NCBI GenBank assembly: GCA_019113245.1
Contig: DXHU01000005.1
Span: 62,001-126,000, forward strand
Length of the DNA stretch: 64,000 nt
Direction: 5' to 3'
DNA from: Candidatus Ornithospirochaeta avicola
GTDB taxonomy: Bacteria; Spirochaetota; Spirochaetia; Sphaerochaetales; Sphaerochaetaceae
Part shown: positions 1 through 64,000 of the stretch, piece after piece
Layout: each line of letters begins with the position of its first letter
Position numbering within the stretch: position 1 is the first letter of the stretch
Notes under the pieces: model-generated
The model's input: the letters and a program-made list of their open reading frames with translations, nothing else
Database searches by the model: none
What the model was told of the DNA's origin: nothing
Program-made: the position numbers and the translations under genes

Positions 1-1
1 T

Positions 2-589
2 ACGGACATGACAAACTTTGCAGACAGCCTGAAAGAGCTTGCAATTACTATGGACATGGTACCTTCCAACAGAGGATACCCGGGAGACTTATATTCATCC
101 CTTGCATCAAGGTATGAAAAGGCTGTCGATTTTGAGGGGGCAGGAAGCGTTACAATTCTTGCAGTAACTACAATGCCGGGAGATGATGTCACACATCCTG
201 TTCCGGACAACACCGGATATATCACTGAGGGACAGTACTACCTTAAAAACGGACATATTGAGCCTTTTGGAAGCCTTTCAAGACTCAAGCAGAATGTCAA
301 TAAGGATACCCGGGATGACCACAGAGCCCTCATGGACGGAATGATAAAGCTGTATTCAGCCTATAAGGACAGCCTTGAGAAGAAGAGCATGGGCTTCATG
401 ATGAGCTCATGGGATGAAAAGCTCTTGAAATATGGTGCTCTGTTTGAGCAGAGGATGATGGACCTTTCTGTGAACATCCCGCTTGAGAAGGCTCTTGATG
501 AGGGCTGGAAGATACTTTCAGAGTGCTTTGAGAAGAATGAGACACTTCTTAAAAGCGATCTGATTGAGAAATACTGGCCAGAGGAGTAG
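2..589 (+). CDS. atpB: V-type ATP synthase subunit B, C-terminal part (gene cut by window start)
   Basis: Non-catalytic nucleotide-binding subunit B of the V1 head of a V/A-type ATPase. Only the last ~195 residues are present; the frame is open to the left edge of the window. The run [14 protein letters not shown] near the start and [18 protein letters not shown] just after it are hallmark B-subunit segments, and the helical C-terminal domain ends at YWPEE. The stop is 2 bases before the subunit D start, and a GAGGAG in the last codons serves as its ribosome site. The order B-D-I-K matches the V-ATPase operons of treponemes and borreliae; subunit A is expected just upstream. Identification is firm; the symbol follows V-type naming, not F-type. 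Confidence 0.95.
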
Positions 590-591
590 CA

Positions 592-1221
592 ATGCGCATC
601 AAGCTTACAAAGAATGAGCTCAAGAAACAGAAAGACAGCTTGAAGCAGTTTGAGCGATATCTGCCGACCCTTGCTATGAAGAAGCAGCAGCTCCAGATTG
701 TGATCTTTGATGCCTACAAGGAGATTGAGGAGATAAGAAAAGCTCAAAAAAAGGCAAAGGATTCTCTCTCATCTTGGATTGCTGTCTATGCTTCAAACAG
801 GCTTTTGAATGATGATGAATCAATAATCAACCTTGTGAAAATCAAGGAAATAAAGAAAACGCATTCAAATGTTGCAGGAGTAGTTGTTCCAATCTTTTCA
901 TCCCTTGAGTTTGAAAGCTTGCGCTATGACCTGGATATCTATCCTCTATGGGTAGACTCTGCTCTTGAAGCGCTTAAAAACATTGCAAAATATACTGCAA
1001 TGGTTAAGACTCTTGAAGAGGAGATAGCTCTTCTTGAAACAGAGCTCAGGATTACAAGCCAGAGAGTGAATCTTTTTGAGAAAGTGAAGATTCCTGAGGC
1101 TAAGGATAACATAAAGAAAATCAATATATATCTTCAGGACCAGAGCACGCAGGCTGTTGTGCGTGGAAAGATTGCAAAGAAAAAAAAAGGAGGCAAGAGC
1201 TATGATAGCGAAGATGCTTAA
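592..1221 (+). CDS. atpD: V-type ATP synthase subunit D
   Basis: Central rotor stalk subunit of the V1 sector, 209 residues, the usual length. It is predicted to be almost entirely helical: the N-terminal half (MRIKLTKNELKKQKDSLKQF onward) and the C-terminal half (around residues 130-175, rich in Leu/Glu/Lys heptads) would form the long antiparallel coiled coil that turns inside the A3B3 head. Start ATG 592 lies 2 bases after the subunit B stop. The C-terminus is very basic (KIAKKKKGGK). Its last 20 bases overlap the start of the subunit I gene, so translation of the two is probably coupled. Confidence 0.95.
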   Translation: MRIKLTKNELKKQKDSLKQFERYLPTLAMKKQQLQIVIFDAYKEIEEIRKAQKKAKDSLSSWIAVYASNRLLNDDESIINLVKIKEIKKTHSNVAGVVVPIFSSLEFESLRYDLDIYPLWVDSALEALKNIAKYTAMVKTLEEEIALLETELRITSQRVNLFEKVKIPEAKDNIKKINIYLQDQSTQAVVRGKIAKKKKGGKSYDSEDA

Positions 1222-3022
1222 ATGTGTTATTATCACAGATGAAAAGCGAAAAAATGCCTGTATCTCTGACCTCCGCAGTCTCGGTTCTTTGCATATTGAG
1301 AACATCAGGAGAAAAAGCCAGCGCTCTGAAGACATTGAAAAAATAAAGAGCACTTATTCAAATGCCCATAAGGTCTTGCTTGACCTTGGTGTCAAGAAAG
1401 AAGGGAAAGAAGAATATGGGGAAGTTGAAAAAGCTGTTGCGATAATTAATGCTCTTGACAAGGAAAAGAAGGAGATAGCTGAAAAAATCAGGCTTAACAG
1501 CCTTGAAGCTGAGAGAATCAGGGAATATGGCTCATTTGATCCTGAAGATTTTACTCTTCTTGAGAAGAAAGGAGTAAAGATCAGGATATATAAGGCGGGA
1601 AGAAAAGAGACAGAAGAGATAAAGAAAGATGAAAGCTTTTCCTTCATTCTCCTTAAAGAAGGAAAGGTGAATACAATTGCAGCTCTTTCAGATCTTCCAC
1701 AAAAGATTCATCTGAGTGAATTTTCTCTTCCTTCCATTTCCCTTTCTTCTCTTGATGAGGAAATTGAGAGAGACAGAAACAGGATTGCTCTCATAAACGA
1801 GGATATAAAGAAATATCTTCCGCTGAAAAAAGCAATAGAGAGGGAAATAAGAAAGCTTGATGATGAGATAATGTACTCAGACTGTCTTTCTACTCTTAAA
1901 GATGAAGGAGAGATTGCTTATATTTCTGGCTACATTCCTTCAAAGAAAAAGGATGAGTTTGCATCCTTTTTGAAAGAAAGAGGATATGCATATGTAATCA
2001 GGGAAGTTTCCTTAGATGATGATGTTCCAACCCTTGTCGAGTACAACAGGGTCACAAGGATTGTAAAGCCTGTCTTTGACATCCTTGGAACAGTGCCTGG
2101 GTACAGGGAAATGGATATCTCTTCATACTTCCTTGTCTTCTTCTCTCTTTTCTTTGCCATGATTGTAGGCGATGCAGGATACGGACTTGTATTTCTGATT
2201 GCTGCAGTCATAATGAATGCAAAGAGCAGGAAATTAAGTGACATCAACATACTCTTATATGTCCTTTCCATCACGACGATAATATGGGGTGCATTGACAG
2301 GAACGTATTTTGGAAGCGAGAAGATACTCTCTTCATCAGCTTTTCTGCAGGCTCTTGTAATTCCTCAGATCACTAATTTCCCTGAAGTGATGGGCGTTGA
2401 CTCAACATGGGCACAGAACATGGTCATGAAGTTCTGCTTCATCCTCGGCACAATCCAGCTTTCGCTTGCATGCATCATCAATGTTGTAAGAAAGATAAAA
2501 GCAAAGGATTTATCTTTTGTTGCAGACCTCGGATGGCTTTTGGACATACTGGTTCTATATGGTCTTGTTCTTTATCTTGTAATTGGTGCTGAGTGCAATT
2601 TCAAAGCTGTCGCGATTTCTGTAGCAATAGGATATATTCTTGTGCTTGTCTTTGGATCTCAGGCACCAGGAGTTCCTTTTGTCAAGGGAATGCTTTCAGG
2701 CCTTGCAGGGTTTTTCACAACATTCCTTAATACGGTCTCTGCCTTTTCTAACATAATGAGCTATATCCGTCTTTTTGCTGTTGGCATGGCAAGCCTTGCA
2801 ATTGCAGAGAGCTTTAACAACATGGCAGGCGGAATGATGAGCGGTGCAGGTATTCCTCTTGCACTAATTGTCATTCTCCTCGGACATGTTCTGAATCTAG
2901 TAATGGGAGTGCTTTCCGTGATTGTTCACGGAGTTAGACTCAATCTTTTGGAATTCTCCGGACAGCTTGGAATGGAGTGGTCCGGTCATCAATATGAGCC
3001 TTTTACAAAGAAGGCTGAGTAA
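1202..3022 (+). CDS. atpI: V-type ATP synthase subunit I (a-type stator and ion half-channel)
   Basis: Membrane stator subunit that holds the ion half-channels of the V0 sector, 606 residues. The N-terminal ~300 residues are charged and helical (peripheral stalk contact). The C-terminal half has about seven to eight hydrophobic segments, beginning around SSYFLVFFSLFFAMIVGDAGYG. The segment NIMSYIRLFAVGMASLAIAE carries the conserved channel Arg, and VHGVRLNLLEF is the usual C-terminal motif. The frame is open further upstream to 1157, but ATG 1202 is preferred because an AAGGAGG lies about 7 bases before it and the protein then begins MIAKMLKCVIITDEKRK. Overlaps subunit D by 20 bases. Confidence 0.94.
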   Translation: MIAKMLKCVIITDEKRKNACISDLRSLGSLHIENIRRKSQRSEDIEKIKSTYSNAHKVLLDLGVKKEGKEEYGEVEKAVAIINALDKEKKEIAEKIRLNSLEAERIREYGSFDPEDFTLLEKKGVKIRIYKAGRKETEEIKKDESFSFILLKEGKVNTIAALSDLPQKIHLSEFSLPSISLSSLDEEIERDRNRIALINEDIKKYLPLKKAIEREIRKLDDEIMYSDCLSTLKDEGEIAYISGYIPSKKKDEFASFLKERGYAYVIREVSLDDDVPTLVEYNRVTRIVKPVFDILGTVPGYREMDISSYFLVFFSLFFAMIVGDAGYGLVFLIAAVIMNAKSRKLSDINILLYVLSITTIIWGALTGTYFGSEKILSSSAFLQALVIPQITNFPEVMGVDSTWAQNMVMKFCFILGTIQLSLACIINVVRKIKAKDLSFVADLGWLLDILVLYGLVLYLVIGAECNFKAVAISVAIGYILVLVFGSQAPGVPFVKGMLSGLAGFFTTFLNTVSAFSNIMSYIRLFAVGMASLAIAESFNNMAGGMMSGAGIPLALIVILLGHVLNLVMGVLSVIVHGVRLNLLEFSGQLGMEWSGHQYEPFTKKAE

Positions 3023-3042
3023 AAGGAGAAAGGAGTTTTGTT

Positions 3043-3477
3043 ATGAGTAACATAGCTTATATCGGTATGGCATGTGCACTTGCAATTTCTGCAATGGGCT
3101 CAGGTATGGGAGCTCTGGTTGCCTCTCAGGCTGCAATCGGAGCATGGAAGAAGTGTTTTTCACAGGGCAAGCCCGCACCGTTTATTATGGTTGCGTTTGC
3201 AGGTGCTCCTCTGACGCAGACAATTTACGGCTTTTTGCTTATGACTTTCATTGAGAGTGCGATTGAAAGCGGAACCAATGCTCTGCTTTGCTTCGGAATC
3301 GGAGTCTTTGGGGGAATTGCAATAGGACTTTCTGCATTCTTCCAGGGTAAGGTTTCAGCCTGTGCCTGTGACAGCCTTGGCGAGACAGGAAAGGGAACAG
3401 CCAACTACTTCATCGTAATCGGTATTGTTGAGACAGTAGCGCTTTTCACTCTCGTTCTCTCACTTCTTGTTCTTTAA
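3043..3477 (+). CDS. atpK: V-type ATP synthase subunit K (proteolipid c-ring)
   Basis: Rotor-ring proteolipid of 144 residues with four transmembrane helices, that is two fused c-type hairpins. The first hairpin ends in APLTQTIYGFL and the second contains FFQGKVSA and the ion-binding glutamate in GIVETVALF. By recalled alignment to Enterococcus hirae NtpK, the Thr-Gln of the first motif, the Gln of the second and the Glu correspond to the Na+ ligands T64, Q65, Q110 and E139, so Na+ coupling is likely. Only the second hairpin has the carboxylate. A strong AAGGAG precedes the start, and a hairpin terminator follows the stop, closing the ATPase operon. Confidence 0.94.
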   Translation: MSNIAYIGMACALAISAMGSGMGALVASQAAIGAWKKCFSQGKPAPFIMVAFAGAPLTQTIYGFLLMTFIESAIESGTNALLCFGIGVFGGIAIGLSAFFQGKVSACACDSLGETGKGTANYFIVIGIVETVALFTLVLSLLVL

Positions 3478-3505
3478 AAGAAAAAAGAAAAACACTGTTT
3501 GAAAT

Positions 3506-3542
3506 AACTGGCTGAATCTTTTTCAGTCAGTTTTTTCTTTTT
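3506..3542 (+). terminator. Rho-independent terminator after the V-ATPase operon
   Basis: An 11-bp stem, AACTGGCTGAA paired with TTCAGTCAGTT (one G-T wobble), with a 5-base loop and followed by a run of Ts interrupted by one C. It lies 29 bases after the subunit K stop and separates the ATPase operon from the ispG cluster. Confidence 0.88.
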
Positions 3543-3550
3543 CGCTCATT

Positions 3551-3559
3551 TGATATAAT
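3551..3559 (+). promoter_or_regulatory. Extended -10 promoter for a probable leaderless transcript
   Basis: TGATATAAT is a perfect TGnTATAAT extended -10 box. Exactly seven bases separate it from ATG 3567, so the expected start of transcription is the A of the start codon. No Shine-Dalgarno is visible and no good -35 box is seen. The same geometry occurs before rpe at 62267-62285. Confidence 0.7.
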
Positions 3560-3566
3560 CATTTTC

Positions 3567-3899
3567 ATGGTCACAGCAAGCGCAAAAGAGATTTTAAAAT
3601 ATACATCAATTGAAGAGGAACTGAAGAACATCAAGAAGTATGAAAGTTCTGATTTCCCTTTCTCTTCTTTTTTTGTCGACAGATCGTTTTCTCATCTTTT
3701 CATGGTGCTTTCAGGCTCTCTTATGCTTTATACAAGCTACAGGGAAAACAGCGAGAGCTCTGAGGTGCTTTCTGTGACAAAACTTGAAAAGGGAAAGTGT
3801 GCCCTTCTTCTTCCAGGAGAGAAATTCATGATAAGGGAAGAAGGGGAATCAAGCATCTCTCACTTTGTCTTGAATGGAGAATACGATGTTCAGCACTAA
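3567..3899 (+). CDS. Small protein of unknown function upstream of ispG, possibly cupin-like
   Basis: 110 residues, not recognised. No signal peptide or membrane segment is seen. Residues ~45-105 alternate short hydrophobic strands with turns (FMVLSGSLMLYTS, then LEKGKCALLLPGEKFMI, then SISHFVLNGEY), which resembles the strand-turn pattern and central PGE/PGD motif of a small cupin or AraC-type sensor barrel; this is a resemblance only. It is the first gene of the ispG-uvrA-lptD cluster, is preceded directly by a TATAAT box with no ribosome site, and its end overlaps the ispG start by 14 bases, which favours it being real and co-expressed with ispG. Confidence 0.6.
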   Translation: MVTASAKEILKYTSIEEELKNIKKYESSDFPFSSFFVDRSFSHLFMVLSGSLMLYTSYRENSESSEVLSVTKLEKGKCALLLPGEKFMIREEGESSISHFVLNGEYDVQH

Positions 3900-4923
3900 G
3901 GTTGCAAAAGTAAGGAATCTTTATATCGGAGGATCCTTTCCTGTAAGGGTTCAGACAATGTACAACTCAGCTTTAAAATCTGATGAGACAGATTCAGTTG
4001 TAAAGCTAATTGGAAAGCTTGCTCAGATGGGCTGCGATCTCATAAGGTTCAGCTATACCTCTAAAGAGGACGGCTCTGCGTTCAAAGAAATTGCCTCGCG
4101 CTCTGTGATTCCTGTTGTAGCAGACATACATTTTGACTATCTTCTTGCCATCGATGCGATAAAGAACAAGGCTGACAAGATCAGGATAAACCCAGGAAAC
4201 ATCGGAGCAAAGTGGAAAAGGGATGAAGTTGTGCGCGCCGCCCTCGATAACGGCGTTGCTATAAGAATCGGACTAAACAGCGGATCTCTTCCTCTTAATG
4301 ACAAAGGACTTAAAAAAACTGATCTGATGGTTGAGACAGCACTCAGCTACATCAATGACTTTGAAGCTCTTGGATTTACCAACACAGTCGTATCTTTAAA
4401 GTCAAGCAGCACGGATGAAACACTTGAGGCAAACAGGAAGCTCAAGGCTTTATGTGACTATCCGATACATCTTGGAGTCACGGAAGCAGGAAGCTCAGTA
4501 ATATCATCTGTGAGGTCCACATGGGCTCTTGGAAACCTTCTTAACGAGAAAATCGGAGATACTATCAGGGTTTCCATTACAGGAAGTGTTTCTGATGAGG
4601 TGATTTCAGCCTGTGAGATTCTGCGCACGCTGGGCCTTAAGAAGACTGGAGTGCGCCTTATTTCCTGCCCGCGCTGCGGAAGACATACATTTGATACAGA
4701 GCGCATGGTGAAAAGCCTTGAGGAAAAGCTTCTGATGCTTGATAAAGATATTACTGTTGCCATTATGGGATGTCAGGTCAATGGCCCAGGAGAGGCCAAG
4801 GAAGCTGATTTTGCGCTTACCGGGATAGGAAGAAAAGCATTTCTTTATAAAAAGGGTGAGCTTTATAAAGAGGTTGATTATTCAAATGCTGAAAAGGAGC
4901 TTCTAGATGCAATCCAAGAGTGA
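3886..4923 (+). CDS. ispG: 4-hydroxy-3-methylbut-2-enyl diphosphate synthase (IspG/GcpE)
   Basis: Iron-sulfur enzyme of the methylerythritol phosphate pathway of isoprenoid synthesis; it converts methylerythritol cyclodiphosphate to HMBDP. About 345 residues, the short bacterial form without an inserted domain. The N-terminal TIM barrel includes PVRVQTMYNS, VVADIHFDY and KIRINPGNIG. The C-terminal domain has the cluster ligands: Cys pair in CPRCGR (~261, 264), Cys in GCQVNGPGEA (~296) and the Glu of the same motif. The frame is open from 3874, but ATG 3886 is preferred because a GGAG lies 5 bases upstream of it. Overlaps the small gene before it by 14 bases and uvrA after it by 17. Confidence 0.94.
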   Translation: MFSTKVAKVRNLYIGGSFPVRVQTMYNSALKSDETDSVVKLIGKLAQMGCDLIRFSYTSKEDGSAFKEIASRSVIPVVADIHFDYLLAIDAIKNKADKIRINPGNIGAKWKRDEVVRAALDNGVAIRIGLNSGSLPLNDKGLKKTDLMVETALSYINDFEALGFTNTVVSLKSSSTDETLEANRKLKALCDYPIHLGVTEAGSSVISSVRSTWALGNLLNEKIGDTIRVSITGSVSDEVISACEILRTLGLKKTGVRLISCPRCGRHTFDTERMVKSLEEKLLMLDKDITVAIMGCQVNGPGEAKEADFALTGIGRKAFLYKKGELYKEVDYSNAEKELLDAIQE

Positions 4924-7732
4924 TTATCTGATAATCAAAGGAGCCCGTGAGCATAATCTGAAGAACATAAATCTCACTCTTCCCAAAAATTCCCTGATTG
5001 TTCTTTCAGGGCTTTCAGGAAGCGGAAAGAGCTCTCTTGCTTTTGATACAATCTTTGCAGAAGGGCAGAGAAGATACATGGAGAGCCTTTCAAGCTATGC
5101 CCGTCAGTTTTTAGGGAGAATGGAAAAGCCCGATGTCGATTTCATTGAAGGACTTTCTCCTGCAATCTCTATTGAGCAGAAGAGCACTAACAGAAACCCG
5201 CGCTCTACAGTGGGCACAGTGACAGAGATTTATGATTACTACCGTCTTTTATGGGCTAGAATCGGGCATAAGTTCTGCCCGAAGTGCGGAAAAGAGATTT
5301 CTGAAATGTCGATTGACCAGATTATCGACATAATATTCTCGCATCCTGAGGGCGGAAAGCTCATGATTGCATCCCCTGTTGCAAGAGGAAAGAAAGGGGA
5401 GTTTAAAAAAACACTTGAGGATGCAGTGAAGCTTGGTTATACAAGAGCTCTCATAGACTCTCATGTCTTCAACATAGATGAGCAGATTCCATCTCTTGAG
5501 AAGAATGTAAAGCACAATATTTCCATTCTTGTTGACAGGATAAAGAACTCAAGTGAGCACAGGATGAGACTGTCAGATGCAATTGAAAAAGCAACTGAGA
5601 TGTCGCGAGGGCTTGTTGAGGTCGTATATGTCGATGAAGACAAAAGCGAGATATACTCTGAGCGCAACAGCTGTCCTGACTGCGGAATAACGCTTGCGGA
5701 GGTTGAGCCAAGGCTTTTCAGCTTCAACAACCCTTTCGGGGCATGCCCCGACTGCAATGGGCTTGGTGCGAACAAGGTCTTTGACATAAACAAGATTATC
5801 CCTGATAAAAGCCTTTCATATAACCAGAGAGCAATAAGGACAGCAAGCCAGAATGGAAATTATGACAAAGCACGCTTTGAAGCATTTTTCCGCTACTATG
5901 GCTACAATCTAGATACTCCTATTGAGCTTCTTTCCCCCCTTGTCTTTGACAAGCTCTGCTACGGCACTACGGACAAGATTCCATACCGTTATAACCACAG
6001 CTCGAAAAGCGGGCATGTCGACTATGAAGAGACTTTCCCAGGAATAATTCCAGATTTAGAGAGAAGACTGAAAGAGACATACAGCCTCAATATAAGGATA
6101 TGGCTTGAGTCTTTCATGAGCTTCTCAACATGTCCAACCTGCAAAGGTCTTCGTCTCCGCCCTGATGCGCTTTCAGTGAAGGTGGGTGGATATAATATAA
6201 TGGAGGCAACGAAGCTGAGCGTTTCAAAGAGCCTGGATTTCTTTTCTTCCTTGACTCTTTCAAAGACAGAGGAGGAAATTGCACGCCAGATTTTAAAAGA
6301 GATATCTAGCCGTCTGAATTTTTTAAAGAATGTAGGACTCGGATATCTCACGCTTGACCGTGCGGCTGCAACGCTCTCAGGAGGGGAAGCGCAGAGGATA
6401 AGGCTTGCTACCCAGATAGGATCTGCCCTTACCGGTGTCATGTATGTCCTTGATGAGCCGTCAATAGGTCTTCACCAGAGAGACAATGAAAAGCTAATAA
6501 AGACGCTTGAGAATCTCCGCGATATCGGAAACACAGTCATTGTAGTTGAGCATGATGAGGATACGCTTCGCGCCGCTGATTACCTTGTAGATATAGGACC
6601 CGGGGCAGGAGAGCTGGGTGGAGAAGTTGTCGCTGAGGGGTCTCCTGAAGATGTTGCCAGATGCGAAAAATCTGTTACAGGCCTCTTTCTTTCAGGAAAG
6701 CTTACTATCCCTGTTCCTTTAATTAGAAGGAATGGAAACGGAAAGCTGCTTACAATTAAAGGCTGCAGAAAGAACAACCTTAAAGGAATCGATGTTTCAA
6801 TTCCTCTTGGAACAATGAGCGTGATTACTGGAGTCTCAGGCAGTGGAAAGAGTACCCTTTTAAATGAGGTTCTTCTTCCAGCAATCCAGGATTATCTTGC
6901 AAAGAAGAAGGAGCGCTTTGACGGCTATGAAAGCTTAGAAGGGCTTGAGAATATAGATAAAGTAATCAACATAGACCAGAGCCCGATAGGGCGCACTCCC
7001 AGAAGCAATCCTGCAACATATGTTGATGTGTTTACGGCAATAAGAAATCTCTTTGCATCCCTTCCTGAGAGCAAGGCCCGCGGTTTTACTGCATCACGCT
7101 ACTCATTCAATGTCGAGGGAGGCCGATGCGAGAACTGCCATGGAGATGGGCAGCTGAAGATCGAGATGCATTTTCTTCCAGATGTCTTTGTTCGATGTGA
7201 TGTCTGTGACGGCAAGCGATACAACAAGGAAACGCTGACTGTCCAGTACAAAGGAAAGAACATTTCAGATGTGCTTGAAATGACTGTAAGGGAAGCTTAT
7301 GAGCTGTTTAATGCAATTCCATCAATCAGGAGAAAGCTGGAGACTCTGATGGATGTTGGCCTTGATTATATAAGGCTCGGCCAGAGTGCGCTCACTCTTT
7401 CAGGGGGCGAAGCACAGAGGGTGAAGCTTGCACTAGAGCTTTCAAAAATTGGAACCGGAAAGACGCTCTATATTCTCGATGAGCCCACGACAGGACTTCA
7501 TTTTGCAGATGTCAAGAAGCTTCTTGAGACACTTGAGCGCCTGGTTGATCAGGGAAACACAGTCATCCTGATTGAACATAATCTTGATGTGATAAAAAGC
7601 TGCGACTATGTCATTGATCTAGGCCCCGAGGGGGGAGACGATGGGGGAAGAGTGGTCGCATCCGGCACTCCTGAAGAGATTGCACAGTGCGAAGAAAGTT
7701 ATACAGGTCAGTTTTTAAAGAGGTTGCTTTGA
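4907..7732 (+). CDS. uvrA: Excinuclease ABC subunit A
   Basis: DNA-damage recognition ATPase of nucleotide excision repair, acting with UvrB and UvrC. 941 residues, full length. Two ABC modules are visible: Walker A GLSGSGKS (residues 35-42) and GVSGSGKST (~642-650), with LSGGEAQR signatures near 486 and 828. Zinc Cys pairs occur at CPKCGK and CPDCG in the first half and at CENC and CDVC in the second. Start ATG 4907 has AAGGAG 7 bases upstream inside ispG. The stop shares bases with the TTG start of lptD. I recall the same uvrA-lptD neighbour pair in Treponema pallidum. Confidence 0.97.
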   Translation: MQSKSDYLIIKGAREHNLKNINLTLPKNSLIVLSGLSGSGKSSLAFDTIFAEGQRRYMESLSSYARQFLGRMEKPDVDFIEGLSPAISIEQKSTNRNPRSTVGTVTEIYDYYRLLWARIGHKFCPKCGKEISEMSIDQIIDIIFSHPEGGKLMIASPVARGKKGEFKKTLEDAVKLGYTRALIDSHVFNIDEQIPSLEKNVKHNISILVDRIKNSSEHRMRLSDAIEKATEMSRGLVEVVYVDEDKSEIYSERNSCPDCGITLAEVEPRLFSFNNPFGACPDCNGLGANKVFDINKIIPDKSLSYNQRAIRTASQNGNYDKARFEAFFRYYGYNLDTPIELLSPLVFDKLCYGTTDKIPYRYNHSSKSGHVDYEETFPGIIPDLERRLKETYSLNIRIWLESFMSFSTCPTCKGLRLRPDALSVKVGGYNIMEATKLSVSKSLDFFSSLTLSKTEEEIARQILKEISSRLNFLKNVGLGYLTLDRAAATLSGGEAQRIRLATQIGSALTGVMYVLDEPSIGLHQRDNEKLIKTLENLRDIGNTVIVVEHDEDTLRAADYLVDIGPGAGELGGEVVAEGSPEDVARCEKSVTGLFLSGKLTIPVPLIRRNGNGKLLTIKGCRKNNLKGIDVSIPLGTMSVITGVSGSGKSTLLNEVLLPAIQDYLAKKKERFDGYESLEGLENIDKVINIDQSPIGRTPRSNPATYVDVFTAIRNLFASLPESKARGFTASRYSFNVEGGRCENCHGDGQLKIEMHFLPDVFVRCDVCDGKRYNKETLTVQYKGKNISDVLEMTVREAYELFNAIPSIRRKLETLMDVGLDYIRLGQSALTLSGGEAQRVKLALELSKIGTGKTLYILDEPTTGLHFADVKKLLETLERLVDQGNTVILIEHNLDVIKSCDYVIDLGPEGGDDGGRVVASGTPEEIAQCEESYTGQFLKRLL

Positions 7733-10692
7733 AGAAAGTTCTTCTTTTCCTGCTCATTTTTTTCTCTCTTTTTTCTCTCTCTGCGCTTGAAAGCCATGAT
7801 ATTTATTATGCAGACACTGCGCTTTTAAACAGTCTTCTGAACAACAGGGGGATAGCAGGAGAAGGACTAACTGACCAGGAAAAGAGAAGTCTTCTTTATG
7901 ATGCAGAGAATATAGAGGAATACAGGGTAGATGACAGCAAGAGCAGCACTGTTTCTGTTGAGATTATTAACTCTGATACGCTTGTATCATCAGCTTCTCA
8001 TGTCGAGATGAGCGGAAATGTTCAGCTTATTGTAAAAAGCGCTGATAAAAACTATACATTGAATGCAGATCATATCTCGCTTTCACTTGAAGAAGGCATT
8101 CTTTCCGCTCTCGGCTCTGTATCTCTGGATGGGTTTGAGGAGGCATCAGTTTCTGCTGACGTGCTTACTCTTTACTATGACAAGGACAGCATAAACATCC
8201 TCAATGCCTCAACGCACACAGAAAAGAAGAACAGCGATAATAAGACTATTGAAATCTATTCAGTGGGCCGCAGCCTTGAAAGCACAGCTGAGGGTGGAGC
8301 AATATACACAGACGGTTTTATAGCATCGCGTGAAAAAGATCCACTCTCATCGATTTCCGCTTCTTCAATTTCGCTTCTTCCCGGCTCTGACCTGATGATA
8401 GAAAACGCAGTTCTTAAAATCGGAAGGGTCCCGATTTTCTATTTTCCGTTCTTCTTCTACCCGGGAAGCCGCATGATTGGAAACCCTTCATTCGGATTCT
8501 CATCTGAGCGCGGTGCGTTTTTGAATACCACTTTTGAGCTCTTTGGGCACAGCAAGAGGATAGAGAGCAAGGAAGAATCATCGTTTTTGTCTCTTTTCTC
8601 ATCTTCTGAGGATACATCCTCTTATTCCCCGGACGGTGCATATTATTCAAGTTCAGCTGAAAAAAGTGATCTTGAAAGCTGGGCAGAGAAAACAGAAAGC
8701 TATATGGTCCTGATGTTTGATGCCTATAAGAGTGCGGGCCTTCATGCTGGAGTCGACCTTTCTCTGAATTTTTTTGACAAGAGCCTGAATATATCTACAC
8801 TCTCCGGCGTTGCCCTCTCATTTGAGGAAGTAGGCGGTTCAAATTTCAGATATTATTCTCAAAATAGCATAAAATATAGCGACTATGGGCTAGATCTTCT
8901 GCTTAATCTTCCATTTTATTCAGACTATCTGGTACTCAATACCTATATGAACAGAAACACTGCTTTCTCCCTAGAGCCTCTCTTTTTGCAGCGCTCAAGC
9001 TTCCCTTCCTCTTTCAGCACCACTGCATTAAGAAGTATAGAAAGATCTTTTGAGCTTTCTTATACTCTGCCTTCAAGCTATACAAGCAAATATCTTTCAT
9101 CATTTTCCCTTGATGATTTTGTAATCTCAGAAAGTTATGACTATGACGGAACAGATGACACTTATGTAATCTCCTCTGCAACGCTTCCATCATTTTCTCT
9201 TAAAATGACAGGCGCATTCTTTGATACGGAAAAAAGAGTTGATAAAAGCAGTGAGGAAGAAGAGGAAACGGAGTTTGACGCGTTTATAGCTAAAAGCTCT
9301 CTTCTTCATCCTCTTTATTTAAACGAAGCAGACAGAAAAAGAGCATCTGATACCTATTCATTTTCTCTTGGCTACAGTCTCTTTGAAAGTCTTGAGAGGA
9401 TAAAGGAATATAAAAGAGGTGACCTTTATTCAGAAAGCCTTGATAATGTCTTTTCATCCTACATTGATCTTTCTCTGGACCTTTCTTCCTATTTTTCCCT
9501 CTACAACAAGATTTCAAGTGAAATCAGGTACAGAGAAAATGAGAAAGAAAACGATAAAAGTAGCAAGCTCGATGCAGATCTTGTCAATGCTCTTACCGTT
9601 TCCTTTCCTTTTGTCGGAATCAGATACCGGCTCAGCACCAGGCTCATTAATTATGAAAAAGAAAATGGAAGTGAGAAAATTGCGTATGCATCATTTGACA
9701 AAGACAGCGTGCTGCTGCATGACATAAGACTTTCAAAAAGCTTTGAGCTTTCTTCCTGGGGAACTCTCACTCCGGCAGTGACATACACTCTTTATCCCCT
9801 CACATCCAGCCTTCGTCCTGAGATTTCTTACCGCTATGAAGGCCTTCGCCTGTCATTTTCATATCTATTTAAAGACAAAGAGGGAAGGCTTGAGAGCAAT
9901 GATATAAATGCTGCATTCTCTTTAGAGACAACATATTTCAAAACAGCTTTGGATGTTCTTTATGAAAGTCAGGATATTTTGACAAAAGGAAAGCTTGCGC
10001 CTCTTTCATTTGATTATATAGTCACACTGTCAACTGAGGATGAAAAATACAGCATTTCTGAAGAAATTGAATTTGATTTTGACAACATGAATTTTGAAAG
10101 GATAAGAACTAGTGTGAAGATTCCATATCTTTCTTTCTCTTTCGATTTCTCAGGACGCTATGATTCTGTCTCTATTTCTTCTCTTGCTGTCAAAGCAGAA
10201 AGCGGCAAGCAGGCTTTCCAGTTCTGGAAGGGAAGGATATATCTGTCGTTCAATATAAACATGAGCCTTTCTGTGGATGCTTTGATACCTGCAGCTTCCT
10301 CTTTTGCATTTGAGCCTGAGCTTGTTTTCTCAATTGCAGAGTTTGCAGACCTCACTTTCTCATTCAAGAGCGAGAACAATCAGTTCTATAAGTATTTTGT
10401 TGACAATAAATTCTCATTTTCAGCTCTCTGGGATGATCTTCTTGCCTCTTTCGATTTCTTTGGAGACGGAAGAAGGGATACAGGATTCAATCTCACTGAG
10501 TTTGAGATCTCTTTCACACACTACATGCAGGACTGGGCGCTCAGCCTTGAATATAAATCTTCGATTGAGCTTTACCATAACAAATATCAGTTCATACCTG
10601 AGTTCTCAATTTATCTTTCATGGAACACCTTCCCGGATCTCAATGTTGATGAGAAGTGGAGCAATAATGGTGGGATATGGCAAAGAAAATAG
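7729..10692 (+). CDS. lptD: LPS-assembly protein LptD-like outer-membrane barrel
   Basis: Outer-membrane translocon family that inserts lipopolysaccharide-type glycolipids into the outer leaflet. About 987 residues. It starts with a signal peptide (LKKVLLFLLIFFSLFSLSALES). Residues ~60-175 form an OstA/LptA-like beta-jellyroll (ASHVEMSGNVQLIVKS, ADHISLSLEEG). The segment VPIFYFPFFFYPGSR is the typical LptD junction, and the rest is Ser/Tyr-rich amphipathic strands expected of a large barrel. The frame is open from 7687, but that adds a charged stretch before the signal; TTG 7729 overlaps the uvrA stop and has a GAGG 6 bases upstream. The cargo is unknown. Confidence 0.87.
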   Translation: MKKVLLFLLIFFSLFSLSALESHDIYYADTALLNSLLNNRGIAGEGLTDQEKRSLLYDAENIEEYRVDDSKSSTVSVEIINSDTLVSSASHVEMSGNVQLIVKSADKNYTLNADHISLSLEEGILSALGSVSLDGFEEASVSADVLTLYYDKDSINILNASTHTEKKNSDNKTIEIYSVGRSLESTAEGGAIYTDGFIASREKDPLSSISASSISLLPGSDLMIENAVLKIGRVPIFYFPFFFYPGSRMIGNPSFGFSSERGAFLNTTFELFGHSKRIESKEESSFLSLFSSSEDTSSYSPDGAYYSSSAEKSDLESWAEKTESYMVLMFDAYKSAGLHAGVDLSLNFFDKSLNISTLSGVALSFEEVGGSNFRYYSQNSIKYSDYGLDLLLNLPFYSDYLVLNTYMNRNTAFSLEPLFLQRSSFPSSFSTTALRSIERSFELSYTLPSSYTSKYLSSFSLDDFVISESYDYDGTDDTYVISSATLPSFSLKMTGAFFDTEKRVDKSSEEEEETEFDAFIAKSSLLHPLYLNEADRKRASDTYSFSLGYSLFESLERIKEYKRGDLYSESLDNVFSSYIDLSLDLSSYFSLYNKISSEIRYRENEKENDKSSKLDADLVNALTVSFPFVGIRYRLSTRLINYEKENGSEKIAYASFDKDSVLLHDIRLSKSFELSSWGTLTPAVTYTLYPLTSSLRPEISYRYEGLRLSFSYLFKDKEGRLESNDINAAFSLETTYFKTALDVLYESQDILTKGKLAPLSFDYIVTLSTEDEKYSISEEIEFDFDNMNFERIRTSVKIPYLSFSFDFSGRYDSVSISSLAVKAESGKQAFQFWKGRIYLSFNINMSLSVDALIPAASSFAFEPELVFSIAEFADLTFSFKSENNQFYKYFVDNKFSFSALWDDLLASFDFFGDGRRDTGFNLTEFEISFTHYMQDWALSLEYKSSIELYHNKYQFIPEFSIYLSWNTFPDLNVDEKWSNNGGIWQRK

Positions 10693-10717
10693 CATTTTAT
10701 TCACTTTTTCTCTCTTT

Positions 10718-10725
10718 TGTATTAT
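10718..10725 (+). promoter_or_regulatory. Candidate -10 box of the phoH operon
   Basis: TGTATTAT lies 14 bases before ATG 10740 in an AT-rich gap of only 47 bases after lptD. No ribosome site is visible between it and the start codon, so the leader would be very short. There is no clear -35 box. Confidence 0.4.
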
Positions 10726-10739
10726 GATTTTTCCTGATA

Positions 10740-11672
10740 ATGCTTGATTCATTCGTATTTTCAAAAGCCGAGTATGCAGAATCTGTTCTCGGTGCAAATG
10801 ATAAGAACATTCCATACATTGAGATGCTCCTTTCTTCTGAGCTTACTCTCAAGGGCCTTGTTGTCAGCTGCAGGGACAACAAATATTTTACTCTTCTTTT
10901 TGCAGCCCTTGAAAACATCGCAAAGGAAAGGGGAGAGATAAATGAGAGTGAGATATTCATGGTTTATCAGAAGATAATTGAAGGAAAGGATGTTTTATCA
11001 TTCTCTGAAGAAAAAATCTCTTTCACTGTTTCTTCAAAGACAATCTGGCCAAAGAGCGAGAGCCAGAGGAAATACATGGAAAGCCTTAAAAAAGACAAGG
11101 TCATTATTTCCTATGGCCCTGCAGGAACAGGAAAGACATTCCTTGCTGTTTGCTATGCGCTTGAGGAAGTGCTCAGGGGAAGGAAGAACAGGATAATACT
11201 TGCTCGCCCGGTTGTTGAAGCCGGAGAAACTCTCGGCTTCCTCCCTGGCGATCTTACGCAGAAGCTTTCTCCATACTTAAGGCCTCTTTATGATGCGATG
11301 GAATATGTTCTTCCTCCTCTTCAAATCAAGCGTCTTGAAGAGAACGGAGTGCTTGAGCTTTCTCCTCTTGCATACATGAGAGGAAGAAGCTTTGCTAACG
11401 CTGTGGTTATTCTTGATGAGGCTCAGAATGCAACATCAGCACAGATGAAGATGTTCCTTACTAGGCTTGCAGAAAACAGCAAGGCTATAATTACTGGGGA
11501 CCCTGAACAGAGCGATCTCAAAAGGGGAGAAAAGTCAGGACTTATAGATGCAGTTAGAAGGTTGAAAGGCATAGAAGGGCTCTCAATTGTCAAATTCAGC
11601 GCAAATGACACTGTCAGAAGCAGCATAGTACGCGATATAATAAAAGCATACGAGGATGAGGATGAAGATTAA
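10740..11672 (+). CDS. phoH: PhoH-family ATPase
   Basis: Cytoplasmic P-loop ATPase of the PhoH/YbeZ group, linked in many bacteria to RNA metabolism together with YbeY. 310 residues. The N-terminal ~100 residues are variable; the ATPase core has Walker A GPAGTGKT (~126-133), the family motif ARPVVEAGETLGFLPGD, Walker B VVILDEAQNAT and the sensor ITGDPEQ. It heads a phoH-pgpH-ybeY cluster, an arrangement well known in Firmicutes and other bacteria. No Shine-Dalgarno precedes ATG 10740. Its end overlaps the next gene by 11 bases. Confidence 0.93.
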   Translation: MLDSFVFSKAEYAESVLGANDKNIPYIEMLLSSELTLKGLVVSCRDNKYFTLLFAALENIAKERGEINESEIFMVYQKIIEGKDVLSFSEEKISFTVSSKTIWPKSESQRKYMESLKKDKVIISYGPAGTGKTFLAVCYALEEVLRGRKNRIILARPVVEAGETLGFLPGDLTQKLSPYLRPLYDAMEYVLPPLQIKRLEENGVLELSPLAYMRGRSFANAVVILDEAQNATSAQMKMFLTRLAENSKAIITGDPEQSDLKRGEKSGLIDAVRRLKGIEGLSIVKFSANDTVRSSIVRDIIKAYEDEDED

Positions 11673-13860
11673 GGACCGCTTATATCTTGATGTTGAAAAA
11701 TACTTTTCTAAAGCACAGAAGATAGCCTTTATCTTCCTTGCAATCCTTTCTGTCCTGCTTGGAGTACTTCTTCCGTTCTTTTATTCAAAGCTGGACAGTG
11801 GAAATATAAAGCTGTCAAGAGAATATGTAGCAGGCGAGCTTTCTGATGAGACTGTAGTAAGCCCCATTTCTTTTTCCTTTGTCGATGAAGTGGAGACCAA
11901 GAGAGCAAAGGAGAATGCAGAGAAGGCCGTTTTCCCTTATTATTCCCTTTCTCTTTCAAAAACTCTTGAAATGAGGAATATCCTTACAGATTATCTTAAG
12001 GCCGTGATTACTGGAAACGAGTCAGTCGCCCGCTATTATCTTTCTGATGCAGGATATAATGACACACTTAATGTCACATCCCGTCTTCTTTCCCTTTCTG
12101 CTGAAAATCTTCTGGTCATTTCCCGTCTGATTGAAGAAAACCAGAGCCAGATACTTCTTTCCGGTGTATTCTCCGCTCAGGAACTCAATACATCAAATGC
12201 AGAGGGATACTACACAATCCTTTTTGACAATGCAAGCGGAGCATCAGCAAAAAGAATATCGACAAATGGCCTCATTACAGAAGCAACGCTGTTTAAAAGC
12301 ATTATGGACCAGGCTTACTCATCATATTCAAATCTCACATATGAGGATATAAAGCTGATAAGCGATGCTGTTGATCTCTTTACTTACACAAATGTCTTTT
12401 ATGATGAATACAAGACAAACAACATGCGTCAGGAGGCCTCACTTAATACTCCATCTTCAATCATATACATTGAAAAAGGGGATGAGATAATTCGCCGTGA
12501 TGAAGTGATAACAGAAAGAATGCTGAGGATAGTGGATATCATCAACAACCAGGCGCCGTCAGTTGACATGGTGAACATGCTTGTTCAGGCCGTGTTTCTA
12601 ATCACTGTTCTTGCTTTTGGAATATATTTCTTTGTATATTTCATGCCTTATCATTTCCGCACACCGCTGTATTCGCTTCTTTTTCTTTCAGGTCTTGTTC
12701 TGACAGAGATTCTCACATTCCTCTGGCTTGTGCTTTCTATTGACAACTACCAGTCGTACAGTCCGTCATCCATAATGCCTTATCTATATCTTCCTGTGAT
12801 GTTCACATGCATCACAAATAGAAGAAGAATAGGCTTTATCACCGGCTTTGTCCTCTCCGGCTTTGCCGTAATCTACCAGTCAAGCGACAAGTACACTTTC
12901 TTCAATCTCATTGTAATTATCGAGGCCTCTGTGATGTTCATACGCTTTGGAACAAACAGAATAGACATTATCTATGAGGCTTTCTATTCATCTATTGTAG
13001 CTGCGCTTACTACAGGACTCTTTTCTCTCTTTGCCGGCTACAGCTACCAGATACTTGTGAACAACATGATACTTGTTGTTCTGAATGTAGTAGTCACATA
13101 TATTGCTGTTTCAATAACGCTTCCTCTCCTTGAAAAGATATTCAACCTTCCGACGATATTCCGTCTTCATGAGCTTTCATATACGGATACTCCGACTTTA
13201 AACCGTCTTGCCCATGTTGCACAGGGCACATTCAATCATGTAAGGAATGTCTCTGATATGTCTTATCAGGCGGCAAAGGCGATAGGAGCCAATGCCGAGC
13301 TTACTAGAGTCGGTGCTCTTTATCATGACATCGGAAAGAGCGAGCACCCAGAGTATTTTATCGAGAACCAGAGCGGAAAGAATGCTCATGACCAGATAAC
13401 TACAAGTCTTTCTGCCGCAATAATCAAGAGCCATGTCCGTCTTGGAGTGGAGAAGGCTAAGGAGATCGGGCTTCCCCAGGAGGTCATAAACATAATCAGC
13501 GAGCATCATGGGAACGATATAATCACATATTTTTACAACGAGGCCAAAAAGGAAGCCTCAGGAAACATGAGCGTCAGCGAGGAGGATTACCGCTATAACG
13601 GAGAGCCTCCTCAGAGCCCAGAGAGCGCAATTGTAATGCTTGCTGACTGCACGGAGGCTGCAAGCCGCACTCTCAAGAATCCGAATACAAACAAATATGA
13701 CCGTCTTATCAGCAATATCATAATCAGCAAGATCAATCACAATCAGCTTTCTCAGAGTTCGCTGACACTTACTGATCTTGATATCATCAAGGACACATTC
13801 ATCCTGTCCCTTGTAGGACGAGACCATCAGAGGATAGAGTATGACAACAAGGAAAACTGA
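11662..13860 (+). CDS. pgpH: Membrane HD-domain phosphodiesterase of the PgpH/YqfF (7TMR-HD) family
   Basis: About 732 residues. One N-terminal membrane segment (IAFIFLAILSVLLGVLLPFF) is followed by an extracytoplasmic domain of ~280 residues, then about seven hydrophobic helices (~300-490), then a cytoplasmic HD domain. Its metal motif is visible: H in FNHVRNVS, HD in GALYHDIGKSEHPEY (~554), H-H in SEHHGND and D in VMLADCTEAASR. In characterised relatives this domain hydrolyses cyclic di-AMP, so a role in c-di-AMP turnover is inferred. Two starts are possible, 11656 and 11662; the second has GAGG at the proper 6-base spacing. Overlaps phoH by 11 bases and ybeY by 20. Confidence 0.9.
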   Translation: MKIKDRLYLDVEKYFSKAQKIAFIFLAILSVLLGVLLPFFYSKLDSGNIKLSREYVAGELSDETVVSPISFSFVDEVETKRAKENAEKAVFPYYSLSLSKTLEMRNILTDYLKAVITGNESVARYYLSDAGYNDTLNVTSRLLSLSAENLLVISRLIEENQSQILLSGVFSAQELNTSNAEGYYTILFDNASGASAKRISTNGLITEATLFKSIMDQAYSSYSNLTYEDIKLISDAVDLFTYTNVFYDEYKTNNMRQEASLNTPSSIIYIEKGDEIIRRDEVITERMLRIVDIINNQAPSVDMVNMLVQAVFLITVLAFGIYFFVYFMPYHFRTPLYSLLFLSGLVLTEILTFLWLVLSIDNYQSYSPSSIMPYLYLPVMFTCITNRRRIGFITGFVLSGFAVIYQSSDKYTFFNLIVIIEASVMFIRFGTNRIDIIYEAFYSSIVAALTTGLFSLFAGYSYQILVNNMILVVLNVVVTYIAVSITLPLLEKIFNLPTIFRLHELSYTDTPTLNRLAHVAQGTFNHVRNVSDMSYQAAKAIGANAELTRVGALYHDIGKSEHPEYFIENQSGKNAHDQITTSLSAAIIKSHVRLGVEKAKEIGLPQEVINIISEHHGNDIITYFYNEAKKEASGNMSVSEEDYRYNGEPPQSPESAIVMLADCTEAASRTLKNPNTNKYDRLISNIIISKINHNQLSQSSLTLTDLDIIKDTFILSLVGRDHQRIEYDNKEN

Positions 13861-14323
13861 AATCTATTTTGAAAGTGATGAAATGAGAAATGAAATAGAT
13901 GAAGGCTCTGTGCTCTCTTTCATCGAAAACGCATCCAGAGCTCTTGGCCTAGAAGGAAATTTCTCTCTTTCATTCATCTCTGATGATGAGATGAGAAGGC
14001 TGAATAATGAATACAGGAACATGGACTCTTCAACAGATGTTCTTACATTTGCCTTGGATGATGATGCATCATTTCCATCATTTGACTTTGAAGAAAAAGA
14101 ACTGGGGGACATCTTCATCTCTCCGTCTTTCATAAGAAAGAATTCTGAGGAGTTTTCAGTTCCATATTCACAAGAGCTGATGCGTCTTGTTCTTCATGGA
14201 ATGATGCATCTTATGGGATATGACCATGAAAGCAATGACTTTGAAAAAGAGGAAATGCTCATAAAGCAGGAAGAGATTCTGCGCGCTATTTTGCTTGATA
14301 AATCTTTAATGCAGCAAAAATAG
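13841..14323 (+). CDS. ybeY: Endoribonuclease YbeY
   Basis: Zinc-dependent endoribonuclease needed for 16S rRNA 3-prime-end maturation and ribosome quality control. 160 residues, normal length. The metal-binding motif HGMMHLMGYDHES fits the family HGxLHLxGYDH. Upstream, RNMDSSTDVLTFAL is the conserved substrate-cleft segment. ATG 13841 has GAGG 7 bases upstream inside pgpH and overlaps it by 20 bases. It is the last gene of the phoH-pgpH-ybeY cluster; PhoH and YbeY are known partners. Confidence 0.95.
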   Translation: MTTRKTEIYFESDEMRNEIDEGSVLSFIENASRALGLEGNFSLSFISDDEMRRLNNEYRNMDSSTDVLTFALDDDASFPSFDFEEKELGDIFISPSFIRKNSEEFSVPYSQELMRLVLHGMMHLMGYDHESNDFEKEEMLIKQEEILRAILLDKSLMQQK

Positions 14324-14379
14324 CTCAAAGAAAGCCCTGCCTGATGATTTCTCTTTACTTATCAGTAAAAAAGTGGTAT

Positions 14380-15452
<1,073 letters not shown>

Positions 15453-15471
15453 TTACAGCCTGTATTTTATG

Positions 15472-15495
15472 GGCCTGCCTGATGCAGGCCTTTTT
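15472..15495 (+). terminator. Hairpin terminator between gap and pgk
   Basis: Perfect 7-bp GC-rich stem GGCCTGC/GCAGGCC, 5-base loop and TTTTT tail. Only 17 bases, holding a GGAG ribosome site, separate the T-tract from the pgk start, so a new promoter cannot fit after it; pgk must be reached by read-through or from a promoter inside the end of gap. Confidence 0.85.
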
Positions 15496-15512
15496 CACTA
15501 TAGGAGTAATTT

Positions 15513-16691
15513 ATGGTATTGAATACAGTTAAAGATGCATCTCTTAATGGAAAAAAGGTTCTTATCCGTGTTGATTTCAACTGCCCTGTAAAGGAAGGAA
15601 AGGTCACTGACCCGACAAGAATCCTTGCTGCACTTCCTACAATCAAGTACATCCTTGATGAGGGTGCAAGCCTTATTATCATGACACACTTCGGCCGTCC
15701 AAAGGGACAGAAGAACATGGATTATTCTCTTCTTCCTGTAAAGGAGAAGTTTGAGGAGCTCCTTGGAAAGAAAGTAACTCTTGCTCCGGATGTAATTGGA
15801 GACGAGGTTGCATCTCTTGTAAAGGATATCAAGCCAGGTGATGTTCTGATGCTTGAGAACGTAAGATTCTATCCTGGAGAGGAGAAGAATGATCCTGAGT
15901 TTGCAAAGACACTTGCAAGCTATGGTGATGTATATGTAAACGATGCATTCGGAACAGCTCACAGAGCACATGCATCAACAGAGGGTGTAAGCCACTATCT
16001 TCCTTCCTATGCAGGATTTTTGATTGAAAAGGAAGTAAAGTATATGGCTCCGCTTCTTGAGAACCCTGAAAAGCCTTTTGTCGCAATCATCGGCGGAAGC
16101 AAGGTATCAAGCAAGATTACTGTTCTTGAGTCCCTTGTCAAGACATGCAATACAATCGTCATTGGAGGCGGAATGGCTTACACATTCCTTGCAGTTCTCG
16201 GACACAAGATTGGTAAGAGCCTTGTAGAGCCTGATTATTTTGACACAGCAAAGAACTTTTTAAAGGCTGCTGAGGAGAAGGGAGTCAAGGTCATTCTTCC
16301 TGTTGACCATGTATGTGCATCTGAATTCAGCGAGAGCGCAGAAGCTGTTGCTGTTGATTCTGTAGATATTTCTGATGACCTTATGGGAATGGATATTGGA
16401 GCAAAGACAGTTGAGCTTATCAAGGCAGAGCTAAAGAGTGCAAAGAGTGTTGTTTGGAATGGTCCAATGGGAGTATTCGAGTTTGCTCAGTTTGCTAAGG
16501 GAACAGAAGAAGTTGCCAAGGCTCTTGCAGAAAGCGATGCAACAAGCGTAGTAGGTGGCGGTGACAGTGTCGCAGCTATCAACAAGTTCGGTCTTGCTTC
16601 AAAGATCAGTCATGTATCAACAGGCGGTGGTGCTTCTCTTGAATTCCTCGAGGGCAAGACTCTTCCTGGCATCAAGGCACTGGAGAAATAA
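15513..16691 (+). CDS. pgk: Phosphoglycerate kinase
   Basis: Glycolytic enzyme making ATP from 1,3-bisphosphoglycerate. 392 residues, single-domain-fusion-free bacterial form. Motifs: RVDFNCPVKEG near the N-terminus (substrate Arg and Asp/Asn), THFGRPKG, hinge-region GGSKVSSKI, WNGPMGVFEF, VVGGGDSVAA and STGGGASLEFLEGKTLPG at the nucleotide site. An AGGAG lies 7 bases before ATG 15513. The tpiA start follows one base after the stop, so pgk and tpiA form a unit. Confidence 0.98.
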   Translation: MVLNTVKDASLNGKKVLIRVDFNCPVKEGKVTDPTRILAALPTIKYILDEGASLIIMTHFGRPKGQKNMDYSLLPVKEKFEELLGKKVTLAPDVIGDEVASLVKDIKPGDVLMLENVRFYPGEEKNDPEFAKTLASYGDVYVNDAFGTAHRAHASTEGVSHYLPSYAGFLIEKEVKYMAPLLENPEKPFVAIIGGSKVSSKITVLESLVKTCNTIVIGGGMAYTFLAVLGHKIGKSLVEPDYFDTAKNFLKAAEEKGVKVILPVDHVCASEFSESAEAVAVDSVDISDDLMGMDIGAKTVELIKAELKSAKSVVWNGPMGVFEFAQFAKGTEEVAKALAESDATSVVGGGDSVAAINKFGLASKISHVSTGGGASLEFLEGKTLPGIKALEK

Positions 16692-16692
16692 G

Positions 16693-17451
16693 ATGAGAAA
16701 GGCATATATTGCAGGAAACTGGAAAATGAACATGACAGCAACAGAGGGAAGGGAGTATGCAAAGGCTCTTCTTGCTGCTGTCAAAGAAAAGGGCGCAGAT
16801 GTAAAGATGATGGTAGCTCCACCATTTGTAACAATCCCTGCTGTTCTTGAAGTGCTTAAAGACTCTCCAATCATCGTTGCAGCTCAGAACATGGCTGATC
16901 ACAAGAGCGGAGCATATACAGGAGAAGTATCTCCTCTAATGCTCAAGGATCTGGGAGTAAATACTGTAATTCTCGGTCACAGCGAGAGAAGGCAGTACTA
17001 CGGAGAGACAAACGAGATCATCAACGGCAAGATTCTTCTTGCTCTTGAGTGCGGCATGGATGTCGTATACTGTGTTGGTGAGACGCTTGAGGAAAGAGAG
17101 GCTGGCAAGCTTGAAGAAGTTCTTGCTTCTCAGATTGAGGTTGGTCTGAAGGGTGTTGATGCATCCGCTATGGCTCATATCACAATCGCTTATGAGCCAG
17201 TCTGGGCAATCGGAACAGGAAAGACTGCAAGTGCTGAAGATGCAGACAGCGCACATCTCTTTATCAGGGAAACTGTTGAGAGATTGTACTCAAAGGATAT
17301 TGCAGAAAACCTGATTATACAGTATGGTGGTTCTGTTAAGGCTGGAAATGTTAAGGCCTTGATGGCTAAGGAAAACATCGACGGAGCTCTTGTAGGTGGT
17401 GCAAGCCTCTCAGTTGAGCAGTTCCTGCCTATTTTAACATTCAATAAATAA
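16693..17451 (+). CDS. tpiA: Triosephosphate isomerase
   Basis: Interconverts dihydroxyacetone phosphate and glyceraldehyde 3-phosphate. 252 residues. Motifs: AGNWKMN near the start (catalytic Lys), LGHSERR (catalytic His), AYEPVWAIGTGKTAS with the catalytic Glu168 and flexible loop, and YGGSVKAGN at the phosphate site. The frame is open from 16555 inside pgk, but ATG 16693 gives the family start MRKAYIAGNWKMN and has GGAG 7 bases upstream. It begins one base after the pgk stop; secG follows after 14 bases. Confidence 0.98.
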   Translation: MRKAYIAGNWKMNMTATEGREYAKALLAAVKEKGADVKMMVAPPFVTIPAVLEVLKDSPIIVAAQNMADHKSGAYTGEVSPLMLKDLGVNTVILGHSERRQYYGETNEIINGKILLALECGMDVVYCVGETLEEREAGKLEEVLASQIEVGLKGVDASAMAHITIAYEPVWAIGTGKTASAEDADSAHLFIRETVERLYSKDIAENLIIQYGGSVKAGNVKALMAKENIDGALVGGASLSVEQFLPILTFNK

Positions 17452-17465
17452 GCTGGAGTGATAGA

Positions 17466-17810
17466 ATGACAGTTTTAGGAATCATCCTATTGGTACTTTT
17501 TGTTTTGGTAGCACTTCTTCTGGTTTTCCTTGTTGCAATCCAGAGTGAGCAGAGCACAGGTCTTGGCGGAGTATTCGGCGGAGACAGCAGCACTGCTTTC
17601 GGAGGTAGGAGCAATGCTTTCCTCACCAAGGCTACCACTATCCTTGCAATTCTCTTTCTTGTGCTTGCTCTTCTTGTAGCACTGACACACAGAACAGGGA
17701 GCGAGGATCTTACTGCTGCAGTTGAGCAGACACAGAGAGCTGAAGCTGGAACTACATGGCTTACAAACGATAGCCAGAGTGAGGTTCCTGCTTCTGATAG
17801 CGCAAACTGA
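17466..17810 (+). CDS. secG: Preprotein translocase subunit SecG
   Basis: Small membrane subunit of the SecYEG channel. 114 residues with two transmembrane helices (residues ~3-25 and ~57-78) joined by the Gly-rich cytoplasmic loop that marks the family (GLGGVFGGDSSTAFGGRSNAFLTK). The C-terminal ~35 residues are polar and variable. It sits directly after tpiA, a common bacterial arrangement (tpiA-secG). A hairpin terminator follows the stop. Confidence 0.93.
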   Translation: MTVLGIILLVLFVLVALLLVFLVAIQSEQSTGLGGVFGGDSSTAFGGRSNAFLTKATTILAILFLVLALLVALTHRTGSEDLTAAVEQTQRAEAGTTWLTNDSQSEVPASDSAN

Positions 17811-17827
17811 TTTGCAGTACATTTTTG

Positions 17828-17859
17828 CCGGCCTCATTTTAAGGCCGGTTTTTTCTTTT
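17828..17859 (+). terminator. Hairpin terminator after secG
   Basis: Stem CCGGCCT/AGGCCGG with a 7-base loop and a long T-rich tail broken by a single C. The next start codon is only 14 bases beyond the T-tract, and those bases carry the AGCGGAGG ribosome site, leaving no room for a promoter. Confidence 0.87.
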
Positions 17860-17873
17860 AAGCGGAGGTTTCG

Positions 17874-18287
17874 ATGAAAGTCGCACTTGTATATGCTGGA
17901 CGGGATAGGGATGATCAGAAAGTTAAGCAGATTGCATCTTCTCTCTCATCAGCTCTTTCAAAAAAATATGAGGTGACACTTTTAAATGCTTATGTTGATG
18001 AAGAGAGACTTACTTTCTATGATTTTATTGTTCTTGTCTCCACTCAGAGCAGCTTCATAAGCGCAAGAATCCCTGATATAGTGCCAAAATACTTGAAAAC
18101 TACACCTGGAGCAGAAGGCAAACGCTCTCTTGCTGTGGTATTATCTGGAATCAGGAGTTCCAAGACAACCATCAACCTGATGAAGGCGATGGAAGAGCAG
18201 GGTATGCTCGTCAATGCAAGCTTTACTGTCAAAAATACCAGTGAGGCAGGCTCTCTTGGCAAAAATATCCAACTGGAAAGGAGTTAA
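17874..18287 (+). CDS. Flavodoxin-fold-like protein of unknown function
   Basis: 137 residues. The start MKVALVYAGRDRDDQKVKQIAS has the strand-loop-helix look of flavodoxins and NADPH-dependent FMN reductases, followed by DFIVLVSTQSSF (second strand and loop) and KRSLAVVLSGIRSS (third strand). The typical T/S-x-T-G-x-T phosphate loop is missing, so flavin binding is doubtful. It is cytoplasmic (no signal). A good GGAGG precedes the ATG. It lies between secG and a periplasmic folding factor with which it shares a 6-base spacing. Function not known. Confidence 0.6.
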   Translation: MKVALVYAGRDRDDQKVKQIASSLSSALSKKYEVTLLNAYVDEERLTFYDFIVLVSTQSSFISARIPDIVPKYLKTTPGAEGKRSLAVVLSGIRSSKTTINLMKAMEEQGMLVNASFTVKNTSEAGSLGKNIQLERS

Positions 18288-18293
18288 ATCAAA

Positions 18294-19322
18294 ATGAAAA
18301 AGAGATTCTTATCTGTTCTGCTTGTACTTTTTCTTGCCCTCTCAGCAATAGGATCAGCAAGTTTGGTATCTAGCCCTGCTGCAACAGTTAATCTTATCAG
18401 AAATAAAGCAATTACAAATGATGATGTCGATGCTATGCTCAAGCAGTATCAGAATGCAGGAGTATCTGCAGATCGAAGCCAGATTCTAGATATTCTCATC
18501 AATGATGAAGTATTCCTGCAGGGTGCTGAACGTGATGGTGCACTTGCAACTGATCAGGAAGTTGAAAGCTATGTCTCTCAGCTTAAAAGCCAGCTTGAGA
18601 GCCAGGTAGGTGCCCAGGTTTCTGATGCAGACTTTGAAAGCTATATAAGTGCAAATACAGGAATGAGCTTAGATGAATATAAAGAAGGCATAAAAGAATC
18701 TTTGACTGTTCAGAAATATGTTCTGCAGGAAAAGGGTGCAGAGCTTCAGAACATCAACACAATGCCTACAGATTCACAGGTCGAGAACTTTTACAGAAAG
18801 AACATGCAGGGCTTCTTCCAAGCAGAGAATGTTAAGCTTGCTCATGTTGTAAAGCTCAAGACTGATGATGAGAAAAAGAATGAGGAGAATGCTGTCTTGA
18901 TGACTGATGTTGCAGAAAAGATCAAGAATGGAAGCATTACATTCGAGCAGGCAGTTTCTGACTACACAGACGATGCAGAGAGCAAAGCTCTTGGCGGAGA
19001 TATCGGATGGCTGAGCATTGACAACCAGAGTGCAATTACAGGATTCGGACAGGATTTTGTCGATGCAGTAATGAATTTAAAAACAGGAGAGGTCTCCGGA
19101 ATGCTTGAGTCCAATGTCGGATACCATATTGTCAAAGTTAGCGTTCATAACAGCGGAAGGATTTTGGGAATTGATGATAAAATCAATCCGGAGAGCTCAG
19201 AGACAGTAAGGGATTACATTGTTTATCTTCTTGCCAATCAGAATGCACAGAATGCTCTTGCCAATGCTACAAATGAACTGATTGCTGATCTCAGAAGCCA
19301 GGCAAGAATAAGGATTTATTAA
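18294..19322 (+). CDS. Periplasmic peptidyl-prolyl isomerase of the SurA/PrsA (parvulin) type
   Basis: 342 residues with an N-terminal signal peptide (MKKRFLSVLLVLFLALSAIG, cleavage probably after Ala near residue 23). Residues ~30-165 form a helical SurA/PrsA-like chaperone domain (NKAITNDDVDAML). Residues ~180-290 form a parvulin domain: KLAHVVKLKT, SDYTDDAESKALGGDIGWL and GYHIVKVS are the family blocks. Probably helps fold outer-membrane proteins such as BamA and LptD clients; this is inferred. AAGGAG is 8 bases before ATG 18294. No lipobox Cys is seen, so it looks soluble. nusB follows without a gap. Confidence 0.88.
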   Translation: MKKRFLSVLLVLFLALSAIGSASLVSSPAATVNLIRNKAITNDDVDAMLKQYQNAGVSADRSQILDILINDEVFLQGAERDGALATDQEVESYVSQLKSQLESQVGAQVSDADFESYISANTGMSLDEYKEGIKESLTVQKYVLQEKGAELQNINTMPTDSQVENFYRKNMQGFFQAENVKLAHVVKLKTDDEKKNEENAVLMTDVAEKIKNGSITFEQAVSDYTDDAESKALGGDIGWLSIDNQSAITGFGQDFVDAVMNLKTGEVSGMLESNVGYHIVKVSVHNSGRILGIDDKINPESSETVRDYIVYLLANQNAQNALANATNELIADLRSQARIRIY

Positions 19323-19766
19323 GTGAAGGAAATTTTCAAACAGGATAGGGTGACAGCCAGGAGCATCGCGCTCCAGGCTCTTTATTCCCTTGATTTCAAT
19401 AATGAGCTTGATGATGATCTTGATTTAACTGTCTTTCCAGGAATGACAGAAGAGGAGATGGATGCTCTTGATGAAGAGGCAAAAACATTTGCACGCCTCC
19501 TAATTTTAGGAACTGTTGAGAACAGGTCTCAGATTGATCAGATCATTAGAAAATATTCAATAAACAGACCGCTTGAAAAAATAAACATCGTGGACAGAAA
19601 TGTTTTAAGGCTCTCGCTTTATCAGCTTCTGTATGTAAAGGATACTCATCCAACAATCATAATAGACCAGGCTGTAAAGCTTTCCCAATCATTCAGCAAT
19701 GATGTGTCATACAAATTCATAAACGGTCTGCTTGACACATATGTCAAGGAGAACATTCATGATTGA
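19323..19766 (+). CDS. nusB: Transcription antitermination factor NusB
   Basis: All-helical RNA-binding factor that acts with NusE/S10 on boxA during rRNA transcription. 147 residues. The family start VTARSIALQALYSLDF binds RNA through its Arg, and the C-terminal half has IDQIIRKYSINRPLEKINIVDRNVLRLSLYQLLY and PTIIIDQAVKLSQSFS. It starts with GTG 19323 immediately after the TAA of the isomerase gene; only a weak AAGGA precedes it. It overlaps map by 8 bases. Confidence 0.94.
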   Translation: MKEIFKQDRVTARSIALQALYSLDFNNELDDDLDLTVFPGMTEEEMDALDEEAKTFARLLILGTVENRSQIDQIIRKYSINRPLEKINIVDRNVLRLSLYQLLYVKDTHPTIIIDQAVKLSQSFSNDVSYKFINGLLDTYVKENIHD

Positions 19767-20508
19767 GCTGAAAACAAAAGAGGATATTGAAGGAATAAGA
19801 AAGAGCGGTGCTCTTCTTTCATCCCTCTTTAAGATGCTTGATAAAAACATCAAGGAAGGCATGAGCACTTATGATGTCGACAAGATTTGCTATGAGTTTA
19901 TCAAGGACAATCATGCAATTGCCTCCTGCCTCGGATACTGCGGGTATCCAAATGCTACATGCATTTCCGTAAACGACACTGTTATTCATGGCATCCCGTC
20001 AAGGAAGAATATCTTAAAGGACGGGGATCTTGTTTCTGTAGATATCACACTGGATCTTGACGGCTATGTATCAGACAGCACTCATACCTATGAAATCGGA
20101 AATGTAAGCAAGGAAGTCCATTTACTAAATGAAGTGACAAGAAAAGCACTTTATAACGCAATAGATGCAGCATCAGTAAAGGGTGCACGTCTATATGACA
20201 TTGCCCGTGCCGTTGAGTCCACGGTCCGTCCTTATCACTATGGGATAGTTGAGGACTACTGCGGTCATGGAGTTGGATTTTCCATTCATGAAGATCCTCT
20301 TGTTTTCAACTATGTGAACACAAGATATTCAAACAAGAAACTCCGTGAAGGCCTTGTAATTGCAATAGAGCCCATGATCAACATGGGGGACAAGAGAATA
20401 AAGGTCCTGGATGATGGCTGGACAGTCAAGACTGTTGACGCTTCTGTCGCATGTCACTGGGAGCACACTGTTGCCATCACTGAAGATGGACTTGAGATTA
20501 TGACCTGA
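19759..20508 (+). CDS. map: Methionine aminopeptidase, type I
   Basis: Removes the N-terminal Met from nascent proteins. 249 residues, single catalytic domain without an N-terminal zinc finger. Metal ligands are visible: Asp in SVDITLDLDGY, Asp in VSDSTHTYEIG (the usual D-x-x-x-T), His in GHGVGFSIHEDP, Glu in AIEPMINMG and Glu in WEHTVAITEDG. The frame is open from 19732, but ATG 19759 has AAGGAG 7 bases upstream and gives the family start MIELKTKEDIEGIRKSG. Overlaps nusB by 8 bases. Confidence 0.96.
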   Translation: MIELKTKEDIEGIRKSGALLSSLFKMLDKNIKEGMSTYDVDKICYEFIKDNHAIASCLGYCGYPNATCISVNDTVIHGIPSRKNILKDGDLVSVDITLDLDGYVSDSTHTYEIGNVSKEVHLLNEVTRKALYNAIDAASVKGARLYDIARAVESTVRPYHYGIVEDYCGHGVGFSIHEDPLVFNYVNTRYSNKKLREGLVIAIEPMINMGDKRIKVLDDGWTVKTVDASVACHWEHTVAITEDGLEIMT

Positions 20509-20516
20509 GGTGATTT

Positions 20517-21128
20517 ATGTCCAAGGAATTCATTACATGCGATATGATCCGCGATGCAGCTTTAAAGCTTGTGCACAAGATGTATACAGTCGATCATTTC
20601 ATGCCGGATATCATATATGATTCGCTACGCGGCGGTGCATATATGGCAAATGTAATGAGCGAGTACTATAAGCTCATTGCAATGAAGGAAAAGAGAGAGC
20701 CTGTATTCTATGCTGCTGTAGTTGCAAGGAGTTATGGAAAGCTTTCTGAGCACAGTGAGCACGTTGATATCGATGGATGGACGGTTAGCCCCAAAAAGCT
20801 TGACAAGAACATGAAGGTTCTTATAGTTGATGACATCTTTGATACAGGAATGACTGTTAATGCACTTGTCAATACTGTAATGGAGCAGAGTGGGATTTTA
20901 AGAGAGAACATTAAGGTCGCTGTCTATGACTACAAGGTTCCTCTTTATAAAAAGGAAAGCCTTCCTATCCAGCCTGATTACTGGTGCAGAAAGCATGTTC
21001 TCTCATCTCCTGAAGAATCCAGATGGATTCACTATACATGCCATGAATTCATCGGGCTAACTAGTGAAGAGATAGATCAGGTATTTGCTGATGAGGAAGT
21101 GAAGAAGATTCTTCATGAAGTTCTATAA
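20517..21128 (+). CDS. Predicted phosphoribosyltransferase
   Basis: 203 residues, type I phosphoribosyltransferase fold. The PRPP-binding loop is plain in KVLIVDDIFDTGMTVNAL, with the two acidic residues before Asp-Thr-Gly. Before it, PDIIYDSLRGGAYMANVMSE is the PPi-binding loop. It resembles the Gpt/HGPRT-like predicted phosphoribosyltransferases in which the base is not settled; a purine is likely. The C-terminus (residues ~150-203) holds PDYWCRKHV and a Trp-rich segment that may shape the base pocket. Last gene before a strong terminator; 8 bases after map. Confidence 0.85.
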   Translation: MSKEFITCDMIRDAALKLVHKMYTVDHFMPDIIYDSLRGGAYMANVMSEYYKLIAMKEKREPVFYAAVVARSYGKLSEHSEHVDIDGWTVSPKKLDKNMKVLIVDDIFDTGMTVNALVNTVMEQSGILRENIKVAVYDYKVPLYKKESLPIQPDYWCRKHVLSSPEESRWIHYTCHEFIGLTSEEIDQVFADEEVKKILHEVL

Positions 21129-21132
21129 GGTT

Positions 21133-21157
21133 TGCAGGCTCTGCCTGCATTTTTTTT
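21133..21157 (+). terminator. Terminator after the phosphoribosyltransferase gene
   Basis: Stem TGCAGGC/GCCTGCA with a 3-base loop and eight Ts. It ends the long plus-strand cluster that began at gap and lies back to back with the minus-strand terminator at 21168-21192. Confidence 0.93.
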
Positions 21158-21167
21158 GAATGTAATA

Positions 21168-21192
21168 TAAAAAGCGGCAGGATTTCTGCCGC
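21168..21192 (-). terminator. Terminator of the lipoprotein/barrel operon (minus strand)
   Basis: Read on the minus strand: stem GCGGCAG/CTGCCGC, 5-base loop, then TTTTT. It is 25 bases beyond the stop of the lipoprotein gene. Confidence 0.9.
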
Positions 21193-21216
21193 AAATTAGA
21201 GCTTGAATCTTCAGCT

Positions 21217-22260
21217 TTAATTCTGAGTTTCATTATTAGAAGAAAGATCAACAGTTGTGCAGTAAACTCCGTTTGAAGCTGTCACACGATAAATTTTAAT
21301 TGAATTATTATTATTGTCTTCAACTGCAATATACTGCTTTTCTCTGCCGCTTAAAGAAGAAAAGAGTGTCTTTACTTCATGTTTATTTCCATCTGCTATA
21401 AGAGCAGAATTTGAAATAAGGAATGTCTTTCCTCCGGCTTTTGTATAGAAAGGAGTTCCACTAAGCTTGATAGCCTTCTCCTCCTTATTTTTTAAGGCCT
21501 TTCCATTTGAATCATAAACAGTGTAGTCTGATCCTGCTACAGCATAATCAGAAGAGAGGAAATGTATTGTAAGAGAGTTCTTATTACCATCTTTTATAGT
21601 TTTTTCAATACCATCAACATAATACTTGTTATTATTTTCATATGCATTAGGTCCGATTATTCTTGCATCTTCTTTATAATCAGAAATTTCTTTAGCATTA
21701 GAAACAGTCAGTGTATTTTCATTTTCATTTTCTGAATAAATTAAATGATTCGTATCATCAACATTGATCAGATAATATTTATCACCAACAGTCTTAACTA
21801 TGGCTGTAAAAACATTTTTTCCATCAACATAATAGACTTCAGAGCCTATGATTTTATTAATTTCATTTTCACTAGCCTTGAAAGTTACTTTAGTTGAAGT
21901 GTGATCAGTCATGTTTTCAACTTCGAAATAAAAACCATTGGGATCATTTATGCTTTTTAGTGCATATTTAGTACCATCTGATTCATCTGATTCGAATACA
22001 AATTTATAGAAGGCATACTGCTCTTTTTCCTTTGGGGTAAATAAAGTAGTATTCTGCGCAGAGCTGTTCATTTCATAATAGGAAAGGCCATTTTCTGAGT
22101 TGACATATATTTTATTATCTAAGACTCCGATGAACTCTTGAACATCTACATTAGTAACAGCCTCGCTTGAAAGAATATCATTGAAAATACCCTGACCATC
22201 AAGATTGCATGATGTGAGCAAGATAAGTGAAGAAAGAAGAATAAATAAAGCTTTTTTCAT
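21217..22260 (-). CDS. Putative surface or periplasmic lipoprotein of unknown function
   Basis: 347 residues. A type II signal peptide is clear: MKKALFILLSSLILLTSCNL, with the lipidated Cys18 after L-T-S. The mature part is rich in Asn, Ser, Tyr and Lys and consists of many short strands about every 40-45 residues (KIYVNSENGLSYYE, SEVYYVDGKNVF, NNKYYVDGIEK, DYAVAGSDYTVYDSN), which suggests a beta-propeller-like fold but is only a pattern. More AT- and Asn-rich than its neighbours, as for fast-evolving exposed lipoproteins. AAGGAG precedes the start. It is second in a two-gene minus-strand operon with the barrel protein, 10 bases downstream of it. No family recognised. Confidence 0.78.
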   Translation of the reverse strand: MKKALFILLSSLILLTSCNLDGQGIFNDILSSEAVTNVDVQEFIGVLDNKIYVNSENGLSYYEMNSSAQNTTLFTPKEKEQYAFYKFVFESDESDGTKYALKSINDPNGFYFEVENMTDHTSTKVTFKASENEINKIIGSEVYYVDGKNVFTAIVKTVGDKYYLINVDDTNHLIYSENENENTLTVSNAKEISDYKEDARIIGPNAYENNNKYYVDGIEKTIKDGNKNSLTIHFLSSDYAVAGSDYTVYDSNGKALKNKEEKAIKLSGTPFYTKAGGKTFLISNSALIADGNKHEVKTLFSSLSGREKQYIAVEDNNNNSIKIYRVTASNGVYCTTVDLSSNNETQN

Positions 22261-22270
22261 ACCATTCTCC

Positions 22271-22864
22271 TTAGTGCCTGTATACTGCTGAGAGTGTCAG
22301 AGGTGAAAAGAGTGATACTCCGTTATAGTCTGCTCTGTCACTCTTTAGATAGAATTCCGGCACAAATGTTACTCCGCCGTTTATTCCCATTCCCCATTCG
22401 TCGGTAAAGAAGAATCTGAATCCTACTTCAGCTCCAACTGATAGTGTGAGCTTGCCGTTTCCTGCAAGGCTTATGTAATTGATTCCTGCTGTAAGTGAAA
22501 GAGGAATTTCAATATTTCCCTGCAGAGGAACATATGTGAACTTGAAGAGCATCGGCACATTTGTGAAAACACTGCTTGACTGGTCAAAATGGAACTGATA
22601 TCCGATTTCTCCGCCAAGTGCGATATAAGGAGATGTGAAGACCTGGTATGTTATGCTTCCATATCCTCCAACTGTAAGGTGAGTGCCCTCTGCACCCATT
22701 CCAGAGCCTGCAATGTCCTTCTTCGGCACTGCCATATAGTCAGGAAAAGCCACGCCTGCAGATATTGTGAATATCTGGCTGCCTGTATCATAAAACGGCT
22801 GGGCAGCAAAGAGGCTGACTGAGCTCAGAAAAATCATTAATGCTGTAAGAATTTTTTTCTTCAT
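22271..22864 (-). CDS. Small outer-membrane beta-barrel protein
   Basis: 197 residues. Signal peptide MKKKILTALMIFLSSVSLFA with cleavage probably after Ala20. The mature protein is a series of alternating amphipathic strands with turns (QIFTISAGVAF, YGSITYQVF, YIALGGEIGYQFHF, LSVGAEVGFRFFF, GMGINGGVTFVPEFYL, LTLSAVYRH), consistent with an eight-stranded OmpW/OmpX-like barrel. The final residues are Y-R-H rather than a clean terminal Phe. A TATAAT box ends 6 bases before the ATG and there is no ribosome site, so the mRNA is probably leaderless. Exact family is not settled. Confidence 0.8.
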   Translation of the reverse strand: MKKKILTALMIFLSSVSLFAAQPFYDTGSQIFTISAGVAFPDYMAVPKKDIAGSGMGAEGTHLTVGGYGSITYQVFTSPYIALGGEIGYQFHFDQSSSVFTNVPMLFKFTYVPLQGNIEIPLSLTAGINYISLAGNGKLTLSVGAEVGFRFFFTDEWGMGINGGVTFVPEFYLKSDRADYNGVSLFSPLTLSAVYRH

Positions 22865-22870
22865 GCGTTC

Positions 22871-22876
22871 ATTATA
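22871..22876 (-). promoter_or_regulatory. -10 box of the barrel/lipoprotein operon, leaderless geometry
   Basis: On the minus strand TATAAT is followed by six bases (GAACGC) and then the ATG of the barrel gene, which puts +1 on the A of the start codon. The -35 region is only AT-rich. Confidence 0.6.
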
Positions 22877-22924
22877 TAAAAAAGATTCATATTTTTAAAT
22901 GGATTGAGAAAACAAGGAAAAAAA

Positions 22925-22932
22925 TGTATTAA
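22925..22932 (+). promoter_or_regulatory. Candidate -10 box of folD
   Basis: TGTATTAA ends nine bases before ATG 22942. No ribosome site is seen, so the leader would be only two or three bases. Divergent from the barrel-gene promoter 50 bases away. Confidence 0.4.
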
Positions 22933-22941
22933 TAATAGCAG

Positions 22942-23829
22942 ATGAAGCTACTTGACGGAAAAATCATCAGGGATGAAATCCTTGAAAAGCTTAAAGAAAA
23001 TACGCAATCCTTTATAAAAAAAGGAAATAGAGCACCAAGTCTTGCAGTCATTCTCGTTGGAGATGATCCAGCGAGCCTTTCTTATGTCAACAGCAAGCAC
23101 AAGATGTGCGAGGCACTTTCTTTTGTGCATTTTGATTATAAATTGTGTGAAGATATTGCTGAAGAGGAGCTTTTGGCTTTGATTGACAGGCTGAACTGTG
23201 ATGAAAGTGTTGATGCAATCCTAGTACAGCTTCCTCTTCCTTCTCACATAAATGAGAGCAATGTCATTAACAGAATAAGCAAAAAAAAGGATGTTGACGG
23301 CTTTACGGAAAATAATCTTGGACGTCTTGTTCAGGGACTTGACTGCTTTATCCCATGCACAGCAAAAGGCATTCTTGACATGCTCGACTATTATGATATT
23401 CCCACAAGAGGAAAAAGCATTACAGTAATTGGCAGAAGCAATATAGTCGGCAAGCCGCTTGCAATCCTTTTGATGAATAAAGGCCGTGATGCGACAGTGA
23501 CTGTATGCAACAGCCACACAGAGAATCTAAAACGCTTTACAAAGGATGCAGACATTATTGTTGTTGCCGCAGGAAAGGCTGATCTTCTTAATTCATCCAT
23601 GACAAAGGATGATGCTGTCATCATTGATGTCGGAATAAACAGGATAAAGGATGAGAGCAGGAAAAAGGGCTACAGAATCCAGGGTGATGTGGATGAGAAG
23701 AGCTTTGAAAGTACATCATGCCTTGTTTCACCTGTTCCGGGAGGAGTAGGGCTGATGACAGTCATCTCCCTTATGGAGAACACATTCAAGGCGGCAGTAA
23801 TCAGGAGCAAGAGTGAGATACATAATTGA
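22942..23829 (+). CDS. folD: Methylenetetrahydrofolate dehydrogenase/cyclohydrolase FolD
   Basis: Bifunctional enzyme of one-carbon metabolism. 295 residues. Motifs: VGDDPASLSYVNSKHKMCE with the catalytic Tyr and Lys, QLPLPSHI, DVDGFTENNLGRL, and the Rossmann part VIGRSNIVGKPLAILLM plus VSPVPGGVGLMT. The usual PCTPxG is PCTAKG here, a Pro-to-Ala change next to the active site. It is followed by miaB with a 17-base overlap. No Shine-Dalgarno is visible before ATG 22942. Confidence 0.96.
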   Translation: MKLLDGKIIRDEILEKLKENTQSFIKKGNRAPSLAVILVGDDPASLSYVNSKHKMCEALSFVHFDYKLCEDIAEEELLALIDRLNCDESVDAILVQLPLPSHINESNVINRISKKKDVDGFTENNLGRLVQGLDCFIPCTAKGILDMLDYYDIPTRGKSITVIGRSNIVGKPLAILLMNKGRDATVTVCNSHTENLKRFTKDADIIVVAAGKADLLNSSMTKDDAVIIDVGINRIKDESRKKGYRIQGDVDEKSFESTSCLVSPVPGGVGLMTVISLMENTFKAAVIRSKSEIHN

Positions 23830-25105
23830 AACATACGGCTGTCAGATGAATGTGGCAGAGTCCAATGCAATTGAGCTTCTTTTAATGGCAAGGGGAGCAG
23901 AGAAGACAGAAAGCACAATCGATGCTGATGTTGTGATTCTGAACACATGTTCAGTCAGAAAGACTGCTGAAAACAGAATCTGGGGCCGCCTTGGCTATTA
24001 TTCAACAGTAAAGAAAAGAAACAAAAACTTCAGGATTATTTTAACCGGCTGTATGGCGGAGCGCCTTAAGGACGAGGTTAAGAATGATGCACCATATGTT
24101 GATGCGGTAATCGGAACAAACGAAAAGAATGAGATTGCATCATTTGTTATGGACAATAAGCTTGAAAAAGAAGAGAAATACAGCTTTCTGCCTTCCTATT
24201 ACAAGGAAGGAGAAATATCTTCATACATCCCTATAATGAACGGATGCAATAATTTCTGTTCATATTGCATTGTTCCCTATGTCAGGGGAAGGGAAGTGAG
24301 CAGAAGTGTTGAGGAAATACTTTCAGAAATAGATTTCCTTGAGAAAAAGGGTGTGAAGGAAGTAACACTCCTTGGCCAGAATGTAAATTCATATAAGAGC
24401 ACATATAACGGAAAGACTGTTGATTTTCCATCCCTGTTGGAGCTTATAACGCCGCACCTTGAGAACATAATGTTCATACGCTTTGAGTCTCCTCACCCGA
24501 AGGATTTCTCAGATCACCTTATATCAGTTATTGCTGAAAACAAAAAGATTGCAAAGCATATACATCTTCCGATGCAGAGCGGTTCGACAAGGATACTCTC
24601 TCTTATGAACAGAAAGACAACAAGGGAAGCTTTCATTGCTCTTGTAGAGAAAATGTATGAGAAAATACCATCTCTTACTCTCTCAACTGATGTCATGACA
24701 GGATTTCCTTCAGAAACAGAAGAAGAGTTTGAAGAGACTCTTTCGATGATGGATGTGATGAAGTGCACGGAAGCTTTCATGTATTACTACAACCCGAGAG
24801 AGGGGACCAAGGCATATTCAATGTCAGGCCAGATTGATGAGAAAGAAAAGATCAGAAGGCTGGAAATTCTTATAAAAGAGCAGCTTGAAAGAGCAAAGAA
24901 GATAAAAAGTGCTCGCCTTCCTTTTAAGACTGAAGCTATAGTGCTCTCTGTTACAAGGGATGAAAAAGAAAGGCTTCTTGCTAAGACTGAGCATAACGAT
25001 ATGATTTCATTCCTGCCTGTAAATGAGCACAAAAGCGGAGATATTGTCACTCTTTATGTGACAGAGCTCAATGGAAACACATTCAGAGGTGAAGAGATTG
25101 TCTGA
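23813..25105 (+). CDS. miaB: tRNA-2-methylthio-N6-isopentenyladenosine synthase MiaB
   Basis: Radical-SAM methylthiotransferase that modifies A37 of tRNAs reading UNN codons. 430 residues with all three parts: UPF0004 domain with Cys10 (YGCQMN), Cys46 (NTCSV) and Cys80 (TGCMAE) for the second cluster; radical-SAM core with CNNFCSYC (Cys145/149/152); and a C-terminal TRAM domain of ~60 residues. GTG 23813 is the start, with AGGAG 6 bases upstream inside folD. Overlaps the sirtuin gene at its end. Confidence 0.96.
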   Translation: MRYIIETYGCQMNVAESNAIELLLMARGAEKTESTIDADVVILNTCSVRKTAENRIWGRLGYYSTVKKRNKNFRIILTGCMAERLKDEVKNDAPYVDAVIGTNEKNEIASFVMDNKLEKEEKYSFLPSYYKEGEISSYIPIMNGCNNFCSYCIVPYVRGREVSRSVEEILSEIDFLEKKGVKEVTLLGQNVNSYKSTYNGKTVDFPSLLELITPHLENIMFIRFESPHPKDFSDHLISVIAENKKIAKHIHLPMQSGSTRILSLMNRKTTREAFIALVEKMYEKIPSLTLSTDVMTGFPSETEEEFEETLSMMDVMKCTEAFMYYYNPREGTKAYSMSGQIDEKEKIRRLEILIKEQLERAKKIKSARLPFKTEAIVLSVTRDEKERLLAKTEHNDMISFLPVNEHKSGDIVTLYVTELNGNTFRGEEIV

Positions 25106-25856
25106 TTTTGATTCTTTCTTATCCATTCTTGAAATCTCAAAGCGTGTTGTTGTATTATCAGGAGCCGGTGTTTCAACACTCTCCGGAATCCCTGATTTCA
25201 GATCTTCAGGAGGTCTATACAGCAAGAAATACGGGCAGCTTTCTGTTGAAGAGATTGTATCAATAGATTTCTTTTTCTCTCATCCTGACATCTTCTATTC
25301 ATGGGCAAGCGAATACTGGTTCAATATTGAGAACTTTGAGCCGAACATAATCCACAGGTGTCTTAAGAAGATGGAGGATATTGGAAAGCTGAGTGAAGGA
25401 ATCTTCACACAGAACATCGATGCGCTTCATGAGAGAGCTGGAAGCAGGAATGTCTATAATCTTCATGGCTCTCTCTCACGTGCCTTCTGCACTTCATGCA
25501 ATGCGTTTTATAAGTATGAAGACATTGCAGCAACTGTCAGGAAAGGGGAAGTCCCTAAGTGCTCAAGATGCGGCTCTCTGATCAAGCCTGATATAGTCTT
25601 TTATGGAGAGGCTCTTGATATGAGCACTCTTTTAAGAGCAGAAAGCGCATTTGAGAATGCAGATCTTACGCTTGTTCTCGGCTCATCTTTAATTGTCAAT
25701 CCTGCAGCAAGCCTGCCATACATTTCTGCAAGAAAGGGCAAAAAGATTGTGATTGTGAACCGTGATGACACTTATCTTGATTCCTATTCATGCCTTCGTT
25801 TCAGAGATCTAGAGTCCTTCTTTGTCCAGCTTGATGAACATCTGAGAAATAATTAA
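25098..25856 (+). CDS. cobB: Sirtuin-type NAD-dependent protein deacylase
   Basis: Removes acyl groups from protein lysines using NAD. About 252 residues. Motifs: SGAGVSTLSGIPDFRS (NAD site), TQNIDALHERAG, catalytic His in NLHGSLSRAFC, two zinc Cys pairs (CTSC and CSRC, 31 residues apart by pair start), KPDIVFYGE and GSSLIVNPAA. The frame is open to ATG 25071, but that start has no good ribosome site; TTG 25098 has GAGG 8 bases upstream and gives the usual short 8-base overlap with miaB. Either start keeps the whole domain. Last gene of folD-miaB-sirtuin. Confidence 0.92.
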   Translation: MSDFDSFLSILEISKRVVVLSGAGVSTLSGIPDFRSSGGLYSKKYGQLSVEEIVSIDFFFSHPDIFYSWASEYWFNIENFEPNIIHRCLKKMEDIGKLSEGIFTQNIDALHERAGSRNVYNLHGSLSRAFCTSCNAFYKYEDIAATVRKGEVPKCSRCGSLIKPDIVFYGEALDMSTLLRAESAFENADLTLVLGSSLIVNPAASLPYISARKGKKIVIVNRDDTYLDSYSCLRFRDLESFFVQLDEHLRNN

Positions 25857-25866
25857 CAGTCAGATA

Positions 25867-25896
25867 TTGACCATTCTGTCTGTTTACTATTATATT
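25867..25896 (+). promoter_or_regulatory. Sigma-70-type promoter of the tmRNA gene
   Basis: TTGACC (25867-25872) and TATATT (25891-25896) with an 18-base spacer, or TTATAT with 17. It ends 14 bases before the mature tmRNA 5-prime end, leaving a short 5-prime extension for RNase P. Confidence 0.7.
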
Positions 25897-25910
25897 TATT
25901 TTGCCAGAAC

Positions 25911-26273
25911 GGGGGTGTTTTGGTTTCGACTAGCTTTGCTAGGTCATGGACTGCAGACCAAGAGCTGACTTGTAAAACCGGCGCAAAAAATTAAATGCAA
26001 AGAAAGAAGACGACAACGTCGAAACTCTTGCTTTTGCTGCTTAATTAAACGCAGCATGGGGAAGGCGGAGATGCTTCCGCTCTGCATTCCCTAACAGACA
26101 AAGGAAGCTTTTTTGCTCATAAGGGCCGTATGAGTCGAAGAAAAACAGGTCATATCTTTTCTTTACGTTTGTTGCTTTACCGATAGATTAGAGAAAATTT
26201 AGAAACAGCAACTAAGCCTGTAGACGTTCATGGATAGACTGTTAGGACGGGAGTTCGAGTCTCCCCACCTCCA
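25911..26273 (+). ncRNA. ssrA: Transfer-messenger RNA (tmRNA), one-piece form
   Basis: Rescues stalled ribosomes with SmpB and tags the nascent chain for proteolysis. The 5-prime end GGGGGTG with TTTTGGTTTCGAC pairs with 3-prime CACCTCC, including the usual G-U at position 3; the T arm is GGGAG-TTCGAGT-CTCCC at 26249-26265. The discriminator A is 26273 and CCA is not encoded. The tag frame starts at GCA 25997 and reads AKKEDDNVETLAFAA, with stop TAA 26042-26044; the hydrophobic end LAFAA fits ClpXP-type tags. A TetR-type gene starts 17 bases after the 3-prime end with no terminator between. Confidence 0.97.
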
Positions 26274-26290
26274 AAAGACAGAGGATGAAT

Positions 26291-26851
26291 ATGGACAAAA
26301 GAATAAGGCTTACCAAGAGCAAGCTTAAAAAGACACTTTTAGATCTGCTTTGCAGAATGAACATGGAAGATGTCACTATTTCAACACTTTGCCGAGAGGC
26401 CGGAGTGAACAGAAATACATTCTACAGCCATTATTCCTCTGTTGATGAGATATTCAAAGAAGTTCTTTCTGAGTTCACGCAAAGTATCAGCGAGAGCCTT
26501 ACCGAGTCCTTGGAGAAGGGAATAATCACAGGGCTTGAGGATCTTCTGCTGAACATTCTCTCGCTTATTGAGAAGAACAGGTCAATGTGCATACTCATTT
26601 TCTCTGATACTTCAAAAAGCTTTTTAAAAAACGTTCTCTCAGCTCTTCTTCCTTATACAAAGTCAGTATGGCAGGAGCAGCTTCCGCTTAATTCTGAATA
26701 TGCCCAGATTGTATATACATACATATCCGGCGGCGCAATAAGCGTTATTGAAGAGTGGGTGAAGAGCAATTTCGCCATCAAGAAAGAAGAAGTTGCATTG
26801 GTGCTTGAAAAGATCATTCTAAACGGACAGAAAGCATTCATAAACGCATGA
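26291..26851 (+). CDS. TetR-family transcriptional regulator
   Basis: About 186 residues. The N-terminal DNA-binding domain is clear: basic MDKRIRLTKSKLKKTL, then the helix-turn-helix in VTISTLCREAGVNRNTFYSHY. The start resembles the subgroup with the DhaS-like C-terminal domain (the N-R-x-T-F-Y-x-H-Y form). The C-terminal ~120 residues are helical and would bind an unknown ligand. ATG 26285 touches the GAGG directly; ATG 26291 has it at 6 bases and is preferred. The ribosome site begins 8 bases after the tmRNA 3-prime end, so it probably shares the tmRNA transcript. It converges with smpB with 4 bases between stops. Confidence 0.88.
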   Translation: MDKRIRLTKSKLKKTLLDLLCRMNMEDVTISTLCREAGVNRNTFYSHYSSVDEIFKEVLSEFTQSISESLTESLEKGIITGLEDLLLNILSLIEKNRSMCILIFSDTSKSFLKNVLSALLPYTKSVWQEQLPLNSEYAQIVYTYISGGAISVIEEWVKSNFAIKKEEVALVLEKIILNGQKAFINA

Positions 26852-26855
26852 ATGC

Positions 26856-27317
26856 CTAATAGTTCATTTCCCTCAGCTGTCTTCTTGCATCGATTTTAAG
26901 ATCTTTTTCCTTTATAGCTTCTTTTTTGTCCCTGACATTCTTTCCGCGAGCAAGGGCGATGTTCATCTTTACAAGATTCCCCTTTATGTAAATTGAAAGA
27001 GGCACTATTGTCAGGCCTTTCTCGTTGACTTTTCTTGTAAACTTCTTTATCTCATCCTTATGTGCAAGAAGCATTCTCTTCCTGTCACTTTCATGGTTGA
27101 AGATATTGCCGTGGCTGTACGGCTGAATAATGAAGCCGGTCAGGATAAGCTTCCCGTCCTTTGGAATAATATAGCTGTCAGAAAAAGAGACGCGTCCCTC
27201 GCGGACGGATTTTACCTCAGTTCCAACCAGTGATATACCGCATTCAAGCTCTTCAAGAATCTCGTAATTGAAATATGCTTTCTTGTTCTTCTGTACTAAT
27301 TTTATATCCTTGCTCAT
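26856..27317 (-). CDS. smpB: SsrA-binding protein SmpB
   Basis: OB-fold protein that carries tmRNA to stalled ribosomes. About 153 residues. Motifs: NKKAYFNYEILEELECGISLVGTEVKS, LTGFIIQPYSHGN and the C-terminal ALARGKNVRDKKEAIKEKD that reaches into the empty mRNA channel. The frame is open to 27356, but ATG 27317 gives the family start MSKDIKLVQKNKKA and overlaps the stop of the upstream gene by 4 bases (ATGA), so it is translationally coupled. Its RNA partner ssrA is ~600 bases away on the other strand. Confidence 0.97.
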   Translation of the reverse strand: MSKDIKLVQKNKKAYFNYEILEELECGISLVGTEVKSVREGRVSFSDSYIIPKDGKLILTGFIIQPYSHGNIFNHESDRKRMLLAHKDEIKKFTRKVNEKGLTIVPLSIYIKGNLVKMNIALARGKNVRDKKEAIKEKDLKIDARRQLREMNY

Positions 27318-28660
27318 AATATCTCGCAGACTCTGAATCCCATGTACTCGCTGCACATGTTTTTTCCGCTGGTGCCAACAGTGTCTATAGTAATTTCATC
27401 TGGATTGTTTATCCAGCTTCCTCCTTTGATGATTATATCAAGGCAAGGATTGTCAAATGAAGATATAAGTGAATAATCAAGGCATCTCATGTTTTTCAGA
27501 TATGCTGTATCCGTCATCTCCCAGAGTCCCCCGAGTGCTGATGAGAGCTTTTCACTTTCATTCTTGTAATTCAGGGAAAGAGAATATTCATTGCTGTTTG
27601 ATGAGGCAACCATATAAAGTATCTCGCTTGGAAGAGAATAATCTGTGCCGTTTTTTTCATTGATGTAGTCAATATAGGCATTTGCGGCATAGTAGCTTAT
27701 GTTCCTTATTCCGCTTGTGTTGTTTATCCTGCTGTTCAGCGTAATTCCTTCAAGATAATATTCATCAACAAGACCTTTTTCAATAAGAGAAGATCTGTTT
27801 GAAACGCTCCACTCGGGATTATCCTCGACAAAAACAGAATAATCGTTTACAGTAACAGGCCTCTTGCTTATTCTGAAAGAAGGATAGGCAATTTTGTTTT
27901 CTCCAATAAGGATCTCTCCTTCTTCAAAATAAAGAAAATCTCCGTCATCTAGATAGGGACTAATCGGAGAGATGGATATTTCCACATTTTTATCATAAAT
28001 TTCAGGATCTATTGAGAATGCAATGCTTATTCCTTTTTCTTCAAGATATGAAACAGAGAGAAGAAGATCGTTCATAAGCTCTTCTGTTGCTATCTGAGCA
28101 TATGCAAAATATAGCGCGCTGTTTATTTCTTCTTCTGTAAGAGAAAGAGAAACGGCATCATATGCAAAATCGCTGATAAGAGGGCGCATTCTGAATACAT
28201 TTGAATAGCCTGTTATCTTTGCCTCTTCAGAAATTTCAGAACAGAATGTGCCAATAACAGTCTTTTTCAGCTCATCTGTGCTTTGTGCAGCAATTTCAAT
28301 TTCCTTAACACGTTTATGAAAAAGAGTGAAGAACACAGGATGGGAGACATCAATGCTCTGGGAATACAGATACACTCCTTCCTTATAGTAAGAAAGCTCA
28401 TGCTCTCCGGAGGAGACAAAATAAAGGCTTCCTTCACTTGAGCCAAGATATTTTCCGTCAAGAAGAATGCCTGTATCACTTAAATTGGATGAGAATGTCA
28501 GATACTCTCCGCCTTTGATTATGCCGGGAAGCATGAAAAGAAGGAAAAAGAGAAGCAGGAATACAGCAATTGTCGAAAGCAGTATATATAGGCCCGGTCT
28601 CATCCCGAAATGAGGCTTGAGTTTTACAGGTTCGACTTCCGGAAGTTTCTTTTTATTCAT
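27314..28660 (-). CDS. Membrane-anchored protein with PEGA-like and formylglycine-generating-enzyme-like domains, likely non-catalytic
   Basis: About 448 residues from ATG 28660. A short basic cytoplasmic N-terminus is followed by one transmembrane helix (~residues 22-47), a PEGA-like strand domain (GILLDGKYLGSSEGSLYFV), a middle region of ~140 residues, and a C-terminal SUMF1/FGE-type domain: FRISKRPVTVNDYSVFV, YYAANAYIDYINE, GGLWEMTDTAY, IKGGSWINNPDE and EYMGFRVCE. The Cys pair that follows GGS in true FGEs is absent (I-N-N-P instead), so enzymatic activity is unlikely. No ribosome site precedes 28660; the frame is open to 28723. Operon with smpB. Confidence 0.75.
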   Translation of the reverse strand: MNKKKLPEVEPVKLKPHFGMRPGLYILLSTIAVFLLLFFLLFMLPGIIKGGEYLTFSSNLSDTGILLDGKYLGSSEGSLYFVSSGEHELSYYKEGVYLYSQSIDVSHPVFFTLFHKRVKEIEIAAQSTDELKKTVIGTFCSEISEEAKITGYSNVFRMRPLISDFAYDAVSLSLTEEEINSALYFAYAQIATEELMNDLLLSVSYLEEKGISIAFSIDPEIYDKNVEISISPISPYLDDGDFLYFEEGEILIGENKIAYPSFRISKRPVTVNDYSVFVEDNPEWSVSNRSSLIEKGLVDEYYLEGITLNSRINNTSGIRNISYYAANAYIDYINEKNGTDYSLPSEILYMVASSNSNEYSLSLNYKNESEKLSSALGGLWEMTDTAYLKNMRCLDYSLISSFDNPCLDIIIKGGSWINNPDEITIDTVGTSGKNMCSEYMGFRVCEIL

Positions 28661-28725
28661 AAATGAAAGGGTAATAATCATTTTTTTTCTTGTCAACTTT
28701 CCTTTAGTAGTGTACTTTTTCATTT
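28661..28725. promoter_or_regulatory. Divergent promoter region between the FGE-like gene and lepB
   Basis: This 65-base gap must hold both promoters. TTGTCA on the plus strand (28690-28695) and TTGACA on the minus strand (28696-28691) overlap almost completely. A plus-strand -10-like TGTACT (28711-28716) is 15 bases further on. The minus -10 is weak (TATTAC at 14 bases). Neither gene has a visible Shine-Dalgarno. Confidence 0.4.
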
Positions 28726-29718
28726 ATGGACAGATTTCTTACGGCAATAGAGAGGAAAGCAGAAGGCTATCTGACAAGAAGAAAGCAGAAAAAGCTTTAT
28801 TACAAGGAAAAGAGAAAAGGTATTTTCTGGGAAATCTATTCCTGGCTTGATGCTCTTGTCTTTGCTGTTTTCTGGGTGATAATCATCAACCAGTATCTGT
28901 TCCAGTTTTTCTTGATTCCTTCCCCGAGCATGGTCAGCACTCTCAATGTCGGAGACCGTGTAGCAGTTATCAAGAACGCATATGGCTATGAGCTTTATCC
29001 TGCAGGAAAGAAGGTGCTTACATTAAACAGGAGAGTCGAGCGTGATGATATCATCACATTCTATAATCCTGAATACGACTCAAAGGGACCTGTATTCGAT
29101 CTGATGAGTCAGATAATCTTCATGGGCACTCTTTCGCTTGTGAACATAGACAAGAATCCTGATGGGACTGTTGCTGAGCGCCTTTATGTAAAGCGTGCTG
29201 TAGGCTTTCCATATGATGAGATAAAGTTCATCGAAGGCGATGTTTATATCAAGCCATCGGGATTTTCTTCATTTATTTCAGAAGATGAGTTCAGAAGAGA
29301 AAATAATCTGGAGGATGGAATTAAAAGGAGTGTGGATAAAAATCTCTATCCGGCTCTTGATGCTTATTCAGCTCTTCTTGCATATGATGAGCTTGGACTC
29401 TTAAACTACGCGCCTCAATACCTTTTGACCAGATATTCAGCTCTTGAAAGCATCGGCTATGTGTTTGACCAGTACCAAGGAGAAAGCAGCAAGGCAAGAA
29501 TGGCTTATCTTCTTTCCCCTCATGACAGCGGGAAAAGAAGCGCATACTCATCCTACGAAAGGGGAATCTATGTTCCAGAAGATCATGTGCTCCCGCTAGG
29601 CGACAACAGAGATAACTCTAGGGACGGAAGGTACTTCGGCCCTGTAAGTGAAAGCTCAATAAACGGAAAAGTTGTCTTCCGTTTCTGGCCTCTTTCATCA
29701 ATAAGCAGAATCAGATGA
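28726..29718 (+). CDS. lepB: Signal peptidase I
   Basis: Membrane serine protease that cleaves signal peptides of exported proteins. 330 residues. One N-terminal membrane segment (~38-60), then the catalytic Ser in IPSPSMVSTL and the catalytic Lys in YVKRAVGFPYDEI, where the usual P-G-D is P-Y-D. A ~110-residue insert follows, then the C-terminal GDNRDNSRDGRYFGPV. The N-terminal 35 residues are strongly basic. No ribosome site is seen upstream of ATG 28726. Its stop overlaps hemW (ATGA). Confidence 0.94.
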   Translation: MDRFLTAIERKAEGYLTRRKQKKLYYKEKRKGIFWEIYSWLDALVFAVFWVIIINQYLFQFFLIPSPSMVSTLNVGDRVAVIKNAYGYELYPAGKKVLTLNRRVERDDIITFYNPEYDSKGPVFDLMSQIIFMGTLSLVNIDKNPDGTVAERLYVKRAVGFPYDEIKFIEGDVYIKPSGFSSFISEDEFRRENNLEDGIKRSVDKNLYPALDAYSALLAYDELGLLNYAPQYLLTRYSALESIGYVFDQYQGESSKARMAYLLSPHDSGKRSAYSSYERGIYVPEDHVLPLGDNRDNSRDGRYFGPVSESSINGKVVFRFWPLSSISRIR

Positions 29719-30833
29719 TTGATTTCACCCGGCCTCTTTCACTATATATTCATTTTCCTTTCTGCAGGAGAAAATGCGGATACTGTGCATTTTATTCACT
29801 TCCAAGATTATCCTATGACGATGAGACTGTTGAAAAATATGTAAATAAAATCCTTTCTGATTTAGACAGCCTTAATGAAATCTGGGGCAGGGGATACAGG
29901 ACAATATATCTTGGGGGAGGAAATCCTGTTCTTGCCGGCATAGACAACATAAACAGGATTCTTGATAAAGCTTATGAAAAAGGGCTTCCAGAAGAGGTGA
30001 CAATCGAGATAAATCCGGAGGATATCAGCAGGCAAAGAATCAGAAATCTTGCTTATGTGACAAGAGTCAGCACAGGAATCCAGAGCTTTGATGAAAAAGC
30101 CCTTGCCGTGCTTGAAAGAGCTTCCAGCAGAGATGAGAATATCAGGGCGCTTGAAATTCTGAAAGAAGAAGGAATCAACTTCAATGCAGATTTAATCACT
30201 TCAGTTCCATCACTTGATCCTTCAGTAACTGTCAGAGACATAGAAATAATTTCGCATTTCACTCCACCTCATATTTCCTTTTATTCCCTGCAGTATGAAG
30301 AGGGGACAAGAATGTATGAATTGAGTGGAAAAAGGGATGAGGAATATGAGGAAAAGTGCATAAGAAATGGCTGGAGCAGGCTTTCAGATCTTGGCTATGA
30401 GCACTATGAGATTTCGAATTTTGCAATTGGAGAAAAATACAGCCTTCATAATCTGAATTATTGGGCTCTCGGGCAATATGCAGGACTCGGACCTTCAAGC
30501 GAGAGTTCTTTTGGATACAGAAATATTACATCGGTGAGAAATAGCCAGAGCGTTTTTGAATATATTAGTGAAAGTGTTTACGAAAAGGAAAGTCTTTCTG
30601 CTTCCCAGTCTGTCTGTGAATATCTTCTTACAGCTCTCAGGACCAAGTGGGGAATAGATAAGGATGAATTTTTCAGACGTTTTGATTTGTCTTTTGATGA
30701 AGTATTCAATAATGCTCTAAGCAATATAGATAATCGAATGTATATCGACAGCAGAAAGTCATTCAGATTGAATGAGGAAGGCTTTCTTTTTTCTGATGCT
30801 GTTATCTCATCCCTTGCAATGGCTGTATTGTAG
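29715..30833 (+). CDS. hemW: HemW-like radical SAM protein (heme chaperone/coproporphyrinogen oxidase family)
   Basis: 372 residues. The radical-SAM motif CRRKCGYCAF (Cys17/21/24) lacks the fourth Cys of HemN oxidases (Cys is replaced by Phe), which points to HemW, a heme-binding chaperone, rather than a coproporphyrinogen dehydrogenase. Further blocks: TIYLGGGNPVL, EINPEDISRQRIRNL, STGIQSFDEKAL, FNADLITSVPSL and HYEISNFA. A C-terminal winged-helix-like HemN_C region closes the protein. ATGA overlap with lepB. Confidence 0.9.
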   Translation: MIDFTRPLSLYIHFPFCRRKCGYCAFYSLPRLSYDDETVEKYVNKILSDLDSLNEIWGRGYRTIYLGGGNPVLAGIDNINRILDKAYEKGLPEEVTIEINPEDISRQRIRNLAYVTRVSTGIQSFDEKALAVLERASSRDENIRALEILKEEGINFNADLITSVPSLDPSVTVRDIEIISHFTPPHISFYSLQYEEGTRMYELSGKRDEEYEEKCIRNGWSRLSDLGYEHYEISNFAIGEKYSLHNLNYWALGQYAGLGPSSESSFGYRNITSVRNSQSVFEYISESVYEKESLSASQSVCEYLLTALRTKWGIDKDEFFRRFDLSFDEVFNNALSNIDNRMYIDSRKSFRLNEEGFLFSDAVISSLAMAVL

Positions 30834-30840
30834 AATACTG

Positions 30841-30870
30841 TTGACTGAATTTTTTCCTTTATGATAGATT
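30841..30870 (+). promoter_or_regulatory. Candidate promoter of the yebC-ruvCAB-queA operon
   Basis: TTGACT (30841-30846) and TAGATT (30865-30870), spacer 18. The leader would be about 35 bases and contains GAGGT at 30899-30903 as ribosome site. Confidence 0.5.
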
Positions 30871-30911
30871 AACAGGGTACAAACTTAGTTTATCTCAGAG
30901 GTATTATTTTT

Positions 30912-31652
30912 ATGTCAGGCCACAGCAAATGGGCAACTATCAAACATAAGAAAGGCGCACTTGATGCAAAGCGCGGTCAGAAATTCACAAAACTCATCAA
31001 GGAGATCAGCGTCGCAGCAAAGATGGGCGGCGGAGATCCGGATTCGAATGCAAGACTCAGAACAGCCATTTTGAAGGCCAGAGCTGAGAACATGCCTAAA
31101 GACAATATCGACAGGGCAATCAAGAAAGGAAGCGGCGAGCTTGGTGCTACCAGCTTCTATGAACTCACATATGAAGGATATGCTCCAGGCGGAGTTGCAA
31201 TTATCATCGACACTCTTACTGACAACAAGAACAGGACTGCAGCTGATGTCAGAAGCACGCTGACAAAGCTTGGTGGATCGCTGGGGGCAACAGGATGTGT
31301 CAGCTACATGTTCCAGACTAAGGGCGTAATCACATATGATGCATCAAAATACTCAGAAGAAGAGATTCTCGAGGCGGCTCTTGAAAACGGAGCAGAGGAT
31401 GTAGTCAACGAAGACGGGGTTATTGAAGTAACTACAACTCCATCAGATTTTGCAACAGTCCTTGAGGCTATGCAGAAAGCAGGTTTTGAGCAGGAGAGTG
31501 CGGATATAGATAAGGTTGCAGACCAGATGGTTACACTTGACAACGAGAAGGCAAACAAGGTTCTCAAGATTGTCGAGCGCCTTGAAGACCTTGATGATGT
31601 CCAGAAGGTTTCTACAAACCTTGAGCTTCCGGATGATTTTGAAGAGGAGTAA
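30912..31652 (+). CDS. yebC: YebC/PmpR-family protein (TACO1-like)
   Basis: 246 residues. The start MSGHSKWATIKHKKGALDAK is the family signature; the middle has KARAENMPKDNIDRAIKKG and YEGYAPGGVAIIID, the end LEDLDDVQKVSTNLELP. Family members act as DNA-binding regulators or, as more recently shown, help ribosomes through difficult sequences such as polyproline. It heads the ruvC-ruvA-ruvB-queA run, a very common bacterial neighbourhood. GAGGT ribosome site is 8 bases upstream. Confidence 0.96.
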   Translation: MSGHSKWATIKHKKGALDAKRGQKFTKLIKEISVAAKMGGGDPDSNARLRTAILKARAENMPKDNIDRAIKKGSGELGATSFYELTYEGYAPGGVAIIIDTLTDNKNRTAADVRSTLTKLGGSLGATGCVSYMFQTKGVITYDASKYSEEEILEAALENGAEDVVNEDGVIEVTTTPSDFATVLEAMQKAGFEQESADIDKVADQMVTLDNEKANKVLKIVERLEDLDDVQKVSTNLELPDDFEEE

Positions 31653-31655
31653 GAT

Positions 31656-32147
31656 TTGATTATCCTTGGGCTTGATCCGGGACTTGCTACTACAGGCTGG
31701 GGAATAGTGGAATTTGATGGCCATGTCACCCGGCCTGTTTCTTTTGGAGTGCTCAGGACAAAAGCACATACAGAGCTCAGCGAAAGGATATTTGAGCTGG
31801 GAAAAGATCTCAGAACCCTTGTGGATAAATTCTCAGTCGATGTGTGCTCAATTGAAGATATCTATTTTGCCAGAAACATAACAAGTGCAGTTCCTGTTGC
31901 AAAAGTAATCGGAGCATTCTCATATGTTCTTAAGGATATCGGCATTCCTTCATATTTCTACTCGCCTCTTCAGATAAAGATGGCGGTGACTGGAACCGGA
32001 ACAGCAGATAAAAGACAGGTGCAGGAACTTGTTAAGCTCCATCTTCATTTGAAGGAAATCCCAAAGCCAGATCATGCCGCTGATGCGCTTGCGGACTGTC
32101 TGTGCTATATTAACTATGACTACAATAAGAGGTTGAATCTTGATTAA
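31656..32147 (+). CDS. ruvC: Holliday junction resolvase RuvC
   Basis: Dimeric endonuclease that cuts Holliday junctions in the RuvABC complex. 163 residues. Catalytic acids are visible: Asp in ILGLDPGLATTGWG, Glu in CSIEDIYFARN, and the C-terminal His-Asp pair in KPDHAADALADCLC. The start is TTG 31656 with GGAG 6 bases upstream, 3 bases after the yebC stop; an ATG is not available before the essential GLDPG motif. Overlaps ruvA by 8 bases. Confidence 0.95.
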   Translation: MIILGLDPGLATTGWGIVEFDGHVTRPVSFGVLRTKAHTELSERIFELGKDLRTLVDKFSVDVCSIEDIYFARNITSAVPVAKVIGAFSYVLKDIGIPSYFYSPLQIKMAVTGTGTADKRQVQELVKLHLHLKEIPKPDHAADALADCLCYINYDYNKRLNLD

Positions 32148-32763
32148 CGCTATTAACGGGCAACTGGTATCAACAGGGGAAAGCAGCATTATCATCTCCA
32201 CTGCATCGGGAATGGAGTATTTTCTTGAATGCAGCGGCAATACTGTCTTTGATATCCTTTCTTTAAGCGATGAGAAGAAAAAGAATTTAAGAGTCCTCAC
32301 TTACTTCATACACCGCGAGGATGCGATGCTTCTTTACGGCTTTTCGACAGAGGACGAAAGAAAATGCTTTAAGGAGCTTCTGAGTGTAAACGGTATCGGT
32401 GCAAAAGGAGCGCTCAAAATACTCTCAAGCATTAGAGTGAAAGATTTCATTGCTCTTCTGGACAAGCAGGATGTGAAGACCCTTTCCAAGATTCCGGGAA
32501 TCGGGGGAAAGACTGCACAGAAGCTTATTCTCCAGCTTAAGAATGTCCTTGTAATGGATGAGGAAATTGAAAGCACTGAAAGGAAAACAAGATCTTTTGA
32601 GTTTGCCGACCTTGTTGACTCTTGTGTCGAGATGGGTCATGAGAGAAAAAGAGTGAGAGACAGAATTGATAGTCTTATGAAAGAAAATGAAGTGAAGATG
32701 AAAGATATGTCTCATGAGGAAAAAGAGCGCTTCTTATTCGCACTCATAATCAAGGAGAAATGA
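32140..32763 (+). CDS. ruvA: Holliday junction branch migration complex subunit RuvA
   Basis: Junction-binding tetramer subunit that loads RuvB. 207 residues. N-terminal OB domain ([29 protein letters not shown]), central double HhH ([17 protein letters not shown] and [20 protein letters not shown]), and a C-terminal UBA-like domain that binds RuvB. TTG 32140 is the start with AAGAGG 7 bases upstream; overlaps ruvC by 8 bases. Two TTG starts in a row (ruvC, ruvA) may keep their output low relative to ruvB. Confidence 0.95.
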
Positions 32764-33827
32764 TGGCCATAGACTTTGAGAAGAATTTTGATGAGCTTGA
32801 GGTTGCTGATGATAAGCTCATGAAGAAGGAATTTGATGAGGAGATGGACAGGCAGGAGAATATCCTGCGCCCACAGCATATTGAGGATTTTCAAGGGCAG
32901 GAAAGCCTTAAGGAGAACCTCAAGGTCTTCATTTCTGCTGCAAGGGCAAGAGGAGAGGCCCTGGATCATACATTCATCGTAGGACCTCCAGGCCTTGGAA
33001 AGACGACGCTTGCAAGCATTATTGCAAATGAGATGCACTCAGAAATCAGGATGACAAGCGCTCCTGCACTCGATAAGCCGAAAGACCTTGCTGGAATACT
33101 TACAAACCTCAGCGAGAATTCAATATTCTTTATCGATGAAATACACCGTCTGAAGCCTGTGATTGAGGAAATGCTCTATATTGCAATGGAGGATTTTGAA
33201 ATTGACTGGGTAATCGGGCAGGGAGTTGCAGCGCGTACAATGCGTGTTCCTCTTCCTCACTTCACTTTAATCGGCGCAACAACAAAGGCCGGAAGCGTAT
33301 CTTCCCCTCTTGCAAGCCGTTTTGGAATAAACTTCCATATCGATTTCTATTCTCCTGAAGAGCTTAAGGACATAATAAAGAGGAGTGCAAAAATACTTGG
33401 CGCTAAGATTACAGATGATGCGACAAAACTTCTTGCTTCCTCCAGCCGGGGAACTCCGAGAATTGCAAACAGACTTTTGAGAAGACTGCGCGATTATGCA
33501 TATGTGCTTTCTGACGGTGTCATTACAAAAGAGACTGTGTCAGAGGGTCTTGAAAGACTTGGAATCGATGAGAACGGACTTGAGAAGATGGACCGCCAGA
33601 TTCTCAGAACAATAATTGAATTCTATGACGGAGGACCTGTAGGAGCTGAGACATTAAGCATCTCTGTCGGAGAAGCTGTTGAGTCCCTTGAGGATTATTA
33701 CGAGCCTTATCTGATACAGCAGGGCTATTTAAAGCGTACAATGCGCGGGCGCTGTGTGACAGAAAAGGCTTACAGACTTTTGAACATCAAAGGAAAAGGA
33801 AATGCTGACCAGGGATTTTTATTTTGA
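32763..33827 (+). CDS. ruvB: Holliday junction branch migration helicase RuvB
   Basis: AAA+ motor that drives branch migration. About 354 residues. Walker A GPPGLGKT (~74-81), Walker [11 protein letters not shown], sensor [18 protein letters not shown] and the Arg finger region, with a C-terminal winged helix ([17 protein letters not shown]). Two adjacent ATGs exist at 32760 and 32763; the second has AGGAG at the better spacing of 5 bases. It lies directly at the ruvA stop and overlaps queA by 26 bases. The N-terminal ~25 residues are unusually acidic for RuvB. Confidence 0.97.
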
Positions 33828-34833
33828 TCTTCCAGAAAATCTTATTGCACAGTATCCGGCAGAAAAGAGAGGAGAGGACCGTCTTCTTTTTCTAGATAAG
33901 AAAACAGGCGAGTACAAAGATTACATGATGAGAGACTTTCCTTCTCTGATTGATGAAGATACTGTGATTGTTGTCAACAACAGCAAGGTAAGGAAGGCAA
34001 GGGTATTTGCAAATAAGGAAAGCGGGGCTAAGGTAGAGTTTCTCTTTCTGAAGAAAAATGAAGACAACAGCTGGAAGGCGATGGTAAGCAAGAGCAAGAG
34101 GCAGAAGGAAGGAGATCTTTATACATTCATAGATGGAAATGAGTCTCTTGCTGCTCATATTTCCTCCTCCAATGAGGACGGGACAAAGAATGTTGTCTTT
34201 GAAAAAGATATTGATGAATCCTTTTTTGAGAAATTCGGCCATGTTCCTCTTCCCCCATACATAAAGAGAGAGGACTCTTTTTCCGATGAGTCCAGATACC
34301 AGACAGTTTATGCAAAGAAAGAGGGAAGCGTTGCCTGTCCGACAGCGGGACTGCATTTTACGAATGCACTTATGGACGAGGTGAGAAAGAAAGGCATAAA
34401 GATCTATGAAGTCACTCTTCATGTTGGGGCTGGAACATTCCTTCCTGTTAGAAGCAAAAACATTGAGGACCATCATATGCACACAGAGCATTTTGAGATA
34501 GAGCCTTCTGTCTTTGATGCTTTAAACAGGGCAAAGGAAGAGAAAAAGAAGATTCTTGCAATCGGAACAACAAGCACAAGGACTCTTGAAAGCGCATCAT
34601 CAGCTGAAGGAAGGCTTATAAGAAAATACGGAGAGACAGATATCTTCATAAAGCCAGGGTATGAATTCTGCTTTGTAGATGAGCTTTTGACAAATTTCCA
34701 TACACCTGAGTCAACTCTTCTGATGCTTGTGTCAGCCCTTGCAGGAAAGGAAAATATATTCTCTGCATACCGTCATGCAATAGAGGAGGGCTATCATTTT
34801 TACAGCTATGGCGATGCGATGCTTATAAAGTGA
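33802..34833 (+). CDS. queA: S-adenosylmethionine:tRNA ribosyltransferase-isomerase QueA
   Basis: Makes epoxyqueuosine from 7-aminomethyl-7-deazaguanine in tRNA. 343 residues. Motifs: [24 protein letters not shown] at the start, [40 protein letters not shown] and [18 protein letters not shown]. Start ATG 33802 has an AAAAGGA just upstream inside ruvB. Its 3-prime end overlaps the convergent tmk gene by 11 bases. Together with tgt in this window it covers two steps of queuosine modification. Confidence 0.97.
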
Positions 34834-35404
34834 GGAAATCTTTGATTCTTTCAAATGTATCTTCAATTGTCAGAATGCCTTCGATGTGAAGGTATTTTAC
34901 ACCTTCAGGAAGGCTTGAGAAAATTTCTAGATAGTTCTCTCTCACTTTTTTAAGCGTTGCTTCTTTTTCAAAAAGCTCCTTTTCCTCTCCGCGTGAGTTG
35001 ATCCTTCTCATGCATTCTTTAACCGGAGGATCAATGAAGATTACATACTGGCTGTGAGGATAGTCGTTTATTTTTTTAACAAAATCCTTATCGACTGAAA
35101 GACACTGATATGCAAAAGATGAATAGAAATACCTGTCAGATACAACAAGTCTTTTCTTTGCATTTTCAATTATTCCGTTTTCTCCGTATATGTGGTTATG
35201 CCTGTCTGCAGCATATAAAAGAGCAAGGGATGATGCAGTGGTCTTGAATTCCTTTTTCAGCACTCTTCTTATAAGCTTTCCGATTTCTCCGTCAGTTGGC
35301 TCAAAAGTCCTCATTGCATCAAAATGCTTTGCAATCAAATCCAGCTGAGTTGTTGTTCCCGCTCCGTCAAGGCCTTCAATTGTGACAAAATTCTTGATTA
35401 TCAT
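34823..35404 (-). CDS. tmk: Thymidylate kinase with an altered P-loop
   Basis: Phosphorylates dTMP to dTDP. 193 residues. The N-terminus NFVTIEGLDGAGTTTQ matches the family, except that the Walker A lysine is Thr17. Other motifs are intact: FEPTDGEIG, DRYFYSSFAYQ (D-R-Y/H motif) and the Arg-containing LID-like region MRRINSRGEEKELFEKE. It is on the minus strand, converges on queA with an 11-base overlap, and is divergent from tamB. No clear ribosome site is seen before ATG 35404. I judge it a working Tmk of a divergent subtype, but activity without the Lys needs explaining. Confidence 0.88.
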   Translation of the reverse strand: MIIKNFVTIEGLDGAGTTTQLDLIAKHFDAMRTFEPTDGEIGKLIRRVLKKEFKTTASSLALLYAADRHNHIYGENGIIENAKKRLVVSDRYFYSSFAYQCLSVDKDFVKKINDYPHSQYVIFIDPPVKECMRRINSRGEEKELFEKEATLKKVRENYLEIFSSLPEGVKYLHIEGILTIEDTFERIKDFLTL

Positions 35405-35464
35405 TGTAATATCTGTTTATTCAATTTTTAGATTTTTTTTAGTATAATCGAAAAAGGAGATGAG
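35405..35464. promoter_or_regulatory. Overlapping divergent -10 boxes between tmk and tamB
   Basis: TATAAT on the plus strand (35443-35448) gives a start near 35455 and a very short leader holding the GGAG (35456-35459) of tamB. On the minus strand TATACT (35446-35441) sits on almost the same bases and points to tmk. The two promoters would compete for polymerase. Confidence 0.5.
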
Positions 35465-38400
35465 ATGAAATATCATACAAGTGCAAAAACAGTTCTAATT
35501 GCATTATTAATACTTTTCATTTTCTCTTTTTTCTCTCTCTCCTTTGTTTTCTATTTCAAGGCTATAAGTCCTGCTGAAGCGGCCCTTGATAATCTTCTCT
35601 CATCCTTTTCAGATCCAGATGGGGATATATACATCTCATACTCCTTTCTTGACAGGAACCTTTTTTCATCAATAAGCCTAAATGATGTTGAAATCAGGTA
35701 TGCAGATACTGCAGTTATTCAAGGAAAAAGGGTGAGTGTTGACATCTCAATATTCTCGGCTCTCTTCAGGGCAATTACAAAAAGCGGAGAGATTCCCATC
35801 ACGCTTGAGGATTTTGATGTACAGATATTCACATCCAGTGACAAGGAGGCTTCTTTTAAAGATGAGAAAAAAAGCTCAGAAAACTCATTCACTTTAGAAG
35901 ACTACAAAGACCTTGTGCTGGTTTTAAGCGCATCTTCTGTCGATGTGATTTTTAACGGTGAGATTCTTTTTGAAAACCTGAATTTTAAATCCAATCTTGA
36001 TCTTTCAAAAGGCCTTTTTGATACAAGCCTTTCAATAGATAGATTCAAATATGAGGGAATAAGTGCTGAGAACATAAGGGGAGAGGCTGATTACAACCAG
36101 ATGTATTATATTTCTCTTACAGCAGAGAAAACTGCTATGGATAGTGCTGACTATAATGTTTCTGCAGACAATGTCTTTTCTTCCATCGTGTTTTCAGATC
36201 TTAAGAGCTTAAAGAATCTTGATTTTTCTCTTTCTCTGAATGCAGACAGGAGTAATATAACAAGCAATAATCTGGAGTTTGATCTCAAGACGCTCAGACT
36301 CAGGTTTGAAGATAAGAATATACAGGCTCTTTTTGACGATGCATATCTCTTATATGGAGAATACAGCGCATTCTTGAAAAGGAGTCAGGCATCAGGTGGC
36401 ATTGAGGAAGAGACAGTATCTTTTTCCTTTTTTGATATAGAGTTAAGAAAGCAGAATGATCAGATACTGAATATAGATGAAATTTCTCTTGATCTTTCAA
36501 AAGCTGATGAGAAGGCAGAGCTTAATATAAGCACCCTTGATTCTTCCTATCTTTCAATTCTTACAAATGGTAAAGCTGGTGATGCTTTGCTGAAAAATCT
36601 TGCCCTTGAAGCAAGAAAAAATGAAAACGGATATGACTTGTCTGCTGACTTTGATATATTTCTTTCTCTTAATGCCGGAGGAAAGGAAAGTCTTTCATCT
36701 TCCTTTGAAATACTTGCTCAATACAGTGTAGAGAAGGAGGAAATCGATTATATTAAAGTTCAGTCAGAGGACTTTAAAGCATCATTTTTATCAGAAGAGC
36801 TTGATCTTGCTCTTGATTATGAAAATAAAAGAGCTTTGCTTTCTTTATCCTACTCGGACAGTCTCATGCTGAGTGCTGATATCAGCGAAAACATAGGCTT
36901 TAATCTTGATATAAATAGTCTCTCCTTAAAGGAATTTTCTCCTTTTATCAGGATATTCACATCAGAGTTCGATGCTTATATAAAAGACGAGACAAGAGTA
37001 AGTTCTTCATTTTCTTCTATCCTGGAGAAAAATGAGGATTCTGCAATAGGCTACAGCGGAGAAATTTCTGGAAATCTTGAGATTGCTGACCTTAATTTCT
37101 CTGGCCTTGATTTTTCTCTCTCTTCATCTCTTCGTTCAAATCTTGAAGAAAGCGAAATGAAGATAAATGAACTTAAGCTTGATCTTGGATTCATCAGTGC
37201 AGACTTTAAGGGAGCACTAGACTATTCTCTGATGCTTCCATATGGCTCTTTGAGCCTTAAAACACAAAAGCGCGAAATCCTCTCGCTTTCTCTAATGCTC
37301 TCAGAGAGAAAAGAATATTCCTTCTCCCTTGAAAGCTCTTTCTTTCTATCCTCGCGTCTTTTCGGATTCTATAATTTTGAGGACAACACTCATTTATATT
37401 CTGATGCGGTCTTTACTACCGAAAACAGGGATTATAATTTTGCTTTAGACATTGATTTCATACACCGCTTCATCCAGGTCACAAATGAAAGAGCAAGCTT
37501 ATATGTCTCATTTGACGAGTCATTTGATGCATCGCTAATTCTTTCTTCCTTTGAGATAATAAATGAAGATCTTTCTTCAACTGTCCTTGACGGAAGGTTC
37601 TCATTCAGCTTTGATTTCTCTTCTCAGCGCTACAGCCTTTCCTCATCAAGAATAAATATAGTAAATATGTATCTGCTTGCAGGAAATCCGAGTATCAGCT
37701 TCTATCTGAATGCAGACAATGATGCTGTGAATATAAGCAATCTTTCAATCTCATCATCTGTGTTTGAAACTCTCTCCGGTTCCTTTGTATTTGAATTTGA
37801 AGACAAGAGTCTTGCATTCATGCTTGAAAACTCCAGCGAAGAGTTCCTTTTAAGCCTCTCTTCCTTTGAGGATTATTATTCAGGTCTGATGTCTGCAACA
37901 GCCTTCAATCTCGAGCGCTTCGGCCTTGAAGGAAAAATAGACATGAGTCTGATTGGAAGGGGAGCAAGCCTTGATGATATTGCCTTTACTGGAAATTTTG
38001 ACATTGAAAACGGAAGCTCTTTGATTAATGGAAGCATGAGCATCTCTGAGCGAGATGTGTCTTTTTCAACTCTAAGGTATTCAAACGGAAACTTCCTTCT
38101 TGATTTTTCTGGTCTTGAAATCTCATCAACAAGCGGAATAATGAGACTCCCGCTGTCTCTTTCATATGACTTCAAGAACACAGACAGAGACTATCCGTTC
38201 CGTCTTTCTCTTGAAATAGATGTAAAGAGCGATGAGGAAGAAAACCTTTATTTCTATTTCAGGAAAATATTTGAATATAATTTTGAGAATCTTGAAGGAA
38301 GGATAATGCTTTACAACCTTCAGATGGATGACAGGGCAGCTCAGGATTCTCTATCGCAAATAAGCTACAAAAATAGAGTGCTCACTTTCTCTGGCTCATT

Positions 38401-39991
38401 CATCGAAGGCACGTTCTCTCTTGATGATTTTCATGCAGAGCTTTCTGTTCATGCTCTTCCTGTCATCGACTTCGATCTCTCAGGCTCATTCAAAGAAACA
38501 TTTAATTTAAATGTAAAGCTCAATTCATTCAATTTAAAGACTATAAACTTTGCATTCCTTTCTCCGATTGTAATTTTTGACGAGGAGTATGCCAGTGCGG
38601 ACCTTCTTGTTCTGGGAAAGCCAGGAGACCTTCATCTTTATGGCTCAGTATATGCTGAACGGGTAGGGCTTGATGTTTTCTGGGTCCCCGATGACCACCT
38701 TATTGCCCACAATCCTGTTTTCACAGTATGGGACAACAATATAAAAACACATCTTTTTGATGCAACATGTGTTGATAAGCATACAGGGGAAAGAAAGAAT
38801 GGAAAGGTAATTGTAGAGTTCAATCTTCTTCCTTCCATGCTTCTTGATTACTACAGGGTAGATGCATATGTTGAGGACGGCAATTCTATTTCATTCAGAA
38901 TCCCGATGCCGAATGAGCAGATAGATATTTCCGGATCAGTTTTCGGGCATTATTATATCGAGCAGCACATCCTTGACAAGAAATCATATATGGGAGGAGA
39001 GCTGACAAGCGACAACCTGACAATGTCCATAGGTCTTGCACCTCTTCCTCAGTGGTATTCAACTGAGCCTGGCGGATTTACAATGACATTCGACTTCAAT
39101 ATGGATTTAAGAAGCAATACGACATTTGTCTATCCTTTAATTGACAATCCGATAATTAGCGCGATGCTTGTAGAGAACCAGAAGGCAAGATTCCATAATA
39201 CAAGAGGCAGCTTTGAGGTTGAAGGAAATCTAAACATAAGAACAGGTGAGCTTTTCTATTTCCAGCGTTATTTCTTCATAAGAAGCGGAAATATCGACTT
39301 TAGAAGCAATTCAATAAGGGCTGTTGATCCTGTTATAAACTTAAGGGCAGAACTCAAGACTTTCGATACAAACGGGGAGACTGTCGACATCTACCTTGAT
39401 CTTGTTGAGAACACGCTTGACAACATAAACCCTATCTTCAGCTCAACTCCTTCAAAGGACTTAAATGAGATAATGACAATCCTTGGACAGAATATTCTTC
39501 CTACAGGCAGCGATACAATTTCATCAGTTGTCGGAATTCTTTCAACAGGAGTTGATGTGCTTTCCAGAATAGGTATTCTTCCCTCAGGAAGCTCAAGCCT
39601 GTCGAAAAACATAAGAAATACACTTAATCTTGATACATTCAGTCTTCATAGTAATGTAATAGAGAACTTAGTCTTCGATGCAGTGAGTGCATGGGAGAGA
39701 AATGTAAATCTTTCTCCTCTTGCAAGATATCTTGACGGGACAAGCATATATGCAGGAAAGTACATATCTTCCGAGCTATACCTTGAACTCATGCTTCATC
39801 TTGTTGCCGATGAGAAGAATCTTGAGAATGTCTCGTTCATCGCAGGTGACCTCTCTCTTGACTTTAAGCTTTCACTTGAGTGGGATAACCCGATATGTCT
39901 TGTGACATTCTTCACAACTCCGAAGACGTTCAACGCGCTTGACGTGATTGAGAATTTTGGATTCAGTCTGACCAAGAGGTTTATTTTTTAG
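35465..39991 (+). CDS. tamB: TamB-family inner-membrane-anchored transport/assembly protein
   Basis: 1508 residues. One N-terminal membrane anchor (residues ~9-33, VLIALLILFIFSFFSLSFVF), then a very long periplasmic part built of repeating short beta-strands rich in Ser, Asp and Leu, as in AsmA/TamB bridge proteins that shuttle phospholipid across the periplasm. The C-terminal ~400 residues form the TamB (DUF490) domain: GSFEVEGNLNIRTGELFYFQ, RYFFIRSGNIDFRSNS, LNEIMTILGQNILP and the end FGFSLTKRFIF. It is followed after 33 bases by bamA, a pairing I recall from Treponema pallidum and seen in many diderm bacteria. Confidence 0.9.
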   Translation: MKYHTSAKTVLIALLILFIFSFFSLSFVFYFKAISPAEAALDNLLSSFSDPDGDIYISYSFLDRNLFSSISLNDVEIRYADTAVIQGKRVSVDISIFSALFRAITKSGEIPITLEDFDVQIFTSSDKEASFKDEKKSSENSFTLEDYKDLVLVLSASSVDVIFNGEILFENLNFKSNLDLSKGLFDTSLSIDRFKYEGISAENIRGEADYNQMYYISLTAEKTAMDSADYNVSADNVFSSIVFSDLKSLKNLDFSLSLNADRSNITSNNLEFDLKTLRLRFEDKNIQALFDDAYLLYGEYSAFLKRSQASGGIEEETVSFSFFDIELRKQNDQILNIDEISLDLSKADEKAELNISTLDSSYLSILTNGKAGDALLKNLALEARKNENGYDLSADFDIFLSLNAGGKESLSSSFEILAQYSVEKEEIDYIKVQSEDFKASFLSEELDLALDYENKRALLSLSYSDSLMLSADISENIGFNLDINSLSLKEFSPFIRIFTSEFDAYIKDETRVSSSFSSILEKNEDSAIGYSGEISGNLEIADLNFSGLDFSLSSSLRSNLEESEMKINELKLDLGFISADFKGALDYSLMLPYGSLSLKTQKREILSLSLMLSERKEYSFSLESSFFLSSRLFGFYNFEDNTHLYSDAVFTTENRDYNFALDIDFIHRFIQVTNERASLYVSFDESFDASLILSSFEIINEDLSSTVLDGRFSFSFDFSSQRYSLSSSRINIVNMYLLAGNPSISFYLNADNDAVNISNLSISSSVFETLSGSFVFEFEDKSLAFMLENSSEEFLLSLSSFEDYYSGLMSATAFNLERFGLEGKIDMSLIGRGASLDDIAFTGNFDIENGSSLINGSMSISERDVSFSTLRYSNGNFLLDFSGLEISSTSGIMRLPLSLSYDFKNTDRDYPFRLSLEIDVKSDEEENLYFYFRKIFEYNFENLEGRIMLYNLQMDDRAAQDSLSQISYKNRVLTFSGSFIEGTFSLDDFHAELSVHALPVIDFDLSGSFKETFNLNVKLNSFNLKTINFAFLSPIVIFDEEYASADLLVLGKPGDLHLYGSVYAERVGLDVFWVPDDHLIAHNPVFTVWDNNIKTHLFDATCVDKHTGERKNGKVIVEFNLLPSMLLDYYRVDAYVEDGNSISFRIPMPNEQIDISGSVFGHYYIEQHILDKKSYMGGELTSDNLTMSIGLAPLPQWYSTEPGGFTMTFDFNMDLRSNTTFVYPLIDNPIISAMLVENQKARFHNTRGSFEVEGNLNIRTGELFYFQRYFFIRSGNIDFRSNSIRAVDPVINLRAELKTFDTNGETVDIYLDLVENTLDNINPIFSSTPSKDLNEIMTILGQNILPTGSDTISSVVGILSTGVDVLSRIGILPSGSSSLSKNIRNTLNLDTFSLHSNVIENLVFDAVSAWERNVNLSPLARYLDGTSIYAGKYISSELYLELMLHLVADEKNLENVSFIAGDLSLDFKLSLEWDNPICLVTFFTTPKTFNALDVIENFGFSLTKRFIF

Positions 39992-40024
39992 GTCAAATTG
40001 ACTAAAATCCATTGAGGAGAAAAA

Positions 40025-42559
40025 ATGAGCAGAATTCGTAAAATACTCTTTTCACTTCTTTTACTGGCTTTGATTCAGTTTTCGCTTTTCGCATCTGACA
40101 GCTCATCCTGGTGGGTCGGCATGCCTATAAGTGACTTTGAATATACAGGACTTGAGAACGTTGAGCAGAAAGATCTTGACCGCCTGCTTTCTAAATATGA
40201 GGGCGAGAGATTCTCGGATGAGCTCTTTACAGAAATCTACAACACAATATATGCACAGGATTACATTGAATACATTTCTGCAGAGAGTGTGCTTGGAGGA
40301 GAGGATGGAGAGAGCCTTATAATAAGATTCAACATCTCTGAAAACCCCATGGTCTCTTCAGTGTCTGTAAGAGGAAATGAGCGCTATGCTGAGCGCACTT
40401 TAATTAATGAGCAGAACTACAAGAAAGGCTCATTCATCTCACGAAATGACCTTGAAATCAATGCAGGTCTTATTAGGGAGTACTATCTTGAGCATGGCTA
40501 TAAGGATGCAAGTGTTACATATGAGACAACAAGCGACGGAGAGAGCAACACAGAAAGCATCACTTATATAGTTGATGAAGGATTTCAGTACAAGATAAGG
40601 GCTATAAATTTTACTGGAATTTCTGCATTCTCAGACAAGGATTTAAGAAAGATCCTTTCATCAAAGCAGAAATCTCTTTTCAACAGCGGCAATTACATTG
40701 AAGCAAACATCGAGACTGATAAGGCACTTATTGTACAGCATTATCAGTCAAACGGATATATCAATGCAGCTGTAAATGATGTTACCCTTCTTGATGTCAC
40801 TGAAGATGACAGCAAGACAAAATATCTTGAAGTTGTGTTTGACATAACTGAGGGAGAGCAGTATTTCTTCGGCTCAATAACATTTGATGGCAATGAGGTA
40901 TATGATGATGAGACAATCAGCGACATGATAAACCTTGAACCTGGAACTGTTCATGACTCTCTTACTCTCCAGAGCATATTTGAGAATCTCTCATCCCTTT
41001 ATTACAACAACGGCTATATCCAGGCACAGATAATCCCGAATACTACTCTTAATGAGGATGATAACACGATTGACTACTATATCCAGATTTCTGAAGGAAT
41101 ACAGTCGACAATTGAAGAAATAAGGATAGAAGGTCTTACAAAGACAAAGAGCTATGTCTTTGAAAGAGAGCTTACCATACATGTTGGAGAAATCTTCAGC
41201 CGTGACAAGCTTATAAGAAGCCAGCAGAACATATACAACACTGGCCTTGTAACAAACATAACAGTTGATCTTTATCAGGGAAGCGAAGCTGGAAAAGTCA
41301 TTGTTGTGATAACAGTTGAAGAAGGAAATCAGATGGAGCTTCAGTTCGGGGCAACATTTGGAGGAACTGTCAACGGCTTCCCGATTTCAGGCTTCCTGCA
41401 GTGGACAGACAGAAACCTTGCAGGAACTGCAAGGAACCTCAGCATCGGAACAAACCTTTCTCCTACAACTCAGAGCATCTCACTTTCATTTTCTGACAGC
41501 TGGGTAGGCTCAAAGAGATGGTCTAACGGAATTTCAATCTCTGCATCCAGAAATGTATATACTGATGAGCTTCAGAGAGGAGAGGGTTCACCATATTTTG
41601 ATGGAAGGGATCCGAATGAAGAATCATATCCTTTAGGAACTGAAACCAATGATCCATCCAGCTGGTGGAACAGTTCCCAGAGCTACCCGGGTTCTGAGTA
41701 TCTCATGGATTATGACATTTACAGGATTTCACTTTCATACAGCACAGGATATACCTTTGCATTTGATAAAGGAAATCTGACTGTATCAGGTGGTCTTTCA
41801 TTTGGAATCAACAGGGCAGTATACGACAACAAGTATGATCCGTATGAGCTTATAATCAAGAAATACAAAGATAACTGGCAGTGGTCCAACAGCCTCTCAC
41901 TCGGTCTTACATGGGACGGAAGAGACCTTATAAAGAACACTACAAAGGGCTATGTGCTTTCACTGAGCTACACATATGCGGGAGGAATCCTTGGAGGACT
42001 ATCAAACTATAACAGGCTCTCTCTTTCAGCTCAGGGCTTTGTATCCCTTTATTCACACCTTCAGGAAGACGGAAGACAGCGCAATCTTGTGCTTGCACTC
42101 ACTTCCAGTGTCTCTGCTATGTTTGATCAGTTCTGGTACAGATCAGAGGCAGGCTACTGGGGTTTCCATGGCTATGAGTACGGAACAAGAATCGCGGAGC
42201 GTCTTTATATAGACGGCATGAACATGGCAAGAGGATTCTCTCCAGTTACGGACCTTGCTTTTGTCTGGAACAACCAGATTGAGCTGAGCTATCCGATAGC
42301 AATAGATGTGCTGAACGCAGAGGCATTCATAAGCGCAACAGCAGCTGTAGACAAACTTGGGGATCTTAACAGATTTACAAATCTTGACTGGTATTTTGCA
42401 GCCGGAATCGGCATCAAGCTTGATATCCCTGGCTTCCCGCTTGGGCTTTATCTTGTAAAAGATGCAAGCTGGACAAATGAGAAGGGATGGACCTGGGAGA
42501 AGGGATTCATTCCAGGGGACATGAGCATCGTTCTTGCAATAACCCAGTCCATTTACTGA
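40025..42559 (+). CDS. bamA: Outer-membrane protein assembly factor BamA
   Basis: Central component of the outer-membrane barrel insertion machine. 844 residues. Signal peptide MSRIRKILFSLLLLALIQFSLFA, then five POTRA-type repeats to ~residue 425 (ISENPMVSSVSVRGNER, VDEGFQYKIRAINFTG, DITEGEQYFFGSITFDG, ISEGIQSTIEEIRIEG), then a 16-strand barrel. The conserved lid-loop motif appears as NMARGF. The last residues are SIVLAITQSIY, ending in Tyr rather than Phe. AGGAG precedes the ATG. The mutS start is 1 base beyond the stop; no OmpH/Skp gene lies between. Confidence 0.95.
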   Translation: MSRIRKILFSLLLLALIQFSLFASDSSSWWVGMPISDFEYTGLENVEQKDLDRLLSKYEGERFSDELFTEIYNTIYAQDYIEYISAESVLGGEDGESLIIRFNISENPMVSSVSVRGNERYAERTLINEQNYKKGSFISRNDLEINAGLIREYYLEHGYKDASVTYETTSDGESNTESITYIVDEGFQYKIRAINFTGISAFSDKDLRKILSSKQKSLFNSGNYIEANIETDKALIVQHYQSNGYINAAVNDVTLLDVTEDDSKTKYLEVVFDITEGEQYFFGSITFDGNEVYDDETISDMINLEPGTVHDSLTLQSIFENLSSLYYNNGYIQAQIIPNTTLNEDDNTIDYYIQISEGIQSTIEEIRIEGLTKTKSYVFERELTIHVGEIFSRDKLIRSQQNIYNTGLVTNITVDLYQGSEAGKVIVVITVEEGNQMELQFGATFGGTVNGFPISGFLQWTDRNLAGTARNLSIGTNLSPTTQSISLSFSDSWVGSKRWSNGISISASRNVYTDELQRGEGSPYFDGRDPNEESYPLGTETNDPSSWWNSSQSYPGSEYLMDYDIYRISLSYSTGYTFAFDKGNLTVSGGLSFGINRAVYDNKYDPYELIIKKYKDNWQWSNSLSLGLTWDGRDLIKNTTKGYVLSLSYTYAGGILGGLSNYNRLSLSAQGFVSLYSHLQEDGRQRNLVLALTSSVSAMFDQFWYRSEAGYWGFHGYEYGTRIAERLYIDGMNMARGFSPVTDLAFVWNNQIELSYPIAIDVLNAEAFISATAAVDKLGDLNRFTNLDWYFAAGIGIKLDIPGFPLGLYLVKDASWTNEKGWTWEKGFIPGDMSIVLAITQSIY

Positions 42560-42560
42560 T

Positions 42561-45125
42561 ATGGCAAAAGAAAAAGATAACCTTACGCCGATGATGCGGC
42601 AGTATATGAAAATCAAGGAGGAGCACCAGGACAAGGTGCTCTTCTTCCGCCTTGGTGATTTTTATGAGATGTTCGATCAGGACGCGATTGAAGTATCGCG
42701 GCTTTTGAATCTTACTCTAACAAAAAGAGCCGGTAATCCGATGTGCGGAGTTCCTTATCATGCTGCAAAGAATTATATAAAGAGACTTCTGGATCTTGGA
42801 AAGAAGATTGCAATATGTGAGCAGATTGACCTTAATGAGGATTCTAAAGATATTGCAGAGCGCCGTGTTGTCCAGATTTATACTCCTGCAACAGTTGTTG
42901 AAGATGAATTTTTAAACTCCACAGAGTCAAGCTTCATAATGAGCATATATCAGGACAGGAAAGGACTTGCTGTATCATATGCTGACATAACAACAGGTGA
43001 TTTTTTCATAAGGAATTTTCCTCTTGAAAGATCATACAGGGAGCTTGAGAATGCAATATATCAGATAGAGCCGAAAGAAATCCTTGTACTTGATGATTTT
43101 TACTTTTCAGACAAGAGCCTCCGGACTCTCCTTGATTCGCTTCCTGTCATGCTCACAAAGCTTCCTTCTTTCTATTTTTCAAAGAAAAGTGCCAAAAAGG
43201 AGCTTGAAGAACAGTTTTCAAAGAATCTTTATTCTCTTTTCTCAATTGACGAAAATGAGACATGCATCTTTTCATCCGGTGCTTTATTGAAATACATAAA
43301 GGAGATGTCAAAGACAGATCTGGACCAGTTTAAGGGCATAAGCCGCGTCAGCGCAGAGCGTTACATGTTCTTAAGTTCATCGACAATAAAATCCCTTGAG
43401 CTTGTTTCAAACCAGAGCAGCGGGAAAAGCGAGATGAGCCTTTTGTCATCAATCAACAGGACAGTAACATCATCAGGAGCGAGAATGCTCAAATCCTTTG
43501 TTCTCAATCCTCTGTATGACAGAAAGAAGATTGACCAGAGGCTTTCATGGGTCGATTATTTTTTCTCAAGGAATGAAGAAGAGAAGAAAGTAAGAGATGC
43601 TCTCTCCATCTCATCTGACCTTGAGAGGATAGCAAGCAAGATCAGCATGAATAAAATCGTGCCCCGAGATCTTATTGCAATCTCTGACAGTGTATCAACA
43701 TTATCATCATTGATTGATGAAAACAGAAAATATCTTGAGCTTGTTGAAGGCACAGAAATTGATTTTTCATCTCTGATCTCTCTTTCTCTGGATATAGACA
43801 AGGCTATCAACCGCGAGTGTACGAACATCAACGGTAAAGAGAAGATAATAAACGACGGATATTCAGCTGAGCTTGATGAAGTAAGAAATGTCATCTCCTC
43901 CTCAAATGAAATACTTTCTTCCTATCTGAATGAAATAAAAAACGAGACAGGAATAAATAATATCAGATGCGGAGAAAACAGGATTATCGGCTATTATCTT
44001 GAAGTCTCTAAAGGAAACCTAAACAAGGTTCCTTCCTATTTCATAAGAAGGCAGAGCCTAGTCGGCGGTGAGAGATTCAAAACTGAAAAGCTTGATGAGA
44101 TAGAAAGCATGATAAGCTCAAGCAGGGAAAATGAAGGGAAAATAGAAAATAGGATCTACAAGAGCTTCATATCACGAATAGAAGAAGTGAACTCATCAAT
44201 TGAGATGCTTGGAAAAGTCATCTCTTATCTTGATGTTTATTCCTCTCTTTCATATCTGGCACATGAAGAAGATTATACAAGGCCTTTTATTGCAGACGAG
44301 GGCTCAGATTTGATTTTGGAAGATGCCCGTCATCCTGTTGTAGAGCAGTATCTGAAAAAAGGAGAGTATGTCAAAAACTCATTTTCATCAACAGGCGGCA
44401 GATTCTCCTTGATTACTGGCCCAAACATGGCAGGAAAAAGCACTTATTTAAGACAGACTGCACTTATTGTGCTTCTCTCTCATATCGGAAGCTATGTACC
44501 TGCATCAAAGGCGGTTATTCCTCTTACTGACAAGCTCTTCTGCCGTGTAGGTGCTCAGGATAATCTAGCAAAAGGAGAGTCAACGTTCCTTGTCGAGATG
44601 ACAGAATGTGCACAGATTCTCCGCTATGCAACAAGAAACAGCCTTGTGATAATGGATGAGATAGGGCGAGGTACAAGCACCCAGGATGGCATGAGCATCG
44701 CATATGCAGTCATAAAGTACATGAAAAACCTTGGAGCTATCACATTGTTTTCCACACATTATCATGAGCTTACGGGACTGGACAGCTATGGCTCCCAGCT
44801 TCTGACTATGAAGGTGGAGGAGACAAAGGGATCTGTTATCTTTCTCAGAAAGGCTGTAAAAGGAATTGCAGCATCAAGCTACGGAATACATGTTGCAAAG
44901 CTTGCAGGCATTCCCCGCTCAGTAATAAAGGATGCTCAGGATTTTCTTAAAAAGCACTTTGCTGACTATTCTTCGCTTGAAGATGAAAGCCTTTTCAAAC
45001 CTGATGATGAAAAAGCAAATGATTATGATGACATAATCAGCTTGATCAGAGATTTTGACATAGAGAACTCAAGTGCGATGAATGCGCTTCTTTTCCTTCT
45101 TGAAATAAAGAAAAAACTCACATGA
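42561..45125 (+). CDS. mutS: DNA mismatch repair protein MutS
   Basis: Recognises mismatches and starts repair. 854 residues, full length. Mismatch-binding domain with the F-x-E motif in LGDFYEMF (near residue 38), connector, core lever arms, and C-terminal ATPase with Walker A GPNMAGKST (~620), Walker B VIMDEIGRGTS and the following FSTHYHELT. ATG 42561 is one base after the bamA stop and has no ribosome site, so it likely depends on ribosomes terminating on bamA. The order bamA-mutS parallels treponemes. Confidence 0.97.
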   Translation: MAKEKDNLTPMMRQYMKIKEEHQDKVLFFRLGDFYEMFDQDAIEVSRLLNLTLTKRAGNPMCGVPYHAAKNYIKRLLDLGKKIAICEQIDLNEDSKDIAERRVVQIYTPATVVEDEFLNSTESSFIMSIYQDRKGLAVSYADITTGDFFIRNFPLERSYRELENAIYQIEPKEILVLDDFYFSDKSLRTLLDSLPVMLTKLPSFYFSKKSAKKELEEQFSKNLYSLFSIDENETCIFSSGALLKYIKEMSKTDLDQFKGISRVSAERYMFLSSSTIKSLELVSNQSSGKSEMSLLSSINRTVTSSGARMLKSFVLNPLYDRKKIDQRLSWVDYFFSRNEEEKKVRDALSISSDLERIASKISMNKIVPRDLIAISDSVSTLSSLIDENRKYLELVEGTEIDFSSLISLSLDIDKAINRECTNINGKEKIINDGYSAELDEVRNVISSSNEILSSYLNEIKNETGINNIRCGENRIIGYYLEVSKGNLNKVPSYFIRRQSLVGGERFKTEKLDEIESMISSSRENEGKIENRIYKSFISRIEEVNSSIEMLGKVISYLDVYSSLSYLAHEEDYTRPFIADEGSDLILEDARHPVVEQYLKKGEYVKNSFSSTGGRFSLITGPNMAGKSTYLRQTALIVLLSHIGSYVPASKAVIPLTDKLFCRVGAQDNLAKGESTFLVEMTECAQILRYATRNSLVIMDEIGRGTSTQDGMSIAYAVIKYMKNLGAITLFSTHYHELTGLDSYGSQLLTMKVEETKGSVIFLRKAVKGIAASSYGIHVAKLAGIPRSVIKDAQDFLKKHFADYSSLEDESLFKPDDEKANDYDDIISLIRDFDIENSSAMNALLFLLEIKKKLT

Positions 45126-45127
45126 TA

Positions 45128-45156
45128 TTGACAGCATTTTCATTCTGAGCTATAAA
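45128..45156 (+). promoter_or_regulatory. Near-consensus promoter of the rimP-nusA-infB operon
   Basis: TTGACA (45128-45133), exact 17-base spacer, TATAAA (45151-45156). It is the best sigma-70-type promoter in the window. Transcription should begin near 45163, upstream of a terminator hairpin that precedes rimP. Confidence 0.85.
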
Positions 45157-45181
45157 ATACACAGTTTCATTAAAGTGATTT

Positions 45182-45209
45182 AAGGAACCCATCCTGCGGT
45201 TCCTTTTTT
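45182..45209 (+). terminator. Terminator-type hairpin in the leader of the rimP-nusA operon
   Basis: Perfect 8-bp stem AAGGAACC/GGTTCCTT, 8-base loop, six Ts. It is downstream of the operon promoter and only 15 bases before the rimP start. It may end mutS transcripts, but any transcript of the rimP operon must pass it, so it acts as an attenuator for that operon. Confidence 0.85.
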
Positions 45210-45224
45210 CATGATTGGAGAAAT

Positions 45225-45713
45225 ATGCTTTTAGATAAATTGAGAGAAAATGAACTTTATAAGGAACTTGAGAATCTTGTTTCTCCTCTCGGCTATCATA
45301 TAGTAGATACATACAAGAATGAGAAGAAAGGAGAAACAGAGCTTACTGTTCTTGTTGTAAAGAAGGGTGGAGACATTGCTCTTGATGATCTTGAAATCCT
45401 TTATAACCTTATCTATCCCCGTTATCAGGCAAAGTGGGACAGAAGTCTCACACTTGAAGTCTCCAGTGCGGGAATGAACAGGAACATCAAGGATGTATAT
45501 GAGTTCCAGCTTTTTAATGGAAAAGATGTAAAGGTCTATTCAAATCTTTATTCTGCTTATGTTTATGGAAAGATTGAGGAAGCTGATGATGAGAAAGTTG
45601 TTCTTTCTTACGTCTCGATTCCTGATAAGAAAATCACTATGGACAAGATAGAAATGAATTTATCAGATATACAGAAAGCCAGGCTTGAAGGCCTTGAGGA
45701 GAGTGGGAAATGA
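45225..45713 (+). CDS. rimP: Ribosome maturation factor RimP
   Basis: 30S assembly factor. 162 residues, typical. N-terminal alpha/beta domain (PLGYHIVDTYKNEKKGETEL), LEVSSAGMNRNIKD as the family motif (normally VSSPGLdRpL), and a C-terminal SH3-like barrel (KDVKVYSNLYSAYVYGKIEEA). GGAG is 6 bases upstream of ATG 45225. First gene of the rimP-nusA-infB operon and overlaps nusA by 4 bases. Confidence 0.94.
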   Translation: MLLDKLRENELYKELENLVSPLGYHIVDTYKNEKKGETELTVLVVKKGGDIALDDLEILYNLIYPRYQAKWDRSLTLEVSSAGMNRNIKDVYEFQLFNGKDVKVYSNLYSAYVYGKIEEADDEKVVLSYVSIPDKKITMDKIEMNLSDIQKARLEGLEESGK

Positions 45714-47173
45714 GTCTTGATTTGACTAATGAAATTAATGAGATGATCTCAAGCGCGAATATGAGGGAAGAGCAGGTTCTCGACCTCATCAGAGATATGA
45801 TCAGAAGCGCATACAAGAGAAAATACGGGACAGATGAGAATGTCCAGATTGAATTTGATGATACAAACCGTCTTATGGATGTATATCAGATTAAAAAGGT
45901 TGTGCGTGAGGAAGACTGGTATAACGAGCACACTGAAATTTCAATCGATGATGCAAAAGAACTTGTTGAAGATGTTGAAATCGGTGATGTTATCAGCATC
46001 CCACTTGATCCAAAGACATTTGAGAGCTCTTCTGTCCAGTCTGCAAAGCAGAGAGGACAGCAGATTGTAAGAGAATTCACTAACGACCGTGTCTATGCAA
46101 ATGCAAAGAGCCTTGAAAACAAGCTCATATTCGGAAAGCTCACAAAGAGAAAGGAAGGCGGTGAGTACACTGTTGACATCAAGCTTGACAAGGCAGATGT
46201 TGTTTTTCCTCTTCGCGGTCAGAGCCCTCGTGAGACTTATCAGGACGGAGAGCAGTTGAAGTTCCTCGTCGAGAGAGTTGAGAAAGCTGATGCGCAGGAG
46301 ACAAACAGAAAAAAGAGAAAGGGCCCGAGTCAGGTCCGTGTTGTGCTTTCAAGAAGCAGCAGGGATTTTATCAAGGCACTTCTTGACAATGAGGTTCCTG
46401 AAATCAGCAACGGCGATGTCGAAATCGTTGCAATTGCGCGTCAGGCTGGTGTGAGAACTAAAATTGCAGTCGATACTAAGAAGATTGATGTTGATCCAGT
46501 GGGAGCTGTTGTAGGCCAGAAAGGAAGCAGAATCCAGACCATCATGAATGAGTGTGAGGGTGAGAAGATCGATGTTATCCGCTATTCATCAGATCCTCTT
46601 GCTTTTGTAGCAAACGCTCTTATTCCTGCACAGGTTGAGCGCGTTGTCACAATCGATCCTCAGAGCCGTCATGTTGTTGCCATTGTCGAGGACAATCAAC
46701 TTGGCTTTGCAATCGGACAGGGTGGTGTGAATGTCAAGCTTGCAAAGATGCTTACTGACTGGAATATTGAGGTGAAGACTCAGGCTCAGTTTGCAGAAAT
46801 GGAGATCAACCAGAAGATAATTGAAGATGCAAATGCACTGTTCAAGAATGAAGATGAGGAAGATGTAAGGCTTTCAAACGAGGACCTTGGCATTGCACCG
46901 GATGATACACCGCTGAGCGACATAGGCCTTGATGAGGATCTTGTTGCCAAGCTTCATAATCTTGATATCTGGTCTGTTGAAGAGTTCTTTGAGCTTACTG
47001 AAGAGGAGCTTAAGGAAAGCGGCCTAACAGAGGATGAGATAAGTACAGTCAGGAACTCAGTTGTATTTGAAGAAGATGATGACTATACATTCACATGTCC
47101 TAGTTGCGGTGCAGAGGTGCCAAGCGGAACAGCTGTATGTCCGAACTGCGGTGCTGAATTTGAATTTGAGTGA
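45710..47173 (+). CDS. nusA: Transcription termination/antitermination factor NusA with an added C-terminal zinc ribbon
   Basis: RNA-polymerase-bound factor controlling pausing, termination and antitermination. 487 residues. N-terminal polymerase-binding domain (~1-130), S1 domain (~135-200), KH1 (ARQAGVRTKIAV onward) and KH2 (AIGQGGVNVKLAKMLTDW). Residues ~400-450 hold one helix-hairpin-helix-like acidic repeat (LSDIGLDEDLVAKLHNLDIWS). The last ~30 residues form a Cys4 zinc ribbon, CPSC (463/466) and CPNC (477/480), which ordinary NusA lacks. ATGA overlap with rimP. Confidence 0.96.
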   Translation: MSLDLTNEINEMISSANMREEQVLDLIRDMIRSAYKRKYGTDENVQIEFDDTNRLMDVYQIKKVVREEDWYNEHTEISIDDAKELVEDVEIGDVISIPLDPKTFESSSVQSAKQRGQQIVREFTNDRVYANAKSLENKLIFGKLTKRKEGGEYTVDIKLDKADVVFPLRGQSPRETYQDGEQLKFLVERVEKADAQETNRKKRKGPSQVRVVLSRSSRDFIKALLDNEVPEISNGDVEIVAIARQAGVRTKIAVDTKKIDVDPVGAVVGQKGSRIQTIMNECEGEKIDVIRYSSDPLAFVANALIPAQVERVVTIDPQSRHVVAIVEDNQLGFAIGQGGVNVKLAKMLTDWNIEVKTQAQFAEMEINQKIIEDANALFKNEDEEDVRLSNEDLGIAPDDTPLSDIGLDEDLVAKLHNLDIWSVEEFFELTEEELKESGLTEDEISTVRNSVVFEEDDDYTFTCPSCGAEVPSGTAVCPNCGAEFEFE

Positions 47174-47184
47174 TAAAGGGAAAT

Positions 47185-49740
47185 ATGGAAGAAAACAAAG
47201 AGATAAAGAAAGTACATGTTATCAAGAGGGCTAGTGACTACATAAAGGACGAGCAGGCAAAAAATGCACAGAATGCAGATTCTTCTGAGAAGAAAAAGAT
47301 TGTCATCAAGAAGAAGCCTGTAGTCAAGATTAAAGTCAAGGAAGAAACTCTTTCTGCGCAGAAGAAGGAAGAGGAGGTTGCTGATAATTCTTTGAAAACT
47401 CGTAACGAAACTCCTGAGGCAAAGAAGAATTACGGCAAGGTCATCGGAGAAAATCCGTTCAAGACCAAAACCAGTCCTTCAGTAAGCCCGAGCAACAGGC
47501 TCAACAGTGCTGTGCATAACGGACCTGTCATCATCAAGAGCAGCAATCTTCCTCCCGTTCCAGGACAGAAGGGTGAGGTAAGCGAGAGCACAAGACCTCG
47601 TGTTGCAGGAATTGTCGGAGGACGTCCTGCAGGTCAGCGCACTTTCCGCCCTCATGACAGGAAGGGAATGCAGAAGGATGGCCAGACAAGGGATAATTCA
47701 TCATTCCGCCTCAGGGCAGGACAGAGCTATACACCGAGCAAGGATGGCGCAAACAGGGGCTTTAACAGAAACAATGACAGAAAGCCCGGTTTCTCACCTC
47801 GTCCTCAGGCTGCTCCTCAGATAGATCTTAATCAGAAGGGCGCAGGAAAGCGAAACAATCTCAACAACAGAAAGAAGGATTATGAAAAAGGATCCCATAT
47901 TCAGGAAGAGATTGATTTCCAGCTTCAGAAAAAGAAGAAAGAGGAAAGCAAGCTAGCTAGTGTCCCTTCTCGCATTGACATCATGGAGAATATCACAGTA
48001 AGCGATCTTGCAAAGAAGATGAATCTCAAGGCAAGCGATATTATCTCAAAGCTCTTCAAGATGGGCATGATGGTTACTATTAACCAAATGATAGATCATG
48101 ACACAGCAGAGATCATTGCATCTGAGTACGGCTGCGAGGTACACCTTGTTTCCCTTTATGATGAGACAATTATTGAAAGAGAAGAGGATAAGGAAGAAGA
48201 TCTTAGGCCAAGAGCTCCAATTGTTACAATCATGGGACATGTTGACCATGGTAAGACAAAGCTTCTTGATGCAATTAGAAGCTCCAATGTCGCTGGAGGA
48301 GAATTCGGAGGAATCACACAGCATATCGGTGCCTACAAGGTCTCTGTTCCAGGCAAGGGCGATGTAGTCTTCCTTGATACTCCCGGTCACAGCGCATTCA
48401 GCATGATGAGAGCTCGTGGCGCACAGGTAACTGACATTGTTGTCCTTGTTGTTGCAGCAAATGATGGAGTCATGCCGCAGACAAGAGAAGCAATAGACCA
48501 TGCAAGGGCTGCAAATGTTCCAATCATTGTTGCAATCAACAAATGCGACCTTCCAGAGGCAAATCCAGAGCGTGTTATGCAGCAGCTTTCAGATTTAGGT
48601 CTCATGCCCGAAGAATGGGGCGGCCAGACTCTTTACTGCAAGATTTCTGCGCTAAAGAAAGAAGGTATTGAGGACCTCCTTGATACAATTCTTCTTCAGG
48701 CAGAGATGCTTGAGCTTAAAGCAAATGCAAACTGCCGTGCAGAGGGAAAGATTCTTGAATCAAGAATCGACCAGGGAAGGGGTACGGTTGCAACAGTCAT
48801 CATCCAGAGAGGAACTTTAAATCAGGGAGACTATTATGTTGCCGGAATATATCCTGGCCGCGTAAGGGCAATGTTTGACGACAAAGGAAAAAGAATCCAG
48901 AGTGCAGGTCCTTCAACACCTGTGGAGATAATAGGACTTTCAAACATTCCTTCTGCCGGCGATCCGTTCCAGGTGACTGAGGATGAGAAACAGGCAAGGA
49001 TGGTAGGAGCAAAGCGTCAGGAACTTGAACGCCTTGGAGACGGTGCATCAAGAAACAAGCTTACTCTTGATATAATCAATGCAAAAATCAAGGAAGGAGA
49101 GATTACAGATTTCAATGTCATCATCAAAGGTGATGTTCAGGGAAGCGTTGAAGCTCTTCAGGGTGCCCTTGAGAAGCTCTCTACTGACGAGATTCGCCTT
49201 CATGTCATACGTGCAAGCGCAGGTGCTATCATAGAAAGCGACATTACACTTGCATCCGCAAGCAATGCAATTGTCATAGGCTTCAATGTACGTCCAACAC
49301 CGAAGGCTCAGGCTCTTGCTGAAAAAGAGAAGGTCGAGGTCAAGAAGTACAACATCATCTATGATGTCGTCGATGATATCAAAGCAGCTATGGAAGGAAT
49401 GCTCTCACCTGAAATCCGTGAGGTCGATATCGGCAAGGTTGAGGTCAGAGACCTGTTCAAAGTACCTAAAGTCGGAACAATTGCCGGCTGTTATGTAACA
49501 GAGGGCAAGGTCAAGAGAAACAGTCTTGTACGTGTCATCCGCGACAGCATACAGCTTAATCAGAACCTTATCCGTCTTGCTTCCCTCAAAAGATTCAAGG
49601 ACGATGCAAAAGAGGTCAACGAAGGCTATGAGTGCGGTATCGGGCTTGAGAACTGGCAGGATCTGCAGGTAGGCGATATTCTCGAGATTGTCGAGACAGA
49701 GGAAATCAGAAGGAAACTGGAGACAAATGAGTCAATATAG
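47185..49740 (+). CDS. infB: Translation initiation factor IF-2
   Basis: GTPase that positions initiator tRNA. About 851 residues from ATG 47185. The N-terminal ~260 residues are charged, low-complexity and Lys/Arg/Asn-rich, typical of IF-2. Then the IF2_N segment ([20 protein letters not shown]), G domain with GHVDHGKT (~351), DTPGHSAFS and NKCDLPEA, and C-terminal domains III-IV. GTG 47170 overlaps the nusA stop, but ATG 47185 has AAAGGG at the proper distance and is preferred. Overlaps rbfA by 14 bases. Confidence 0.96.
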
Positions 49741-50095
49741 TAACCAGCGCCTCAGTGTGAGAATCAAGGAGATTATTTCTTCCTTAATTCTTACAGGGGC
49801 CATAAAGAATCCTAATCTCTCAACGCTTGTGAGCATTACTGATGTAATTCTTGCAAAGGATAATGCAAACTGTACTGTATATGTATCAAGTGTGCTTGAA
49901 AACGACAAAAGCCTCGAAAAATCAGTAAAGGCTCTCAACAGTGCAGCTCCTTTCATCCAGAGCAGGATTAACAGTGTGCTCAAACTCAGAAACACTCCGG
50001 TCCTTCTTTTCAAGGAGGATAAATCCTTTAAGGAAGGCGAGAGGATTTCTGAGATTATAGACAAAGCGATGAAGGAAATTAAAAGTAATGAATGA
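49727..50095 (+). CDS. rbfA: Ribosome-binding factor A
   Basis: Late 30S assembly factor with a KH-like fold. 122 residues. Family blocks: NQRLSVRIKEIISSLILTG at the start, LVSITDVILAKDNANCTVYVS, and LKLRNTPVLLFKEDKS near the end. The frame is open to 49688 but ATG 49727 has GGAG 5 bases upstream and gives the normal start. Overlaps infB by 14 bases and truB by 8. Confidence 0.93.
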   Translation: MSQYSNQRLSVRIKEIISSLILTGAIKNPNLSTLVSITDVILAKDNANCTVYVSSVLENDKSLEKSVKALNSAAPFIQSRINSVLKLRNTPVLLFKEDKSFKEGERISEIIDKAMKEIKSNE

Positions 50096-50936
50096 TTTTC
50101 TCATCATTCTTTCTGAAAAAGAGAAGGGCAAAACGAGTTTTGCCCATCTCTTTAAATACAAAAAGCTCTATAAAGGCAAAAAAGTAGGGCATGCAGGAAC
50201 ACTTGATAAATTCGCAACAGGGCTGATGATTGTTCTTATCGGTAAGGCGACAAGACTTAATCAGGTATTTTCAAATCTGGATAAATCATACAGGGCAAAA
50301 ATTAAATTCGGGGAAGAAACAGATACACTCGACCCTGATGGAAAAGTCATAAGAAAAGCAGAGCTTCCATCAAAAGAGACTATACTTTCAGTTCTTCCTT
50401 CCTTCAAGGGAAAGATAATGCAGGCTCCTCCAGAGTATTCTGCTGTTCACATTGATGGAGAGCGTGCGTACAAAAGAGTTCAGAAGAATGAAGAAGTGAA
50501 AATGCCAGAGCGTGAAGTTGAGGTCTTTGATTACCGGGTATTGAAAATTGATGACTGCTATCTTGACATTATATTCCATGTGTCAAAAGGAACATATATA
50601 AGAAGTCTTGCACGTGATATAGGAAGAGCATGTGGCAGCTGTGCTCGCCTGGAAGAGTTAAATCGTCTTACAATCGGGCCATATTCACTATCTGAAAAGA
50701 ATCTTAGCACAATGGAGATTCTTGAAAAGACAGATCTCTTTTCAAAAGTTCGGCTGAAAACAGAATACAGGAAAGAAATTGACAACGGATATATAATCTC
50801 GTCATATATTCTTTCAGACAGCGCTCCGGAAAAAAAATATAAATTCCTTTATTTTGATTCTGAGCTTTATGCTGTTGCTGAAAACACTTCAGGGAGGCTG
50901 AAGATAATCTTCAGGCTTGGCTATGGAAGTCTTTGA
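50088..50936 (+). CDS. truB: tRNA pseudouridine-55 synthase TruB
   Basis: Makes pseudouridine at position 55 of the T loop. 282 residues. The catalytic Asp is in VGHAGTLDKFATGLMIVLIGKATR; later blocks are KSYRAKIKFGEETDTLDPDG, PPEYSAVHIDGERAYKR, FHVSKGTYIRSLARDIG and RLTIGPYSL. The N-terminus (FLIILSEKEKGKTSFAHL) is a degenerate form of the usual opening with a Lys-Pro turn. ATG 50088 has only AAGGA at a long distance; it overlaps rbfA by 8 bases. The last ~50 residues may be a small PUA-like domain. Confidence 0.92.
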   Translation: MNDFLIILSEKEKGKTSFAHLFKYKKLYKGKKVGHAGTLDKFATGLMIVLIGKATRLNQVFSNLDKSYRAKIKFGEETDTLDPDGKVIRKAELPSKETILSVLPSFKGKIMQAPPEYSAVHIDGERAYKRVQKNEEVKMPEREVEVFDYRVLKIDDCYLDIIFHVSKGTYIRSLARDIGRACGSCARLEELNRLTIGPYSLSEKNLSTMEILEKTDLFSKVRLKTEYRKEIDNGYIISSYILSDSAPEKKYKFLYFDSELYAVAENTSGRLKIIFRLGYGSL

Positions 50937-51702
50937 TTTTGACTATATTCTTTCTCATCCTTTAAAAGGCAGATGGGCTCTTTCTCTCGGAGTCTTTGAT
51001 GGTGTTCATTACGGACACAGGAAAATTCTCGAAAGCCTTGAGAAGGTAAAAAAAGAGAAGAAAATACAAAGTGCTATAATAAGCTTCAAAAGCAATCCCA
51101 AGATGAAAAATGCAAAGTTTATCGATACTTTGCGCCTCAGAGAGGAGTATATTTCATCATTTGATGTTAATTCCTTTCTGCTTATTGACTTTTCTGACAA
51201 ATTCAGAAAAATTTCAGGCTGTGAGTTCTGCTCGATGCTTTCATCCATCATGGAAATAGAAGCACTTGTTGTAGGCTCTGATTTCTTTCTCGGCACTCCT
51301 TCATGCCAGCTTGATGGATATGGAGTGAGAAAGGAATTTGAAAAGATGGCAAAGCCTATTGATTTGATTGTCGTGGATTTTGTCAGAAACAGAGAAGGTG
51401 AGAAAATCTCATCAACTCTTTTAAGAAAATATATTTCATCCGGAGACTTATTTAGTTATAATGAATCTTCGGGACAATATTACACTCTGGACTCAATGTC
51501 ATTACCCTCAGAGAAATCCGGTAGTGTTATATATGTCGACATCTCATCATGTTCACAGCTCCTTCCGCCACAGGGATGCTATGAAGTGAAGGTCGGCTCT
51601 GATACTTGCCTAGCATTTTTAGGTGCATCCAGGCTTGAAATCAGAAAAGGCTCGGATGATGATGTCATGGATAGAATACAGTTTATCAGGAGTATTAAAT
51701 GA
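50923..51702 (+). CDS. ribF: FAD synthetase (RibF) with intact FMN adenylyltransferase domain and degenerate riboflavin kinase domain
   Basis: About 259 residues, shorter than the usual ~310. The N-terminal nucleotidyltransferase domain is intact: [24 protein letters not shown] and [15 protein letters not shown]. The C-terminal ~85 residues keep faint kinase features ([13 protein letters not shown] resembling the L-P-P-x-G-V-Y strand) but lack the G-x-P-T-A-N motif that binds ATP/Mg and flavin. So it may only adenylate FMN. ATG 50923 is chosen over TTG 50917; only a weak AGG precedes. Overlaps truB by 14 bases, rpsO by 4. Confidence 0.88.
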
Positions 51703-51965
51703 TTAGTAAGGAAACAAAGCAGGAAATCATTGCTAAGTTCGGCGGCAGCGAGACAAACACAGGAGACAGCAAGGTTCAGATTGCTCTTCTGACAGCAAGA
51801 ATCAACGATCTTCAGAAGCACTTTAAAGAGAATCCGAAAGATCATGCATCAAGAAGAGGACTGCTAAAGCTTGTAGGTCAGAGAAGAAGGCTTTTGAAGT
51901 ATGTCAAGAATAGAGACATCAATGAGTACAGAAGCCTGATTGCCGAGCTTGGAATCAGAAAGTAA
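51699..51965 (+). CDS. rpsO: 30S ribosomal protein S15
   Basis: Binds the central domain of 16S rRNA. 88 residues, four-helix protein with the standard blocks [39 protein letters not shown] and [17 protein letters not shown] is 7 bases upstream of ATG 51699, which overlaps the ribF stop (ATGA). The order truB-ribF-rpsO-pnp is widespread in bacteria. A hairpin follows before pnp. Confidence 0.98.
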
Positions 51966-51975
51966 TAAAAGAAAC

Positions 51976-52003
51976 AAAGCGGGAAGAAATCTTCTCGCTT
52001 TTT
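51976..52003 (+). terminator. Hairpin between rpsO and pnp
   Basis: Stem of about 11 bp, AAAGCGGGAAG with CTTCTCGCTTT (one G-T), 3-4-base loop, then Ts. It could terminate part of the transcripts or serve as a processing and stability element, as the rpsO-pnp hairpins of Escherichia coli do. Confidence 0.75.
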
Positions 52004-52044
52004 GTGATTATAAAGAACTATAAAAGAACGAATAAGGAAGTATT

Positions 52045-54180
52045 ATGGAAATTACAAGAGTAGCTGTCCCGATGGACGGCGGAGAGCTGGTATTTGAGTC
52101 CGGCAAAATTGCAAAACAGGCAAATGGCGCGGTATACGCATATTTCAAGGGATCTGCTGTTGTAGCAACAGTATGCTGCGGAGAAGAGCCAAGCGAGCCT
52201 ATTGATTATGTGCCTGTATCAGTTGAATATAACGAGAAATATTATGCTGCAGGAAAAATTCCTGGAGGATTCTTGAAGAGAGAAGGAAAGCCAAAGGATA
52301 AGGAAATCCTTGTCAGCCGTCTTATTGACCGCCCGATGCGTCCTCTCTTTGACAAGGCATTCGGAAGAGAAATCCAGATTGTCCCGACTGTTGTCTCATC
52401 AGACATGACAAACACTCCGGACATTATTGCAATAAATGCTGCAAGCTGTGCTGTTACAATCTCAGACATTCCTTTCTATGGACCTATTGCAGCAGTCAGG
52501 GTTGCTCTCATTGATGGAAAGTATGTAATAAACCCGACTTTCCAGCAGATTCCTGAAGCATCCCTTGATATCGTAGTAGCCGGTACAAAGGACGGAATCA
52601 CAATGGTTGAAGGCGGAGCAAAGGAAGTGCAGGAAGATGATATGCTTGGTGCAATTGCCGCAGCTCAGCCGGTTATCACAAAGATCTGTCTTGCTCAGCT
52701 TGAGATGCAGAAGCTCTGCGGAAAAGAGAAGCTTCCTCTTATGGAAATCAAGGAAGCAGATCTTTCATGGGCAGAGGAGCTGAAAGAATATGCTTATCCT
52801 TTAATCAAGGAAGCAAGCTTTGTAAAGGGCAAGCAGAACAGAGGAAATGCAATTTCAAAGGTTATTAGTGAAGTAAAGGCAAAATATGCTGATCTCATTG
52901 CTGAAGATGAGAAAAGAGAAGGCGAGGTTGACAAGATTTTTGAGGACATGGAATACAATATCCTCAGATCATCCATTTTAAATGACGGAGTCAGAACTGA
53001 CGGAAGAAAGGTGACAGATATCCGCCCGATAACATGTGAAGTCGGACTTCTCCCGTCAACTCATGGTTCTGCACTCTTTACACGTGGTGAGACACAGAGC
53101 CTTGCAGTTACTACACTTGGAACAGTGCAGGATGAGCAGCTTTTTGACAACATCGACGGAGAAAAGAGCTATTCCAACTTCATGCTCCACTATAACTTCC
53201 CGCCATACAGCGTAGGTGAATGCGGAAGACTTACAACAGGAAGAAGAGAAATCGGACACGGTCATCTTGCTCAGCGTGCTCTAGAGGCTGTTGTGCCTAA
53301 AAAGGACAAGTTCCCGTACACAGTCAGAGTCGTATCAGAAATCATGGAGTCAAACGGCTCTTCAAGCATGGCAAGCGTATGCGGCGGCTGTCTTTCCCTC
53401 ATGGATGCAGGTGTTCCTATCTCAAAGCCGGTTGCAGGTATTGCAATGGGACTTATAACTGAAGGTGAGGACTATTCAAAATACGTTGTCCTTTCAGATA
53501 TCCTCGGAGAAGAGGACCATCTTGGAGACATGGACTTCAAGGTTGCAGGAACAAGGGATGGAATTACAGCATTCCAGATGGATATCAAGATTGCAGGAGT
53601 CACTCCTGAGATTATGAGCAAAGCTCTCAACCAGGCTAAGGAAGGAAGAATGCATATTCTTTCAATTATGGAGAAGACACTTGCTCAGCCGAGAAGTGAA
53701 ATCAGTGAGCTTGCTCCTAAGATTCTCTCATTCAAGGTTCCAGAGGACAAAATCGGTGCGATTATCGGAACAGGCGGGAAGACAATCAAGTCAATAATTG
53801 CCCAGAGCACAGCAGAGGTCAACATTGATGAGACCGGTACTGTAATGATCTATGGAAAGAACAATGCCGTTGCACAGAATGCAAAGAAGCTTATTCTTTC
53901 AATCATCGAGGAGCCTGAGGTCGGCAAGATTTATCAGGGAACAGTAAAGAGAATTGTTGACTTTGGCGCATTCATCGAGATTCTTCCAGGAAAAGAAGGA
54001 CTTTGTCATATTTCAAAGCTTTCAAAGAAGAGAGTAAAGAATGTTGAGGATGTTCTTCATGTCGGAGATGTCGTAAGTGTCAAGCTCATTGACATTGACA
54101 GAATGGACCGCCTTAATCTCTCTTATATTGATGCTCAGGAGAGCCTTGATAAGGAGAATAAGGAAGAAGAGTCAAAGTGA
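52045..54180 (+). CDS. pnp: Polyribonucleotide nucleotidyltransferase (PNPase)
   Basis: Phosphorolytic 3-prime-to-5-prime exoribonuclease. 711 residues. First RNase PH domain (residues ~1-230), helical linker, second RNase PH domain with [15 protein letters not shown]-like start and the active-site block [14 protein letters not shown], then KH ([20 protein letters not shown]) and S1 ([20 protein letters not shown]). Ends in an acidic tail. AAGGAAG precedes the ATG; its stop overlaps the GTG start of dut. Confidence 0.98.
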
Positions 54181-54608
54181 GAATACTATTAAAGAAGGAA
54201 GAGGGAGTGAAGACTCCCTCTTACCAGAGCGAGGGAAGTGCCGGATTCGATATTTCGGCACACCTTGAAAAAAGCATCGTTATAAAAAGCTTTTCCCGAT
54301 GCATTATCCCTACAGGACTTTATTTTGAAATCCCTGAAGGATATGAGATGCAGATTCGTCCAAGAAGCGGACTTGCTCTCAAACATGGAATTACTGTTTT
54401 AAATACCCCTGGAACAATTGATTCTGATTACAGGGGAGAAATCAAGATTGTTTTAGTCAATCTCTCTGATGAAGACTTTGTCGTCAACGACGGGGACAGA
54501 ATAGCACAGGCAATTGTTGCTCCGTATACAAGATGCGACTTTGAAATAACTGATACTCTTTCTGATACAATAAGAGCAGATGGGGGATTCGGCTCCAGCG
54601 GAGTATGA
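54177..54608 (+). CDS. dut: dUTP diphosphatase
   Basis: Trimeric dUTPase that keeps uracil out of DNA and supplies dUMP. 143 residues. All five motifs are visible: [37 protein letters not shown] (catalytic Asp), RIAQAIV and the C-terminal [10 protein letters not shown] (usually R-G-x-G-G-F-G-S-T-G). It starts with GTG 54177 in a GTGA overlap with pnp. The start of lptF follows immediately after its stop. Confidence 0.96.
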
Positions 54609-55853
54609 ATGAGAGTGTGTGCTAAACACAGGATAATCTATACTTTTGTCACAAAGGAATTCATGATTAATTTCATTGCTTCCTTTGTTTTTTTCTTTCT
54701 TATTTTCTTTGTAAATTCTATACTGCTGCTTGTTGAGAGGGTTGCACTAAAAAATGTTGCACTTTCAGATATTTTATATATGGTCATTCTCTCGATGCCG
54801 CAGTTTCTTATTTATACTTTCCCTTTCTCAACACTTTCAGCCAGCAGCATGATGCTTGCCCAGATGGGAAGCAGCAATGAGATTCTTGCACTCTGTTCAT
54901 GCGGCATCAAAATGAGATATGTGTATTATCCAGTGATTGTCCTTTCACTTGTAATCAGCCTGCTGAATTTCTATGTCTCTGATTTTCTTATGCCGTATTC
55001 AAACTCGAAGTATAATGCAAGACTTTCTGAGCTTATGGTTGAGATGCCGACATTCGAGCTTGAGAAATCCAGTGTGAGCACTGTAGGAAACCTTATTCTG
55101 ACAAACAAAGACTTAAGTGAAAACGAGATATATTCTCTTACTCTTTTCAATACGGACCTTGGAAGCGAGAACAAGACAATTGTTTCAGAAAAAGGGAGTA
55201 TAAACATAATCAATCCTGATTCTTTTGTTTATTCTCTTTCTCTTGATGATCCTCAAATCATGATTACTGACTCATCTGATTCCTCGTTTTTAGTGCTCTC
55301 TGATGCAAAGGAAGCTGAGGTTTTCCTGAATTTCTCTGATCAGCTTCCATCCCTGACTTCAACCAGTCCAATGAATTTAACATCTAAAGAACTTCTTGAG
55401 CAAATTGAAAATAGAAATGTGATTGAAGAAGAGATGAAGGATACATTTAATGAAAGCAGGAAAAGAAACCTTTATTACATTTCTGATTCAATAAAACAGG
55501 GCAATTACGATTTTATAGATCAGGTCTATTTTATAGAAAATTCTTCTGAGCCATTTGATTTCTATGCTCAGTATTACAAGGCAGAGCTAACAAAGAAATT
55601 CGCACTTTCCCTTGCATGCTTCATTCTTACATTCATCTCATTTCCTCTTGCAAAGACAAGGATGAGATATGGAAGGCTTACAGGCTTTGCACTTTCTCTT
55701 TTGGTTGCTGTTTTATACTGGTATCTGCTGTTTTTTGTCCAGCTCAAGATATTTGAAATAAACATAACATCATATATTCTTATGATGATTCCCAATATTG
55801 TGATTGCATTTCTTGCACTTCTTCTGAACATTCTCAGGAGGAACCGCACATGA
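54609..55853 (+). CDS. lptF: LptF/YjgP-family LPS export permease (first of two)
   Basis: Inner-membrane permease subunit family of the LptB2FG transporter that extracts LPS-type lipids. 414 residues: transmembrane helices in the N-terminal ~115 residues (INFIASFVFFFLIFF, QFLIYTFPFSTLSASSMML) and three more in the last ~100, with a periplasmic beta-jellyroll of ~190 residues between. Family blocks: MLAQMGSSNEILALCSCGIKM and FALSLACFILTFISFPLAKTRMRYGR. Immediately follows dut, with GGAG before the ATG; ATGA overlap with the second permease. Which is F and which is G is assigned by order only. Confidence 0.85.
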   Translation: MRVCAKHRIIYTFVTKEFMINFIASFVFFFLIFFVNSILLLVERVALKNVALSDILYMVILSMPQFLIYTFPFSTLSASSMMLAQMGSSNEILALCSCGIKMRYVYYPVIVLSLVISLLNFYVSDFLMPYSNSKYNARLSELMVEMPTFELEKSSVSTVGNLILTNKDLSENEIYSLTLFNTDLGSENKTIVSEKGSINIINPDSFVYSLSLDDPQIMITDSSDSSFLVLSDAKEAEVFLNFSDQLPSLTSTSPMNLTSKELLEQIENRNVIEEEMKDTFNESRKRNLYYISDSIKQGNYDFIDQVYFIENSSEPFDFYAQYYKAELTKKFALSLACFILTFISFPLAKTRMRYGRLTGFALSLLVAVLYWYLLFFVQLKIFEINITSYILMMIPNIVIAFLALLLNILRRNRT

Positions 55854-56914
55854 GAATCATTTGGCGTTACAGCATATTCTCGATATTGAAAGTGGCAGCC
55901 ATCACTCTTTTGATATTCTCTCTTCTTGTAATGGCTGTTGAGACATTCATGAGAATGGACAGCATAATAAACGCAGGATATTCTTTTCTGACTCTTTTCT
56001 ATTCCTCTTTTTTCTCCCTTTCTGATTATTTCATAATGCTTTTAAGTCTTGCACTCTTGTTCAGCACTACATATTTTTATTCTACCTTAAGTGCAAACAA
56101 TGAGCGTCTTGCACTTTATTCATCCGGTTACAGCAAGAAATGCCTGACTCTTCCTGTAATAATGCTTGCCATTCTTATTTCTATTTTTCTCTCGTTTTTG
56201 AATGAGACTGTAATTCTGAACTGGAAAAGTGAAGCAAGAAAGATAAACGAATCTTTGTTCGGCCTTGAAGGCACAAGCTCAGCAAACACAATCACGCTTT
56301 TTGATGAAAAAACAGGCTATATTGTCTATTCTCCGCGCTACAGTGAGAGTACAAAGCATCTTTATTCCCCGATTATAATAAAAACAGAAGAAAACAGAAT
56401 AAGTGAGAGAGTTGAAGCAGATTATGCACTCTATGAAAACGGAACATGGATATTCATTGACGGTAGCAGGGTAAGAAATGAGGAGATATTTGAATTTGAA
56501 GAAACCATACTTCCTGATTTCTCTTTTTCAGAAGACCTTTTCCTTGAAGGAAGGATAGATGCTTCCCTCATGAGCTTTTCTTCATCCATTGATTACCTGA
56601 AAAGAGTAAAGGCTGTGAATGAAAGCCAGTACAACCGCTTTCTCTATGAATTCCTTCACCGAATAGCCGAGCCTTTTACTGTTTTCATTCTCATGATGAT
56701 AGCTATCCTGATGAATTACAGCTACAAAAAGAATGTTCTTCTATTCTCTCTTTTTGAATCCATTGTAATTGCACTTGTTTATTTTGTTTCCGACATGGTC
56801 TTTTCAATACTTGCATCAGAGGAAATAGTCAATGCAGCTCTTGCAATAACTTTTCCATCTCTTGCAACTATAATTATTGCTCTGGTAATATCAGAAGCGG
56901 GTAGAAAATTATGA
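55850..56914 (+). CDS. lptG: LptG/YjgQ-family LPS export permease (second of two)
   Basis: 354 residues, same topology as its neighbour: N-terminal helices (SILKVAAITLLIFSLLVMAV, SDYFIMLLSLALLFSTTYFY), block SANNERLALYSSGYSKKCL, a periplasmic domain (~115-245) and three C-terminal helices (VFILMMIAILMNYSYKKNV onward). The pair lptF-lptG together with lptD elsewhere in the window indicates a working Lpt export route. It overlaps lptF and tgt by 4 bases each. Confidence 0.84.
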   Translation: MRIIWRYSIFSILKVAAITLLIFSLLVMAVETFMRMDSIINAGYSFLTLFYSSFFSLSDYFIMLLSLALLFSTTYFYSTLSANNERLALYSSGYSKKCLTLPVIMLAILISIFLSFLNETVILNWKSEARKINESLFGLEGTSSANTITLFDEKTGYIVYSPRYSESTKHLYSPIIIKTEENRISERVEADYALYENGTWIFIDGSRVRNEEIFEFEETILPDFSFSEDLFLEGRIDASLMSFSSSIDYLKRVKAVNESQYNRFLYEFLHRIAEPFTVFILMMIAILMNYSYKKNVLLFSLFESIVIALVYFVSDMVFSILASEEIVNAALAITFPSLATIIIALVISEAGRKL

Positions 56915-58038
56915 GCATTCTCAATGTAATAAAGACAGACAGCACATCAAAAGCCAGACTTGGAATCTTGAGCCTTAATCACGGTGTTGTTGAAACTCCT
57001 GCATTCATGCCGGTTGGAACAAATGCGACAGTGAAGGGAATTTACCATGACAAGATAAGGGAAATAGGGTACAAGATAATTCTTGCAAATACATATCATC
57101 TTTATCTCAGGCCTGGTCTTGAGGTGCTCAAGGATTTCAATGGTGTTCATAACTTCTCTTCATGGGACAGGAACATACTTACAGACAGCGGAGGATTCCA
57201 GGTTTTTTCTCTTTCTCAGCTTAGAAAAATCAGCAAGGACGGAGTGAAATTCCAGAGCCATATCGATGGATCAAAGCATGTATTCACTCCTGAAAAGGTG
57301 GTTGATATCCAGAGCATCATCGGAAGCGACATAGCAATGTGCCTTGATGTATGCACACCTCCGAACATTGATTATAAAGCTGCTCGTGATGCATGGCTTA
57401 TAACCAAAGACTGGGCAAAGAGGAGCCTGGAGGAGAAAAAGAGGCTTGGAGAGAGCTTTCCTGGAAATCTTTTTGGAATAATCCAGGGAAACTTCTATGA
57501 GGATCTGAGAAAGGAAAGCGCTTTGACGCTATCGGAAATGGATTTTCCAGGTCTTGCAATCGGAGGACTCTCGGTTGGAGAGGAGAAAGAAGAATTCATA
57601 CATTTTCTTTCCTTTACAGCTGAATACACTGATCCTTCAAAACCACGATATGTCATGGGAATTGGAAGTCCGGACTATATTCTTGAGGCTGTTGACAACG
57701 GAATCGATCTTTTTGACTGCGTGCTTGCAACAAGGATGGCAAGAAACGGAACGGTGTTCACTGATGACGGTCCTGTTGTGCTTAAAAAAGCCATTCATAA
57801 ATTCGATCATAGACCGCTTGAAGAAGAATGCAGCTGCACATGTTGCAGAGAATATACAAGAGCATATATGCATCATCTGATCAAATGTAATGAAATGCTT
57901 GGAGGCATGCTTGCAACAGAGCATAATCTTGCATATCTTTTCCGCCTCATGCAAAGGGTCAGAGAGGCAATAAGAGAAGACAGATTCAAAGAATTCAAAA
58001 AGGAATATCTTGAACGCTACTATGCAAAAGCAAAATAA
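56911..58038 (+). CDS. tgt: tRNA-guanine transglycosylase
   Basis: Exchanges guanine 34 for the queuine precursor preQ1 in tRNAs with GUN anticodons. 375 residues. TIM barrel with TPAFMPVGTNATVKG, catalytic LTDSGGFQVFSL, GGLSVGEEKEEF, and the zinc site CSCTCCREYTRAYMHHL. It starts in an ATGA overlap with lptG. With QueA in the same window, queuosine synthesis is supported. Confidence 0.97.
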   Translation: MSILNVIKTDSTSKARLGILSLNHGVVETPAFMPVGTNATVKGIYHDKIREIGYKIILANTYHLYLRPGLEVLKDFNGVHNFSSWDRNILTDSGGFQVFSLSQLRKISKDGVKFQSHIDGSKHVFTPEKVVDIQSIIGSDIAMCLDVCTPPNIDYKAARDAWLITKDWAKRSLEEKKRLGESFPGNLFGIIQGNFYEDLRKESALTLSEMDFPGLAIGGLSVGEEKEEFIHFLSFTAEYTDPSKPRYVMGIGSPDYILEAVDNGIDLFDCVLATRMARNGTVFTDDGPVVLKKAIHKFDHRPLEEECSCTCCREYTRAYMHHLIKCNEMLGGMLATEHNLAYLFRLMQRVREAIREDRFKEFKKEYLERYYAKAK

Positions 58039-59353
58039 AGCACTCTCTTTCATATTCATAATTCTTTCCCGTATAGCAGGGATGCTGAGATCAGCTGTTC
58101 TGTCATTCTATTTTGGTTCTGAAACAATAAATGAGATTATAAACACTTCATATGCGCCGTTTAATCAGGTGAGAAAAACACTTGAGGATGGGAACAGCAA
58201 TGCATCCCTTCTTGCAGATAGAGATGATGAAACAGACAGTGCAATAAGTCTCGATATTCTTCTTTACATCCTGCTAATTCCGCTTTCTGCGCTTTTTTCT
58301 CTCTTTCTCTCATACTTCTTCAAATATTCTTTTTTCTCTCTCTTTTTAATGCTTTTCTTATATTCCACATTCCTTTTTATCTATCTTGTGCAGAATGCCA
58401 TTTCAACAGCTCTAATAAAAGAGAACAGGGGAGTTCTACATAATTTGCTTTCTCTGTTTTTTTCTCTTTTATCGCTACTTTTTCTTTTTTTATTCAAAAA
58501 TCTTGGAATACATTCCCTTTCTCTTTCACTTTCAGGTTCATCCCTTATAACTCTTTTGCTGACTTTGACGATAACAAAAAAGAAAAGCTTTCATTTTATT
58601 AAGAAATATGACTCAAAATACTCATCATCGCTCGTTTATACTGCACTTTCTGCTTTATTCATACTCGTGCTTTTTTATGTGAGTGCAAGAGAAAAAAGGG
58701 CAACATATTTTGCAAACAGCTATATAATAGCACTTCTTCCATCCTCCGTTGCAATTTCATTCTTCATCTCCACTTCATATAAGAGGACAGAGCTAAAAAA
58801 AGCATACAGATACTATATTTCTTTCATAAGTCTTAGCACATTGCTTCTAATTGCTTTCTCAAATGAAATAGTCGAGGTGCTCTATGAAGGAGGAAATTTT
58901 TATTCTGATGATGTAAAGGCAAACTCAGCCATGCTTTTTTATGTTCTTGTATCTTCTTTCTTCATGTCTACTTCAATTTTCTTTGAGCGCATTCTCTATC
59001 TTGAAAATGAAAAGAAAGTCATAATCAGCATCATGTTAAGAATTATTTCTGCATTAATTTTCATGTTTTTAAATTTAAGCACTGAAATCATAATGCTTTT
59101 TTCCTTTCTTATATGCCTGATTTTCCTGATATGCACTCAGAATTTCATTAGTAAAAAAGAAATAATTAAAGAAACAATTCTTTCTCTTTCCTGCTGTTTT
59201 CCCATAATTGTCTATATATTTTTTCCTTTTGTCAGGATTGGTGATGTTGCAGATGACAAATTATCTGAGCTATTCTTATCCCTTCTTCTTGGACTTTTTC
59301 TTTTTCTTCTTTCTCTTTATCCGATTGCTTTGAACATCAGAAGAAAAAGATAA
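58010..59353 (+). CDS. Divergent MurJ/MviN-like polytopic membrane protein
   Basis: About 447 residues with some 12-13 hydrophobic helices, shorter than typical MurJ (~510). The N-terminus keeps the lipid II flippase pattern: SRIAGMLRSAVLSFYFGSE (Ser-Arg and the next Arg) and FNQVRKTLEDGNSNASLL, matching the Arg-containing helix-2 block. The central Arg of helix 8 seems lost: RATYFANSYIIALLPSS has no Arg after the Ala-Asn-Ser. It may be a paralogue with changed substrate. TTG 58010 has AAAGGA 5 bases upstream; ATG 58022 is the alternative. Overlaps tgt by 29 bases and ends the long operon. Confidence 0.68.
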   Translation: MNATMQKQNKALSFIFIILSRIAGMLRSAVLSFYFGSETINEIINTSYAPFNQVRKTLEDGNSNASLLADRDDETDSAISLDILLYILLIPLSALFSLFLSYFFKYSFFSLFLMLFLYSTFLFIYLVQNAISTALIKENRGVLHNLLSLFFSLLSLLFLFLFKNLGIHSLSLSLSGSSLITLLLTLTITKKKSFHFIKKYDSKYSSSLVYTALSALFILVLFYVSAREKRATYFANSYIIALLPSSVAISFFISTSYKRTELKKAYRYYISFISLSTLLLIAFSNEIVEVLYEGGNFYSDDVKANSAMLFYVLVSSFFMSTSIFFERILYLENEKKVIISIMLRIISALIFMFLNLSTEIIMLFSFLICLIFLICTQNFISKKEIIKETILSLSCCFPIIVYIFFPFVRIGDVADDKLSELFLSLLLGLFLFLLSLYPIALNIRRKR

Positions 59354-59381
59354 AAAAACAGGCCATCTGAAAAGACAGCCT
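59351..59381 (-). terminator. Terminator of the long greA gene (minus strand)
   Basis: On the minus strand: CAGGC-TG-TCT-TTTC-AGA-TG-GCCTG, a stem with one small internal loop, followed by seven Ts. It overlaps the last bases of the convergent MurJ-like gene. Confidence 0.82.
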
Positions 59382-59405
59382 GATCAAAAATAATCTAAAT
59401 CGCAA

Positions 59406-62132
59406 TCAAAGCACAGAGGAAACAGAAAGAATGACATAGTCATAGCTCTTGTCATTTATTGTAAAGCTCACCTCATCCTTTTCCTTATGGTCTCTTAATG
59501 CTTTTCCAAGCGGCGCGTTGATATCGATGATGCCTTCTTCAGGGTTGCTTTCCCACCTGCCAAGGAAAGTGTAAGTGACATTTCTGTTCTCATTCTTGTC
59601 AAGAAGCTCAACCTTTGTTCCAAATCCGATAAGGAACGGAATTACATCCTGGCTCTTCATGATTCTCACAGTATTTAAATCATGATTAAGCTCACCAAGT
59701 CTTCTTTCAAGCTCTCTCTTATGCTCCTTTGCATACTGGTACTCAGCATTCTCCCTTAAATCTCCCAGCTCTCGGGCTGTGTTGATTTCCTTGAGAATCT
59801 GAGGCATATCGACTGTATTGATCTTCTTAAGCTCTTCCTGCTTCTGATTGTAGCTTTCCTCAAGGCACAAAAATCCTCTGACGGTCCTTATAGTCTTTTC
59901 CCCATCCTTTTTGTTCTCTTCGGCAAAAAGCTCTGGACAGCGTGATAAAAGCATTGCTTTATACTCATTTTTTTCAACAGTATCGAGCTCGCTGTTGAGC
60001 ATTATGAGGCTTTTTAGCTCAGCAAAATCCTCATAGTCGGCTGCACTTTCAATCAAGGACTCAATATGCCTGTCCTTCATAAGCTCTTTCTTAATCGCAT
60101 CTCTCTGCTTCTTTGTCTCTCCGACAATGTCAAGGTTCTTGAACGACTGAAGTGCCCTGAGTTCCTGTTTTGTAAGCTGAGCCCTGTCATAGTCTGCTTT
60201 TTTCAGATCCTCATCTGTTACTTTTGAAATGAAATATACAAATTCAGCAATTTTTCCACGGAAAGCAGAGAACACGCTGCCTATATATTCATAATAGTCC
60301 TTGCTGCTCATTTTCTTCAGACATTCAGAGATATATGGAATATATGAGCTCATCATCTCAATTAATGTCTCAGGATATCCGTCAACCTCAATAACCTTGT
60401 CAACATATTCCTTTTTAAGCTTTGCTCCGCCTTCAACACGGGCAAATGCCTGAATCCTTTCTTCCTGAGAAAGACTCTTGTAAATATCCTCAAAGCTTTT
60501 CTTTACCTGAACTTTGACCTCATCATTTCTTGATACGATTTCTAGAATCAGGGCAGAGCAGAGCAGAACATCGCTCTTCTCATCTCCTTCAAGCTTCATG
60601 GCAAAATAATCAGCCATATCCATAAGAGAATCCGAACTCTTGTCAATTTCCTTGTTGCTCATAGCCTCAAGCATGATCTGGGCCCTGAGATAGAAATTGT
60701 TTCCAGCTTTCTCAAAGGATGTGAAGATTTTCTCCTCCTCTGTCTTCGGATATGACTCAAGGCGGTATATATCAGTTGAGCCCGGAATGAATGTGACATA
60801 CTCGTTCTTTCTCAGTTCCGTCTTAAGTTCTTCTGAAATCTTCTTCCACTCATCATCACTGAGTATTGAAGGAACTACTTCTGCCTTCATATCCCTGATG
60901 CTTGCCTCATTGTTGTCAGCTGAATAAAGAAGAGTCCATGCAAGCCAGGATATGCCTCCCGGTGCATTAATCTTTGCTTTTATCTTTGCCTGAGGAACAC
61001 CTTTCTTGATTGCCTTTATATTCTGATTTGTAAGCGGAACAAGAGAAAGGAAAGCGGCTTCAAGAGCAATCTTCTGCTCAGGCTCGCTTCCTGAATACTT
61101 TACAGTAAGATGAGTGTTGTCTATTCCTGTAATAAGGCCAACTCTCCTTGTAGCCTTCTGATAGCAGAATGCTCCCTTGCTGTATGCAATTTCCTTTTCA
61201 AACTCATTGATTTCAGAAAGCACATTGGCGCTCTTTACAATATTGTACTTTTTAAGACATTCAGCAAGTCTTGAAGAATTTCTGTACTCTTCTTTAAGTG
61301 TCTCGACAACTGCCTTTCTTATATCATCTTCACTTTTTATTCCAAGCATGAGCTTATAGACTGTAACAGTGTTTTCAAGGTTCTTTCTTCTTTCACTCTT
61401 TTCTGCCTCATCAAGCTCAGTTTTTTCCTTTTTAAGCTCTGCAATTAAAAGAGAATAGAGATTGAATGCAAAATCGCTGTCAAGCTTTGCTACAGTGCTC
61501 TCGACATAGTTTATGAAGAACTGGCAGTCAAGGCGCTTAAGATTAAGAAGGTTTTTGAATGCATTCTCGATCTTCGAGTTATCCTGAGGAACATCCATTC
61601 TCAGCAGTGCTCTCTGATAATAAGCATTGGCCTTCTTCTTGTCATCAAGGCTCTTGAAGTGCTTAGCAACTTCCATGATTATGTCCTTGTCCTTGTTGTC
61701 AGTCTTAATGTAGCGCTCATAGTACTGCCACATCAGATCATCATCTTTTTCCTCGCTAGCAACATCGCCAAGGATTCTGAGTGCAAGAGAGTTCTCGCTC
61801 TTGGAGATAATCAGAAGTCCGAGGTATTTGACAACAGTCCAGTTCCTTGCATCATAGAACTGCACAAGTATGTTATTGAGATCCACATTAAACTCGTGAG
61901 GACGCATTTCAAGCTTGATTCGTCCTGCTACATAATGCAGTGCTATAACATCTCCGGCATTCTCCTCCTGATAGAGCTTTATAGCCTCATTCCTGGTCTT
62001 GTTCAGACTCTCAATCTTGACTCTTTTTGTAAATATCTTGCTGTCTATGTCCTCAAGGTTTTCAACCTTGTAGTTCATTGCAGGATTCTTTCCCATATTC
62101 TTTTCGTCACTAATAAGCTGTTTAAGATCCAT
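59406..62132 (-). CDS. greA: Spirochaete-type long transcription elongation factor GreA
   Basis: 908 residues; ordinary GreA has ~158. The last ~170 residues are a complete GreA: coiled coil with EINTARELGDLRENAEYQYA (the tip acids Asp and Glu that fetch Mg into the polymerase active site) and the C-terminal FKBP-like polymerase-binding domain (FGTKVELLDKNENRNVTYTF). The N-terminal ~735 residues are helical, with TPR-like stretches (MEVAKHFKSLDDKKKANAYYQRAL). I recall similar ~900-residue GreA proteins in Borrelia and Treponema. The frame is open to 62252, but ATG 62132 has GGAG 6 bases upstream and the added part looks non-coding. Confidence 0.9.
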   Translation of the reverse strand: MDLKQLISDEKNMGKNPAMNYKVENLEDIDSKIFTKRVKIESLNKTRNEAIKLYQEENAGDVIALHYVAGRIKLEMRPHEFNVDLNNILVQFYDARNWTVVKYLGLLIISKSENSLALRILGDVASEEKDDDLMWQYYERYIKTDNKDKDIIMEVAKHFKSLDDKKKANAYYQRALLRMDVPQDNSKIENAFKNLLNLKRLDCQFFINYVESTVAKLDSDFAFNLYSLLIAELKKEKTELDEAEKSERRKNLENTVTVYKLMLGIKSEDDIRKAVVETLKEEYRNSSRLAECLKKYNIVKSANVLSEINEFEKEIAYSKGAFCYQKATRRVGLITGIDNTHLTVKYSGSEPEQKIALEAAFLSLVPLTNQNIKAIKKGVPQAKIKAKINAPGGISWLAWTLLYSADNNEASIRDMKAEVVPSILSDDEWKKISEELKTELRKNEYVTFIPGSTDIYRLESYPKTEEEKIFTSFEKAGNNFYLRAQIMLEAMSNKEIDKSSDSLMDMADYFAMKLEGDEKSDVLLCSALILEIVSRNDEVKVQVKKSFEDIYKSLSQEERIQAFARVEGGAKLKKEYVDKVIEVDGYPETLIEMMSSYIPYISECLKKMSSKDYYEYIGSVFSAFRGKIAEFVYFISKVTDEDLKKADYDRAQLTKQELRALQSFKNLDIVGETKKQRDAIKKELMKDRHIESLIESAADYEDFAELKSLIMLNSELDTVEKNEYKAMLLSRCPELFAEENKKDGEKTIRTVRGFLCLEESYNQKQEELKKINTVDMPQILKEINTARELGDLRENAEYQYAKEHKRELERRLGELNHDLNTVRIMKSQDVIPFLIGFGTKVELLDKNENRNVTYTFLGRWESNPEEGIIDINAPLGKALRDHKEKDEVSFTINDKSYDYVILSVSSVL

Positions 62133-62162
62133 AGTTCTCTCCGGATTTTCATTATCGTGAAG

Positions 62163-62200
62163 TAAAAAAATAATGCCGAACAGGCTAAAACTGCTCGGGC
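62163..62200 (-). terminator. Terminator-like hairpin in the greA leader (minus strand)
   Basis: On the minus strand GCCCGAGCAG pairs with CTGTTCGGC (one bulge, one G-T), followed by ATTATTTTTTT. It lies 31 bases before the greA start and about 20 bases after the expected transcription start, so it would attenuate greA. Confidence 0.65.
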
Positions 62201-62223
62201 AAATTTCTTTATTTCTAAAAACA

Positions 62224-62252
62224 AATATAACACAAGAATTAATTGAATGCAA
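62224..62252 (-). promoter_or_regulatory. Promoter of greA (minus strand)
   Basis: TTGCAT (62252-62247), 17-base spacer, TATATT (62229-62224); expected start near 62217. A second, weaker candidate lies below the hairpin (TCGGCA, 17 bases, GATAAT, the latter about 20 bases before greA). It overlaps the upstream region of the divergent rpe promoter. Confidence 0.6.
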
Positions 62253-62266
62253 ATCGAAAATATTTC

Positions 62267-62275
62267 TGTTATACT
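62267..62275 (+). promoter_or_regulatory. Extended -10 promoter of rpe with leaderless geometry
   Basis: TGTTATACT fits TGnTATAAT with one mismatch. Exactly seven bases separate it from ATG 62283, so +1 falls on the start codon. No ribosome site. An in-frame ATG at 62247 would place the start upstream of this box and is not used. Confidence 0.7.
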
Positions 62276-62282
62276 CTTACTC

Positions 62283-62948
62283 ATGAAAGAAAGTCTGATC
62301 ATAAGTCCGAGCATTCTGTCTGCAGATTTCTCGGATATAAGAAATGAAATAGAAGAGATTTCTTCATCCGGACTTGATTATGTGCATCTTGATGTTATGG
62401 ATGGAATGTTTGTTCCGAACATCACATTCGGTCCTAAATTCATAAGTGATTTAAGAAGCAAGACAGACCTTGTTTTTGATGCTCATCTCATGATTGAGTC
62501 TCCTGAGCGCTACATTCATGATTTTGCCTCTGCAGGATGCGATATCATAACAGTGCATGCTGAGGCTACCAAGCACCTGGACAGGGCTATAAACATGATC
62601 AAGGAAGAAGGGAAGAGTGCTGGTGTATCGATTAATCCTGCAACAAGCCTTTCCGAGATTGAAGAGATTCTTCCCTCAGTCGACTATGTCCTTGTAATGA
62701 GTGTCAATCCAGGATTTGGAGGTCAGAAATTCATATCATATATTCCTGACAAGATAAAAAGGCTATCAGAAATGAGAGCAGACAGCGGATATTCATTCCT
62801 GATCAATGTTGACGGGGGTGTGAATTTATCTACAATTGAGCTTTTAAAAGATACGGGCTTGGACATGGTTGTCACGGGATCTGCATTCTTCAATGCTCCT
62901 GACAAGGAAATATTTGTTCATACACTCATGGAGAAGTTTTTCAACTGA
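62283..62948 (+). CDS. rpe: Ribulose-phosphate 3-epimerase
   Basis: Pentose phosphate enzyme interconverting ribulose 5-phosphate and xylulose 5-phosphate. 221 residues. TIM-barrel motifs: IISPSILSADFSDI, HLDVMDGMFVPNITFGP (metal His and Asp), DAHLMI, VMSVNPGFGGQKFI and VDGGVN followed by TGSAFF. ATG 62283 gives the family start. It forms a unit with dtd (TGATG overlap) and runs toward recA. Confidence 0.97.
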   Translation: MKESLIISPSILSADFSDIRNEIEEISSSGLDYVHLDVMDGMFVPNITFGPKFISDLRSKTDLVFDAHLMIESPERYIHDFASAGCDIITVHAEATKHLDRAINMIKEEGKSAGVSINPATSLSEIEEILPSVDYVLVMSVNPGFGGQKFISYIPDKIKRLSEMRADSGYSFLINVDGGVNLSTIELLKDTGLDMVVTGSAFFNAPDKEIFVHTLMEKFFN

Positions 62949-63427
62949 TGAAAGCTGTCATACAGAGAGTCAGAAATGCAAATTGCACTGTGGATGGTAA
63001 AGTCACAGGAGAAATTGATAAGGGAATGCTTGTCTACTTTTCTGTTTCAAAAGAAGATAACATGAGCATGCTAAATCCTTTTCTCGACAAGATGGTCAGA
63101 CTCCGCTTTTTCGAAGATGATGATGGGAAAATGAACAGAAGCCTGAAGGATGTAAACGGCAGCATTCTTTTCATCAGCCAGTTCACTCTTTATGCTGATC
63201 TTTCACGAGGAAACCGGCCGGACTTTGCTCATGCGATGAATGCAACTGAAGCTGAGAAATTCTATTTGTCAGCAATTGAGATACTGAGGCATCTCGGATA
63301 TAATGTCTCAACAGGAATATTCGGTGCACACATGCATATAAATTATGAAAACGACGGGCCTGTGACACTGATTCTCGACAGCTCTGATATTAGTTCAATA
63401 AAAAAGCTGTCATTAATTGAAAGCTGA
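62948..63427 (+). CDS. dtd: D-aminoacyl-tRNA deacylase
   Basis: Removes D-amino acids wrongly attached to tRNA. 159 residues. Motifs: MKAVIQRVRNANCTVDGKV, the active-site SQFTLYADLSRGNRPDF and the C-terminal NDGPVTL (N-x-G-P-V/F-T block). The start overlaps the rpe stop by one base, so translation is coupled. Confidence 0.97.
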   Translation: MKAVIQRVRNANCTVDGKVTGEIDKGMLVYFSVSKEDNMSMLNPFLDKMVRLRFFEDDDGKMNRSLKDVNGSILFISQFTLYADLSRGNRPDFAHAMNATEAEKFYLSAIEILRHLGYNVSTGIFGAHMHINYENDGPVTLILDSSDISSIKKLSLIES

Positions 63428-63432
63428 GTTTC

Positions 63433-63450
63433 TATATATAAAAAGGAAAG
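63433..63450 (+). promoter_or_regulatory. -10-like box and ribosome site before recA
   Basis: TATATATA (63433-63440) followed by AAAAGGAAAG with the AAGGA ribosome site. No clear -35 and no palindromic LexA-type box are visible in the 26-base gap. Confidence 0.3.
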
Positions 63451-63453
63451 TAT

Positions 63454-64000
63454 ATGGCAAAAGAAGAAAAAATTGAAAACAAGAACAAGATTGAAGCGCT
63501 GGAAGCCGCAAGACTTCAGATAGATAAACAGTTTGGAAAGGGCTCTCTTATGAAGCTCGGGGACAACAGGGAAGTGCTCGACATTGACGTAATCCCATCT
63601 GGAAGCATACTTCTTGATGAGGCTCTGGGAGTTGGAGGCTATCCTAAAGGAAGAATCATTGAAATCTACGGTCCTGAATCTTCAGGAAAGACAACTCTTG
63701 CCCTTCATGCAATTGCTGAGGCACAGAAGAAAGGCGGCATTGCTGCATTCATCGATGCAGAGCATGCACTCGATCCGCAGTATGCAAAAAACCTTGGAGT
63801 AAACATCGATGACCTCTGGATAAGCCAGCCGGATAACGGAGAGCAGGCGCTTGAGATTACTGAAAGCCTCGTCAGGAGCGGTGCTGTTGACATAATCGTC
63901 GTGGACTCTGTTGCAGCCCTTACTCCGCAGGCTGAAATTGAAGGAGACATGGGAGACAGTCATGTCGGACTGCAGGCGCGTCTTATGAGCCAGGCGCTCA
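63454..64000 (+). CDS. recA: Recombinase RecA, N-terminal part (cut by window end)
   Basis: Strand-exchange protein of homologous recombination. The first 182 residues are present. Start [12 protein letters not shown], then the oligomerisation segment [37 protein letters not shown], Walker [20 protein letters not shown], and Walker [13 protein letters not shown] followed by [14 protein letters not shown] (loop 1). ATG 63454 has AAGGA 8 bases upstream. The frame is open at the window edge. Confidence 0.97.

Follow-up and report, generated by a model that had tools for sequence, protein, structure and literature searches.

Computational work has described the rimP-leader as the most ubiquitous of the predicted attenuators and suggested that NusA is its effector (Naville and Gautheret 2010, PMC2965389). 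Its form is that of a short hairpin with a G-rich 5′ arm and a C-rich 3′ arm (stem motif GGGc...gCCC) and a U stretch, placed 4-130 nt before rimP; the common form has no visible antiterminator, and a variant with an antiterminator is found in some Gammaproteobacteria (PMC2965389). In case of B. subtilis, the account that the review PMC12288461 gives of Mondal 2016 is that NusA autoregulates through an intrinsic terminator in the nusA-operon leader, which is about 180 nt long (PMC2965389), and the same review states that NusA has its strongest effect where the hairpin of a terminator is weak or its U tract interrupted (PMC12288461). For the S. agalactiae rimP-nusA-infB operon (gbs0413-gbs0418), RNA-seq placed termination 31 nt beyond the transcription start and NusA feedback was proposed (PMC4448216). 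The metY-nusA-infB operon of E. coli exhibits terminators upstream of rimP, control by NusA and transcripts that continue into rpsO-pnp (PMC6511841); the preliminary description of the present locus had also named terminators and autoregulation for this leader.

The locus studied here, the front of an essential operon for transcription and translation in a gut spirochaete, lies in a stretch of 64,000 nucleotides from Candidatus Ornithospirochaeta avicola (contig DXHU01000005.1, positions 62,001 to 126,000; hereafter the window), and its features are collected in Table 1. The rimP promoter matches the consensus at 11/12 positions; an automatic promoter scan had skipped its -10 hexamer for the sole reason that it demands T at the sixth position. 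Between the T run and the rimP ATG (45225) there is a gap of 15 nt (45210-45224), compared with a median of about 20 nt from terminator to start codon in relatives, and below the hairpin the sequence leaves no room for promoter hexamers before rimP. The preliminary description had claimed a near-perfect promoter (TTGACA-17-TATAAA) upstream of the hairpin, 15 bases between T run and start codon and no promoter able to fit in between, and each point is borne out. It had also described an 8-bp hairpin with six Ts: both elements are in place, but they cannot be counted in full together as two of the Ts sit in the stem, so that the terminator is either 6 bp with T6 or 8 bp with T4.

Table 1. Features of the rimP operon leader and of the operon behind it (window coordinates).
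Feature	Position	Strand	Basis
-35 hexamer TTGACA, rimP operon promoter	45128-45133	+	Sequence; TTGAC in 45/45 same-genus leaders listed
-10 hexamer TATAAA, 17-nt spacer	45151-45156	+	Sequence; promoter detected in 44/45 same-genus leaders
Predicted transcription start, first base of conserved AGTTTCA element	45163	+	7 nt below -10; conservation starts there
Candidate antiterminator hairpin	45164-45188	+	Fold -4.0 kcal/mol, z -2.7; arm-pairing median p 0.007 in genus; covariation in sister genus
Terminator hairpin AAGGAACC-CATCCTGC-GGTTCCTT	45182-45205	+	Sequence; terminator in 138/141 spirochaete leaders
U tract, six Ts, first two also in stem	45204-45209	+	Sequence
rimP ribosome-binding site GGAG	45217-45220	+	Sequence; GGAGG in nearly all relatives
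rimP	45225-45713	+	Pfam RimP_N
nusA (N-terminal domain, KH domains, C-terminal zinc ribbon)	45710-47173	+	Pfam and PDB sequence matches
infB, rbfA, truB, ribF-like, rpsO (rest of first operon segment)	47170-51965	+	NCBIfam
rpsO-pnp hairpin, possible partial terminator or processing site	51976-52001	+	11 bp, strong, short T run, AAAGCGGGAAGAAATCTTCTCGCTTT

Judged by its sequence, the window leader is a fresh instance of the already known rimP-leader kind of attenuator, in a variant with an added 5′ hairpin. It shares with this kind the place in the 5′ leader of a rimP-nusA-infB operon as well as a hairpin with a U stretch 15 nt before the ATG, and it keeps the G-rich/C-rich polarity of the arms, but with GGAACC/GGTTCC instead of the exact GGGc/gCCC; further differences are that 41/45 leaders of the genus have an interrupted U tract and that a candidate conserved 5′ hairpin overlaps the terminator arm, where the absence of an antiterminator from the common rimP-leader is a description rather than a strict requirement. 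A scan with 4227 Rfam covariance models gave no match in window positions 40000-60000 at gathering scores, nor in 8 loci at E <= 0.5. In common with B. subtilis, the window has an intrinsic terminator of suboptimal type in the 5′ leader and an ordinary NusA encoded in the controlled operon; however, its leader measures only about 60 nt to the start codon as opposed to about 180 nt, its lineage exhibits a conserved candidate antiterminator, and the response to NusA is known for B. subtilis whilst here it is a predicted one. The B. subtilis nusA leader reportedly works without an antiterminator. Compared to S. agalactiae, both leaders are very short, with RNA ends mapped there and predicted here. 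The leader in E. coli includes RNase III sites, several promoters and a tRNA gene; that of the window has one evident promoter, and no tRNA gene turned up in it.

In order to compare leaders, the locus was found via NusA in the genome of the window, in 47 same-genus genomes and in other genera and families of the class. A terminator-like hairpin was present in 138/141 spirochaete rimP leaders and was preceded by a TTGAC promoter in 133/141, whereas dinucleotide-shuffled leaders gave a terminator in 0.5% of cases and promoter plus terminator in 0/423. Within the window, 5/52 ORFs have a terminator-like hairpin in the 160 nt upstream, and only at rimP is a promoter found as well. Loss of the stem in close relatives, which the preliminary description had named as evidence against its reading, was not seen: 45/45 same-genus leaders keep promoter and stem, although these sequences are not independent and their shared phylogeny weakens such counts. 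Compensatory change was also found, in that the genus consensus stem GGGACC/GGTCCC (GGG/CCC in 43/45 members) has become GGAACC/GGTTCC on both sides together in the two closest genomes. Elsewhere other stems occur, with GGGATCG frequent in the family and GAGTCG frequent in other families. In the leaders of other spirochaete families (L054-L089), the stem (G)GAGUCG...CGACUC(C) with U6-8 is strikingly conserved, which suggests recognition of those letters themselves. A further recurrent feature, affecting many stems in other genera of the family (L046, L100-L114 and L120-L131), is a single-base bulge on the 3′ arm of the terminator, about 5 bp above its base (for example GGAACCCGTCACGGAGTTCC).

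The mutS gene has the same orientation as rimP and its end, at 45125, is 57 nt from the hairpin, which might be taken for the mutS terminator, with rimP transcribed by read-through or from an unseen promoter. This we consider extremely improbable and reject: mutS was detected upstream in 28/61 leaders of two genera and was not detected in the rest, with an opposite-strand gene nearest in 5, and the leader persists unchanged beside these other neighbours, which assigns the hairpin to rimP; moreover, the promoter, which is conserved together with the hairpin, separates it from mutS.

The strength of the terminator stem and the quality of its U tract vary against one another. Within the genus, an uninterrupted U6-7 occurs in 4/45 leaders (those of the window and its closest relative, plus two from another clade), all with hairpins of -7.5 to -7.8 kcal/mol, whilst the remaining 41/45 combine an interrupted tract (for example TTTATT) with GGGACC/GGTCCC or an equally strong stem of -9.6 to -12.4 kcal/mol. 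In the related genus g12, 16 leaders have U6-8 and hairpins of -7.3 to -9.3 kcal/mol. Across all 61 leaders of the two genera there is no overlap between weak stem plus U6-8 and strong stem plus interrupted UUUAUU, and on a tree of RimP plus the NusA N-terminus the type of tract changed at least 4 times. Both combinations are of the suboptimal type, with a weak hairpin and U6 in the window and a strong hairpin and interrupted tract in 41 relatives, and the trade-off gives the impression that termination is kept at an intermediate level. Such a trade-off would require only that an intermediate read-through is selected, and the terminator could then cut the output of the operon by a constant fraction, deaf to NusA or any other factor: a site for a ligand would be putative, and from the sequence such a damper and a leader responsive to NusA would look identical. 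We regard this explanation as improbable, given that NusA, the factor which stimulates terminators of this sort, is itself encoded in the operon and that the nusA leader is responsive to NusA where this has been tested (PMC12288461).

The near-invariance of the 5′ segment over 45 species also exceeds what constant damping would need. From the predicted +1 onwards, the 45 leaders of the genus share the sequence AGUUUCA-UU(U)AAA-GNRA-UUU(A)AA-GGGACC, nearly unchanged and with L040 as the main exception. The segment can fold into a hairpin consisting of GUUUC (45164-45168), a bulged A, UUAAA (45170-45174), a GNRA-type loop GUGA (45175-45178), UUUAA (45179-45183) and GGAAC (45184-45188), the last of which doubles as the terminator 5′ arm; the partner of GUUUC is GGAAC in the window and GGGAC in the genus. 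In a comparison with shuffles, the gain in arm pairing reaches a median p of 0.007 for the genus (g12: 0.028), and the median z of the hairpin is -4.0 (g12: -2.7). The counterpart in g12 is built from different letters (AGUUC-AA-stem-loop-stem-AG-GAAC): in that genus pairing holds in 96% of cells, double changes affect 14 cells versus 3.9 in shuffles, and slid controls give lower values. One-base insertions on the two sides of the inner stem, left and right, are coupled (25, 4, 0 and 16; Fisher 7e-9), although on the tree they represent only three to four independent pairs, none of them contrary (p 0.125), and the pairing register is the same in the long and short forms of the hairpin. Loop variants (GTGA, GCAA, GTAA, GCGA and GAGA) all obey the GNRA tetraloop rule. 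The RNAalifold consensus of a mixed alignment is the 5′ hairpin rather than the terminator, but this stems in part from misalignment of long and short forms and carries no weight.

Could the conserved segment instead be a DNA element, either an initially transcribed sequence or an operator? Its start coincides with the predicted +1, it hardly varies within the genus, and TTAAA-GTGA-TTTAA is also an inverted repeat in DNA; nevertheless, we hold this to be improbable, since the loop varies according to a rule for RNA tetraloops and the related genus retains the pairing with different letters. An RNA structure is well supported for the inner stem, in g12 by the covariation and in the genus by the loop rule, and in case of the outer, competing helix the pairing is consistent but nearly invariant within genera. 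In most other groups of the family and class the arm pairing is unsupported by the shuffle test (median p about 0.2-1), scattered single cases aside, and we have therefore rejected an antiterminator common to the whole family or class. Two further candidates were also discarded. Some folds of the full leader pair the 5′ segment with the ribosome-binding site, but this needs a non-conserved ATGGAGG context. In 45/48 genomes the exact 5′ motif is present a single time, at rimP, and matches to the covariance model away from rimP are weak; the three that were inspected resemble terminators at gene ends or chance matches within coding sequence, and a regulon of such elements was rejected.

The 5′ hairpin could be a true antiterminator, stabilised by a protein (NusA, RimP or a ribosomal protein) or by a signal, with the terminator forming whenever it is not stabilised. 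Pairing of GUUUC with the terminator 5′ arm via a GNRA-capped AU stem, the register kept throughout, is what such a switch would show, and the z values, the double changes in g12, the coupled insertions and the restriction of the element to rimP all point the same way. However, at -4 to -5 kcal/mol the hairpin is weaker than the terminator (-7.5 to -12 kcal/mol), so that it would keep the terminator open only with the help of a binder; the near-invariance of the competing outer helix within genera deprives its pairing of independent support, and most other genera of the family offer none. We therefore consider a two-state switch rather unlikely, although less so than constant damping or a DNA element, and as it is compatible with NusA feedback its probability overlaps with that of the explanation we prefer.

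Behind the leader, the preliminary description had proposed a whole 13-gene operon as the target of its candidate attenuator. The 13 genes do run in one direction (rimP, nusA, infB, rbfA, truB, ribF-like, rpsO, pnp, dut, two Lpt permeases, tgt and MurJ-like, the second permease and the MurJ-like gene being named by sequence inspection only), but because a hairpin lies between rpsO and pnp, control by the rimP leader of the genes behind rpsO, and hence of all 13, is uncertain, and this hairpin may uncouple pnp and the later genes from it. In E. coli an rpsO-pnp terminator/RNase III region is found at the equivalent place. The nusA product has the usual N-terminal and KH domains of NusA (Pfam and PDB matches). 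Its C-terminus (47086-47170) carries a zinc ribbon, CPSCG...CPNCG (Pfam Zn_Ribbon_1), as do 30/30 of the same-genus NusA proteins checked; such a ribbon is not known to belong to the usual NusA domain set. Elsewhere in the window there is a tmRNA gene (25911-26273) with the tag AKKEDDNVETLAFAA.

Since the leader is of the known rimP-leader kind and NusA-stimulated termination is established for B. subtilis, negative feedback by NusA is the best explanation, and we think it likely that the window has an attenuator of this kind, with partial and tuned termination. The preliminary description, which had proposed a candidate NusA feedback attenuator, is in this respect supported by published attenuators at the same place (PMC2965389, PMC4448216, PMC12288461), the action of NusA here being inferred from the family. 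RNA polymerase would start at about 45163 and make a leader of about 47 nt; a fraction of the complexes would stop at the U tract, with the rest reading into rimP-nusA-infB and the later genes, and both the start site and termination in vivo are predictions. NusA bound to the polymerase would aid the suboptimal hairpin, so that plentiful NusA would lead to more stops and lower expression of the operon, and the balance between hairpin strength and U tract would leave termination intermediate and therefore sensitive to the factor. The 5′ hairpin of the genus and related genus, which shares the terminator 5′ arm, would form first and have to yield before the terminator; a simple NusA model leaves it unexplained, and its role is speculative, most likely that of setting the base level of read-through or of serving as a contact site for a factor. 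More tentatively, and we would not count on it, the nusA-operon attenuator may in these two genera have become a two-state switch, in which the 5′ hairpin (GNRA-capped in this genus) occupies the terminator 5′ arm, a bound factor decides between it and the terminator, and selection tunes the stem against the U tract near the midpoint.

With dense comparative evidence, our findings document in spirochaetes the most widespread of the predicted bacterial attenuators, and the 61 natural leaders, in which stem strength trades off against the U tract, offer a ready-made test of how selection sets and holds termination efficiency. If the 5′ hairpin does bind a factor, it would show a plain NusA-feedback terminator evolving into a conditional switch.
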